A stretch of DNA of 64,000 bases from Austropuccinia psidii (lineage: Eukaryota > Basidiomycota > Pucciniomycetes > Pucciniales > Sphaerophragmiaceae), in assembly GCA_023105745.1 (NCBI GenBank), contig JALGQZ010000013.1:27576105-27640104 (forward strand), given 5' to 3'. The notes under the pieces are model-generated. The model made no database searches. It was not told where the DNA came from and saw only the letters and a program-made list of their open reading frames with translations. The number at the start of each line of letters is the position of its first letter. The first letter of the stretch is position 1. Made by a program: the position numbers and the translations under genes. Of the stretch, positions 1-64,000 are shown one piece after another.

Positions 1-945
1 TTATTTAGAGTTATCACTGTAACTCTAAGTTTTCTGAAATAATAAACTTTTCGGAAGTCTAAAATTTCTAAATTCTATTAGGTTGAATCATAAAAACTAT
101 TATTCCCCAATTATATCTCTTATACAACTGTTCAACTTAAAATGAGATTACAGTGAGTGATCATAAATGATAAATTTTAAGCTATAAAATTTCATCCTTA
201 ATAAATTTTGATTTATACACATTACACACATTCAGAGAGTGGATCCCAATAGCTTTAAATTTCCTCTCTAGCCTTCCAAGAGCATTCTATTATATCATTA
301 AAAATCCATTTTTGATCATTTTTCATGTAACTCATCTTTTCTGTTGAAATTTACTATTTTAAACTTTGAACGAGGATTTCAAGGGGTTATACCTTGAATT
401 TAATAATTAAAATTACATCCCTCTTCACGTATGAGCTATTACAATCTGAATATACAATTTTTTCAAGTTTGGACCACTTCCACACCAAAGTGGTCAACAT
501 CTATAACTATTTTGATCAATAGACCCTTGTAAGCTATAGCCTTGTTTATAGATTGCAAAATAAAGCTTATATCTGTATTTTTTCAGTAATTAACGGTAAA
601 TATTCTTTGGGTTACACTCCCCATCATGCATATTTTAACAGATATGAGCTGAAAGCCATTAATATATGTGCTGATCATAAAAGTGCATATATTCACATTA
701 TCTCAGAGAGAAGTGACATTTCAGATATTACAGAGAAATATTATATGGGATTTTTCCACAGGTTATCCAATCTTTGAGGATTTTTCACATGTCAATTTAT
801 TGGTTTCTGCAAAAGCCAAGGTTTTATACCTTTTTAAGGAATTTTTACTTTTAAGATAATAATTTCACTTCTTTTTATTCATATAAGTATTGTGAAGTTT
901 CTTTGTGACCTTTTTTGATATGCTGTAATAACTCATAGGGTTACA
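1..945 (-). repeat. Partial A-family LTR (cut by window start)
   Basis: This stretch aligns by eye with the last ~1.1 kb of the solo LTR at 3896-5910. It shares the opening TTATTTAGAGTTATCACT block, the TACAGTGAGTGATCATAA block, the GGACCACTT..AAGTGGTCAAC block, and a terminal GTGACC..ATATGCTGTAATAACTC..TTACA that corresponds to the GTGACC..CTCACA end of that LTR. It is clearly more diverged than the other copies, so it is older. The orientation is minus. No polypurine tract follows the end, so it looks like a solo LTR or fragment rather than part of a full element. Confidence 0.75.
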
Positions 946-2370
946 GCTTTTCACAAGTCTCAGAGATTTAAGCTTAGACTTTGTTTGAATATTAAGATTT
1001 AAACTGGTTTATCTTCCATTTGGACTTGGATTACAATCTTGTAAACGGGAAATCCAGTTTAAAGGCTTTAACTCAAGGTTTGAGGAGATTTCAAACCTTA
1101 TTAAAGCTTAAATGTGGTTAAAATTGGATTTAAATTCATCAAAACCCATTTAAAGCTAAGCTTTATCTTTTATTGTTATCTTTTCAGATAAAAAAAATAT
1201 ATTTGATCATTCATCAAGAATTCATTTCTCAATTTCTTGAACTGAAATTTACACAAATATTAAAGGTATATATTATCCTTGTATAAGCCAAAAATCAAGC
1301 CTATTTTATTTATTCATTGTATTGTATTTACCATGAAAGATACCTTATTTGATAACTCTTAAAGAAAGCAATAATCAATTTATAAATGGGTTAACAATTC
1401 AAATTAAAGCATTTTGGTTTGAGCTTTTATTTTTCAGATATTCACAAAATTAACCTTAAGATAAAAGTATCATTTTTATATTAAAAGTTAATATTATATA
1501 CACAAATGAAGTTTGTATTTACTTGAAGTTAGGAATAGTATTTGTTATTTTCATTAGGGCTGGAAATCGGGAGCTTTTAATTCAAAACTTCATTGTGAAA
1601 GATGTGTTTTAAGCTTTAATGAGTACATGTCATCGAAGAGGATCACAGAGAAGGTCTATTAAGGAATAAAGAGACATTCAATTACTGCTTTTTTTCCCAT
1701 CAGTAGAATGAGTTTTCCACTTATATGTATTTTATGGAAGAAAATCTTCTACTATTATAATACTTATTGAGAAGTTAATTCTTCATAATTTTTATGAATA
1801 AATAATTGAAATATGTTAATCCTTTATTTTTTTATGATAAGATATGATTCTTTATTTTGTAAAATCTTGCTTGAACAATCCTTTTGAAATTACCCAATCC
1901 TCTAATATTGTCTTAATCTTTCATTTTGTTATGTTTTTATTTAATTTTATCATTAAATATTTTCTCTTAGCTTCTTTGATGTTTTTTTATTGAGTGATAA
2001 CCTAAAAGGAGGCTTTTCAGAGAATTATTGTTATCATATATATAACACAATCGTGTATAATAAATCTGTACATAAATGAGTTAATTAATTCTTAAATTTG
2101 CTTTAACTTATTTGAAGAAAATATAATCTTCACTGGTAGAGCTCTTATATTTTCATTATGATGTTTGTCAGTGACCTATAATAATAATAGAAAAAATATA
2201 TTTTTTTATATCCAGTTATTTTGATTTTGATTTTTAGGATTTTATAGATAGTATTCTCCTATATAATTCTCTCTCAAATTTAAAGCTATGCATATTACTA
2301 ATAATTAAATTCATATTTGTACCTATAATATTTAACTAAATTATATTTTCATTTGAGGAAAGTCATACAC
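946..2370 (+). other. AT-rich degenerate stretch, possibly an old B-type LTR
   Basis: No open frame of interest is visible. The first ~200 nt resemble the reverse complement of the B-element LTR: a TTTAAGCTTAGACTTTG block, then TTTAAACTGGTTT, then TCAAGGTTT occur in the same order. That would make it a plus-orientation relic. Further right the similarity fades into simple AT-rich sequence and I cannot define the ends. This could equally be unrelated AT-rich sequence. Confidence 0.35.
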
Positions 2371-3895
2371 CAGGGTGAATGTGGCGTCAATTGTTGGCAA
2401 TTGACTTCACGTCAAGCATGATAAAAGTCAAGAAAACATCAAGCACATCTCACACTCTGGCCTTACACCAAATACTGTGACATCCACCAATATTGGTTCC
2501 CCTGTTCCTTCAACTGAGATTCCTCACCACCTAACTGTCCCGCAACCGCCTGAAGGTTGCTAAAAATTACACAAGACCTGCCTGTTTGCACACACACATC
2601 AAAGAGGTTCCTCGGCCAGTCTTGATGTAGAGAAGGGGTGTTTGACTTCCCAGGTCATCCATGAAAGGACTCCGCCTCAGTGGGATTGACATTTTGCAGG
2701 TGACACTGGTAGAGCCCACCGCACAATACTTTGATTGCAGGTGTTTGTGTGCGTGACGCGCACACCACTGCCAAATGATGTGCTGGCCAAATTCTGTGTA
2801 GCCATAAATCAGCTCAGCATAAGCAGGTGACATGGTTGGAGCCCACTGCACAATTCAGTGGGTTTGGGTGCAGGTGCATGGGTGTGACACATGCACACAG
2901 AGGCAAGACATGTGAGGGCCTAATGTCAAGTGGCATCAACCTTTTGTAGGTGACACCTGTGGAACCACTCGTGGCAGGTGCGGGTGCATAAGTGTGAGAC
3001 AGGCGCAAGAAGCCAAGAGCCTGTGCAGGGGTCATTTTCTGAAACCTACATGCACAAAGCACTCATTAGGGCATGTGACCAGCTCCATGCAGCTTACAAA
3101 AATCCAAACTCTGATGGACACAATGTAATGCTGAGGCCCACTTGGATGATGGGCCAATTCCCCTTCCAATGGGATGATGGTGCAGTTGGTCATTTTAGAT
3201 CCTGTGATATGTGAGTGTTTGGGTAATTTTATCATTGAAATTGACTTACTCACACTGTACCCAATGTCAAAATAGTAATTTCTTTGTGGCAATGTGAAAT
3301 AATGAGCTTTGCTTGTTACAATGGCATGGCACTGTCACAAACAATTGAGGCAGTGTTTTCTCTAGCACCATTCCTCATGAATCTGAGAGATTTGCATTTT
3401 TGTGTCACTATATTTTCAGCAAAAATTGGAGAATAAATATCATGAAATAATGGCTTTATCATTAGAAGCAGTCCACACGACGTCACTTTTTTATCATAAA
3501 ATCCACAGTGACCTCCTATTTCTTCTTCAGATATAATCAAGTGTCCATAATCAAAACCAACAGCTTTGTAAATATTGAGATGCCACCAATCTGGTAAGAA
3601 AGTCACATCAATATTCAAAGTTTTTAAGATCAGAAAGTTATTGTTCAGCATGAAACATGGCTCAGAGACTTTAAAAATGCTATGAAGAATACCAAATCGT
3701 CATGAGCTACCCCTCAAAAACATATCACACTGTTGCTGACATTTTTGGATTAAGTTGAAAATATATTGTTCCCAATCTTAATGTTTGAAACTGGAAAATA
3801 CCAAGGTAAGACAATCCTTGAAGTGGGATGACTTGTGAATTGTGCGGTAGTGTCTAAGCTGATCCATTCAACTAGTTTCCTTGTTGAATGAAGAT
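2371..3895. other. Unassigned sequence left of the solo LTR
   Basis: This is a less AT-rich stretch holding an imperfect repeat array (separate entry) and several short frames that do not look like known proteins. A minus-strand frame of 111 codons (3316-3651) is unrecognised. By position it lies where the C-terminal or 3' part of the minus-strand Tnp2 transposon would continue once the solo LTR is removed, but I see no diagnostic residues and could not find terminal inverted repeats. Confidence 0.4.
2690..3010. repeat. Three diverged tandem units of ~125 bp
   Basis: A core reading roughly GCAGGTGACAC, followed by GGAGCCCACTGCACAAT, then CAGGTGCATGGGTGTGAC, begins near 2696, 2823 and 2946. 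The spacing is 127 and 123 bp. Units differ by many substitutions, so the array is old. The short frames in this stretch are by-products of the repeat. Confidence 0.6.
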
Positions 3896-5910
3896 TGTAA
3901 GGTTTGACTATGAAACAATAAGTAAAAATTACTAATATATTACTAATTGTACTATGAATGTCCTTATAAATGAAATAAATAAGATAAAAAATAATTATAA
4001 TAATGAAGAATTATTATAATTATGGCGTAAAAATAATTATATTATTAATAAAATATCATAATATAATTTATATTATAAAATATAATATAATAAAATAAAT
4101 ATATTAATATAAAATAATTAATATATTTAAAAGCACTTTATTATTGTTACAAACAAATAATAAAGGCGTAAAAAATTGTTTTTTTATTAATAAAAAACAA
4201 TTAATAAAAATAATATTACCAATATTAAAGTTATAAATTAATATAAATACTATTTATATTAATTAAAGAATTATTAAAATAATAATAAAGAGAAAAATAT
4301 TATAATAAGAGAAAATAACCTACTTTTAACACTTAATATAATAATTTTGAAATATTTTACGTCAAAAAATATAAATACAACCTATTCAAATTGTATTTCA
4401 AATAAAAATAAAGAGAAATTACTAATATTCTTGATTTTTACGTGGAAATGAGTTTTTAGAGAGGTTTTTTAGCAAAAAATATTAAATAAATGATTTAATC
4501 ACGTCAAAATGGATGATTATAACAAAGTGGTCTTTGGTCTTTACTAATATAATAGTTTCATATATAAAGAATAAATAAATTACCTTTGATTTAATTGATT
4601 TAATGTTTTTGATTCATCTGAGGGGAAAATAGAGTAAAAAGAGCTCTATTTATAGTAAATACCTCCCTCCTAGAGTCCAGCAGGCTTCTAGTAGACGTGT
4701 ACTGATCATATCCACTGGAATTGATCAATATTTTAAGGTTTGGAGATGATTACATCATGATCAAACCATATTGCATGATTTTTACACCATTATTTAGAGT
4801 TATCACTATAACTCTATGTTTGATGACATCAGAGGCTTGGCAGAACCCCAATTTTCGTGGATTTTATTAGTTTTAATCATAAAATAATAGTATCAACCAA
4901 TTCTATCACCTATATGACTGTTAAACTTAAATTAAGGTTACAGTGAGTGATCATAACTGCTCAAATTAAGCTCAAACTTTGATCTTTAATACCTTTTAGC
5001 TTTTACATGCTACAATAAATAAGAGAGTTAATTCTGATATCCTGACATAACCTTATTATTCTGCCAAGAGATTTTCATTACATCATCAAAACTCTAATTT
5101 TGATGATTTTTCTTGTAGCTCATCTTTTCTGTTGAAATTCAATATTTTAAACTTCAAATCATGATTTCAGGGGGTTATACCCTGAATTTAATAATAAAAA
5201 TTACATCATTCTTCACGAATGAACTAGTAAAATCCAACTGTGTACTTTATTTTAAGTTTGGACCACTTTCACGACAAAGTGGTCAACAGCTCTGTTGATT
5301 TTTATCAATATTTCATCATTGGTTTTAACCTTGTTTATAAATGGTAAAATAAAGTTCATATCTGTGTTCTTGCAGTAATTACGTGGTAACCTTTTTTTTG
5401 GTTCATCACTCTATCTTGTATAGTTTAAGAGATATCAGCTATGATCCTTGAATATATGCGTTGACCAAAAAAGTGCATATATTCAGGTTAATTCCTTAAG
5501 TATTAGCTTTGGTAATTAGCTCATTAATTATTTTATGTGTGGACTTTCATGGGGAATCCAATGGTTCAATGTATTTTACATTTTGTTTCATTGGTTCTTG
5601 AAATAAATAAGGATTTATGGTTTTTATAAGGTTTTATTCCTTATAACTCATTAAATATTGGTTTTACAGATATGCCATAAAAATGGTATATGTGTATTTT
5701 ACCATGGGTAATCCAATGGTATAATTTATTTCACATGTTTATTCATTGGTTTTTAAGTTAAACCAAGTTTTGTACCAATTTATGGTATTTTTTGTATTTT
5801 TAATGTGTAATTATTCTAAGTGATTTTAATATAATTATCTTAAAGGTATAGTTGCTCTAAGTAATGTTTGTGACCTTATTGGGTATGTGGTAATATCTCA
5901 AAGGCTCACA
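3896..5910 (-). repeat. Solo LTR, A family, minus orientation, TSD AAGAT
   Basis: It begins TGTAAGGTTTGACTATGAAAC and ends ATCTCAAAGGCTCACA, the reverse complement of the A-element LTR ends. Length is 2015 bp, against 2023 and 2024 bp in element A. AAGAT occurs at 3891-3895 and again at 5911-5915, a perfect 5-bp target duplication. A full element therefore inserted into the Tnp2 pseudogene and was later reduced to one LTR by recombination. The TATA box lies near 4648-4657 on the complement. Confidence 0.93.
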
Positions 5911-7429
5911 AAGATTCTCTAAGTACTCAACCAGGAAATCATAATTTGATTGGTCATGGTGGGATTGTTTTTTATATTTTTGGTGATTGAATGGGGAAGC
6001 CAGCTGTGATTCAAAAAGTTGTTTCATTTCACATGAGATGGATGGGGATTTCATGAGATCGGAAAGGTTGGAACATCAACAGATATGTTGAAGTAAGGTT
6101 TTATCTATATCATCTCTTTCGAGTTGCAAGAAGTGAGTCTTGTTCAGTTCATGTGCTTAATCAATGATAATATATTTCTGTTATTAATTAACGTACATAT
6201 TTTGTTATTTGTTGGAATTGTTGCAAATACTCCAATCAAGTGCTCATAACCCCATGTGGTTGAGGCTTGTGCTGGGCCCCAAAATTGGAAGAGTTCTGGA
6301 AGATGATCAGAAAAATGATGATTGGGTTTACTTTTCTGTTTTGGGAACAGGTGTTGATTGGAAAGGCAAAATCTTTTCCAATGTTCAGCAAATGCAGTCA
6401 CATCATCTATTGAAACAGTCCAACTTGTGGCAATATTTATAGCACTAATCAAATGGAATGTATTCTTGGTTAGCTCCTTTGCAAGTTCTTCTGATTGACC
6501 CATTGTTCTTTGAGTGTGGTGGGAATTGTGTTCATCTAATAAAATATTTTGAATGAGCATTAAAAATGGAATATAGAACTTGTATAACAGAGCCCATTCA
6601 GCAGCTTTTAAACTACCATGAGAGGGGGAACCCATTTTGCAGGTTACTCTTGTCCATGATGAGGGAATTACAGTATCAGATATGATTTGTCAGAGATGCT
6701 CCAGAGCCTCACCCTTGATCTGGTCATCACTCAGTGCACTGATATCTAATTCAGAGGGTATTTTGGAAGTTGGGATTTAATCCATATCAAATGATAGAAT
6801 CTCCTCAGAAACACTAGATGGATGTTGTGTGTGAGGGGGGAGAATTGGGAGGAAATTCTTTTGGGTGGAATTAGTGGGGAGTGATTCATTTATTATCTTT
6901 TCTGTGTCTCTTGTCAGGGAGTGGGCCTCTCTCAATGTGATTTGTTCAAGAGAGCTGTTGGAGGTCATGTAATCTGAGTCTGAACTGTTGGTGTCTTTGG
7001 TTCTCCTGTGGGACCTGAAGTATATTTTTGATTTGGAATCTGGAATGCACAATTTGAAAGCTGCATGATCCTTCAAAATTCCAAGTATTAAATTAAGCAT
7101 TATGTCAATATTTGCCATTCTGTTTGCATCCCAATACAGAAGTTCTTCCAAAATCAAATATTGCACTCCATACTCAGAGAAAATTGCTTGTTTTTTTATT
7201 TATGATTTTGGTATGAGTGTGTGTAGTGAAATCGAGGACCAATTTCTTCAATTTGAGCTTTGTGAATAGTGAAAAAACTACAAAAGTTGCTTCCTGAGTG
7301 AGAAATGAATCCAGTAAGCTAGTGCATGGCAACCACATGCACAAAGGTTGTGAGGATGGCAACACAGATAAAGGATCCTGAAGGATCTGTTGAGGTGGGT
7401 GAAAAATGGTAACCTTGCCATAGCTCTTT
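5911..7429 (-). pseudogene. Tnp2-type transposase, C-terminal half (broken)
   Basis: Tnp2-family transposases move CACTA-like DNA transposons by a DDE cut-and-paste reaction. From high to low coordinates the minus strand encodes three recognisable blocks: YGK..IF with HP (7420-7360); a LLYWDANRMANIDIMLNLILG block (about 7140-7070) matching the family's LPYWDP..xxIDSMHNL segment that carries a catalytic aspartate; and GSPSHGSLKAAEW followed by LPELFQFWGP, EHLIGVFATIPTNNKI (6635-6180), matching the family's SHGSLKADEW and ERLIG.LQ..PTNHK region. Frames change between blocks and stops intervene, so it is a pseudogene. Element A separates it from the N-terminal half at 18112-19093, and the solo LTR at 3896 cuts it on the other side. 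Family assignment is from remembered motifs. Confidence 0.8.
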
Positions 7430-8697
7430 TGTGAGCCTTTGAGATATGACCACATACCCAATAAGGTCACAAGAAAGACTCAGAATAATTATACCTTTAA
7501 GATAATTATACTAAAATTACTTAGAATAATTATACATTAAAAATAATTACTTCAAAAATACAAAAATACCATAAATTGGTACAAAAATTGGTTTAACTTA
7601 AAAACCAATGAATCAAAATGTGAAATAAATTATACCATTGGATTCACCATGGTAAAATACACATATACCATTTTTATGGCATATCTGTAAAGTCAATATT
7701 TAATGAGTTATAAGGAATAATACCTTATAAAAACCATAAATCCTTATTTATTTCAAGAACCAATGAAACAAAATGTAAAATACATTGAACCATTGGATTC
7801 CCCATGAAATTTCACACATAAAACAATTAATGAGCTAATTTTCAATGTTAATACTTAAGGAATTATACTGAATATATGCACTTTTTTGGTCAACGCATAT
7901 ATTCAAGGATCATAGCTTATATCTCTTAAACTATACAAGATAGAGTGATGAACCAAAAATAAAGTTACCACGTAATTACTGTAAGAACACAGATATGAAC
8001 TTTATCTTACAGCTTATAAACAAGGTTAAAACCTATGATGAAATATTGATAAAAATCAACAGAGCTGTTGACCACTTTGTTGTGAAAGTGGTCCAAACTT
8101 AAAATAAAGCACACAGTTGTATTCTACTAGTTCATTCGTGAAGAATGACGTATTTGTATTATTAAATTCAGGGTATAACCCCCTGAAATCATGATTTGAA
8201 GATTAAAATATTGAATTTCGACAGAAAAGATGAGTTACAAGAAAAATCATCAAAATTAGAGTTTTGATTATGTAATGAAAAGCGCTTGGCAGAATAATAC
8301 GGTTTTGTCAGGCTATCAGAATTAACTCTCTGAATTGCTGTAGCGTGTCAAACTTAAAAGTTATTAAAGATCAAAGTTTGAGCTTAAATTGAGCAGTTAT
8401 GATCACCTACTGTAACCTTAAATTAAGTTTAACAGTCATATGAGTGATAAAATTGGTGAATACTATTAGTTTATGAGTAAAACTCATAAAATTCACGAAT
8501 TTTGGGGTTCTTCCAAGCCTCTGATGTCATCAACTTTAGAGTTATAGTGATAACTCTAAATAATGGTGTAATAATCATGCAATATGGTTTGATCATGATG
8601 TAATCATCCCCAAACCTTGAAATATTGATCAATTCCAGTGGATATGATCAGTACACGTCTACTAGAAGCCTGCTGGACTCTAGGAGGGAGGTATTTA

Positions 8698-8708
8698 CTA
8701 TAAATAGA
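8698..8708 (+). promoter_or_regulatory. TATA box of element A 5' LTR
   Basis: The sequence is ACTATAAATAG, followed about 30 nt later by CTCCCCTCAGACGCATC, a plausible transcription start. The motif is conserved in the right LTR (about 17357-17367) and in both solo LTRs on the complement. It defines the U3/R border only by inference. Confidence 0.65.
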
Positions 8709-8765
8709 GCTCTTTTTACTCTATTCTCCCCTCAGACGCATCAAAAACATTAAATCAATTAAATC

Positions 8766-8775
8766 AAAGGTAATT
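8766..8775 (+). other. Putative splice donor in the LTR leader
   Basis: CAAAG|GTAATT lies ~60 nt after the TATA box. Paired with the acceptor at 9959-9961 it would excise U5, the PBS and the AT-rich leader (about 1.2 kb). A comparable donor (CAG|GTAAAG) sits in the B LTR at 61952/61951 and in the D LTR at 20322/20323, which supports a shared leader intron. No ATG lies between the presumed start and this donor. Confidence 0.4.
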
Positions 8776-9033
8776 TCTTTATTCTTTATATATAAAACCA
8801 TTATATTATTAAATACCAAAGACCACCTTGTTGTAATCATCTATTTTGACGTGATTAAATCATTTATTCAATTGTTTTTGTTCAAAATCTCTCTAAAACT
8901 CATTTCCACGTAAAAATCAAGAATATTAGTAATTTTCTTTATTTTTATTGTAAATACAATTTGAAAAGGTTGTATTTATATTTTCTGACGTAAAATATTT
9001 CAAAATTATTATATTAAGTGTTAAAATTAAGTT

Positions 9034-9380
9034 ATTTTCTCTTATTATAATAATTTTCTCTTTATTATTATTTTAATAATTCTTCAATTAATATAAATAG
9101 TATTTATATTAATTTATAACTTTAATATTGGTAATATTATTGTTATTAATTGTTTTTTATTAATAAAAAACAATTCTTTACGCCTTTATTATTTGTTTGT
9201 AACAATAATAAAGTGCCTTTAAAATATATTAATTACTTTATATTAATATATTTATTTTATTATATTATATTTTATAATATAAATTATATTATTATATTTT
9301 ATTAATAATATAATCATTTTTACGCCATAATTATAATAATTCTTTATTATTATAATTATTGTATCTTATTTATTTCATTT
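9034..9380. repeat. Cluster of inverted repeats in the LTR
   Basis: A perfect 28-nt palindrome occupies 9148-9175. It is flanked by a near-palindrome centred on ATAGTATTTAT (about 9090-9120), a stem built from CTTTATTATTTG and CAATAATAAAG (9183-9212), and two long AT-only inverted repeats up to 9380. The arrangement is kept, with some mismatches, in every A-family LTR of the window. Confidence 0.7.
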
Positions 9381-9452
9381 ATAAGGATATTCATAGTACA
9401 ATAAGTAAAATATTAGTAATTTTTACTTATTGTTTCATAGTCAAACCTTACA

Positions 9453-9470
9453 TTTGGGGGCCTGGCCGTG
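9453..9470 (+). promoter_or_regulatory. PBS-like site of element A
   Basis: TTTGGGGGCCTGGCCGTG directly follows the LTR, where minus-strand DNA synthesis should be primed. Nearly the same string follows the 5' LTRs of elements D, C and B. The TGGGGGCC part could pair with a tRNA ending GGCCCCCA, but I cannot name the tRNA. Confidence 0.6.
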
Positions 9471-9961
9471 ATATTTACTTAAAAGACCTTTAAAAAGATT
9501 CTAATTGGGTTTATCCAATAATAAATTATATTTATAATCATAAAATTATATAATAATTTTATATTTTATTGATTTCAAAAGCTATTGAGGCATTTGGAAA
9601 GCAATTGTACTGTCTTACACGTGGTTATTTCACATCCTTAGACTTGCAAGAACTTTCTTTGAGTGACTCTAGTGATTAAAAAAGATATTATATAAATTAA
9701 AAATAACTTTTATTATAATTTAATTTTATAAAGAATCATATTAATTTTTATTTTATTCCTTAAAAATAAAAATAAAATAAAAAATATTAAAAAATATTAA
9801 AAACCAATAAAGAAAGTTATTTTTATTCATTTTTATTCATTTCTTTATTCATTTCAATTTTTTAAAGATATAAAAGCAATTTCTATGTGGAAAATTGCCA
9901 TATCTTGCCAAAAAATAACACTTCTTATAAAAAGACTCATATTTATTTGTCTTTTTTTTAG
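9471..9961 (+). other. AT-rich leader of element A
   Basis: No open frame is present. The stretch ends in a pyrimidine tract and TAG (9959-9961), a good splice acceptor for the following exon. The remainder is low-complexity AT sequence. Confidence 0.5.
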
Positions 9962-10864
9962 TGTTTGAGGATAACCCAACAGAAGATAACCAAGCTACTG
10001 TTGAGAGATTGGTGGAAGAAACTTGTCAAAGTTCTCCAACACCAGTTATCACTAAAAGAAAGAAAGCCAAGAAGTTAGACTTTCCAGGACCCACCATTCA
10101 AGACTCTGAAGGTGAGCACCTCTTTTATAATTGCCATAAAAAGAATTTTTATCCTAAAATACTTTTATATTTTTTATTTTTTTTCCTTAAATTATGACTA
10201 CCAGAAGAGGTTCCCAATACTCCATCCAATCAGATGGAGCTGGACTCAGAAGTAGAACTGATCCCTCAAAAGGGAAAAGAAAGGGAAATATCCCCAGTGG
10301 AACAGAATCCACACAAGGAAGTGCCTTATCCCAAAGGCAAGTCCCAGAAATGCCCATGATATCTGAACCTGAATTGGAGCTAAGTATGAGTAACTCAAAT
10401 AGGTACAAATCACATTCAGAGGGCTCAAATAGACATCTACATGAGCCAGTACAAGCAGTATTACACAGTGTACAAGGACAAAGACTGGGAAATGCTGCCT
10501 CAAATACACCAAGGAGTGATGAACTCCTGGCACATCCTGAAAACGTTCCTCAAACAGGAGGAGATAGTGAAATACTCCAATGGATGGAATCCACTTTCAT
10601 CCAAACCTCAAATCAAAAAAATCAAGGATTACCACACCAAAAAGAGGGAGGCAACCAAGGAAGAAGCCCCAAGCCAACCCACTTCCCCAAGAAGGGAAGA
10701 AGAACAAGAAAAAGAATTGGAGGAAACCATATTCCCCAAGCTACAGGATCCCAAAAATCCAAAAGGATGCCATGGACAATGTTCTCAACATGGCCAGAAC
10801 TTTGATGGAATTCAAAGACAAAGAGGAACAAAGAATGAGACAACCCCATTTCCCAAAGAAATAA
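9962..10864 (+). pseudogene. ORF0 of element A: exon 9962-10111, intron 10112-10204, second part 10205-10864 (broken)
   Basis: Exon 1 is open (FEDNPTEDNQATVERLVEE and onward) and contains no ATG. It ends GAAG|GTGAGC; the intron ends ATGACTACCAG. Joined, the frame continues into the +1 frame relative to gag with EEVPNTPSNQMELD, closely like element B's EVEVTTPSNQMDVD. After three stops near 10358-10390 the frame reopens and carries DWEMLPQIHQGVMNSW, then (after the same indel that shifts gag, at about 10.6-10.7 kb) a basic run and YRIPKIQKDAMDNVLNMART, ending at 10864. The gag start codon lies inside the intron. No family is recognised and the function is unknown. Reality as a gene is inferred from conservation in B, C and D. 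Confidence 0.5.
10112..10204 (+). other. Putative 93-nt intron containing the gag AUG
   Basis: The donor is GAAG|GTGAGC and the acceptor CTACCAG|AAGAGG, preceded by a long pyrimidine tract. The gag start ATG is at 10194-10196, 11 nt from the intron end. Comparable introns occur in B (60450-60511), D (21416-21483) and C (33390-33460). Confidence 0.55.
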
Positions 10865-13800
10865 CCTTGTCTCGTGATGTTGTAAATACTTTAACAGAGC
10901 TTAAAAATAGTATTTTACCTCTTAAAGACATTAAAAATAGTTTATTATCTTTCCAAGAAATAAATAATAGCTTATCATCTTTAACCAAACTTGTTGTACA
11001 AAATAAGAAAGAAATTGATAACATAAAATTTATGATTGAAAATAATAAACCAAAATTATTAATTGACAATAATCAGAAATTAATACAAGGACAACAAGAG
11101 TTGTACAAATACATAAGTGACATCAAAGAAAAAACTTTGACAATCAATTATGATGTGAGTATTGACAATCGTACAGAAAAATTAAACAAATTAAGTATTT
11201 CTATAGAAAAATTTGAAGAAAAGACTTCATCACACCAAAAATTACTTTCGGACCATGTGGAAAAAAGTGATGAAGCAAGAATGCATCTAAAAGATGATAT
11301 TCAAAGTGCAATAAGGCTTATTACTGAAAAAATGGATAAAATGAATGAGGCTAATTTAAATATGCCAAAGTTATCAACTCCATTTTCTCATATAAGAAGC
11401 CCTGTTAAAACAAAAGAGGAATTGACAAATCCTTTCATAACAGACTTGAGTCACCAAGAAAATAACCAAGTCTTAATTAAGGAAGCACCTCAGCTGAAAG
11501 AATGGCCAACATTCACAGGAGAAGGTGAATATGACCATATGTCATTTATTAAAACAATTGACATGTTACAAGAAGACTATGCCATACCAGATGAATTAAT
11601 CACTGCAAGATTTCATTCATTGTTTGGGAAATCTGAAAAAAGATGGTATTATGGCATAAGACAAACAAATGGTAAAAATACCTGGTCTTGGTGGAAACAA
11701 GAAATAATCACCAAATGGGCAAATGATTTCTGGAGGTATAAGATAGAAAATGCATTTGAAAATTCTTTCTTTGACCCAGAGAAAGAGAAACCTTTAACTT
11801 GGTTCTTGGAACAAGTTGAAAGGCTTAATGCACTGTACCCAGAAATGTCACAGAAAATGGTGCACATGAAAATAATTAAGAAATGTGGAGGGGAACTAGA
11901 ACATGCCCTGAGAAGCAGGTGTATAGAACCATGCTCCACAGAAGAGTACATTAATGCACTGGAAGACATAGTGACAAGAACAAAAATTGGCAGGACTTGG
12001 AAGAAATTGGACATTAAAAGCCCAAATAAACCATTTATCAAAAAAGATAAACCAAAAGAATCCTTCAAGCCCAGTACATCCAATAATAATGAGCAAAGGA
12101 AATGCCATCAATGTGGAGGTATTGGACACTTAGCCAATAATTGCCTAAAAAAGGCCAAAATCAATGAAATTGTGGAAACAGAAAACCACAATGACAAAGA
12201 GGAGGAATCTGACTCTGAAAAAGAAACAGAAGAATCAGAAGCTTCTGAAAGTGATGAAATCAATATAATTAATGCAGGAATTAATAACATTGATTTAATT
12301 TATGAAGTACTAGATGTCAACTCAAATTTACCACAAGTTGGAACATCTGACACAAACCTGACAAATGTGCAAGATTCCAGAATGTATAGAACCAAACCTG
12401 CAAGAGGAATGGGATATACAGCTGGAAAATCAAGTATAAGTATTGTTATGGCTGATAACCAAGAAGGAAAAGTTAGCTTAGATACAGGAGCATACTGCAC
12501 CTGTGTTGGCAAAAGTTATTTAAAAACCATTGTCCCAGACTGGCAAGAAAAGCTTATTCCAATACAAGGTGTCAAATTCAGTAGTGAAAGTGAGAGCATG
12601 AAGCCCCTTGGAATAATTGATTTAACACTAATTTTTCCTCACCCTTCACAATGTGTCAGAATTAAAGTGGAATTTGTGGTAATGGAAAACTGTACCAGTA
12701 ATCACTTTATCCTGGGAAATGACTACTTATCAATCTATGGTATAGATATCTCTAACCAGAAGGATAGATATTTTACTATAGGAGACAATAAGAGACAGAA
12801 GTTTGGCTTCTTAAATAACAAAAAACAAGTTACAGTTATTAAGAATGAAGAAAAGATGCCAGAAAAGAATTTTTTTATATCTGAACAACTTAAAGAGGCA
12901 GAATTCAATCAAGAATTAACAGATAGAATGAAAGAAAAATTAATGGACCTCTTATTTAAGTACAAAAATGCCTTTGCAACTGACAAAGAGCCACTAGGTG
13001 CTATAATTGGGCATGAAGTAGACATAATTCTTAAAGTGGAAAAGCCTTACCCACCCTTACTAAGGAGACCAGCTTACCCAGCTAGTCCAAGGGCTAGAGA
13101 AGCCTTAGAAGTACACATTAAAGAATTAATGGACCTTGGAGTATTAAGAAAAGTTGGACATAATGAACAGGTAGAAGTTACTTCACCTGTCATTATAACT
13201 TGGCATAATGGAAAATCAAGGATGGTAGGAGACTTCAGAGCCCTGAACACCTATACCATTCCAGATAGATATCCAATACCTAGAATCCATGAGACATTGA
13301 CCCAATTGTCACAAGCTAAGTTCATTACACCTATGGATTCTCTTAAGGGTTTTCATCAAAATGTCTTAACAGACAATGCCAAGAAACTACTAAGAATAAT
13401 AGTCCATTGTGGAATTTTTGAATACTTAAGAATGCCATTTGGGATAAAAAATGCACCTTCCCATTATCAAAGAATGATGAATACCATATTCCCTGAAGAA
13501 TTATCAGAAGGATGGTTAATTATCTATATTGATGATATCATAGTTTGCTCAGAAACTTGGGAAAATCACCTTACAAGACTAGAAAGGGTACTACAGAAAA
13601 TAGTCCAAGTGAATATGAAAATTTCCTTGAAAAAGTGTCATTTTGCATATAGTGAATTAAAAGCACTAGGACATGTTGTATCTGGCCTTAGTCTAGGCAT
13701 AGACAAAAATAAAGTGGCAGCAGTACTACTTAAACCAATGCCTCAAACCAAAAAAGAAATGCAATAATTTTTAGTATTTGCTGGTTACTATAGACAGAAT

Positions 13801-15969
13801 ATAAAGGACTTTGCAAAAATTGCCAAATCCTTATATAAATTATGTGACCAACAAACATTTTATGAAATGACTGAAGAAAGGGTCAAGGCATATGAAGAAT
13901 TGAAAAATTCACTAACAAATGCCCCATTTCTTCTAATGCCAGATTGGAAACTACCCTTCAAACTATACATTGATGCTTGTGGAGATGGACTAGGTGCTGC
14001 ACTTCACCAGACACAAAATATCAATGATAAACCAGTGGAAGGACCAATTTGTTTTATTTCAAGGCAGATAAAGCCAACAGAAGCAAGGTATGGAGCCAGC
14101 CAAATGGAATGCTTATGATTAGTGTGGGCTTTAGAAAAACTGCATTATTATTTGGATGGCACAGTATTTGATGGAATCACAGACTGTAATGCTGTGAAAT
14201 CACTATTAAATATGAAGACTCCAAATAGAACTATGCTGAGATGGCAAATTGCTATCCAGGAATACAGAGGAAATATGACTATTGTTCATAAATCTGGTAA
14301 TATCCATAAAAATGCAGATGGTCTTAGCAGATGGGCTCTAGCAAATACCCCTGACAATCCAGCATGGGTACCACAGGAAGAGCACCATATAGAAGGAATA
14401 TGTGTTACAGATATTGGCACAGAATTCTTTAACCAAGTTAAAGAAAGCTATAAGATAGACAAAAATTGCCATATCTTAAGCCAACTTCTAATGAAAGACT
14501 GCAAAGACCCATCACTTTCATCAAAACTAGATGAAACATGGAAAAAGGCATATGATGAAGGAAGATTCCACCTCCTTGATGGAATCCTCTACCATAGAAC
14601 AAAACACACATGTGTTATTACCTTAACAGATAGAACACTAATAAACACTATTTTGCATGAGTGTCATGATAGTGTTGCATCTGGACATCTCTCAGAAGAT
14701 AGGACACTAGAGAGGGTGAAAACCTGCTCTTGGTGGCCAAATGGGAAGAAAGATGTTGCAGAGTACTGCCAAACCTGTGACAGATGCCAAAAGGCTAACA
14801 GAGCCACAGGAAAGAAATTTGGAATGATGATCCAAATCCAAGAACCAAAATCCCCATGGGAAATAGTTCATATGGATTGGGTAACAGCATTACCTCCAGG
14901 AGGAGACAGGAGTTATAATGCATGCCTAGTGTTAGTTGACAGGTACAGTAAAACTCCAATGTTCTTACCATGTCACAAAGATGACACAGCTATGGACACA
15001 GCTATAATGATATGGAATAAAGTTATTAGCCATACAGGCTTATTCCAGAATATTATAAGTGACAGAGACCCAAAGTTCACTTCAGCATTATGGACAAATC
15101 TCCATAACTTGTTTGGGACAAACTTATCATTCTCAACAGCTTATCATCCTCAAACTGATGGTTTAGCAGAAAGAATGATACAGACCTTAGAGGACATGAT
15201 CAGAAGATTCTGTGCTTATGGACTAGAAATCAAAGATTCTGATGGCTTTACCCATGATTGGTGTACACTAATACCAGCACTGGAACTGGCATATAAAAAA
15301 TCAATCCATTCTTCTACTGAAAAAACACCAGCAATGCTAGAAAAAGGTTGGAATCCAAGACTTCCTTATGATACCCTCAAAAAGGACTTAGTGGATATAC
15401 ACCCAACAGCAAGCAGCTTTAAAATAATGCTTGACAAGGCAAGACACCATGCAAACAGATGTATGCAAGATTCTTTCAAATATGCAAAAGAATGATGGGA
15501 TAAAAGTCATAAGCCACCTGATTTCAAAATAGGAGACTTGGTTCTAGTGTCAACCCTTAATTTAAACAACATAAAAGGCCCAAAGAAATTGAAAGATTCC
15601 TTTGCAGGACCATTTATGATAAAAGCACTTCATGGACCCAATGCTGTGAAATTGGAACTCACAGGTGAACTAATGAACAAACACCCAACTTTCCCTGTAA
15701 GTCTAATAAAACCTTACAGCTCAAGTGACAAGGAGTTATTTCCACTAAGAAATAAACCCCCACTTGAAATTCCCCCCTTGGAAGAAGGAGAGGAAAAGAA
15801 AATAGTAAAAGTCCTTAAAGAAAGAAGGACAAGAAACAAAAAAGAAAGGGAATACCTTGTAAGGCATAGAAATTCAACTCAAGAAGATGAATGGCTACTT
15901 GAGAAAGATATAACAAATGCTGATAAGCTACTAAGAAGGTTCAGACATGAAAGGAAGCCTGAAAAATAG
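10194..15969 (+). pseudogene. Element A gag-pol polyprotein (one frameshift, three stops)
   Basis: It starts at ATG 10194 (MTTRRGSQYSIQS, matching element B). A one-base frame change near 10.6-10.7 kb moves the frame, which then runs open to 13767. In order: coiled-coil-rich N part; capsid-like region (GEGEYDHMSFIKTIDM and following); CCHC knuckle CHQCGGIGHLANNC (12103-12144); protease DTGA (12481); RT with YIDD at 13525-13536; RNase H ([26 protein letters not shown]); integrase with HHCC finger (ECHD..SGHLSED..CQTCDRC) and DDE residues in [17 protein letters not shown] and LAERMIQ; GPF module; and a chromodomain-like tail (REYLVRHRN..DEWLLEKD). In-frame stops are TAA 13765, TGA 14116 and TGA 15493. 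The domain order PR-RT-RH-INT is Ty3/gypsy. Confidence 0.95.
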
Positions 15970-16069
15970 AAAAGTTAAGCATTATTGAGCTTCAAGACTA
16001 ACAAAGTCTATTGAAGAGGTAGGACAGTGGATGATACCCTAATTACACATATCAGATTGTGGTACAATC

Positions 16070-16087
16070 TTTTTTGGTGGTAGGGAA
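16070..16087 (+). promoter_or_regulatory. Polypurine tract of element A
   Basis: TTTTTTGGTGGTAGGGAA abuts the 3' LTR, the expected plus-strand primer. Element B has the near-identical reverse complement at 54561-54580. Confidence 0.75.
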
Positions 16088-18111
16088 TGTGAGCCTTTGA
16101 GATATGACCACATACCCAATAAGGTCACAAGAAAGACTCAGAATAATCATAACTTTAACATAATTATACTAAAATTACTTAGAATAATTATACATTAAAA
16201 ATAATTACTTCAAAAATACAAAAATACCATAAATTGGTACAAAAATTGGTTTAGCTTAAAAACCAATGAATCAAAATGTGAAATAAATTATACCATTGGA
16301 TTCCCCATGGTAAAATACACATATACCATTTTTATGGCATATCTGTAAAGTCAATATTTAATGGGTTATAAGGAATAATACCTTATAAAAACCATAAATC
16401 CTTATTTATTTCAAGAACCAATGAAACAACATGTAAAATAAATTGTACCATTGGATTCCCCATAACATTTCACACATAAAACAATTAATGAGCTAATTTC
16501 CAATGTTGATACTTAAGGAATTAACCTGAATATATGCACTTTTTTGGTCAACACATATATTCAAGGATCATAGCTAATATCTCCTAAACTATACAAGATA
16601 GAGTGATGAACCAAAAATAAAGTTACCACGTAATTACTGTAAGAACACAGATATGAACTTTATCTTACAACTTATAAACAAGGTTAAAACCTATGATGAA
16701 ATATTGATAAAAATCAACAGAGCTGTTGACCACTTTGTTGTGAAAGTGATCCAAACTTAAAATAAAGCACACAGTTGGATTCTACTAGTTCATTCGTGAA
16801 GAATGACGTAATTTTTACTATTAAATTCAGGGTATAGCCCCCTGAAATCATGATTTGAAGTTTAAAATATTGAATTTTGACAGAAAAGATGAGTTACAAG
16901 AAAAATCATCAAAATTAGAGTTTTGATGATGTAATAAAAGGCTCTTGGCAGCATAATAAGGTTATGTCAGGCTATTAGAATTCACTCTCTGAATTGCTGT
17001 AGCGTGTCAAACTTAAAAGTTATTAAAGATCAAAGTTTGAGCTTAAATTGAGCAGTTATGATCACCTACTGTAACCTTAAATTAAGTTTAACAGTCATAT
17101 GAGTGATACAATTGGTGAATACTATTATTTTATGATTAAAACTCATAAAATCCACGAATTTTGGGGCTCTGCAAAGCCTCTGATGTCATCAACTTTAGAG
17201 TTATAGTGATAACTCTAAATAATGGTGTAATAATGATGCAATATGGTTTGATCATGATGTAATCATCTCCAAACCTTAAAATATTGATCAATTCCAGTGG
17301 ATATGATCAGTTCACGTCTACTAGAAGCCTGCTGGACTCTAGGAGGGAGGTATTTACTATAAATAGAGCTCTTTTTACTCTATTTTCCCCTCAGACGCAT
17401 CAAAAACATTAAATCAATTAAATCAAAGGTAATTTCTTTATTCTTTATATATAAAAACATTATATTATTAAAGACCAAAGACCACCTTGTTGTAATCATC
17501 TATTTTGACGTGATTAAATCATTTATTTAATTGTTTTTGTTCAAAATCTCTCTAAAACTCATTTCCATGTAAAAATCAAGAATATTAGTAATTTTCTTTA
17601 TTTTTATTGTAAATACAATTTGAAAAGGTTGTATTTATATTTTTTGGCGTAAAATATTTCAAAATTATTATATTAAGTGTTAAAAGTAAATTATTTTCTC
17701 TTATTATAATAATTTTCTCTTTATTATTATTTTAATAATTCTTTAATTAATATAAATAGTATTTATATTAATTTATAACTTTAATATTGGTAATATTATT
17801 GTTATTAATTGCTTTTTATTAATAAAAAACAATTTTTTACGCCTTTATTATTTGTTTGTAACAATAATAAAGTGCCTTTAAAATATATTAATTATTTTAT
17901 ATTAATATACTTATTTTATTATATTATATTTTATAATATAAATTATATTATGATATTTTATTAAGAATATAGTCATTTTTACGCCATAATTATAATAATT
18001 CTTTATTATTATAATTATTGTATCTTATTTATTTCATTTATAAGGACATTCATAGTACAATAAGTAAAATATTAGTAATTTTTACTTATTGTTTCATAGT
18101 CAAACCTTACA
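16088..18111 (+). repeat. Element A 3' LTR
   Basis: It is 2024 bp with ends TGTGAGCC...CCTTACA, matching the 5' LTR throughout with scattered substitutions. The two copies differ more than the LTR pair of element C, so A is not a very recent insertion. Confidence 0.94.
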
Positions 18112-19093
18112 TCTTTGAGCTCCTTGGTGAGTGACATTAATAGGTAATTCAATTTAAGGGAAATTGTCTCCTTCATACCAGGGATGATTCCTGAAACATA
18201 GACATTCTCTGGCTTCAATCTTTCACTTGGGGGGATATTAAGACAATTAAGCATGATAGGTCCAATGCTGGCCAACCGGGTTGACTTTCCATGTGCATTA
18301 AACCAGTCCACATAAATGGAGAAGGCCAATGCACCAGAAATGGACATTAATGGGGGCCATTGATATTTCTAGTGCCAGTGAAGCATCTCCAGACCAATAA
18401 ATCCCAGATGTCACATTTGGGGGAACCTTTGGGAATTTGGGATTGTTGATGTTGATGCAGAATTTCCATAATTCCAGCCCACTGGAGAAATCTGGCAAGC
18501 CAATTTTGGAATGGTTGATAAATCAAATGTTTTGTTGGTATAAAGGTTTTCTTCATGTTGGTTGTGTTTTGGGTGCAGGGTTCAAAGGAATTGATGAATT
18601 TGCCTAATGATTGTGTGCAAGGGGATCATGATCATTTGGGTCATTATGGCATTGGCAGTGGTGTTGGTCAGTTGTGACAGATTCATTAAGGCCATTAAGA
18701 AAGAAACATTGAGAGCAACATATATAGTTTCAAATCACTGGCCCAAATTGGAGATGTTCAAATATGGAACTGAGATGTTGAGGTATATGGAATGCAGGAG
18801 TGGGCTGACCACCTGAGCTTGAGATACTTGACTTGATTGGTAGGTTCAGGGTGGGGTTGCAAATGTGTGAAGACCTTTGGGGAATATTATACCTTAATGA
18901 AATAATGGTAGATATTATGATTTCAACGTCTTGTGGGGGAAGGTTTTGATTGCCACTGTATGCTTTCTGTGCAGTTGAATTGACACCTGGTGGTGTGGAG
19001 AATGTGGTTTGGGACAATTGAGAATAATCAGCTGGGAAAATTTGATCCAATAGAATTTTTGCGCACTCAGATCTTGATGCAGAAGTAGGGATG
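18112..19093 (-). pseudogene. Tnp2-type transposase, N-terminal half (broken)
   Basis: The minus strand encodes YQPFQNWLARFLQWAGIMEI (about 18520-18460) and CDIWDLLVW, then SIYVDWFNAHGKSTRLASIG, LNCLNIPPSERLKPENVYVS and GIIPGMKET (18310-18160). These match the signature region of basidiomycete Tnp2 transposases: D-W-F-N-P-H-G-K, C-L-N-L-P, Y-K-P-E-N-M-ylaGIIPGP. The reading resumes beyond element A at 7424. The part before 18556 (18730-19050) is low-complexity and unrecognised. A frame change near 18340 and stops make it a pseudogene. Element D interrupts it at 19093. Confidence 0.82.
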
Positions 19094-20511
19094 TGTCAGC
19101 CTGTGACTCAAAACCAGAGCACAAGCATGACAGCCAGATACCATAAATCAATGGTGTAGCCAACATACCACCAAAAAATGGAGCTGAGCCAAATCAGCTC
19201 AAAAGGTATCAAAGGAAAGACGAATCTTACCCCTTTCCAACTGTAAAAGTCCCGTCACCATAGGACCAAGAATAACAAAGTTATTCCTGCTCAAAGTTGC
19301 TGCTGAGCATAAACCTTAAATTTCACCTCCCATCTTAAATACAGATTAAGAGGCCTAACCCCATCAAATGGGTATTGAAAATGAATCTCTAAGTCAGGGC
19401 TATCCAATGGTCCCAGCCAAACTGAGCTAGCACAAGTATTACTGAAGTTATGGCCAAATTCCGGCCAAATAAGGTTGAATAAAATATTCACCCCTCATCT
19501 AACTTCTACAGCTTTAGTGTGAGATACCTGAAGTAGAATTTTTTGGAAAAAGCCCAAACAGGGCTATCTGATGGTGCCATTCACTTCCCCATATCCCATC
19601 TAGAACAAACGTTATAAGGCAAACAAGTCCAATACAGCTTTTGCCTAACACCATGCATATGTACAAAACTCTTGTACATGGGGTAGCTTTGCCATATAAA
19701 ATGAGGTCCCATTGTGTAGAACACATACAGGGCTACACAATGATACAATTTTGAGGTTGATATCTCAAAAATTGACAACGTTATGGCTGTTTTAAGGTCC
19801 AAATCCCACAGTTTGGCCAATACAGCCTTACCATGGGATAATATCCCATAACCATGATTATGAGGTGTCAAACAGACAAAGAATCTTGTTTTTACTTCAA
19901 TACCTCATAGTTCAGTCAATACTGGGGTCTCATACAGGCTCTGTACAGCATTCTACGCGTCATGCACGTCCAAATCAGGCTGTGTGGTCCCCAGATGAAA
20001 TATTTCACCCTGTATTGGTGAAAACTTCCCAGATGTGGTTTTGAACCACATCTGAGCCCTATAAAGGCTATACAGGCCTTTTGCAAACCACAAGCCTGTT
20101 CTGGAGAGTGAAAGGTCTTCACTTCCTCTACATGGAAAGGTCTAGCAGCCTTTCAACCCCATTTCAGGATAAAAAGGGGGCTTTTCACAGCCAGAAAAGG
20201 TTTCCTAATCCTGCTCTTGAATTCTTACGTACTAAAACTGTCAAAAAAAGTTATAATATTGGAAAATAATCATGTATACTTCAAATTTAAGTATTGGAGT
20301 CTTTATTATTGTGAGCCAACAGGTAAAGCTGCACCCAGGGCTTTCAACAGCGCTCACCACCACTATTCCACAATAGTAAAGCCCTCTTATTTTATTTATA
20401 AACCCTTATTATCATTAAAAACCTTTATTCTAAGACTTTATCACTGTGTCACAGTCATATTTGAAGTTGTAAAGAGCTTAATTACTGTTTCATCATAGAC
20501 TCAGCGTGACA
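19094..20511 (+). repeat. Element D 5' LTR
   Basis: It is 1418 bp and runs TGTCAGCCTGTGACTC...AGACTCAGCGTGACA. A TATA-like GGATAAAAAGG lies near 20168, and a donor-like ACAG|GTAAAG at 20322/20323. The LTR ends and several internal blocks match the element C LTR, so C and D belong to related families. Confidence 0.92.
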
Positions 20512-21115
20512 TTTTGGGGGCCTGGCTGTGCTTTTTTGATATTATTTGTACCTTAAAAGTGAGTTTTTTTCACTTATTCTCTATTCTAAAATTTGTTTTA
20601 TCTTTTTTAGGCATAAAATCACTTAAAAAAATATATAATATATATCTTATTATATTTTTTCTGAGTGGTATATGTCTTATACCAATTTTTATTAATACTA
20701 TTACTACATGGTTAATAACCCTAAATCTGTTATTTTTGGCTTGTTTTACATATAAAAACACATTAAGCCATCAATACAGTCCAAATTTTTAATTAAATAA
20801 GGACACCTCTTACTGTAAAACCAATAGTTTAGACGTGGTGAGGTGTATTGTTAATTCAATTACCCTCTTGTACAAACCACTTTGTACAGATTATACTTGG
20901 TAATTACAAGTTAATCTGTGACATACTAGTATACAAACAGTATACCAGATATTTGTAAGCTGTAATTCTGATATGGAATTGTTAATTCAATTACACTGTC
21001 ATTATACAGCGCATATTGTAGTAACATACAAGCCCAGAAGCCATTCTTAGACATGCAAACAGCATCTTAAGAAGTCTTAACTGACATGAAGCCCTCTTTT
21101 TCCTGTTTGATTCAG
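20512..21115 (+). other. PBS-like site and leader of element D
   Basis: TTTTGGGGGCCTGGCTGTG follows the LTR as in elements A, B and C. The rest is non-coding and ends in a pyrimidine-rich stretch with TTCAG (21111-21115), a splice acceptor for the ORF0 exon. The small frames here are AT-rich noise. Confidence 0.6.
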
Positions 21116-22184
21116 TGGAAGAAAACTACATACCACTAGGAGCCCAGTTACAGGCCAATACACCAGTGACACCCTCAGAGACAGAGGGCAGCAAGAGAAA
21201 AGGAAAGAGGCACAGTGAAGGCCTTATCACAGCAAAGAATTGGACACAAATTGCCACCCAGAGGAGTAGAAAACAAAGAAAATCTGCTTCAATACAAGGT
21301 AAACCAACCTTAACAGCTTGTACAGGGAATATTACCATAATTAACCCAGTTGTCACCTTTAAAGGTAAATTTCGCAAATCAGCAGACACCAAATTTGTAC
21401 AAGGCACAGTCAAAGGTAAATACCCTAAAAATATAAAGTTTTTGACTGCTTGCAAACACTGATATGTCACCTGCATACTTCAGAGACCTTGCCTTCCAAA
21501 GGAACCAACCAGAGGACAGATAAGGCTTATCCAGAAACAGAAGGCCTTGAAGAGGACACCTTGGACACAGTGGTGGATGGCAAAACACTGCTGAAAATCA
21601 TACCCACACTTCCATTCACATTCCAATTCAGCAGGAACATCAAACCAGAGGACTGGAAAGATATGGATCAAGTTCTTCAGTTCCACCAACTCCTCAAAGA
21701 TTTATTTCAATGGAGAATGGACAACAAGAGGTTCAACCTGGCATCTCACTGGGCAGAACTTGGAGAAAGTTTCCAGAAGATCTGTCTCAAAGAGATAGAC
21801 TTCAAAGACCTTATGATAATCACCAAAGGCTGTAATCCCACCAGGCAGTTCAGACTCCTGGAGGTGAGGGCAAAAAGGATAAGGGAGAATCAAGCCACTA
21901 TCCAAGCTATAGAAGAACAACTGACCCAGACAGGGCACATTCAGATTCCTTCAGGCTCACAAGGAGAAGGCCAAATAAGCTCTCCAGTGGCTTCACACCA
22001 TTCAGAAACCAACAGATCAGTGGCCAAGAGTCACCATTCTCCACACTCCCAGGAGGAATCCAGGAGAAGACAAGGACACAAGGGAAAGAATGGGACCTCT
22101 TTTCACCAAAGGCAGAGAGAGTCAGACCCAATTATCCAGAAACTGTTGAAATTGGTGAAAGAAGTACAAAAGCACCAGAAGTAG
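21116..22184 (+). CDS. ORF0 of element D: exon 21116-21415, intron 21416-21483, exon 21484-22184 (open)
   Basis: Exon 1 is open from TGGAAG (EENYIPLGAQLQANTPV onward), is lysine/arginine-rich and has no ATG. All three possible donors (21298, 21364, 21415; all G|GTAAA) are in the same phase. Joined to 21484 (TACTTCAG|AGACC) the frame reads ETLPSKGTNQRTDKAYPETE and stays open to the stop at 22184, giving about 335 codons. Features: tryptophan- and hydrophobic-rich segment (EDWKDMDQVLQFHQLLKDLF and MDNKRFNLASHWAELGESF), a helical stretch (FRLLEVRAKRIRENQATIQ), a serine/histidine and basic linker, and a C-terminal amphipathic helix (DPIIQKLLKLVKEVQKHQK). Element C has a clear homologue in the same +1 frame. 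The gag frame over the same bases is dead after 13 codons. The function is unknown; a start codon might be made at the splice junction. This is an inferred gene. Confidence 0.55.
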
Positions 22185-24090
22185 TTGTAAACCACTCTAG
22201 AATCAGTAGTCCCCTTAATAGAAATATGACCCCCACTCAGATTGAACATAATTCTGTCTCACCTGAGAGTAACTTAAAAAGACATGTACTGTGGTTACAA
22301 CTGTCCCAATATGCTGAGCAAACTCAAAAGCAGTTTGCAGAACTAGAAGCAAGCCATTAGAGGATGAAAAATTAACAGCCCCATGGATAAAATTGTTAAA
22401 CCTCTTCAAGAAGGACATGTTCAATTGAGCAAAGCCTCTGAAGAAACCAACAAAAGACTGAATCTAGTCTTTGAAGAACAACACCAAAGCAGAAGGGACA
22501 GAGTTTGTCTGCATCAAGACATAAACAAATTGTTTAATGTCTACCATAACATGAATCCCAAACCACAAGGCCATGTTATGGATAATCCATATCACCCAGA
22601 TGCCATGTTAGTGAATAAGGCAAGATCTCCATCACAATACCAGGATGGTGATAATATGTCTTATCCTGAAAAGGAAGCCTTGAAACAGATTCCTGAGGCC
22701 TCAAGCTGGGCCAAATTCTCTGGAACTGGAGAATATGATCATATGGAAATCAGAGACTATATTTTTGGACTCTTCATTGATTTACCAAGCATACCAGACT
22801 CCTGGATTACTGCTAGACTCAATACAGAATTTAAAGGTCATGCTAGTATATGGTACACATAAATGAAAGAAATCCATGGCAGGAGAAACCGGCTATGGTG
22901 GAAGAGTCAAATTATCCAAAAGTACAGCAATGGTACTTGGATATGGCAAAAACCCATGTCATTTGAAAATGACAAATACTCAGTGGAAAAAGATCCATAT
23001 TAGTGGTGTCTCAGACAGTCTAACAGACTCAAAGCCATTGATCCTCAAATGAACACTCAAATGAGGAAGCACAAACTTCTGACACAAATTCCAGGAGAAC
23101 TATACCATGCAGTAAAATGCAGATGCAACCAGAATTGCACTCTAGATGACATTTCAAATAGCTTACAAGATGGAAGGAAAAGGACTAATATAGGGAAATT
23201 CACCCCATATAGAAGCAGTAGTTTCAAAGAGAAACAACCTTTCAGGGTAGAGTTAAAAGACAAACCCAAGGAAAGAGCGGCAAAAGTGGCTAAGAAGAAA
23301 AATTGTTGTCACAATTGTGGTTCAACAGACCACTATTCCAACTACTGTCCAAAGGCAAAGAAAAAAGTCTATGCCATTGAGAAAGTCCCAGAGGAGGAAT
23401 CCCCAACAGAAGATTCTGAATCAGACTCTATAGGTGATGCCATTAGAGAACCATCTGATGATGACCAAGACCCAAGAGAAGAACTTCGAGTGGAATACCA
23501 AGAGGAAACACCACTAGAAATCCAGGATTTACAGTTGGAAGCAGGCATGCCACAAGATACTGCTAATGAAAACCTGTGCAAACATACACAGGATGCACAA
23601 ACATTCCTGGTAACACCAACTAGAGGGATGGCATACATACATGAAACAGCCACCAAGATTACTGTCTGTATTGAAATGCTCAACATCTATTTATCATTGG
23701 CAGTGGAGCACACTGCTCCATAGTGACCAGAAATTATCTGAAAAACCACTTTCCAAGCTGGGGAAAACAGCCCTTGCCCACCAAGGCAAAGAACTGTAAA
23801 AGTGAATCAGTGAAGATGACTTCCATTGGGACAATTATCAAAGAGATAATTATAACCCATAGGAAAGGTAACATCAGACTCAACCCAGAGTTTGTAGTGC
23901 TCAATGATGCCCAAATCCAAGGGTTTTTACTGGGAACAGACTACCAGAGGATGTATGGCATAGATATTTACAACAGTAAAAATAGGCATATTACCATTGG
24001 TATCAACAAGGAAAAATAATTTGCACTTGATATATACCAAATATCTTCTCAGAATCCACTTGAGGAACTACTGAATGAATTCACAGAGGG
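21464..24090 (+). pseudogene. Element D gag-protease (degenerate)
   Basis: The ATG at 21464 (MSPAYFRDLAFQRNQPEDR) matches element C's gag start but hits a stop at once. Recognisable pieces follow: coiled-coil-like 22383-22600; capsid-like WAKFSGTGEYDHMEIRDYIF (about 22708-22767) with a stop at 22860 and another near 23001; CCHC knuckle CHNCGSTDHYSNYC (about 23310-23352); acidic linker; protease. The protease active site reads GSGAHCS instead of DTGA, so the catalytic Asp is lost (GAC to GGC), and a frameshift lies nearby (about 23690-23720). Protease C-terminal sequence YQRMYGIDIYNSKNRHITIG ends near 24019. Element E begins at 24091, before RT. Confidence 0.85.
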
Positions 24091-25500
24091 TGTCACAACC
24101 ACAAAGAATGACCCTCCTCTATTGGTGTTGCGGCAATTCCAACCTGAGACCAAGTTGGGGCCAATTGGCCACACCATATCTTTATGGCCAATTTGGCCCC
24201 CTCTGGTGCTCTATAGCCTTTTGGCCATATCCCTCTTCCCTCGCCAATTATGGCCCCAACCATCATTTATGGCCTCAGGCTATATCCCCCCATCATTGGC
24301 CTCCCTGGCCATTTCCCATATCCTCAACCCCCAGGCCTCTATCTTTCTTATGGGCCTGGGGGGGTCTCTCTGTCTCCTAGGGGTTTCTGGGTCCCCTAGC
24401 CCTCATCAGTGGGTTTGGGCCAACCCTTTCCCTTAGGGGGGTCCTGGCCTAAATGGCCTTTTTGGCCCATTTAGGCCCCCTACGGCCTCTATGGCCCGTG
24501 GGCTGTAATCACGGTCTACAGTTCATGGGCCAATTAGGCCCCTTTTGGCCTAATCCAATGGGGCCAAAGGGGGAATCCCACTAGCCCCAAGGCCAGGTGG
24601 TCCCCAAACCACAATTGGGCCCACCTGAGCCAAATTTGGCCACATAGCACCATGGCACCAAAATGACCATAAACCACCATAGGACCCGATTTGGCCCAGG
24701 ATCACCATGGGCCACTTTTCAGCCCATGGCCCCTGGTACCCACCAGATTCCACCAGATCTGCTCAGCTCACTCCTTCCCCTCACCTTAAGGGGAATTCTT
24801 CCATTCCTCCATGCACCCCATACTCAAGGTTGCAGGAGTGGTGCATATATGGTATTATATACCATTATGCACAATGTTTGCTCAACAATTCAATGGTGAC
24901 GCTTTCAGGACCCAATTCCATATTTACAAATCAAGGTCCCAAAATCCAAAGCTCATTTCAAAGGAGGACCTCTTAGCTCATCAGTCTGGCAATCCATGGC
25001 TGCAATCAGAAGACCATTCAAGGATCCCAATCACCTGGCCCTGCAGGAGTTGGGTTGGAAATTCATTCAGGATTATTTCAAGGGCCATTCCCAGATGTTA
25101 TACATTGCTCCAATCAGTTTTCAAGGCATCAAGTATCTCAATACTCCTTGGACAACTCAATTGGTCCATACAGGTGGCAATCAATCAACCTGTATGTACT
25201 TGGCTCAATTGGGCCAATTCATATTCCACTGTGGGAATTCAGTCACACAGTTCAAATTTCAAGATGGCCAGATCTGTATTGACCCAGTTCAGACAATGCA
25301 GCCTGTGACTCACCTTCCAGGATCAGTCTTTCAACTTTTCACATATACTGGCCACCTTTCAGCACCTGGGGACTTTTTCCCCAGTTAATTAATATACTGG
25401 ATTTGTTTTGATCTTTATTCTCTTTTACCGTATTAAAGTTGATACCGATAATTTTAAGTCAGTCATTCAGAACTTTTCTCTTTTTCTTCCTCTCCTGTAA
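24091..25500 (+). repeat. Element E 5' LTR (GGCC-rich)
   Basis: It begins TGTCACAACCACAAAGAATG and ends CTTCCTCTCCTGTAA, where the 3' copy has CCTGTCA. It is markedly richer in G+C than its surroundings, with dense TGGCC/GGCCA words between 24150 and 24740. Open frames inside (for example 24996-25388) exist because of composition. The 3' copy carries a stop in the same frame and mostly amino-acid-changing differences. Confidence 0.88.
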
Positions 25501-26278
25501 GTGGATATTGGTGGTCATATCTTTTGCTAATTCCATTTCCTTTGCTGGAAGGTTGAGACAGTGAATTGAGGATTCACTTGGTTGGCTTCTTGGCCTTTGG
25601 CTTCTCTTATTATCTTTTGCCTTTGGCTTCTTATCTTTTTCTTTTATCTTTGGCAAACTTGTCTTTTCCCTTATTCTTCTTCAAAGAAATTTAATCATTA
25701 TTTTCTTATATCCTTTGGAGCCCTCCAAGTGAGTTCTTGATTCCTGAGTGCCAGGCCACTCTTGCTTCCATAAGAGCCCATGTGCTATTATATTAATCAA
25801 CTCATAATTTTTCTTCTTTTCATTCATTCTTACGTTTCAATTCATTCATTTCACTTCATCAAAATTATGACACTTTAACGTTTTATGAACTTATGATTTA
25901 TTTGTCACCTCTCAAACTTCTCCCATTCATTTCTTCATTCTGAAATTTGAAAGCTGACCCATTTTCATCTTAATTCAATTCATCAAATCTTTCATATTCA
26001 GGCCCCATTATTGAAATTTAAATTGATCATTATTATCATTCAGACATGTCTTCACATCAAGATTCATATTTGATTTGTTCTTCAGGAATTTTGATTTTGA
26101 CTGATTAATTTGACATAAATTGACATTTACTTCAAGAAAGATTGATTGACCTGAAGATTTTATTGATTTTGCTGACTTTTCACATCTAGAAAATTGATTT
26201 ACATTGATTTTGACCTCAAGAATTGATTGATTGATTGATATTTTGGCAAGATTTAAGTTTGAATTGATTTGACATTTG

Positions 26279-26315
<37 letters not shown>

Positions 26316-26407
26316 TTGATTTTAGCTTCAAGACTATTTTCGGTTTTGCCTCAAGTTGTTTATTGAAGTTTTTATTATTTTCATTTAAATTTTAATTTTA
26401 TTCAATC
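25501..26407 (+). other. Element E leader
   Basis: GTGGATATTGGTGG follows the LTR and could be the primer site, but it is unlike that of A-D. The remainder is T-rich, non-coding sequence with a GATT microsatellite near its end. No gene is visible. Confidence 0.5.
26281..26316. repeat. GATT-type microsatellite
   Basis: About eight copies of TGAT/GATT occur in a row, with looser copies upstream (26218-26240). The minus-strand frame rich in Ser-Ile-Asn-Gln here merely reads this repeat. Confidence 0.85.
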
Positions 26408-27720
26408 ATGCCACTCCAACACTCACCTTCTGCAAGACAGACAAGATCTCATGCCCAAGCTCAGGCTTTTCTGACTCCTACTCCAAGAGCTCCTCTTGAT
26501 GGGACCCCAGAGGTTCCACCACTGAAGGCCCAATTAGACAGAGGACCAATCAAGGAGGAAGCAGCACCATCCAGGAAGGAAGGAAGAGTGCCAAGAAGAT
26601 CCAATCTTTTTCAGGAGTAGTTGGTGGTTTCCAGGCATGTCAAGGACTACATTTAGAGGTCCAGGTGAAGATGGTAAAGAGGAGGAGGAGAAGTCTGTTG
26701 AAGAGGAAGAGTCTGATGGAACTGAGGCTGCTCCTGCTCCTGTGGAAGCATCTGAAAGCACCAGAGGACCAACTCTAGCCCAGTCTGATCAGCCTGTCTC
26801 TCACCAGACTGAAACATCCTTATTGGCCATCATGCAGCAAATGAAAAAAAATTATGGCAAATCTTCAACCTGCTGCATCTTCTGAAGTTTCAAGACCACA
26901 AGCCTACAAGACTCCATCTATGAAAGCACTGGAATGTTTTGATGGGACTCAACCCTTCAGAGTCAGAAGTTTGATTCAGTCTTGTCAACCTATTTCTCAC
27001 AATTACCCAGAAATTTTTTCTCAAGACAGAAAGAAAGTTTTTTATGCCACTTCATTTTTAGTTTGCAGGGCTGCAAAATGGATTGAGCCTTATCTTTCAA
27101 ATCTCACTAATCAAGACTCAAGCTATCTTCTCAATTCATGGCCATTGTTTGAATCCCAACTCTTCACTTTATTTGGGGACCCAAATGAAGTTAGAAAAGT
27201 TGAAGCAGAGTTGGATGGCCTTAGAATGAAAGAAGGTGGGAATGTTGCCTTATAAATCTCCGATTTCAGTAGTTTGGTTTCAAGAATTGCAGATTGGGGT
27301 GAAAGGGCCCTTATTCATCATTTCAGGAAGTGTTTGGCCTCCCATCCTTCAAACATTGATTCTCTTCAAGACTTAATGGACGTCAGCCTGGAACTTGATA
27401 CCAGGTACCTGAGAGGCAAAAGGAGAAGAATCATCATCAAGAGAAGAAGCCTGAAGCCTCAAAGTCAAACTCTTCTCATCATCAAAATTCTTCAAGCTCA
27501 AGTCATAAGAAGAAGAATCTTCATTCTCAAAAGTGGGACACACCCCATTCTCCCTTTTTGAATAAGGACTTCAAGTTGAAAGGTTCTGAAAAAGAAAGAA
27601 GAATCAAGGAGGGCTTGTGTACTTATTGTGGTGGGAAGCATAGTATTGAGTCTTGTTTCAAAAGGCCTCAAACCAAGCTTACCCAACCATCAGGCAGTTT
27701 TCCCAGCCAGGGAAAAGCCT
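26408..27720 (+). pseudogene. Element E gag (degenerate)
   Basis: It starts at ATG 26408 (MPLQHSPSARQTRSHAQAQ), with stops and frame changes near 26620, 26830-26860, 27255 and 27560. The capsid-like part (26854-27410) includes KALECFDGTQPFRVRSLIQ, FYATSFLVCRAAKWIEPYL and LFTLFGDPNEVRKVEAELDG, typical of fungal gypsy Gag. A CCHC knuckle CTYCGGKHSIESC lies at 27618-27656. The ORF0/intron arrangement of A-D is not seen here. Confidence 0.8.
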
Positions 27721-27779
27721 GAGTGAAGATCATGTTGTGTTCAATAGTCTTCACTGTTTTCCATCCAGAGCAAAATTGT

Positions 27780-30388
27780 GCATTCTGAATACTGGTGTCA
27801 ATAATCCTCTCAAACTCTTTGTTTTTTTGTCTCTTTCTGATTTTTTTACAGTATTCTCATTGATTCTGGTGCTACACACTCAATTATTGCAAAGCCTTTT
27901 GTTCACAAGTACTCATTGACTATGTCAGAACTTCCAGAGAAGATTTCTCTTATCATCTTGGACTCCTCTGAGTCCCCTTCCTTATTTGTGACTCACCATA
28001 CTAAATATATGGTTGATCTCCCTTCCTTCCCAAGGTTTGAATGAGACTTTTTAGTCATTGATACTCCCAAGTGAGAAGACCTCATATTGGGCTTTGACTT
28101 TCTAAATCATTTTAATCTTTCTATTGATTGGAGGCAAGGGCTGATCACCTTTAATGCTGATCATAAGGACTATTCTGATCCTTTTAAATCTTTCTGTAAT
28201 GACTTTGCTGCTGCCAAATAATGTGCAGCCCTGGTTGGTGATTCTAGAACACCATCATTCCCATATTCTGTCCATATTCCTTCCATAAACTCCCCTCAGT
28301 CATTATGATTAAAATAAATGGTTGAGCTTCCTTCATTCCAAAGCTTTGAATGGGACATTTTAGTCATTGATACTCCCAAGGGAGAAAACCTCATATTGGG
28401 CTTTGACTTTCTTAATCATTTTAAGCCATTTTTTGATTGGAGGAAAGTGCTGAACACCTGTAATTCTGATCATGAGGACTATTATTATCCTTCAAAATCT
28501 TTCAGTAATGAATTTTCTTCTTCCAAACCATGTGCAGCTCTGGTTGGTGATTCTAGAACACTATCATTTCCATCTTCTGTCCATATTCCTTCTCTCAATT
28601 CCCATATGGCATTACTATGATCTAGAGATGAATTCTTCAAAGAGATTCAAGATGTTGGAGAAGATAATTCTGTATCATCACTTCATCTCTTGTTTGTGAA
28701 TATGGACCTTCCTCCTTCATCTTGTCATGACTCCCTGGAGGAGTTGTGGGATGAAGAGCAAGAGCCACAAGAAATAGAAACCATGATGAAGTTTTTTCCT
28801 TCTGCTTATCACCAATATTTGGATGTATTCTCCAAGGTGAAAGCAGAGAAACTTCCTCCTCACCATGCCTGTGTTCATCATATTGAGCTGGAGGGGTCTC
28901 TACCTCCAGTTGGGGTGATCTACTCTTTATCCAAACAAGAGTCAGATACACTCAGGGCCTAAATTTCAGAGAATGTAGAGAAAGGTTTCATCTGGGGAAG
29001 CTCCTCTTCAACAGGGGCACCTGTCCTCTTTGTCAAAAAGAAAGATGGTGGCATCTGTTTGTGTCTTGATTACCGCCAACTTAATGCTGTTACTAGGTAG
29101 AACAAGTATCCTGTTCTCCCTATGAATCAGCTCCTCAATTTATTTAATGGTTCTTCTATCTTCCCCAACATTGATTTGCATGGTGCATATAACCTGCTCA
29201 GAATCAAGGAGGGTGATGAACATTTGACATGCTTTAGAACTAAATATGGCAGTTATGAGTACTTGGTTATGCCATTTGGGCTCACCAATACTCCTGCCTC
29301 TTTTCAGAATCTTGTCAATGATATTTTCCAAGATCTTCTTGATATTTATGTTGTGGCTTATTTGGATGACATTATGGTCTTTTCCAAATCTGAGGAAGAA
29401 CATGTCACTCATGTGTCCAATGTTCTTTCCAGACTCAGAGCCAATAACCTTTTTTCCAAGGCTTCAAAGTGCCTATTTCATGTCTCTAGTGTAGAATACC
29501 TTGGTTATGTTGTTTCTTCTGAAGGCCTCAAGATGGACCAAGCAAACGTCCAGCAGCTTCTCAATTGGCCATCTACAAGATCCCTCAAGGTTCTTCAATC
29601 ATTCATTGGCTTCGCCAACTTCTACCGCTGTTTCATCAAGAATTATTCAACGAACATCAGTTCACTCACCAATTTCCTCAAGAAAGATTCCTGTTTTCCC
29701 CTCAATTAGGAAGCTCTCAGTCAGTTTGACCAACTCAAAGAGGCCTTCACCACTGCTCCAGTCCTATCCGACTTCAATCCTTCTCTACCCACCATTGTAG
29801 AGACAGATGCATCCAATTATGCTTTGGGTGCTGTACTGAGTCAGGTCTCTGACTCAGGAAAACATCCCATTGCATTTGACAGCTGCAAGCCTATCCCAGA
29901 AGAGCTCAACTATGAGATTCATGACAAGGAACTCCTTGGCATAGTCTGGGCTCTCAAGCGCTGGAGGGCTTTTCTTCTTTCTCTCTCATCCTCTTTTGAA
30001 GTTCTCATCAATCATTCTTCTCTTCAATACTTCATATCTTCAAAATTTCTTCCTCGCCGTCAATCCTGCTGGGCTGAATTCCTCTCTGAATTTCACTTCT
30101 GAATCTCTTACCACCCTGGCCGCCTAGCTACTCTTCTGGATGCCTTATCACATTTGGACAAGGTTTATCTGGAGAGGGGGGGATTTCATCAGCAAGAATC
30201 CAATGAACTTTCAACAGCTCATCAAGCCGGATGAAGTCTAACCTTCAAGATATTTTGCAGTCAAGGTGGAATCCTTTTCAAATTTTATTGATTCAATTCA
30301 GAAGGCTCTATGGAAAGATTCTCAGTACAAAAGTATCCTTCAAGAATTGGGCAAAGTTAAATCCATTCAGGATTATTCTCTTGATTCC
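27780..30388 (+). pseudogene. Element E protease, RT and RNase H (degenerate, cut by C)
   Basis: Protease DSGATHS is at about 27862. A linker follows with a tandem duplication (28009-28317 and 28318-28620). RT spans about 28960-29700 with VSSEGLKMDQ, CFRTKYGSYEYLVMPFGLTN and the YLDD box at 29359-29370, and stops at 29098 and 29707. RNase H (about 29800-30160) includes ETDASNYALGAVLSQ and HDKELLGIVWALKRW. Reading stops at 30388, where element C inserted, and resumes at 37764 with the integrase. Most lesions are single-base stops. Confidence 0.85.
28009..28620 (+). repeat. Internal tandem duplication in element E (two ~305-bp units)
   Basis: Both units start ATGGTTGA(T/G)CT(C/T)CCTTC, pass through ATTTTAGTCATTGATACTCCCAAG, CTCATATTGGGCTTTGACTT and GCAGCYCTGGTTGGTGATTC, and end near CTCAGTCATTATGA / CATATGGCATTACTATGA. 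Unit boundaries are 28009-28317 and 28318-28620. They have diverged at many positions and both carry the protease-RT linker. Confidence 0.85.
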
Positions 30389-31886
30389 TGTCAGCCTGTG
30401 ACTCAAAATAGAGCACCAGCATGACATCCAACATGCCATAAGTAATGGTATGAGGAATATTGGACAAATATAGCCAATACAAGTAAATTATAAAGAGGAA
30501 ACCTCCTCAAAGATAATAAGAAAGGACAAAGATATGCCCTATCAAAGATAAGACCAAATAAGCAAAAACTCTTATTCTGGCCTCTAATCTAACTTATGTA
30601 TATTTAATGGGAACCCCACCAGAATTGTTATTTTTCTTAAAGCTCACATAGAGAGCTACACAATGATATCATCCATGTTGTTGTAACACCACTACAACTG
30701 GAGATACCATATAACCTTATTTTCAAAACCAAGTCCCCCTGAAAGTCAAAGAGGGCTTGTACAAAACTGTACAAAAGTATAACCAAATTAAAGATCTCAA
30801 CAAGAGCTTTAATTTGAGACACCTTAGACCTCTGTATCTCTTAAATTGACTGAGGGATCTTGGTTCAAAGGTTTAATAACCAAAATACAGATATTCTGAA
30901 AACAAGAAAATAAACAAACCCCTGTATTTTTGGCATACACTCATACAACTGTACAGTGTAATATACCAAACTGTAGAGCTAATCAAGCCCTACAAAACTG
31001 TATCATCAGAATACTGATATCTTCCAAATTGAAGAAGATATCTAGCATGGAAGTTTTTGAAGCCTCATACTGATGTACAAAATTACATCCAAAAACTTGA
31101 AACCCTTATAACTTTTGCTATTTGCAAGAAGGGTAAACATGAAGCATACCAAATTGAAGAGCTCATTAAGCCCTTCAATTCTGTGCTCTTGGTTTCTTGA
31201 TATCTCAAAAACTGACTGAGATATCCTGGTTGGAAGTATTTTGACCAATACTGGCCTGTACCAAACCTGTACCAACCAGTACTGGCTTGATACTTAAAAT
31301 AATGGTTGTTTAAAGCTTAAACCCGCCCAGAATGACTAATATTAGTCATCCAGACACTCTGGACACGTCACAATGGTGCTGACGTGGCCTGTGAAGAGTT
31401 TTTTCACCCTGTATTGATCCAGAATGATCATTTGTGGTCCAAAAACCACAATTCTGACTATGCTGACGTCAGAATTGATGGTACAGAACCACAACCCAGC
31501 CTCCAGAGTGAAAATTTTCACTCTGTAGACGTGTGAAGAGCCTACTAGTCTTTCACAGTCCTCAGAGGAGATAAAAGCAGGTCTTTCCTCACTGGAAAAG
31601 ACTCATCTTATCATGAATTAACATCCTTACGTAGTAAAACTGTCTTATACCAGTAGTACTCTTAGGATTATATTGATATAATTAAAATAATTAATTATTG
31701 TAGTGTTTCTTTACAGTCAAAGATATTAGAGCATTGCAACCCAGGTCCTCAATAGACTCATCACCACTGTTACCACATAGCAGTAGGACCTGAAGATTTC
31801 ATTTATTATTTATTTTTTGTGTGTCACAGTCATAGTGCTAGCTTGTATTTACTATTTTTAAGCTACTACATAGACTCACCCTGACA
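30389..31886 (+). repeat. Element C 5' LTR
   Basis: It runs TGTCAGCCTGTGACTC...AGACTCACCCTGACA. A TATA-like GATAAAAGCAGG lies near 31568. Several CTGTAC(A/C) words occur (30768, 30949, 31255-31271). The terminal ~170 bp parallels the element D LTR. Confidence 0.95.
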
Positions 31887-33440
31887 TTTTGGGGGCCTGG
31901 CCGTTGTTTTAACCTATTCTGGACCTATTTTGGCGATTTTTGGATCATCTTCACTATTTTTGAAGGTTTTTTACTATAAAAGTAAGTACAATTTCGAGTT
32001 TTTTTCATTTTTTAACTAATTTTCATCTCTTATATTATAAAAATATAATATATATTTTTTATATATTGTATTTTATCAAAATATATTAAATAATATATTT
32101 TATTTTATTTTTGAGTATTTATACTCTTCAAAGCTTTATATTGCAATTTTCACGAAAATTAATAATAATAAATAATTATTATTAATTTTTCAAATTTATT
32201 TTTATATACAAACAGTATATTTAAATAAAAAAAAAATTTATTTTTTACCAAATTGTGTAAAAATTAATTTAAATCATAATATTTATTGTAAATCAACAAT
32301 AAATATTGAAATAATAATTTTATTATTTCAATTCTTTAATATTCAAATTGAATATTATTGAAGAAGATCTTTTTTTACTCAAGTTGAGGAAAAATTGATT
32401 AAAATTTTCTTTTTTTGATAAATAATCAAAAAAAAAAAAAATCTTAATAATAATAAGTCATTGTTATCAATTTACCACGAAAATTGATAATAATAAGTAA
32501 CTATTATTAACTTCTCAAACTTATTTTTATATACAAATAGTATATTTAAATAGAAAGTATAATTAATTTTTACCAAATTGTGTAAAATTAATTCATAATA
32601 TTTATTGTAAACCAACAATAAATATTTAGATAATAATTTTATTATTATTTAAATTCTTTAATATTCAAATTGAATATTATTGAAGAAGAATCTTTCTACT
32701 CAAGTTGAGGAAAAATTCATCAATTTTAATAATAATAAGTAATTATTATTAACTTCCCAAACTTATTTTTATATACAAATAGTATATTCAAATAGAAAGC
32801 ATAATTAATTTTTACCAAATTGTGTAAAATTAAGTTAAATCATAATATTTATTGTAAACCAACAATAAATATTTAAATAATAATTTTATTATTATTTCAA
32901 TTCTTTAATATTCAAATTAAATATTATTGAAGAAGAATCCTTTCTACTCAAGTTAAGGAAAAATTCATCAATTTTTTTAAAAAAATAAAAAAATAAATAA
33001 ATAAAAATAAGTAAATAACTTATCAATAATATTCAAGTTTAATAATATAAACTTTTAATATTAACTACTTTACTTATAAAAATAAGTGAAACAAAACTGT
33101 TATTTCTTCAAAAAATAAAAAATAAAATAATAATAATAATAAATAATTAAAACTCAAATATAAAACCAAACTCAGAAGAAATAACAGTAAGGAATTGGAA
33201 ATTTTGTTTATTCAAATTGAATTACAAACCTTCTCCATTTTCTTTCAAAGTGGAAAAAATACATTCCATTTGAGACAAAATCACAGTGAAATTCATCTGT
33301 ACCAGCCTCAAAGACAAGGAGGCAGTACTAACTCCCAAGCAAATTGCCAAGGAGTATAAAGCAAAAATCAGTCCAAGGGCCTTTTAAAGGTAAAGAAACC
33401 TTGGAAAATACAGAATTTTTGTCTTTTGTCATTTTTTAAC
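31887..33440 (+). other. PBS-like site and leader of element C
   Basis: TTTTGGGGGCCTGGCCGTT follows the LTR. The leader is extremely AT-rich and contains three diverged copies of a ~250-bp block (about 32140, 32470 and 32715) that repeats CAACAATAAATATT, TTCTTTAATATTCAAATTGA and CTACTCAAGTTGAGGAAAAA. It ends with an ORF0 exon relic (33253-33389) and a 71-nt intron-like segment (33390-33460). Confidence 0.6.
32140..32975. repeat. Three tandem diverged ~250-bp units in the element C leader
   Basis: Each unit carries, in order, AATAATAATAA(G)TAA, ATTTTTATATACAAA, TTTACCAAATTGTGTAAAA, an AACAATAAATATT block and TTGAAGAAGAATC(T/C)TT plus TCAAGTT(G/A)AGGAAAAAT. Successive CAAATTGTGTAAAA copies fall near 32249, 32574 and 32816. 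Units differ in length and sequence. Confidence 0.7.
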
Positions 33441-34116
33441 ATGACAACTCCATTTCTCAGAGATCTTGGATACCCAAGAAATCAGCCAGAAATCTGGCAA
33501 AGAAGAAACAGAGAGAGAGGGCCACCCCCTTCTGGATCAAATAACCAACAAAGGACTTATTATCAGGAAACTCCTGCCCAAAGTTCCACCCCAAACCAAG
33601 TTCAGCCAAGTCCAACAAAAGAATTGGACAGATGCAGAAAAAATAACTCATATGCATCTACTCCTGAAAGACTTGTTCACATGGAGTATGGACAACAAAA
33701 CCTTCACCATGAAAGTATTATGGGAGGAAATTGGAATAATGAGGCAAAAAATATGAGTAAATCTTATTACTTGCCAAAAGGTTCTGGAAGAAATGAAAAG
33801 TTGGAATCTCAACAGCCATTTCATACTCTCAGAAGAGACTTGAATCAGAAGGAATCAGACAGAAACCCAAGCCATAGAGAATTCTTGGCATATGGAAGAG
33901 CCCAATCTGATTCAGGAACACCAAGGCATGGAAGAAGAAATTCCATCTTTCCCACATCAGTCCAACAGCTACAGGACTTTAAATCTAAAGGACAATATTT
34001 CCAGGACTCTCCAGTCATCCCTGGTGGTTTCCAGCAGAGGAAATGGAGCCCTAGTAGAGAACAAGAATTCTTTCAGGAAGGAGAAGATAGAATCAGATCC
34101 TTTGATGAAACAATGA
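33253..34116 (+). pseudogene. ORF0 relic of element C
   Basis: Exon 1 (33253-33389) starts TGGAAAAAATACATTCC, like D's TGGAAGAAAACTACATACC, but has a stop after seven codons. After the intron-like segment, the +1 frame reads ILDTQEISQKSGKEETE, then NWTDAEKITHMHLLLKDLFT and MDNKTFTMKVLWEEIG, clearly homologous to D's ORF0, with stops at 33754 and about 33840. It continues as NQTETQAIENSW and FRKEKIESDPLMKQ to 34116. It is broken here while the overlapping gag frame is intact. Confidence 0.55.
33390..33460 (+). other. Putative 71-nt intron containing the gag AUG of element C
   Basis: The donor is AAAG|GTAAAG, the acceptor TTTCTCAG|AGATC, and a pyrimidine-rich tail contains TTTTTTAAC. The gag ATG is at 33441, 20 nt before the intron end, exactly the spacing seen in element D. 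Confidence 0.5.
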
Positions 34117-36236
34117 ATAAAATTAGTCCAAGAGGAACACAAATCCTAAAAGACACTGTACCTACCAATAGTGTTAGCTCAGAATCAATTGATCCTCAGC
34201 TTAAGTCTATTGATGATAAAATACCGCCTCAAAAATTTGAAACCACAGATTCCAGAGGTAGTAGTTTCATATGGTCCAACATGGGTAAATTCATGGATTG
34301 GACATATGATCATGTTCAAGAAGTGACTTCAGAAATGAAAACACTCAAGGAAGAAAATTCCTTCCAAGCAACAGTCATAGAAGACTTGAACACAAATCTA
34401 TCCAGAATTTGGGCAGAATTTGAAACTAAAAACAGACAGTTGAACTCAATACTAGAGGAACAACAAGCTGTGAGAAGAGATTTAAGAAATATCCAATCTC
34501 AACAGGAAATCCTGGAAAAAGAAGTGGATTTTCTCTATAAAAAGGAGGAAAAAGAAGATAATTTCTTCCCTCAAACAACTCAAGAGGATAAACCAATCAC
34601 CAAAGTAAAAGAGGAAGAATCAGAAAACCAAGCTCCTGAATCCCAGGATCCAAAGTTAAGGTCTGAGTCTATTTACCAAGATGGTGAGAACCTCAGTTAC
34701 TCTGAGAAACAAGCATTGAAGCAATTACCTGAAGTGGTAAATTGGCCTAAATTCTCAGGAATTGGAGAATATGATCATATGGAGCTTATTGATTATATTA
34801 ATGGACTTTTTGTTGATGTACCAAAGATACCAGACTACTGGATCACCACAAGACTCAACACTGCATTCAGAGGCCATGCAAATATATGGTACACTGAAAT
34901 GAAAGAGATACATGGTAGGAAAAGCTGGCCATGGTGGAGAAACCAAATAATACAAAAGTACAGCAATGGTACTTGGATTTGGCAAAAAACCATCTCTTTT
35001 GAGAGTGACAGATACTCTACAGAAAAAGACCCTTATGAATGGTGTCTTAAACAAACAAAAAGACTCAAATCTATTGATCCAAACATGACAATAGAGATGA
35101 GAAATCATAAGATTCTGACAAAACTTCCAGGAGACTTAGAACATGCAGTAAAGTGCAGATGCAGCAAAATAAGCAGCATTGATGACATAGCAAATGTCAT
35201 ACAAGATGTCAGAAAAAAGACATCAATTGGCAGTAGTTCACCCTATAGGTCACATGATATCAGAGAAAAACCAAAGATACTCATGGAAAAAGACCTCAAA
35301 CCTACTAATGGTGAAGAAGCACCAAGGAGAAGGAACACATGCCATAACTGTGGATCACCTGACCACTATGCAAATAATTGTCCCAAGGGAAAAAAGAAAA
35401 TATTTGCAATAGAGGAAGAGTCAGTGGAAGAACACATGGAGTACAAATCTGACTCTGACAGCATGGGAAATGGGCTAAGACAGGATTCAGACAGTGGATC
35501 AGAGCCTATTGAACAATATTTATTAGAGTATGAGGATGAGAAAACAGAATCAGTCCTAGGAAACTCTGTGAAACCAGAACTCATTCAACCCAAAAATGGT
35601 GAAGACAGAAGTGGCAGAACCATTGATGCTAAAGAGTATTTGGAAGTACCCAAAACTGGTATGGCCTTTATTCATGGAGCAAAATCAAAACTTGATGTGT
35701 ACATTGAAAATAAAAAGCATCCTTTGATTTTCGACACAGGAGCAAATTGCTCAGTAGTAGCCAAAGAATACTTGGACAGACACTTTCCAATGTGGAATGC
35801 AGAGATACTTTTAACAAAAGCAAGAAGCTTTAAAAGTGCTGCAGGCGAAATGAAGTCACTTGGAATAATCCAAAAAATAATTATAATACCACACAAAATG
35901 GGAAACCTCAGATTAAACATTGAGTTTGTGGTACTTGAAAATGCTAAGTTTGATGGATTCTTAATGGGTACAGAGTACCATAGAATCTATGGCATAAGCA
36001 TACATAATTCCCTAGAGAGTTACTTCATAATTGGGCAAGACAAACAAAGAAAGTTCTACTTTGAAACTGACAACCCCAATCAAATAAAAAGATATTCCAA
36101 TAGGGATTATTTAATAGAGAGAAGGAATGAACCACCAGACAAAGACCAATGGGTAAAACTGGATGATGTTTCAGATCAATATTCTTATTTGAAAGGATCA
36201 AGAGCCTCCATGAGGACAAAAGAGTCTCATCAATGA
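33441..36236 (+). CDS. Element C gag-protease polyprotein
   Basis: It encodes 931 residues from ATG 33441 (MTTPFLRDLGYPRNQPE), chosen because the corresponding ATG is conserved in D; an upstream TTG extension is unlikely. The N-terminal ~270 residues are polar and low-complexity. A coiled coil spans about 275-375. The capsid-like domain from about 434 contains WPKFSGIGEYDHMELIDYI and SWPWWRNQIIQKYSNGTW. The CCHC knuckle is CHNCGSPDHYANNC (634-647), followed by an acidic linker and an aspartic protease with D-T-G-A at 765-768. There is no RT, RNase H or integrase. No stop or frameshift is seen. Gag should assemble virus-like particles in the cytoplasm; other steps must be supplied in trans. 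Confidence 0.9.
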   Translation: MTTPFLRDLGYPRNQPEIWQRRNRERGPPPSGSNNQQRTYYQETPAQSSTPNQVQPSPTKELDRCRKNNSYASTPERLVHMEYGQQNLHHESIMGGNWNNEAKNMSKSYYLPKGSGRNEKLESQQPFHTLRRDLNQKESDRNPSHREFLAYGRAQSDSGTPRHGRRNSIFPTSVQQLQDFKSKGQYFQDSPVIPGGFQQRKWSPSREQEFFQEGEDRIRSFDETMNKISPRGTQILKDTVPTNSVSSESIDPQLKSIDDKIPPQKFETTDSRGSSFIWSNMGKFMDWTYDHVQEVTSEMKTLKEENSFQATVIEDLNTNLSRIWAEFETKNRQLNSILEEQQAVRRDLRNIQSQQEILEKEVDFLYKKEEKEDNFFPQTTQEDKPITKVKEEESENQAPESQDPKLRSESIYQDGENLSYSEKQALKQLPEVVNWPKFSGIGEYDHMELIDYINGLFVDVPKIPDYWITTRLNTAFRGHANIWYTEMKEIHGRKSWPWWRNQIIQKYSNGTWIWQKTISFESDRYSTEKDPYEWCLKQTKRLKSIDPNMTIEMRNHKILTKLPGDLEHAVKCRCSKISSIDDIANVIQDVRKKTSIGSSSPYRSHDIREKPKILMEKDLKPTNGEEAPRRRNTCHNCGSPDHYANNCPKGKKKIFAIEEESVEEHMEYKSDSDSMGNGLRQDSDSGSEPIEQYLLEYEDEKTESVLGNSVKPELIQPKNGEDRSGRTIDAKEYLEVPKTGMAFIHGAKSKLDVYIENKKHPLIFDTGANCSVVAKEYLDRHFPMWNAEILLTKARSFKSAAGEMKSLGIIQKIIIIPHKMGNLRLNIEFVVLENAKFDGFLMGTEYHRIYGISIHNSLESYFIIGQDKQRKFYFETDNPNQIKRYSNRDYLIERRNEPPDKDQWVKLDDVSDQYSYLKGSRASMRTKESHQ

Positions 36237-36248
36237 TGAGCTTTTTTT

Positions 36249-36260
36249 GGAGGGAGGGTA
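36249..36260 (+). promoter_or_regulatory. Polypurine tract of element C
   Basis: GGAGGGAGGGTA lies directly before the 3' LTR and after the stop codon of the gag-protease frame. Confidence 0.75.
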
Positions 36261-37758
36261 TGTCAGCCTGTGACTCAAAATAGAGCACCAGCATGACATC
36301 CAACATGCCATAAGTAATGGTATGAGGAATATTGGACAAATATAGCCAATACAAGTAAATTATAAAGAGGAAACCTCCTCAAAGATAATAAGAAAGGACA
36401 AAGATATGCCCTATCAAAGATAAGACCAAATAAGCAAAAACTCTTATTCTGGCCTCTAATCTAACTTATGTATATTTAATGGGAACCCCACCAGAATTGT
36501 TATTTTTCTTAAAGCTCACATAGAGAGCTACACAATGATATCATCCATGTTGTTGTAACACCACTACAACTGGAGATACCATATAACCTTATTTTCAAAA
36601 CCAAGTCCCCCTTAAAGTCAAAGAGGGCTTGTACAAAACTGTACAAAAGTATAACCAAATTAAAGATCTCAACAAGAGCTTTAATTTGAGACACCTTAGA
36701 CCTCTGTATCTCTTAAATTGACTGAGGGATCTTGGTTCAAAGGTTTAATAACCAAAATACAGATATTCTGAAAACAAGAAAATAAACAAACCCCTGTATT
36801 TTTGGCATACACTCATACAACTGTACAGTGTAATATACCAAACTGTAGAGCTAATCAAGCCCTACAAAACTGTATCATCAGAATACTGATATCTTCCAAA
36901 TTGAAGAAGATATCTAGCATGGAAGTTTTTGAAGCCTCATACTGATGTACAAAATTACATCCAAAAACTTGAAGCCCTTATAACTTTTGCTATTTGCAAG
37001 AAGGGTAAACATGAAGCATACCAAATTGAAGAGCTCATTAAGCCCTTCAATTCTGTGCTCTTGGTTTCTTGATATCTCAAAAACTGACTGAGATATCTTG
37101 GTTGGAAGTATTTTGACCAATACTGGCCTGTACCAAACCTGTACCAACCAGTACTGGCTTGATACTTAAAATAATGGTTGTTTAAAGCTTAAACCCGCCC
37201 AGAATGACTAATATTAGTCATCCAGACACTCTGGACACGTCACAATGGTGCTGACGTGGCCTGTGAAGAGTTTTTTCACCCTGTATTGATCCAGAATGAT
37301 CATTTGTGGTCCAAAAACCACAATTCTGACTATGCTGACGTCAGAATTGATGGTACAGAACCACAACCCAGCCTCCAGAGTGAAAATTTTCACTCTGTAG
37401 ACGTGTGAAGAGCCTACCAGTCTTTCACAGTCCTCAGAGGAGATAAAAGCAGGTCTTTCCTCACTGGAAAAGACTCATCTTATCATGAATTAACATCCTT
37501 ACGTAGTAAAACTGTCTTATACCAGTAGTACTCTTAGGATTATATTGATATAATTAAAATAATTAATTATTGTAGTGTTTCTTTACAGTCAAAGATATTA
37601 GAGCATTGCAACCCAGGTCCTCAATAGACTCATCACCACTGTTACCACATAGCAGTAGGACCTGAAGATTTCATTTATTATTTATTTTTTGTGTGTCACA
37701 GTCATAGTGCTAGCTTGTATTTACTATTTTTAAGCTACTACATAGACTCACCCTGACA
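36261..37758 (+). repeat. Element C 3' LTR
   Basis: It is 1498 bp, the same length as the 5' copy, and differs at about four positions (for example CCCTGAAAG against CCTTAAAG, and CCTACTAGTC against CCTACCAGTC). ATTCC follows as target duplication. Confidence 0.96.
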
Positions 37759-37763
37759 ATTCC

Positions 37764-39120
37764 TCTTCCCAACTACTTCTCTTGAAAGATCGGGTGGTGG
37801 TCCCAAATAACCCCAAAATTCAACTCAGCATTCTTCAAAAGCGTCATTACTCTCCTCTAGCTGGACACCCTGGCCAAGAGAAGACTCTCAAACTTGTCAA
37901 GCAGTATTTCCACTGGTATAGCATGACTCAATTCATGAAGGATTATGTCTCATCCTATCCACAGTGTTCAACAAAAAAGAATATTCAACACAAGAAGTTT
38001 GGACTCCTCAAACCTATTCCAACTCCAAATGGTCCTTGGATTTGTCTTTCAATGGACTTCATCACTCAACTGCCATTGTCCAACTCATTTGACTCAATCC
38101 TTGTCATAGTGGACAGATTCTCAAAAACGGCAGTTTTCATTCCAACAATGTCTTCAATCACGTCATTAGATTTGGCCCATTTATCCATCAAGAATATCTT
38201 TTCAAGGAAGGGCCTTCCTTCAAGCATTATCAGTGATAGAGGTCCCCTTTTTGTTTCTTCCTTTTGGACCAATCTTTGTCAGCAGCTCAAGATTTCAAGA
38301 GGTCTGTCAGCTTCTTGCCATCCAGAAACTGATGGACAGACAGAGAGGGTAAATCAGATACGAGAACAGTATCTTTGGATGTATGTCAGTTATCATCAAC
38401 ATGATTGGAACACCTGGCTCCCTCTGGCTGAATTTGCCTAAAATAATTCTGATCACTCTTCAACCAAGCAATCGCCATTTTTCACTGTTTATGGAAGAGA
38501 TCAACAATTTGACTCATTTCACATCACTCAAGATACTCCTGCTGGAAAGTTATCAACAAAAATCCAATCAGTACAGCAAGATGTCAAGAGAGAACGTGAA
38601 GTTGCGATAAACCGGTTCAAGAGGTTTTCAGATAAAAGTAGAGCAAGTCCACCTGTTTTCAATCCTGTTGACATGGTATGTCTTTCTTCCAAGAACATCA
38701 AATCAATCAGACCCACCAAAAAACTGTCTGAAAGATGGTTTGGTCCTTTTCCAATCTTCAAGAAAGTCACTACTCATGCTTACCACCTCAAGCTTCCATC
38801 TCAATGGAAATCCATCCACCCAGTCTTCCATATTTCACTTTTGGAACCAGTCAAGACATGAACAATCCCAAATCAGCATCAAGAGCCTCCTCCTCCAATC
38901 ATCATTGAAGAAGAAGAGGAATGGGAAGTCTCTCAAATACTGGATTCAAAGCTTAAGAGAAGAAAGCTATGGTATCTGGTGGAATGGAAAGTTTTCAGTC
39001 AAGACTCAGAAAGATCCACATGGGAACCAGCTTAAAACCTCAAGAATTGTCCTGAACTTGTCAAAGATTTTCATTCTTTGTATCCTGAAAAGCCAGGACC
39101 CAATTCTTCAAAAGCTTTAA
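37764..39120 (+). pseudogene. Element E integrase and chromodomain (degenerate)
   Basis: The reading resumes after element C. The zinc-finger region keeps both His (RHYSPLAGHPGQEKTL) but one Cys is changed (SSYPQCSTKK). The catalytic core keeps all three acidic residues, in SMDFITQLP, IISDRGPLFVS and TDGQTERVNQ. After a stop at 38439 and a frame change, a GPF-type module (RWFGPFPIFKKVTTHAYHLK) and a classical chromodomain follow (EWEVSQILDSKL, WYLVEWKVF, STWEPA, then a TAA at 39033, then NLKNCPELVKDFHSLYPEKP). The chromodomain should bind modified histone tails and steer integration to silent chromatin. Confidence 0.88.
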
Positions 39121-39906
39121 TTTTTATGGTGCTTGGTGGGGAGAGGAATTACCAAAAGTAAGTCCCACTCCTGTTATGCACCTTTAGGGGTATTCTACTC
39201 TTTTCTGTTGTAAGCATCACCTTGGCCACTCTGTGAGCACTTTGCAATTTGGACACATATTTTCTGGCCTTGCTTTCAACATCAATTTCAATTTATTTCA
39301 ATTTACACTTGGGCAAATTGACCATTCTTTTCTTCTTTTCCTTCCCAAGATATTATCCTTTCAACACATTAATTTATCAAAACATTTCTTATTTATGGCA
39401 CTGGCCAGAGTGGTAACTACCAAAAGTAAGTTCCTCTCCTGGTGTGCACTTCCCTGAGGGGTTACAATATTTCAAAATATCACCTTGGCCACTCTGTGAG
39501 CACCTTGCATCTAATTCTGCTATCCAGGTCCTTGGCAACTTTCAAAATCAACTATCAAAATCCGTGATGAAGATTGGACTCCCCCTCAAAATTCATTTTT
39601 CCTTTTTATTTTCTTTTTCTTTCTTCATTTTGTTTTCATTTACCTTTTTCTTCTTTATATTTTCTTAAATCTCTTTTCTTATAACTCTTAATGCCAAATT
39701 CTTTACACCAAAATCATGCCTTCAGCATTTTCAAAGCCAAACGTCAAGAGAAGACCAAGTCAACCTCAATGCATATGCCAAAATTTTTATCAGTTCAAAT
39801 TTTTTCTTTTCAAGATTCAAATACCTCTGGAATCCCATTGTACAATCCATCTCAACAGCCTCCACAGGCTTCTACCTTATCTTGGTGCTCAGGAGCTCAC
39901 CATTCA
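39121..39906 (+). other. 3' non-coding region of element E
   Basis: No gene is visible. Two diverged direct repeats (39149-39245 and 39418-39510) share TACCAAAAGTAAGT and ATCACCTTGGCCACTCTG with GAGCAC(T/C)TTGCA. Confidence 0.6.
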
Positions 39907-39919
39907 AGGTAGGGGGGTA
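39907..39919 (+). promoter_or_regulatory. Polypurine tract of element E
   Basis: GGTAGGGGGGTA lies immediately before the 3' LTR. Confidence 0.7.
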
Positions 39920-41284
39920 TGGTCACAACCACAAAGAATGACCCTCCTCTATTGGTGTTGCGGCAATTCCAACCTGAGACCAAGTTGGGGCAAATTGGCC
40001 ACACCATATCTTCATGGAAAATTTGGCCCCCTCTGGTGCTCTATGGCCTTTTGGCCATATCACTCTTCCCTGGCCAATTATGGCCCCAAACATCTTTTAT
40101 GGCCTCCGGCCATATCCTGCCACCATTGGCCTCCCTGGCCAATTCCCATATCCTCAACCCCCAGGCCTCTATCTTTGCTTTGGGACTGGGGGGTCTCTCT
40201 GTCTCCTAGGGGGTTCTGGGTCCCCTAGCCCTCATCAGTGGTTCTGGTCCAACACGTTTCATTAGGGGGGTCCTGGCCTAAATGGCCTTTTTGGGCCATT
40301 TAGGCACCCTGTGGCCTCTACGGCCCATGGGCCAATTAGTCCCCTTTTGGCCTAATCCAATGAGACCAAAAGGGGGCAGCCCACTAGCCCCCAAGGCCAG
40401 GTGGTCCCCAAACCACAATTGGGCCCCCCTGAGCCAAATTTGGCCACAAATCACCATGGCACCAAAATGACCATAAACTACCATGGGACCCAATTTGGCC
40501 CAGGATCACCATGGCCCCTGTTACCCACCAGAGGCCACTAGATCTTCTCAGCTCAATCCTTCCCCTCACCTTAAGGGGAATTCTTCCATTCCTCCATGCA
40601 CCCCGTACTCAAGGTTGCAGGAGTGGTGCATATATGGTATTATATACCATTATGCACCATTTTTTCTCAGCAATTCAATAGTAACATTTTCAGGACCCAA
40701 TTCCATCTTTCCAAATCAAGGTCCCAAAATCCAACGCTAATTTCAAAGGAGGGCTTCTTAACCCATCAGTCTGGCAATCCATGGCGGCAATCAGAAGACC
40801 ATTCAAGGATCCCAATCACCTGGCCCTGCAGGAGTTGGGTTGGCAATCCATTCAGGATTATTCCAAGGGTCATTCTCAGAGGTTATACATTATTTAAATC
40901 AGATTTCAGGGCACTAAGTATCTCAATACTCCTTGGATAACTCAATTGGTCCATACAGGCGGCAATCAATCAACCTGTATGTACTTGGCCCAATTGGGCC
41001 AATTCATATTCCACTGTGGGACTTCAGTCACACAGTTCAAATTTCAAGATGGCCAGATCTGTATTGACCCAATTCAGACAATACAGCCTGGGACTCACCT
41101 TCCAGGATCAGTCTTTCAGCTTTTCACGTATACTGGCCACCATTCAGCACCTGGGGACATTTCCCGAGTTAATTAATATACTGGATTTGTTTTGATCTTT
41201 ATTCTCTTTTACCTTATTAAAGTTAATACTGATAATCTTAAGTCATTCATGCAGCACTTTTCTCTTTTTCTTCCTTGCCTGTCA
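39920..41284 (+). repeat. Element E 3' LTR
   Basis: It begins TGGTCACAACC (the 5' copy has TGTCACAACC) and ends CTTCCTTGCCTGTCA. It is shorter than the 5' LTR by about 45 bp, including loss of a GCTGTAATCACGG segment and neighbours. Many substitutions separate the pair, so E is old. Confidence 0.87.
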
Positions 41285-42279
41285 GTGAAATGGGCATATA
41301 TGAGTACACCCAAGTGCCATTTGGCATTAAAAATGAACCAGACCACTTCCAAAGGATGATGGTCACAATATTTCAAGATGAAATACTGGAAGGCTGGATG
41401 GTAGTATATATTGATGACATCATTATATACTCAGAGACATGGGAAGACCATGTGCAATACATATACAGAGTACTAAGTAAATTCACATCCATAAATCTGA
41501 AAATTTCACTTAAAAAGTACAATTTAGGCCAACAATAGCTATTAGCTCTAGGACATAAAGTCTCTGGTCTTAGTCTGGCAAATGACCAGAGTAAAGTAGC
41601 AGCTGTACTGCAAAAACCAGTACCAAGAAACATCAAAGAGATGTGATCTTTCCTTGGGTTTTCTAGCTACTATAGAAGCCACATCAAACATTCTGCCCAC
41701 ACAACTAGTAGTTTATACAAGTTATGTTCAAAAGATGTAGTTTTTGAAATTACCAAGAAAAGGAGGGATGCATATGAGAGGATAAATCATGAACTCACAA
41801 ATGCACATGTGCTCATATTTCCTGACTTTGAACTACCACTCAAGTTATACATAGATGCAGCATGCAGCCAAGTCTTGGGAGAAGCCCTTTACCAGAGACA
41901 AATTGTAGATGGTGAACCCAGAGAGGGATTCATATGTTACATCTCTAGGCAACTGAAGGATTCAAAAGCCAGGTATGGGGCAACCCAGACAGAATGTCTA
42001 TGCCTAGTCTGGGCTCTAGAGAAACTCCATTATTATTTGGAGGGTGCAGTCTTTGAAGTCTACACAGACTGCACAGCCTTGAAGTTCTTACTACACATGA
42101 AGACTACAAATAGGCATATTCTGCGATGGCGAATAGCCATCCAGGAGTATAGAGGTAATATGTCCATCATATACAAAGAAGATAAAATTCATACCAATGC
42201 AGATGGCCACTGGATAATGTCAAAAGCAATCCAGCTTATAACCCTGATGTTGCAGCCAATATCCCTATCCATTTCATAG
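41285..42279 (+). pseudogene. Element D RT (3' part) and RNase H (degenerate)
   Basis: It begins abruptly at EMGIYEYTQVPFGIKNEPDH, the middle of RT. The upstream ~190 residues present in elements A and B are missing. YIDD is at about 41407-41418. Stops occur at 41536 and 41644. RNase H follows (KLYIDAACSQVLGEALYQ, YTDCTAL, NADGH). Compared with A and B, DG of the GDGLGAAL block is altered to SQVLGEAL. A frame change after about 42200 breaks the link to integrase. Confidence 0.85.
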
Positions 42280-42429
42280 AAATAAATAGGAAGAAGAACT
42301 TCAGATTCCCTGAATGGGCACCAGAAAGTGGTCCCCTTGAAAGTGGAAACACTGATTCAGAAGGAACAGAAACTCCCATACTGGGAATAAGCTCCTCAGA
42401 ACTGCACAATGAATTCTTCAGTGTAGTAC

Positions 42430-43952
42430 TGAAGTCCTATGCCAAACACAAACAGTGTGGCATATTACTATAAGTCCTTCAACAAATGTACAGGAGTCCA
42501 GAACTGGAATCCCAACTGGAAGAACCCTGGTTGAGGGCCTATAAGGATAATAAGTTCTTCCTTATAGATGGCCTGCTCTACCATAGAGAAAAGCACATAA
42601 GTGCACTCAAAGTGATATACAGAGACCACATCTCTCTGATCCTGCAGAAATGCCATGACTGCCCCTATATGGGACACATGAGTGAAGACAGGACCAAAGA
42701 GAGGGTAGCAAGCACAGCTTGGTGGCCCAAGTGGGAACAGGATTTGAGTGAATACATCAACATTTGTGAAACATTCCAAAAGGCAAATAGGAAACGTGGG
42801 AAGAAGTATGGGTTACTTCGACACATAGAAGAACCCAAACACCCATGAAAAACCATCAATATGGACTGGGTTACAGGAATTGTCCCAGGAGGCAAACAAA
42901 ACTACAATGCCTTTTTAATCATAGTTGATAGGTTCAGCAAGAGTATGAGGTGTCTACCATGTCACAAAGAGGATACAGCCATTGATACTGCTCTTTTATT
43001 CTGGAACAACATCATATCCACCTGTGGAGTCCCCAAAATCATAATCAGTTATAGGGATTCAAAGTTCACATCTGAATTTTGGACCAACCTCTATGAAATG
43101 CTGGCTACTAAACTTGCTTTTTCTACAGCTTACAATCCACAAACAGATGGACTAGCTGAGATGATGATCCAGACATTGGAGGACATCCTTAGAAGATTCT
43201 GTGCCTATGGCATGGAATACAAGGATTATGAAGGATACACCCATGACTGGGTTACCCTTCTACCAGCAGTTCAGCTGGCTTATAACACAAGTCAGCACTC
43301 TGCCACAGGAAAAAAACCTGCACTGGTAGAGAAAGGATGGAATCCCCTATTGCCTGTGGATCACCTGAAGACAAATCTTCTAGCCATACACCCCACAGCC
43401 AGAGATTTTTCTGACATGTGGAAGAAGGCCTGTGACACAGCTGCCAGATGCATAGCTGAGGCCAAAGAATATAACAAGCAGAGGTGGGACAAGACACACA
43501 TAGAACCTTACTTTGACGAAGGGGACCAGGTGTTGGTATCTACACTAAACTTTAATAATCTTAAAGTACCCAAGAAAATGAGAGACTCATTTGTGGGGCC
43601 CTTAAATATCATTAAGTTGATAGGGAGAAGAGCAGTGGAAGTCAAACTCACAGAAGAGTTTTCCAGGAAACACTCAGTCTTTCCAGTGAGCTTTGTCAAG
43701 CCACACTTCCAGACAGAGGAGGATAAATTCCCCTCCAGGAAGAGAAACACCACCCCACCAGACATAGTGGAGGAAGAGGACTCCCCTGGACCTGTGAAGG
43801 GAATTATCAAGGCCAGGAAGATCAGACTTAATGGTAGTGATCAGAGACAATACTTAGTCAGATTCAAAAATAAAACAGCTGATAAAGACAAATGGTTGGA
43901 AGAAGATTCCATACCAGATAGGAACCTTCATTCAGGGTATGTCAGCCTGTGA
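42430..43952 (+). pseudogene. Element D integrase and chromodomain-like tail (degenerate)
   Basis: The HHCC finger keeps both His (KCHDCPYMGHMSED) but the second Cys of the CC pair is Phe (NICETFQ). A TGA at 42846 splits the frame. In the catalytic core the second acidic residue is lost: IISYRDSKF replaces [16 protein letters not shown] and LAEMMIQ keep the other two. A GPF module and a chromodomain-like segment ([16 protein letters not shown]) follow. The frame runs into the LTR and stops at 43952. Confidence 0.88.
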
Positions 43953-45352
43953 CTCAAAACCAGAGCACAAGCATGACATCCAGATACCATAAATCAATGG
44001 TATACCCAAGATACCACCAAAGCATGGAGCTGAGCCAAATCAGCTCACAAGGTATCAAAAGAAATAGGAGACTTACCCCTTTCCAACTGTAAAAGTCCCA
44101 TCACCATAGGACCAAGAATAACAAAGTTATTCCTGCTCAAAGTTGCATAAACCTTAAGTTTCACCTCCCATCTGAAATACAGAGTAAGAGGCCTAACCCC
44201 ATAAAATGGGTATTGAAAATGAAGCTCTAAGTCAGGGCTATGCAATGGTGCCAGCCAAACTGAGCTAGCACAAGTATTACTGAAGCTATGGCCAAATTAA
44301 GGCCAAATAAGGGTGAATAAAATATTCACCTCTCATCTAATTCTACAGTTTTAGTACAAGATACCTAAAGTGGGGCCTTTTTGGAAAGTGCACAAAAAGG
44401 GCTAGCTGATGGTGCCATTCATTTCCCATATCTCATCTAGAACAAAAGTTATAAGGTAAACAAGCCCAAGACAGCTTTTGCCTAAAACCACGCATATGTA
44501 GAAAATTCTTGTACATGTGATAACTTTGTAATATTCAATGATAACCATATCAAATAAGGTACCATTGTGTAGAACACATACAGGGATACACACTGAACTA
44601 ATCCTGAGGTTTATATCTCAAAAACCAACAAGTTTATGGCTGTTTTAAGTTCAAAATCTCACAGAGTGGCCAACACAGCCTTACCATGGGATAAGATCCC
44701 ATAACCATGATTATGAGGTGTCAAACAGAAAAAGAATCTTGTTTTTACTTAAATACCTCATAGTTCATTCAATAATGGGGTCTCATATAGGTTATTTACA
44801 GAATTCTGCACATCATACACATCAGAATCAGGCTGTGTGGTCCCCAGATGCAAGCTTTCACCCTGTATAGGTGAAAACTGCCCAGATGTGGTTTCAAAAC
44901 CACATCTGAGCCCAATACAGGCTAAACAGGCCTTTTGAAAGCCACAAGCCTGTCCTGGAGAGTGAAAAGTCTTCACTTCCTCTACGTGGAAAGGTCTAGC
45001 AGCCTTTCCACCCCATTTCCGGATAAAAAGGGGCCTTCTCACAGCCAAAAAAGGTTTCCTCATCCTGCTCTTGAGTTCCTATGTAGTACAACTGTAAAAA
45101 GCAGCTATACTATTGTAAAATAATCAGGTATACTTTGAATTTAATTATTGTAGTCTTTATTATTGTAATCCAAAAGGTAAAGCTGCACCCAGGCCTTTCA
45201 ACAGTGCTCACCACCACTATTCCACAATGGTAAAGCCCTCTTATTTTAGTTATAAACCCTTATTATCATTAAAAACCTTTATCACTGTGTCACAGTCATA
45301 GTTGAAGTTGTAAATAGCTTAATTACTGCTTCATCATAGACTCAGCCTGACA
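43940..45352 (+). repeat. Element D 3' LTR
   Basis: It is 1413 bp with ends TGTCAGCC...CAGCCTGACA, followed by the target duplication GGATG. It overlaps the last codons of the integrase frame. Its donor-like site reads AAAAG|GTAAAG. Confidence 0.92.
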
Positions 45353-45357
45353 GGATG

Positions 45358-46460
45358 TTTGGAAGAGATTTTTAATTGCTGGTTAGACTGAAAAGGTGTG
45401 AAGGAAACTACCTGCCTACCACCCTCAGGGGAAGAGTGTGTTTGAGTTGAGAAATGTTGACACATGCATATACACATTGAGGAATAGTGGGGGGTTGACA
45501 TTTTTGTGGGAATTGTGAATAATGTTGGTTTGTTTATAAATATCTATGGTTGATGTGCAAGTGTTTAAGAGTGTGATTAATTGGGAAAACAATTGAGTTA
45601 ATATTTATAAAGGGGGAGATTATTTGAGCCAGTTGAGGATTTTATCCCATTTGCAATGGTGGCTTAGCTGCAGGGGATAACATATAACATTTCTCATCTT
45701 GATGGGGGAATTGGTTGGGATTTTACTTGGGTAAAATGCCATTCTGCTCAATTCTCATACATATCATAGTTTATTTACACATGGTAATACAGCAGGTTTG
45801 ACCCTTGAGGTGGTTCATATAGTGAAGTTTCACCATTGAATTGAGGGGATTAAAATTTAAACCATGTACACTGGCACCCCATTGTACATGGTTTAAACTG
45901 TATTACAGACATAACAATATAACTCTATTACATAAGGGTTTGGAGTGGAGCTAAAGTCTGGGTATTTGGTTCGAGTGCAGCAGGCTTTTAATTGGTTGGA
46001 ATTTTATTTGGATTTTCTTTCCTTTCTTGAAAAGTTGATGTGTCTTTTGTGGGTAAATCCTTCATGAAGATACCCTTATACAGATATAGAATGCTGGTAA
46101 AGTTTGATGAATATATTGGAAGTTTGGATAATTCACACAATGTGACAATGGGGAGGGGTAAATGTTTATTGAATCTGATTACTTATGGATAATGAGTCCC
46201 CTGGGACATCAAGGAAATATCACATTATATGCTGGTAGGCAATGCAGTGTGGTTTCCAACAAAAGTGGAGGAGCTCAAGTGTAGGCAGGGAGAATTCTCC
46301 TAAAAATAGTCTTATTAGGCTTACACAAGAGACTTGGTTCCCACTATTCATAGAATTTCTCTATTATACATTTGAAAACCTTTCATCTCATATCACTCTA
46401 TTTTATCATAATACCGAGCTGCTTTATCAAGTTGAAAATCTTACTGTAGTTTTTTAGGCC
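45358..46460. other. Unassigned sequence right of element D
   Basis: This continues the locus into which D inserted, so by position it should be the 5' flank or N-terminal side of the minus-strand Tnp2 transposon. I see no recognisable coding on either strand and no clear terminal repeats. Confidence 0.4.
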
Positions 46461-46462
46461 TT

Positions 46463-48382
46463 ATGTCATCTTCCAACCCACGTAAATCACATTCAGGTTC
46501 TGTTCATGCCTCAGATAGTGAATCTAGCATAGAATATGTTCAAACAAAGTCACCAATGAGTCCCAACATTCTGATCACAACTGCTATTGCATCCTCAATG
46601 AATTTATCAGGTCTTAACATTGAGGTGGGAAATGTGAAAGCTCAAACTTCAAGCACTTGGTCAATCCCAAATACTTCTGTCACTCTAATTCCCCCAAATC
46701 CCACTGATACACAAATGCATGTGTCTGAGGGGCCAGGAAGCACACCAGAAATCTCATAAAAGGCTAATCCCAAATCAAAATTTTGATGTGCCATGCTCCT
46801 TAATCCTGGTTGTAATGCAGTGGTGTCTCAGAAACCCTTTGGTAAAAGTAAAAATCCAACCCTCAATATTCCATCAGGATCTCAGGTTCATGTGGCCAAT
46901 GAAAAGCGGGTTGATGGAGGCCCACAAAAAATACCATTGGATAATGCTACTTGGAGTGGTCTGTTGGAGGGAAATCCATGATTGACACTTCATCAAAGTA
47001 AGTCATTTTGATTTCTGAGTAAAGAAATTTTCACAATTTGATATGTTTGTTTCATGGGTTAGATATGGCACCTAAAGGCAAATCAGTCCAATCTCAGGAG
47101 CCAATCAAAGATCATGAGTATGCCCAGTCTTTATTAATTTTTTGATGTGTTAACTGATGTTTTTCATGGAAGGTGATGAGCTTTATGCATCTTTGCCTCT
47201 GGTCCATAAATAAAACGTCACTGTATGTCATCATCCATATGCCTCTAAAACAAGAACAGCTCATGCCAGTTCATCAAGAGAAAAAATTGTGGATGATGAG
47301 GATGAAAACATGTCTCCCAATCACAGTGAAACAAATGATGAACCAAGGCAGGACAACTTCATGGTGCATGAGGAGGGCACTCAGTCAAATAGTGAGCTCA
47401 CCCAACCCCAAATTCCCCTTTCCCAGAGTATTTTTGAACAATCCAAGATCAGACATCCAAGGAACCAGGCTTGCAAAGCTCTCAATGTGGCAAAATGTGC
47501 AAGCCAAAAGGAGGAACAAAAATGTATTAAAGCAGAAATTCCAGAAAATGTCCATGGGATGGGATTGGCTGTACTTTCCCATTGCCTGTTCCTACTCAAA
47601 GTGAGGTATAAGGATTTTTCCTCACTATCAGCACCACCCAGCACAGAAGAGCGTGAGATTTCAATTAAAGTTTCTGGTCATCTGGGATATGTACCCAAGG
47701 ATGCTTTCAATGAGACATCAACACAGCTTCAGTCTCAGGGTTTCCAAAGCTACTGCAAAAAAAAGAGCTCCATAAGCTAGGACTAAAGCAATTCACTTGG
47801 GATTGGGAGAGCTCGTGGAAACATCTGTTCAATAAGTTGAGGTCTATGGTAATTTACCATACCTTCAGTCTCACACTTGTCAGCACCAAGTATTATCATT
47901 ACTGTTGGAACAAGGATCATAATAACTATGGGGTTGTGGAAGCTTTAATGGAGCAATATTTCACTTATTTGAAAAGAAAATGGAAGTCTATTCAAAAGGA
48001 CATGGGGTATTTGGTAAAAAAGAAGGAGAATCAAAAGCTCACAAAGATTCCTCAAAGGGTTAGTTACTGTATCTCTTCTTCATTTTGAAGTAAGTCTGAT
48101 GATAATCTAATTGATGATGTGCAGACCTGTGAGTGCCGTCGTGAATGGTGTGATATGGCTAAATTTCCCATTCTAGCATCACAATTCAATTACCCTCAAG
48201 TATTCTCAGATACTGCAGAGGTAGTGGAAAATGGACATCAAGGTTACCTCGGAGTAGGATTACGCTGGCAGTCACACTTATTCAATGAAATGGTATTAAA
48301 AATGGATAGAGAAATAGAGTTTTGTAATTGGATTAATAAAAGAGTAAAAAAACTATTGATAGATTGCCAGAAATACAATTGA
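46463..48382 (+). pseudogene. Unrecognised broken gene, intron-containing
   Basis: Pieces of open frame occur on the plus strand: SSSNPRKSHSGSVHASDSES (46463), NPGCNAVVSQKPFGKSKNP (46793), MAPKGKSVQSQEPIKDHE (47066), DDEDENMSPNHSETNDEPRQ (47289), and two C-terminal pieces (47837-48060 and 48119-48382, with RREWCDMAKFPILASQF and GVGLRWQSHLFNEMVLKMDR). GTAAGT...TTAG (about 46999-47060) and a segment ending GATGTGCAG (48124) look like introns. The composition is serine-rich and disordered at first and helical later. Stops within pieces indicate decay. I do not recognise the family; it may be a host or transposon accessory gene. Confidence 0.4.
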
Positions 48383-49439
48383 CAGATGATGGTGATATTC
48401 CGTAAAGGCTATCTTTTCAGGTATTTGATCAAGAGTGGCTCAAAAGTTGTAGTAAGATGCAGACTCTTGCCCTCAACATACTTGACAGGCCAGTTATTAG
48501 GTAAAATGTTGATGCTCTGCAATAACTTAGTAAAATAAATTTATAGCATAGCTACACATTAACATTTTGTGAATCATTTGTGCAGGTGTAAAAAAATCTG
48601 ATTATTATTTGTTAAATATGCAACAACTTGCTAAATAAGTTAGAATATAAATACTTTGAATTATAATGTATCATGGTCTCCCTTATAAAAAATACTTCAT
48701 TGCTCATTTTCATTGAGGAGATATTGAACAAGTTTGATCCAGCTCATGGTGTTCATAATTGTGGTCCTGTGACGGGGTGAAAAGGAGGTATCAACTTTGT
48801 CCAACACAAATTAGATAGTATCAGGAAGGCTCACACAGTTAAAATTTTTTTCTTTTCTTGAACATATTGGTGATTGGAATATGGGATTCCCATCAAGAAA
48901 GCATTTTGAATAGTAATACAATCAGGGACAAAGATGAGCTTAAAAGTTACCTTCCGCATGTTGACCTCCACTGAATGACCTTCACAGGTGGTTGTTGGCC
49001 AATACAATGGAGTCAATAAACAGCTTGAGCCTCAATGGCTGGGTTCAAATTGGACTCCTGGAAAGTTTGATGTCAGAGTAGGAAAATTTGGGGTCCCCTC
49101 ACCGTTAAATATACAATATTAGCTCAAGCTATGTTGAGGACATTTCCAGCTGCAGAAATGGCTTCAATGAGTACTTCACATTCAGGATTATTGAAGAAGT
49201 TCTCCAGGGCCTTCTCCTGCGTGCATGCTGTCATTGTTCCATCAATTTGTGCTTAAAGGATAGAGTGATGGGCAAGTGCAATACAAATTCTACCATGAAA
49301 AACCAGTCAGATGGATTCAATTGGTAATGGGTGCATATTAGAATTAACTCACAAAGAAATAAATTGGGTCCATTGGGTGTAAACCACCGATTTTGTTGGA
49401 CCACACTTTGATTGTATGTTCTTCACTAAGCATTTTAGG
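48383..49439. other. Unassigned stretch between two pseudogenes
   Basis: Short minus-strand frames are present (for example 48831-49016), perhaps the decayed C-terminal helicase part of the SNF2 pseudogene to the right. No motif is clear enough to assign. Confidence 0.35.
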
Positions 49440-50273
49440 AGGTGTGCAATTTTACTACTCATCATTCATGTGTCCACATCCACAATAGTTTTGTGGAGTT
49501 ATCCTCAGTGCTCCTGCCCTCATGGTCTTCCAAATCCGCATCTGCCATTGTGTTAAGAATTATATGATTTTCACAGCATATTTGTAGCCTATTAATTTTT
49601 CTGAAAAATTCTCCTGGTCCTTTGCTTTTGGATGATAGGAATTCTTTGTATAATGTGGAATATTCTTGCTGCAGTTTTGGGTTAATTGGGAGAGGCTCAT
49701 AGTGATGGCTAATAGTGGGGAGACATTTGAGATGTGTTGTTTTGGTGTGGCGCAAGCTTGAATGATGCAATGGCAAATGCAAAATTTTATTTCTACCTTT
49801 GGAAAGACTACTCCGGATAAATGGTGACTAGTTATCTTGATCTGAGCTCTGAGGTTTGGTGATGAATGATATTATGCCCAAAAGTTCATAAATGGTGTTA
49901 TGAATAGGTGTTCCCATTACACATATTAAATGGGATGATAGGAGGCTATTAATGGCACGGTTAGTGGCAGTTTATTGAGAGAAAATATAGCTATAAGATG
50001 GGGGAGGGGGTAGTTGATATGATGGGTCATTTGAATTATTAAAAGATCAGACACTCACTGTGCTTCACCCAAAATTATATGATTCCAATTGATTTCAAAG
50101 ATGTATGATGTAGAGGTATTTGTTTGGTTGAGTTCTTGGGTGAGATTATTGTAAGAAGTGATGATGATATCACATTTGAAGATGTTGATCTCAGATAATA
50201 AGTGATGAGTGTGGCCATGGTAGGTGTTGGCTTTCAGTGCTCCAGCCTGAGCATGCTTGGATATTTCCAATTG
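49440..50273 (-). pseudogene. SNF2-family helicase/ATPase fragment
   Basis: Three blocks appear in order from high to low coordinates. The first is FKCDIIITSYNNLTQEL with FEINWNHIILGEAQ (50190-50060), matching the D-I-V-ITTY..L and W..I-iLDEAH region; the DEAH box reads GEAQ. The second is TNRAINSLLSSHLICVMGTP with IHNTIYELLGIISFI (about 49960-49870), matching the R-W-x-LTGTPI-N motif. The third is LLSSKS..GPGEFFRKINRLQICC (about 49620-49560). This resembles Rad5/Rad16-type SNF2 proteins. Motif loss, stops and absence of the N-terminal half mark it as dead. The solo LTR at 50274 cuts it. It could be a relic of a host gene or a gene carried by a large DNA transposon. Confidence 0.78.
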
Positions 50274-52255
50274 TGTAAGGTTTGACTATGAAACAATAAG
50301 TAAAAATTACTAATATTTTACTTATTGTACTATGAATTTTCTTATAAATTAAATAAATAAGAAGAAAATTATTATAATAACAAATAATTATAATAATTAT
50401 GGCGTAAAATAATTATATTATTAAATAAATATAATAATATAATTTATAATATAAAAATATAATATAATAAGTAAATATATTAATATAAGATAATTAATAT
50501 ATTTAAAAGCACTTCATTATTGTTACCAACAAATAATAAAGGTGTAAAAAATTGTTTTTTATTAATAAAAAACAATCAATAACAATAATATTACTAATAT
50601 TAAAGCTATAAATTAATATAAATACTATTTATATCAATTAGAGAATTATTAAAGTAATAATAGAGAAAAATTATTATAATAAGAGAAATGAATTACTTTT
50701 AATGCTTAATATAATAATTTTGAATACTTTTACGCCTAAAAATGTAAATACAACTTATTTAAATTGTAGTTACAATAAAATTTAAGAGAAATTACAATTT
50801 TTCTTGATTTTACGTGGAATAGAGGTTTTTAAGAGAAATTTAAACAAAACAATCAAATAATTGCAATAATCAAGTCAGAGATGAAGATTATAATAAGATT
50901 TTCTTTGGTCTTTACTAATATAAAAGTTTTATATATAAAGAAGAAAGAAGTTACCTTTTTATTTAATGATTTAATGTTTTGTAAGTGTCTGAGGGGGAAA
51001 CAGAGTAAAAAGAGCTCTATTTATAGTAAATACCTCCCTCCTAGAGTCCAGAAGGCTTCTAGTAGATGTGTACTGATGCTTTCTACTAGAATTGATCAAT
51101 ATCTTAAGGTTTGGTGATGATTACATCATGATCAAACCATCTTACCTCATAATCACACCATTATTTAGAGTTATCACTATAACTCTAAGTTTGATGATAT
51201 CATAGGCTTGGCAGAAGCCTAATCTTTGTGGATTTTATTAGTATTAATCATATTCTCATAGTATTCACCAGTTCTATCACTAATATGACTGTTAAACTTA
51301 AAATAAGATTACTGTGAGTGATCTTAAATGATCAAATTTAAGCTTACACTTTGATCATTAATAACGTTTAAGCTATACACGCTACAGCTATTCTGAGAGT
51401 GGATTCTGATAGCTTGGCATGTCCTCATTACACTGCCAAGATAATTTTATTACATCATCAAAACTGTATTTTTGATGATTTTTCTTGTAACTCATCTTTT
51501 CTGTCAAAACTTAATATTTTAAACTTCAAACCATGATTTCAAGGGGTTATACCTTGAATATTGTAATAACAAATACATCATTCTTCACGAGTGAACTAGT
51601 GGAATCCAACTGTCTACTCATTTTTAAGTTTGGACCACTTTAACAACAAAGTAATCAATGGCTCTATTGAATTTGATCAATGCTCCCTTACAGGTTTTTA
51701 CCTTGTTTATGTCTTGTGAAATAAAGTTCATCTCTGTATTCCTACAGTCTTTACGTGGTGACTTTATTTTTGGTTCATCACTCTATCATGTATATTTCAA
51801 AAGATATTAGGTAAAATCCTTGAACATATGCATTGACCAAAAAAGTGCATATATTCAGCTTAACTCCTTAAGTATTGACTTTGGAGATTAGCTTCTTAAT
51901 TTTTTTATGTGTAGATTCCTATGGAGAATCCGATGGTACCATTGATTTCACATGTTGTTTCATTGGTATTTGAAATAATTAAGGATTCATGTTTTTCATA
52001 AGGAATTATTACTTATAACTCATTAAATATTGACTTTACACATCTGCCATAAAAATGATATATGCGTATTTTACCATGGGGAATCCAATGGTATAATTTA
52101 TTTTACATTTTTATTCATTGGGGTTGAAGTTAAACCAGGTTTTATGCCTATTTATGGCATTTTTGTAGCTTTAAGGCAATTTTTTTTAATGTATAATTAT
52201 TTTAAATATTTCTTGGGACCTTTTTGGGTATGTGGTCATATCTCAACGGTTTGCA
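50274..52255 (-). repeat. Solo LTR, A family, minus orientation
   Basis: It starts TGTAAGGTTTGACTATGAAAC and ends TATCTCAACGGTTTGCA, matching the LTR at 3896-5910 throughout, including the TATA box complement (about 51018-51027) and hairpin cluster. The flanking 5-mers AATTG (50269-50273) and ATTTA (52256-52260) do not match, so the right flank may have been replaced. Confidence 0.88.
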
Positions 52256-52388
52256 ATTTATATGTACAAAAAGTCTTGTAACTTACATACCTTTGCCATA
52301 CTTAATGATAGCCATATCAAATGAGGTACCATTGTGTAGAACACATCCAGGCCTACACAATGAACCAATTTTTAGCTTTATATCCCAA
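52256..52388 (+). repeat. Fragment of a D-type LTR
   Basis: The stretch CTTGTAACTTACATACC...ATATCAAATGAGGTACCATTGTGTAGAACACA and the following GCTTTATATCCCAA line up with 44510-44625 in the D 3' LTR and 19670-19770 in the 5' LTR. The D-type LTR was cut by element B at 52389. Its other part may lie beyond element G. Confidence 0.7.
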
Positions 52389-54560
52389 TTTAAGGTTTGT
52401 CTATGAAACTCTTGATAATAGTAACAATATCAAGAGTACTATGACTGTCCTCAGTAGAAAAATATAATATAATAAAATATTACAACCACAAATTTAAATA
52501 TAATTATTAAGAATAATTATATATAAACAAAATAATTTGATTATTATTATAATAATATAATAATAAAAAAATAATAATAATTATAATAAATTATAATTAT
52601 TCTATTATTGTTATAGTCACTGACAGTTATAACAATAAAAAGTGTAAAGCTCTTAATGAGACAATTACACGTGGAAAATATGAATATTAACCACTTATAA
52701 ATAATATAAATATCATTTATAAAAAGAATTAAACACACACTGTGCAGAAATAATTCTTTTAGAAGAAAATTCTATATAAAAAAACTAATATTTAGATAAA
52801 AAAAAATATAGAACTTTAAAGAAAACTTACTTATAAGATTTATTTAATACAACAAGTCTAATACAACAGTTATTATACTAAATAAAGGTTATAAGTTGAA
52901 AACACGTCAAAAATCAACAAATTTAAAGATAAAACAACTTTTTATAATATAAATTATGATTAAAGAGTTTTTGAGAGGAATTTGTGCATTTTAAAAGATA
53001 TTCAAAATGATATTTTATATAATAAAATATATTATTGGTGATTACAACAATAATCTAAATTCTATGACTTCAATTCTTTAATTTTAATAAATAAAGAATA
53101 AAAATAACTTAAGAATTACTTTAATAATAAGATTTTATATTTAATAAAACTTTACCTGTTTAAATTTCTAATATGATTGGATTGATAATGAATGATGGAC
53201 AAAAACAGTGAGGAAAAGACTCTTTTTATGTCTTAAGAGCAGCTCTCATGATTCATAATGGATGTAGAGGGCGTGCTCAGGTCAAAACTGAAAAACCATG
53301 CTTAAAAATGAAGCTCTTAACTTAACGCAACTTATTTTTACTTCCAATTTAAGGTTACCAGTGTTATTCTTAACTCCAAGTAACTTGAATCCTCATTTAG
53401 TTTAACTATTTTAAGTTTTAATATGAAATAAGATTATTTATATTGAAGCTCATCACATGAAAAACTTAAAATTAGAGTTTCAAGCAAAAATCTCTTAAAC
53501 TCAATTTTTAATTAATTTTTAAAGAAATCATAACTTTCTTTGAGTTTAATTAAAAGAGTAAATTTCCAGGCTAATTACACAGGAAATTTATTTATAAAAG
53601 ATACTTAAAATTTAATTTATATATTGATAATATTAAATTCTAAGTTTTGTGAAATTTTCAAGCAAATCCATTAAGAATTGGATTCTTAATTAATTTTTGA
53701 AGTTATTGCTATTTTTCCACGTAAAATAGCAAAACACACCAAACCTTATGTTTTGATAAGGTTTTAATACTTGAAACATTAAAGTTTTAAGCTTAATTAA
53801 GCTCTGACAGTTCTTAAAACCTTGATTTCAACCCTGCATATTGGGATTTACCCTTTGGCAGCTTGAAATTCCTGTCCAATTTGGGATAAAACCAGTTTAA
53901 ACTTTAAGGTTGGATCAAAGTCTAAGCTTAAAGTTTAAATAAGGTTGAAAATCCTCAAATACAGGTGGACAACCTTAATTGAATCCTTGCAGATCCAAAA
54001 AGTTGGGTACCCCAGCTCTATTTGGTCTTTTTCCTTTGTCCCACCTTTCTGCGTGGATTTTGCCCTTTTATTTATTTAAAGCCATACTATGGCCTTAAAC
54101 CCTTTTAAATTGAGCTCACACAGGATTTACATTCTGTATGGCAAATCCTTAGCCAATTCAGTAAATATACACCACACCTCAATTTTAACTAAAATTTTGG
54201 TAAGTTTGCATAAACCTTATGCAACTTTAAATTTAAGCTTAATTAAGCTTAAATTTAACAATTTTTGAAGAAATGTTAAAAAAGCTACATTGGTACTGTG
54301 AGATTCTTAAATCTTCCAATAACATAAAAAATAAGTGGTTTTGGGTATAACACCCTATGGGTGGACCCTAGGTTATTTTTGGTGTAGAATCCAAAAATGG
54401 CATAATATTTATAACTTTGTTTATCCAAAAAAAAGTTATACTTATTTTTTATTATTTTTTATTTTAAATTCAACTAAAAAGTCTGTTTAAGACAAAATTA
54501 ACTGTTTATAAAATCATTTGTGGCCTTATGGGTATGTCATACATACTTCACAGGCTCACA
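52389..54560 (-). repeat. Element B 3' LTR
   Basis: It is 2172 bp and ends ATACTTCACAGGCTCACA. Its outer edge reads TTTAAGG where the 5' copy has TGTAAGG, so the terminal TG is mutated. A TATA-like ACATAAAAAGAG (complement of about 53222-53233) and a donor-like CAG|GTAAAG (complement of 53150-53158) are present. Confidence 0.92.
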
Positions 54561-54580
54561 TCCCCTACCACCAAAAAAAA
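54561..54580 (-). promoter_or_regulatory. Polypurine tract of element B
   Basis: The minus strand reads TTTTTTTTGGTGGTAGGGGA next to the 3' LTR, almost as in element A. Confidence 0.75.
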
Positions 54581-54696
54581 TTGTACCACAATTTTTCTTT
54601 TGTAGTATACCCCCAAGCTATTTGGGGGGGGTATAATCCGCTGTCCAACCTCTCTACTTATACTTTCAAGTATGTAAAGCACACAATTCAAACTTT

Positions 54697-57600
54697 TTAT
54701 TGAGCAATTGGTCTTCTCTCATGTCTGAATCTTCTGAGAAACTTCTGGGAATCAGGTATTTTGTTTTCTACAATCCACTCATCTTCATGTTGTGGATTTT
54801 TATACCTGACCAAGTATTCTCTTTCATTTTTTCCCCCAAGTCTTCTTTCTTTCAAGACTTTCAGTACCTTTTTCTCCTCACTTAGGTCCAGTGGGGGTAC
54901 TTCTAAGGGTGTTTCATTTCTTAAAGGAAATGATTCCTTGTCACTTGAAGTGTAATGCTTTACTAGACTGACAGGGAATGCTGGATGTTTATTTTCTAGT
55001 TCTCCTGACAGTTCTACTTGTACTGCATTTGTCCCATGAAGGGCTTTAATAATAAATGGTCCTGCAAAGGAATCTTTCAATTTCTTTGGACCTTTAATAT
55101 TATTAAAGTTCAAGGTTGAAACTAGTATTAAGTCCCCTACTTTGAATTCTGGGGTCTTATGACTTTTATCCCATTTCTGCTTAGCATATTCAAAGGCATC
55201 ATTTATGCTTTGATTTGCATGATGCCTTACTTTATCAAGCAATAGCTTAAAGCTTGAAGCAGTTGGATGAATGTCAACCAGATCTTTCTTCAAAGTATCA
55301 ACTGGAAGTTTGGGGTTCCATCCTTTTTCCAACATTGCAGGGGTCTTGCCTGTTGAAGCATGGATGGAGGTCTTGTAGGCTAATTCCAATGCTGGTATAA
55401 GAGTACACCAATAATGGGTAAAGCCATAAGAATCTTTAAACTCCAGGCCATAAGCACAAAATCTTCTGATCATGTCCTCAAGGGTTTGAATCATTCTTTC
55501 TGCTAACCCATCTGTTTGTGGATGGTATGCTGTTGAGAATGATAATTTTGTACCCAAAAGCTTATGTAAATTAGTCCATAAGGCTGATGTAAATTTTGGG
55601 TCTCTGTCAGTAATGATGGTTTTATAGACCAGTATGGGATATTACTCTATTCCAGATTAAAAGAGCTGTATCCATAGCTGTGTCATCTTTGTGACATGGT
55701 AAAAAGATTGGTGTTTTGCTGTATCTGTCTACAATAACAAGACATGCATTGTAACTCTTATCACCTCCAGGTGGTAATTCAGTTACCCAATCCATGTGAA
55801 CCACTTCCCATGGGGTACTTGGTTCTTGGATATGGATCATCAGACCAAATATTTTACCAGTAGCTTTATTGGCTTTCTGGCATCTATCACAACTATGACA
55901 GTACTCAATGACATCTTTTCTCCAAGATGGCCACCAGGCACATGTCTTAATTCTTTCCATTGTTCTGTCTTCAGACAGATTTCCAGAATAAATGTTATCA
56001 TGGCATTCTAGTAGTATTGTGTTAATCAACATTCTACTACATAGGACCATGACACATGTGTGTTTAGATCTATGATATAGTATACCATCAAACAAATGGA
56101 ATCTTCCATTATCATAAGATGTTTTCCAAATATCATCCAGAGAATTAGCCAATGCTGCATCTTTACAATCTTTGTCAAGTAGGGCAGTAAGAATATGACA
56201 ATTCTTATCTTGCTTGTAGCTTTCCCTAACTTCTTCAAAGAATTATGTTCCAACATCTGTGATATTAATTCCTTCAATTGGAATTTGAGGTTCTGCACTT
56301 GTAGGAACATAGGCAGGATTATCAGGTGTATTTGGTAATGCCCATCTACTCAAGCCATCAGCATTCTTATGAATATTTCCAGCTTTATGTACTATGGTCA
56401 TATTGCCTCTATACTCCTGTATAGCAATCTGCCATCTTAACATGTGTCTGTTTGGAGTTTTCATGTTAAGAAGTGATTTAACTGCATTACAATCAGTAAT
56501 TACTTCAAACACACTACCATCAAGATTGTAATGAAGTTTTTCCAGAGCCCAAACAAGGCAAAGGCACTCCATTTGGCTAGCTCCATATCTGGCCTCAGTA
56601 GGTTTAATTTGTCTTGAAATGAAACAAATTGGACCTTCATAAGGCTTGTCATTGACAATTTGAACTTGATGAAGAGCAGCTCCTAAACCATCACCACATG
56701 CATCAATATACAGCTTGAAAGGAAGTTTCCAATCTGGCATCAATAATAATGGTGCATTGGTCAAGGCATATTTGATTTTATCATATGCTTGAATTCTCTC
56801 CTGTGTCATTTCAAAAACAGTTTGTTGATCACAAATTCTGTATAATGATCTGGCATGGATTGCAAAATCTTTAAGGTGTTGCCTGTAATAACTGGCAAAC
56901 CCTAAGAAAGACATCATTTCTTTTTTGTTCTGGGGCATTTGTTTCAGTAAAACTGAAGCTACTTTGTTTTTATCAACACCAAGGCTTAGTCCTGAGACTA
57001 CATGTCCTAGAGCTTTTAACTCATGAAACCCAAAATTACATTTTTTAAGAGAAATTTTCATGTTCACTTGTAGAATTTTCTTAAGTACTAATGAAAGTCT
57101 CTCTAAATGTAATTTCCAGGTTTCTGAACAAATGATAATGTCATCAATATAAATGATTAACCATCCCTCTGATAATTCATGTGGGAAGATAGTATTCATC
57201 ATTCTTTGGTAATGAGAGGGTGCATTTTTAATACCAAAAGGCATCCTCAAATATTCATAAATACCACAATGAGAAATTATTCTCAATAATTTCCTAGCAT
57301 GAGGTGTCAAAACATTCTGCTGAAAGCCTTTTAGAGCATCCATAGAAGTGATGAATCTTGCTTTGTATAATTGAGTCAAAGTATCATGAATTCTAGGGAT
57401 TGGATACCTGTCTGGAATAGTATAGGTATTCAGTGCTCTAAAATCACCAACCATCCTTGACTTATCATTATGCCAAGTAATGATTACTGGAGTTGTGACT
57501 TCAACCTCCTCATTGTGTCCAACCTTTCTAAGAACTCCCAGTTTCATTAGTTCATTAATATGATTTTCTAATGCTTCTCTAGCCCTAGGGCTAGCTGGGT

Positions 57601-60463
57601 AAGCTGGTCTTCTTAATAGTGGCGGATAAGGCCTTTCCACATTAAGCATAATGTCCACCTCATGGCCTTTTATAGCCCCGAGTGGCTCATTATCAGAGGC
57701 AAAGGCTTCTCTATATTGAAATAAAACCTCAATAAGTTCTTCCTTCATTTCTGGTGTTAATTCAGGACTAATTTGTGCTTCACTTAGCTGATCTGACGCA
57801 AATTTTTCTTTTTTAACATTCTTTACTTGTTGAAAGACAGTAATTTCTTTTCTTTCTAGAGAAAAAGCAAATTTTTGCCTTTTATTTTCCCCTATAGTGA
57901 AATACCTGTCCTTATGATTGTTAATATCAATACCATAGATATTGAGATAATCATTTCCAAGTATAAAGTGTTGTGAAGTACAATTGTTCATAACAACAAA
58001 TTCAGCTTTCAATCTTGTACTCCCTGCTGGATGAGGAAATATTATTGCTGCTTCAAATATACCCAAAGGGTGCATGTTCTGGCTAGCACTTCTGAATTTT
58101 ACACCTTCAACTGGCATCAACTTGTCTTGCCAATTGGTATAAATTTTGTCAAGATAATTATTTCCAACACAAGTGCAAAATGCACCTGAGTCAAGATGTA
58201 TCTTGGCTTCTGTGTTATTTATCACAATATTAGTGATACAGGATGACCCAGATGTATAACCTTTACCTCTGGCAGGTTTGGTTTTTTGCATCTTGGCATC
58301 TTGCACATGTATGACATCCATACATTCATCACTATACTGTGGTAAGTGAGTATGTACTTCAGTGACCTCAAAAGAAACATTAATATTTTCTATACCAAGT
58401 TGTTCTGATGCTTCTTCTTCTTCTGAAGGCTCAGAATCACTTTCATGTAAAGATACATCAGTTTCTTTTGTGTCTTCCACTTTTTCAATATTTATCTCAT
58501 TGACTCTTGTCTTTTTGGGACAAGTGTTTGCCAAATGAGATGTACTTCCACATTTATGACATTTCAAAGGAGGTCTGTCATGTGGTTTATTTGGTTTTGA
58601 AATTGGTTTCCCACTAGTCTTGTTGTCTATTGGGGGTTTATACCAATTTCTTCCAATTTTTGTTCTAGTAGTGATATCCTCCATAGCATTGATATAATCC
58701 TCTGTAGAGCAAGGCTCAATACATCTGCTTCTTATAGAATGCTCAAGGTCACCACCACACTTTCTTAATATCCTTTTATGTACCATTGGTTCAGACATAT
58801 CAGGATGAAGGGCAGTTAATCTGTCCTTCTGTTTAAGAAACCAAGTCATGGGCCTGTCCCTCTCAATATTAAAAATGGCTTCTTCAAAAGAATTTTCCAT
58901 TCTAAATCTCCAGGAATTATTTTCCCATTTGAAAATAACTTGTTCTTTCCACCAAGGCCAAGAATGTTTACCATGGTCTTGTCTCATTTTATAATACCAT
59001 TTCTTTGCTGATTTGGTAAATAATGAGTGTAATCTGGCACTTATATATTCATATGGTATGTTAAAGTCTTCTTTAAACATATCAATTGTTTTCATAAATT
59101 CCATATGATTATATTCTCCTTAACCATCGAAGGTTGGCCATTCCTCTAATCTTGGAATGTCCTTATAATTGCAAGCAGTTTCCACATCCTGACTTGAAAT
59201 TGTATGATGTAAATCATTATTCAAGTTAAGGACATTTCTGTCAAGAATTGGTGTGGATTTCCTTGGCAATTCATTTTTTAGTGATATATTATTAATACTT
59301 GACTGAATGTCTTCTTTCAATTCAAGTCTTGCTTTATCACTTTTTTCCAATTGTTCTTGAAAAAGAGCTACATTGTGACCAGTTGAATTTTCCAAGTTTT
59401 GTACTTGTATTTTCAATTCTTTTAACTTTCCAGTTATAAAAGAAATTGAATGTTTATCTGGTTGATTGAGTAAGGTAACTTTAAACTCAAGTCTTTCACA
59501 AATTTGCGTCAAAGACAAAATATTTGCCTTATTAACATTTTCAAGGCCAATTATGGTCTTTTGTTGGTCTTTTACTTGTAGTATCTCATTACCCAACTTT
59601 TGTTGGACATGATCAAATGCTTTAAATTTTGCCATAATTTCTTTATTACAAGATTCAAAGTAAGTTACAAGTTTTACAAGATCTACTTCTTTGGAAAGGA
59701 TTGGTTCAATATTTCCTCCTCCTTGTTTTTGAATTCCATCAAAGTTCTTGCCATATTGAACACATTGTCCATGGCTGTCTTTTCCTTCTTTGGGATTCTG
59801 TAATTCTGAGGGTAAGGTTTGTTCCACTTGGGCTTTGCCTTTCCCTTTGCCTTTTGCTTGCCCTTCTGGTTGGTCTTTGGGGCTTGCTTGGGCTTGTTTG
59901 GCACTTGTTGAGGCGGATTTTTTCTGGTGGATGCTTGAGGAGCTTCCACTGGGCTGTTGTCCTTGCCTTGAGCCAATTTGTTCTTCTGATCCTCTGACAA
60001 CATGCTTTGGTTTTTCAACCAAGCTTTGATCTGTTGGACTTGTCCTTTGACAGACATTGGTGTCCAACCCAGCAGAAGATCTTCTGTCTTTTCTGGCCCC
60101 ATGAACTTCTTCACTTGAAGATAAGAGTTCATGGTGCCTATCCAAAGACTTGGAAGGAGTTCCCACTCTTGTTGTTTTGACGCCAGGAACCAGTTTTTCC
60201 ATTGGGATTGATAAATTTCCACAGCTGCCTGTTGGAAATGGTTCAGGTCTAACAGCAATAGCAGTTATGTCAGCTTCTGGACTCTCAATAAGAGGTTCAA
60301 AGGTGCTGGCTAACCTTTGGGAACTAGTGGAAGTTCTGGCATCTTCCATTTGTGCCTCTCCTCTGGGAGGACATTCTTGCCTTTTGGATTTGTGGCTGGA
60401 ATGTCCTGGTCCACATCCATTTGATTGGATGGAGTAGTTACTTCCACTTCTAGTAGGAGTCAT
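54697..60463 (-). pseudogene. Element B gag-pol polyprotein (two stops, one frameshift)
   Basis: It starts at ATG 60463 (MTPTRSGSNYSIQSNG). The first 447 codons run open to a TAA at 59122-59120 (GAA in A), in the same frame as the next 953 codons, which stop at 56245-56243 (again GAA to TAA). A ~2-nt loss near 55625 shifts the remainder. Order: disordered S/Q/K-rich N part; coiled coils; capsid-like region; [18 protein letters not shown] (about 58563-58522); protease DSGA (about 58195); RT with YIDD (about 57155); RNase H; integrase; GPF module; chromodomain-like [17 protein letters not shown]. In the integrase finger the second His is Asn (SGNLSED where A has SGHLSED). DDE residues are mostly retained; the second lies at the frameshift. 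Confidence 0.94.
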
Positions 60464-60628
60464 TTCACGTCAATTTTAATAAAAAATAGAGTAAAATTGA
60501 ATTGAATTCACCTGCAGGACCTTTAAAGGGCTCTTTGGTTATCAAACCCCTTGGTGCTGGACTGGTTTGAATTTCAATACTGGACTCTAAGGCTTCAGAG
60601 TCTGAAGGATTTTCTCTGATGGAAGACA
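59683..60628 (-). pseudogene. ORF0 of element B: exon 60628-60512, intron 60511-60450, exon 60449-59683
   Basis: Exon 1 (SSIRENPSDSEALESSIEIQ onward) is open, follows TTTTCTCTAG and has no ATG. The donor is CTGCAG|GTGAAT. The 62-nt intron ends ATGACTCCTACTAG, containing the gag ATG. Joined, the +1 frame gives EVEVTTPSNQMDVDQDIPAT, meets two stops (about 60330 and 60270), then is open for ~190 codons. The open part has a tryptophan-rich segment (QSQWKNWFLASKQQEWELLP, LLLGWTPMSVKGQVQQIKAW), a proline/lysine-rich basic linker and a C-terminal helix (TAMDNVFNMARTLMEFKNKE). The last is nearly identical in element A's +1 frame. The gag frame over the same bases is S/G/Q-rich and disordered-looking. 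The function is unknown. Confidence 0.55.
60450..60511 (-). other. Putative 62-nt intron containing the gag AUG of element B
   Basis: On the minus strand the donor is CTGCAG|GTGAAT and the acceptor TACTAG|AAGTGG, with a TTGAC-type branch point upstream. ATG at 60463 is 14 nt from the intron end. Confidence 0.55.
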
Positions 60629-61162
60629 CTAGAGAAAATTAAAAATATAAGTTATTTTATCAAATAATGAAAATAACTTATAAACTCAACTTATTAAATA
60701 AAGTTGTTTTAATGTAATTTTATGGCAAATTGCGTCAAAAATAAAGAAAAATGTCTAAGATAAAAGATAAAATGTTTTTAGTAAAGATTTTTATTCTTTA
60801 AAGATTTTTTTATTTGATTTATTATTTTCTTTAAAGAAATAATAATTATGCAATTAACAAGTTAATTAATCAAAATTGTATTATTATTCACTTTATACTA
60901 GAATAAGTCAAAGAATAAATTTCAAGTCTGTGATGTGAAAAAGCCACTAGTTAAACAAAAGAAATTTATTCCAAGTAACTCAATAGTATATTGTTTCAAA
61001 CAATATTCCTAAGAAGAAATTAACTTTATTAATAATATAAAGATTATTTATAAGGGATAAGTCCCAAAAAAGCCAATATTTAGACAAATATGGCAATTTT
61101 ACGTCAAAAATAGTAAAATAAGGTCTAGAATATGATTTATGTCCCAAAAATTGGTTTAAAAT
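60629..61162 (-). other. AT-rich leader of element B
   Basis: This is non-coding sequence between the PBS-like site and the ORF0 exon. It ends on the minus strand in AATTTTCTCTAG, a splice acceptor. No gene is visible. Confidence 0.5.
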
Positions 61163-61180
61163 CACGGACAGGCCCCCAAA
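61163..61180 (-). promoter_or_regulatory. PBS-like site of element B
   Basis: The minus strand reads TTTGGGGGCCTGTCCGTG next to the 5' LTR, one base different from element A's site. Confidence 0.6.
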
Positions 61181-62904
61181 TGTAAGGTTTGTCTATGAAA
61201 ATCTTGATAATAGTAACAATATCAAGAGTACTATGACTGTCCTCAGTAGAAAAATATAATATAATAAAATATTACAACCACAAATTTAAATATAATTATT
61301 AAAAATAATTATATATAAAAAGAATAATTTGATTATTATTATAATAATATAATAATAAAAAAAATAATAATAATTATAATAAATTATAATTATTCTATTA
61401 TTGTTATAGTCACTGACAGTTATAACAATAAGAAGTGTAAAGCTCTTAATGAGACAATTACACGTGGAAAATATGAATATTAACCACTTATAAATAATAT
61501 AAATATTATTTATAAAAAGAATTAAACACACACTGTGCAGAAATAATTCTTTTAGAATAAACATTCTATATAAAAAAACTAATATTTAGATAAAAAAAAA
61601 TATAGAACTTTAAAGAAAACTTACTTATAATATTTATTTAATACAACAAGTCAAACAACAACAGTTATTATATTAAATAATAATTATAAGTTAAAAACAC
61701 GCCTAAAATCAAAAAATTTAAAGATAAAACAACTTTTTATAATATAAATTATAATTAAAGAGCTTTTGAGAGGAATTTGTGGATTTTAAAAGATATTTAA
61801 AATGATAATTTTATATAATAAAATATATTATTGATGATTACAACAATAATCTAAATTCTATGACTTCAATTCTTTAATTTTAATAAATAAAGAATAAAAA
61901 TAACTTAAGAATTACTTTAATAATAAGATTTTATATTTAATAAAACTTTACCTGTTTAAATTTCTAATATGATTGGATTGATATTGAATGATGGACAAAA
62001 ACAGTGATGAAAAGACTCTTTTTATGTCTTAAGAGCAGCTCTCATGATTCATAATGGATGTGGAGGGCGTGCTCAGGTCAAAACTGAAACCCATGCTTAA
62101 AAATAAAGTTCTTAACTTAAGGCAACTTATTTTTACTTCCAATTTAAAGTTACCAGTGTTATTGTTAACTCCAAGTAACTTTAATCCTCATTTAGCTTGG
62201 CTATTTTAAGTTTTGATATAAAATAAGGTTATTTATATTAAAGTTAATCACATGAACAACTTAAAATTAGAGTTTCAAGCAAAAATCTCTTAAACTCAAT
62301 TTTTAATTAATTTTTAAAGAAATCATAACTTGCTTTGAGTTTAATTAAAAGAGTAAATTTCCAGGCTAATTACCCAGGAAATTTATTTATAAAAGATACT
62401 TAAAATTTAATTTATGTATTGATAATATTAAATTCTAAGTTGTGTGAAATTTTCAAGCAAATCCATTAAGAATTGGATTCTTAATGAATTTTTGAAGTTA
62501 TTGCTATTTTTCCACGTAAAATAGCAAAACACACCAAACCTTATGTTTTGATAAGGTTTTAATACTTGAAACTTTAAATTTTTAAGCTTATTTAAGGTTT
62601 TTAAGCTTAATTAAGCTCTGACAGTTCTTAAAACCTTGATTTCAACCCTGCATATTGGGATTTACCCTTTGGCAGCTTGAAATTCCTGTCCAATTTGGGA
62701 TAAAACCAGTTTGAACTTTAAGGTTGGATCAAAGTCTAATCTTAAAGTTTAAATAAGGTTGAAAATCCTCCAATACAGGTGGACAACCTTAATTGAATCC
62801 TTGCAGATCCAAAAAGTTGGGTACCCCAGCTCTATTTGGTCTTTTTCCTTTGTCCCACCTTTCTGCATGGATTTTGCCCTTTTATTTATTTAAAGCCATA
62901 CTAT
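61181..62904 (-). repeat. Element B 5' LTR (partial)
   Basis: It aligns with 52389-54107 of the 3' LTR with scattered substitutions and small indels, up to AAAGCCATACTAT, where element G starts. A donor-like CAG|GTAAAG is at 61952/61951 on the minus strand. Confidence 0.92.
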
Positions 62905-63664
62905 TGTCACAGGGGCTCTTCGAAGTGAAGAGGGCCTGGCACTCAGTAACCTGGGACTCACTTATGGAGGGCTCAAAGATAAGATAAACAGAGATACACT
63001 TAAGAGTGTTAAAGATAAATTGCTAAAGAATAAATATAAGAAAAAGCAGCAACAAAGATAAGAGTAAAAGAATAGAAGAGCCAACCACAAACAAGTCCAA
63101 GTCCACTGTTTCAACCTGTCAGAATGGAAAGAGAAGGGTTAATAAGGATATGGCCACCCAACTCATACTGCACAGGCGAAGAGAAAAATGCAAAGACTAA
63201 CTTAAGATTAAATAATTATAATACCCAAAATAAGGATAAGAATAATTATAAAATAATAAATAAACTAAATTAATTAACTGGGGAAAAGTCCCCAGGGGGA
63301 AGAAAGAGGGGCTGGTATATGTGAGAATCACCAGCCCTGATCCAGAGAAGAATTTTCATGAGAATAATTGATTACTGAATTGAGTCTGGCCAATACAGGT
63401 CCTGTACAGCTGTACAGAACCTGTACAAGGGGTGTGGTGTATTTGAGTGATCATACAGTTTCATACTGGTGTATTGAAACTGTATTGGGTGAATCCAACC
63501 TGTACAGGTATTGACAGGCTGTATTGAGATTCCAAGCTGTATGAATGTTTCAGAATGAAGATTGCTGAAACTGAATGCTGATACAAGTGCTGGATCTGCT
63601 GATTTGAGGTGCTTGAGTGGGTGTATGAATGAATACCCTTACCCCTTGGTGAGTGGTTGTTACA
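62905..63664 (-). repeat. Element G LTR
   Basis: It is 760 bp and contains a cluster of CTGTACAG-type palindromic words (63401-63428 and 63499-63508). It is unrelated to the other LTRs except for that motif. Confidence 0.68.
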
Positions 63665-63682
63665 GTATCCCCCTCTTGAAAC
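63665..63682 (-). promoter_or_regulatory. Polypurine tract of element G
   Basis: The minus strand reads TTTCAAGAGGGGGATAC immediately before the LTR. Confidence 0.6.
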
Positions 63683-63689
63683 TGGTGGG

Positions 63690-64000
63690 CTCCTGAACAC
63701 CATAATACCCTGCCATTGTTGGGTGGCATCTCACTCCCCCACACAATTCTTTGAAAGGTTTTCTTTTGACCATTATCTCGAAATCCTTCTCCAACTCTTC
63801 TCTGTCAATTAAATTTATTTCCCCCTTCTTTAACTTTGAGTAAATACCCCACTTCAAACTGTTCTTCTGATTTCAACAACTGACGTCCTTGGGGCGTGGC
63901 CTTGGGTTGTATCCCAAAATGATGGCCACTGAGCTCTTGTGCTCAAAAAATGGTGCCAGATGAGTATATGAAGTGTACTCATCTGGCCAGCCCAATCAAG
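63690..64000 (-). pseudogene. Partial 3' coding end of element G
   Basis: A minus-strand frame (KWGIYSKLKKGEINLIDREE, then FEIMVKRKPFKELCGGVRC) lies where the end of pol would be. It reads toward the purine tract and crosses it into the LTR. Residues are not diagnostic, so the domain is unknown. The rest of the element is outside the window. Confidence 0.35.

Follow-up and report, generated by a model that had tools for sequence, protein, structure and literature searches.

A probable spliced gene beneath gag in Ty3-type LTR retrotransposons of Austropuccinia psidii

Introduction

Can one transcript of a fungal LTR retrotransposon yield two proteins from the same bases, depending on whether the start codon of gag is kept or spliced out? 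The question was raised by a 64,000-nt stretch of the Austropuccinia psidii genome (the window; GC 34.8%, no N) in which four elements, A to D, carry an intron-like segment around the gag ATG. The original prediction held that removal of this intron joins an ATG-less exon to a gene, ORF0, hidden in the +1 frame under gag, with spliced RNA making ORF0 and unspliced RNA making Gag-Pol. The accessible text of PMC8063080 describes the A. psidii genome as just over 1 Gb, with Gypsy elements in the majority.

We consider it very likely that ORF0 lies beneath the N-terminal region of gag, in the +1 frame, and that one transcript of these Ty3-type LTR elements serves for two proteins. The core of the proposed switch stands on intron-less genomic copies of a related family and on constraint in both frames; it had to be amended by a second intron, by the broken copy of element A in the window and by element C, which lacks ORF0.

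Results

Elements and sequence sets

All four elements are flanked by LTRs (Table 1). Element A also shows the domain order of Ty3/gypsy elements, with RVT_1 (Pfam) in 10441-13764 followed by RNase H, H2C2 and rve in 14125-15492, that is, reverse transcriptase and RNase H before integrase. Two further stretches of LTR length match the LTR of A in reverse orientation (3896-5912, 93%; 50274-52211, 85%) and are probably solo LTRs. A repeated block at 28003-28611 consists of a 300-nt pair spaced 309 nt, and several repeat copies of about 250-300 nt each lie at 32144-32983, upstream of the gag of C.

Genome searches were run on an assembly of 1,015,390,075 bases in 84 contigs. The alignment of A contains 40 copies (the window copy and 39 fetched ones, the best matches to A), and that of B contains 31 rows representing 30 copies, the window copy having been entered twice. 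A related family, E, was fetched from the genome and compared with families A and B of the window. Annotated proteins matched in three sets of 424, 902 and 523, which may overlap and of which the best 120 each were listed.

Table 1. Positions of the elements and of the ORF0 and gag features in the window.
Element	Feature	Position	Strand	Remarks
A	element	7428-18112	+	LTRs of 2025 nt with 96.8% identity
A	proposed leader intron 0	9663..9961	+	preceded by a putative exon 0 with terminal ...TTTGA (9662)
A	ORF0 exon 1	9962..10111	+	begins TG; ATG with upstream A; 2 indels in 40 copies
A	intron 1	10112..10204	+	holds gag ATG; GT 40/40, AG 37/40 copies
A	gag start codon	10194..10196	+	inside intron 1; ATG in 40/40 copies
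A	ORF0 exon 2	10205..10336	+	overlaps gag; no indel in 40 copies
A	intron 2	10337..10402	+	66 nt, GC-AG; coding in gag frame; holds +1-frame stops
A	ORF0 exon 3	10403..10864	+	overlaps gag; both frames shift near 10670
B	element (LTRs)	52384-54090 and 61176-62904	-	LTRs ~1.73 kb, 95.4% identical
B	ORF0 exon 1	60512..60628	-	0 indels in 31 rows; in annotated P0003, P0008
B	intron 1	60450..60511	-	62 nt; gag ATG at 60463; GT 31/31, AG 30/31 rows
B	ORF0 exon 2	60315..60449	-	from copy alignment and E-B divergence signal
B	intron 2	60249..60314	-	66 nt; carries both +1-frame stops; gag reads through it
B	ORF0 exon 3 to stop	59683..60248	-	codon signal and gag-frame stop depletion
B	gag ORF	59120..60463	-	447 aa, overlaps ORF0
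C	element	30389-37761		nested between LTRs of D; LTRs 1501 nt, 99.67% identical
C	intron 1	33390-33460		71 nt, GT-AG
D	element (LTRs)	19094-20511 and 43940-45352		LTR identity 87.5%
D	putative ORF0 exon 1	21116..21415	+	open, begins TG, same phase
D	intron 1	21416..21483	+	68 nt, holds gag ATG
D	+1-frame ORF under gag	21484..22184	+	open for 232 codons; second intron unneeded

An intron that holds the gag start codon

The predicted intron was recovered with the lengths claimed for it: intron 1 is of the GT-AG type and measures 93 nt in A, 62 nt in B, 68 nt in D and 71 nt in C. The gag ATG, which had been placed in the last 11-20 nt, does sit 11 (A), 14 (B), 20 (D) and 20 (C) nt before the 3' end of the intron, and in B it is kept in 31/31 rows. 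The exon behind the acceptor is indeed ATG-less, opening directly with TG in A, B, C and D as well as in E. Exon 1 (150 nt in A, 117 nt in B, 300 nt in D) continues into the +1 frame, and its phase is the same in the three elements for which this had been proposed.

A second intron wholly within gag

In A and B the +1 frame is not open throughout. Stops at 10357, 10381 and 10387 in A and at 60312 and 60267 in B lie about 50 codons past the exon 1-2 joint, just ahead of the conserved domain, so that an ORF0 with one intron is not open in either element. These stops fall inside an intron that had been overlooked, 63-66 nt long (63 nt in E) and wholly within gag, in families A, B and E. Where a single intron was expected, the three families have two across the region of ORF0 and gag, with a probable third in the leader. 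The donor of intron 2 in A (10337-10402) is GC in 37/40 copies and GT in one, with an AG acceptor in 40/40; B and E have a GT donor, and in B both GT and AG are present in 31/31 rows. When conceptually spliced, ORF0 of B is open up to its terminal stop in 24/30 copies, and 15/30 copies have no stop in gag before codon 447.

The annotated B-type protein P0003 contains exons 1 and 2 but leaves out the stop-bearing stretch. We take such models as a hint only, because others of the set mix the frames differently. The hypothetical proteins P0017, P0043 and P0248 of A. psidii MF-1 carry gag-frame and ORF0-frame pieces variously fused; proteins like these are retrotransposon pieces. This accounts for many hypothetical proteins of A. 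psidii, which it would be wrong to treat as effectors or as genes of the host.

A start codon probably formed across a leader intron

An upstream exon ending in A would give an in-frame ORF0 ATG in A, B, D and E. This ATG is probably formed across a leader intron, by joining ...TTTGA to the TG... of exon 1. The sequence TTTGA/GT is found at one aligned place of the leader in the window copy of A and 38 of the 39 fetched A copies, in 26/30 B copies (the window copy of B not among them) and in 17/17 E copies. The length of the putative leader intron could be measured in 36/40 A, 15/17 E and 19/31 B rows, the pattern used having missed the rest. We saw no copy without it, the intron-less copies of E described below included. 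The donor might alternatively lie within the LTR, at CATA/GTAC; ten of the listed A copies have CAGA at that place.

Genomic copies from which one or both introns are missing

The genome was searched with P0093; the best 150 of 295 matches were listed, and 150 of 41,036 first-look candidates were scored. Among the matches listed, the top five span residues 1-228 without a stop, while the other 145 start at residues 32-43, around the end of intron 2. We aligned the five copies (L078-L082) with 12 intron-containing copies of E (L083-L094). The identical 63 nt of intron 2 are absent, exactly, from all five. At intron 1, 65 nt with the gag ATG are absent, again exactly, from L078, L080 and L081; 66 nt are gone from L082 (one base extra), and L079 retains the intron. 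All five copies retain the leader, which in some copies of the family (L078, L082 and L083) has an additional stretch with a repeat of the primer-site-like motif at its end.

That E copies in the genome have lost both introns exactly is the strongest evidence for ORF0 splicing, and it is independent of annotation. They look like products of spliced RNA that was then reverse transcribed, which would be the simplest account. Over exons 2-3 the nearest intron-containing copies are L092 and L093 for L079, L090 for L080, L083 for L081 and L091 for L078, and L082 is equally near several; because these nearest copies differ, more than one event is likely to lie behind the intron-less copies.

Constraint on ORF0

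We sorted the columns of the A alignment with a variant common to at least three of the 40 copies by position class. The counts for classes 0/1/2, which are small except in the last two long parts, were 5/2/2 in exon 1, 4/0/2 in exon 2 (computed on 10205-10335), 6/1/2 and 2/13/1 in exon 3 before and after 10666 (class 0 being the third position of the +1 frame before it, class 1 that of the next frame after it), 0/0/3 in intron 2 (class 2 being the third position of gag there) and 42/10/7 in gag beyond; exon 2 shows an excess at ORF0 third positions. Singletons were nearly patternless in exons 1 and 2 and in gag. Those of exon 3 leaned to the coding pattern (33/13/17 and 12/27/20), which would not be expected of post-insertion changes and counts against the model. 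The same 40 copies have 220 indels in the leader and 62 in intron 1, but 2 in exon 1 and none in exon 2 or intron 2. In exon 1 the shared variants fell on ORF0 codon positions 1/2/3 as 2/2/5 in A, 1/2/4 in B and 1/2/9 in E, and within family E those of exon 3 gave 29/2/5.

Divergence between E and B concentrated at ORF0 third positions. Comparing 12 E copies with the 30 B rows (window copy twice) under 5000 permutations, we obtained values of 0.473/0.287/0.198 at ORF0 positions 3/1/2 of exon 3, with 0/5000 permutations as large, and of 0.394/0.305/0.189 in exon 2 (p=0.04). For the final part of exon 3 by itself significance was not reached (p=0.07), and neither intron 2 nor the gag-only part gave an ORF0-type signal in this E-B comparison. 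Identities were 29/73 (A-B), 34/75 (A-E) and 59/91 (B-E) for ORF0, against 17/70, 25/72 and 34/92 in the gag frame, values hardly above those of the third frame (4/6, 24/73 and 33/85). Judged by these identities, ORF0 is the better conserved protein between families; it would therefore carry most of the constraint, with gag chiefly kept open.

Constraint on gag

The stops expected in the gag frame given the residues of ORF0 were estimated from 5000 shuffles. Exon 3 has no gag-frame stop where 7.2 were expected in E and 8.8 in B, and 0/5000 shuffles were free of stops. Openness was weaker in A (P=0.12 before 10666 and 0.04 after it) and was not significant in exon 2 of any family (P=0.20-0.24); in D the gag frame contains 3 stops, where 10.5 would be expected (P=0.0004). 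The reverse test gave P=0.004 in E and P=0.011 in B, and was not significant in A (0.29 and 0.50) or for exon 2. From the tests in both directions, both frames therefore look read, and coding, in E and B. That ORF0 seems to carry most of the constraint suggests that the N-terminus of gag was overprinted on it. ORF0 is under constraint in A, B and E, and gag is held open in B, E and partly D; ORF0 of A, B and E and the openness of the D gag frame go beyond chance.

Elements C and D

Element C, which shares the intron, does not support ORF0: its +1 frame has 3 stops where 3.4 would fall by chance (P=0.55), and exon 1 holds another. It is young by its LTRs and lacks ORF0, which we count against the ORF0 model. 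Its ORF has a zinc knuckle and no reverse transcriptase or integrase in Pfam searches, so that it has probably been moved by other elements. C looks like a young, non-autonomous, gag-bearing element inside the old element D.

Of the 31 annotated D-type models that reach the end of exon 1, 14 have the exon 1-2 joint under a strict motif, one reads through the joint and 16 are unclassified; the joint motif occurs in 25 D-type models overall. No homology between the D-type and the A/B/E-type ORF0 was found with hhalign, with full or trimmed sets (probability at most 2.4). The peptide similarities first quoted as linking the elements are present in the translations, but HQLLKDLF/MDNKRF turned out to be shared by D and C, and a relation of D to A, B and E could not be demonstrated.

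Discussion

A proposed splicing choice between Gag and ORF0

In the model we propose, unspliced RNA would keep the gag ATG and serve both as the message for Gag (and Pol) and as the genome of the element. Splicing would take out intron 1, and the gag ATG along with it; in A, B and E intron 2 would go as well, removing the +1-frame stops. The spliced RNA would be translated as ORF0 from the ATG probably formed across the leader intron (A + TG). We infer splicing in A, B and D, and ORF0 translation in every family, from sequence.

What the ORF0 product might do

Pfam holds no family for the ORF0 proteins of B, E and D and gave weak matches below the cut-off for a piece of the A protein, and the B/E profile had no match among PDB sequences. 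Structure prediction, put forward with the original prediction as a check, was run and gave a partial answer. In the B-type model, which is weak, helices span residues 76-131, 136-154, 158-169 and 226-257; its start is of low confidence, it has a lysine-rich linker, and its mean pLDDT is 66.6 and its pTM 0.28. The D-type model is poor.

The likeliest single role, to which we would give something like a third of the total weight, may be the handling of unspliced RNA in the nucleus, the task that CERV has in the worm element Cer1. We propose it because the element must export RNA that retains working introns.

A role as a second particle protein or nucleic-acid-binding protein, nucleocapsid-like or a chaperone, whose dose relative to Gag would be set by splicing, is tentative in its turn and about as likely as export. 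It would suit the lysine-rich linker, the helices and an overlap with the N-terminus of gag, a place of structural proteins; speaking mildly against it, ORF0 has no zinc knuckle or known domain and a spliced message fits a regulator. Building on the export role, a wider scenario is slightly more doubtful still: a fungal element would have evolved its own regulator of unspliced RNA, apart from retroviruses and Cer1, as a multi-exon gene later overprinted by the N-terminal part of Gag, and one splicing choice would both remove the Gag start and assemble the ATG of the regulator.

We rate lower, and as unlikely, the idea that ORF0 limits the element by copy-number control or counters host silencing. 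The very high copy number would be in keeping with such a protein, and other elements encode comparable ones, such as the copy-number-control protein p22 of Ty1.

The frame break in A

Window A and its 39 closest relatives carry a frame break near 10670, where the 40 aligned copies have 423-429 nt and P0282, an A-type annotated protein standing for 44 sequences, implies 447; the missing stretch is 23 nt (424 vs 447). The ORF0 domain of these copies reads on into gag, as it does in the annotated P0248 and P0252. Splicing in this subfamily might accordingly yield a working ORF0-Gag fusion in place of two proteins, a reading favoured by the presence of the break in all 40 copies. We find it improbable: the 40 copies are biased toward sharing the break because they are the best matches to A, and past it (10666-10863) the shared variants still mark a separate ORF0 frame in 13 of 16 cases. 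Recombination between copies is one possible source of that signal.

That ORF0 is an artefact of annotation noise and chance openness, and the intron-less copies chance deletions, is very hard to credit even with many annotated models combining the frames differently and with A and C broken in the window, since two introns are lost exactly at GT and AG in several copies and three families carry codon signals. We return to the reading of ORF0 as a spliced gene for the comparisons below.

Comparison with known systems

Spliced overlapping genes are usually seen as a mark of complex retroviruses; here they appear in fungal LTR elements. Among the open-licence PubMed Central papers listed by our searches, no title or abstract mentions fungal LTR elements with a +1-frame gene beneath gag. 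The three genome searches gave 3,969, 3,743 and 41,036 first-look candidates. So many candidate copies allow one to trace, copy by copy, how overlapping frames and a splicing-controlled choice of gene evolve.

Plant Ogre elements carry an extra ORF before gag and separate from it, and the plant element Retrosat2 reportedly also has an ORF0 before gag. The likeness lies in an extra protein gene on the 5' side of gag. Unlike those separate ORFs, ORF0 is predicted to be assembled from exons and overlaps gag with exons 2 and 3, so it is not a separate upstream ORF. Regulators of the HIV Rev type are small proteins made from multiply spliced RNA and overlapping frames, with exons elsewhere in the genome. 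ORF0 would resemble them in being a small protein from multiply spliced RNA and overlapping frames; Pfam and PDB sequences gave no sequence relation between the two.

In barley BARE1, as far as the accessible text goes, a spliced RNA serves for Gag only (PMC3735527). There too the splicing of an LTR-element RNA selects between protein products, but it truncates Gag early and creates no new gene. The available part of that report also states that DNA copies of the spliced RNA could not be amplified, whereas such copies appear to be present in family E.

The arrangement had been thought to lack a described precedent, which no longer holds. The part of PMC10309623 available to us describes Cer1, a Ty3/gypsy element of C. 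elegans whose spliced mRNA encodes the protein CERV, with one exon read in a different frame, and CERV gets the unspliced RNA out of the nucleus. Set against that account, ORF0 would share with CERV an LTR element, a multi-exon spliced mRNA, an exon off the polyprotein frame and an unspliced RNA that must retain its introns. The codon constraint and the E copies likewise point to a protein from spliced RNA off the gag frame. The same text places exons 1-3 and 5 of CERV in the polyprotein frame and a large part of it near the 3' LTR, whereas ORF0 has its exons 2 and 3 beneath gag, read in the +1 frame, with the gag ATG inside an intron; the function of CERV was tested experimentally and that of ORF0 is predicted. 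With CERV as the closest precedent, ORF0 may best be regarded as a spliced gene under gag in fungal elements, of a design comparable to that of CERV.
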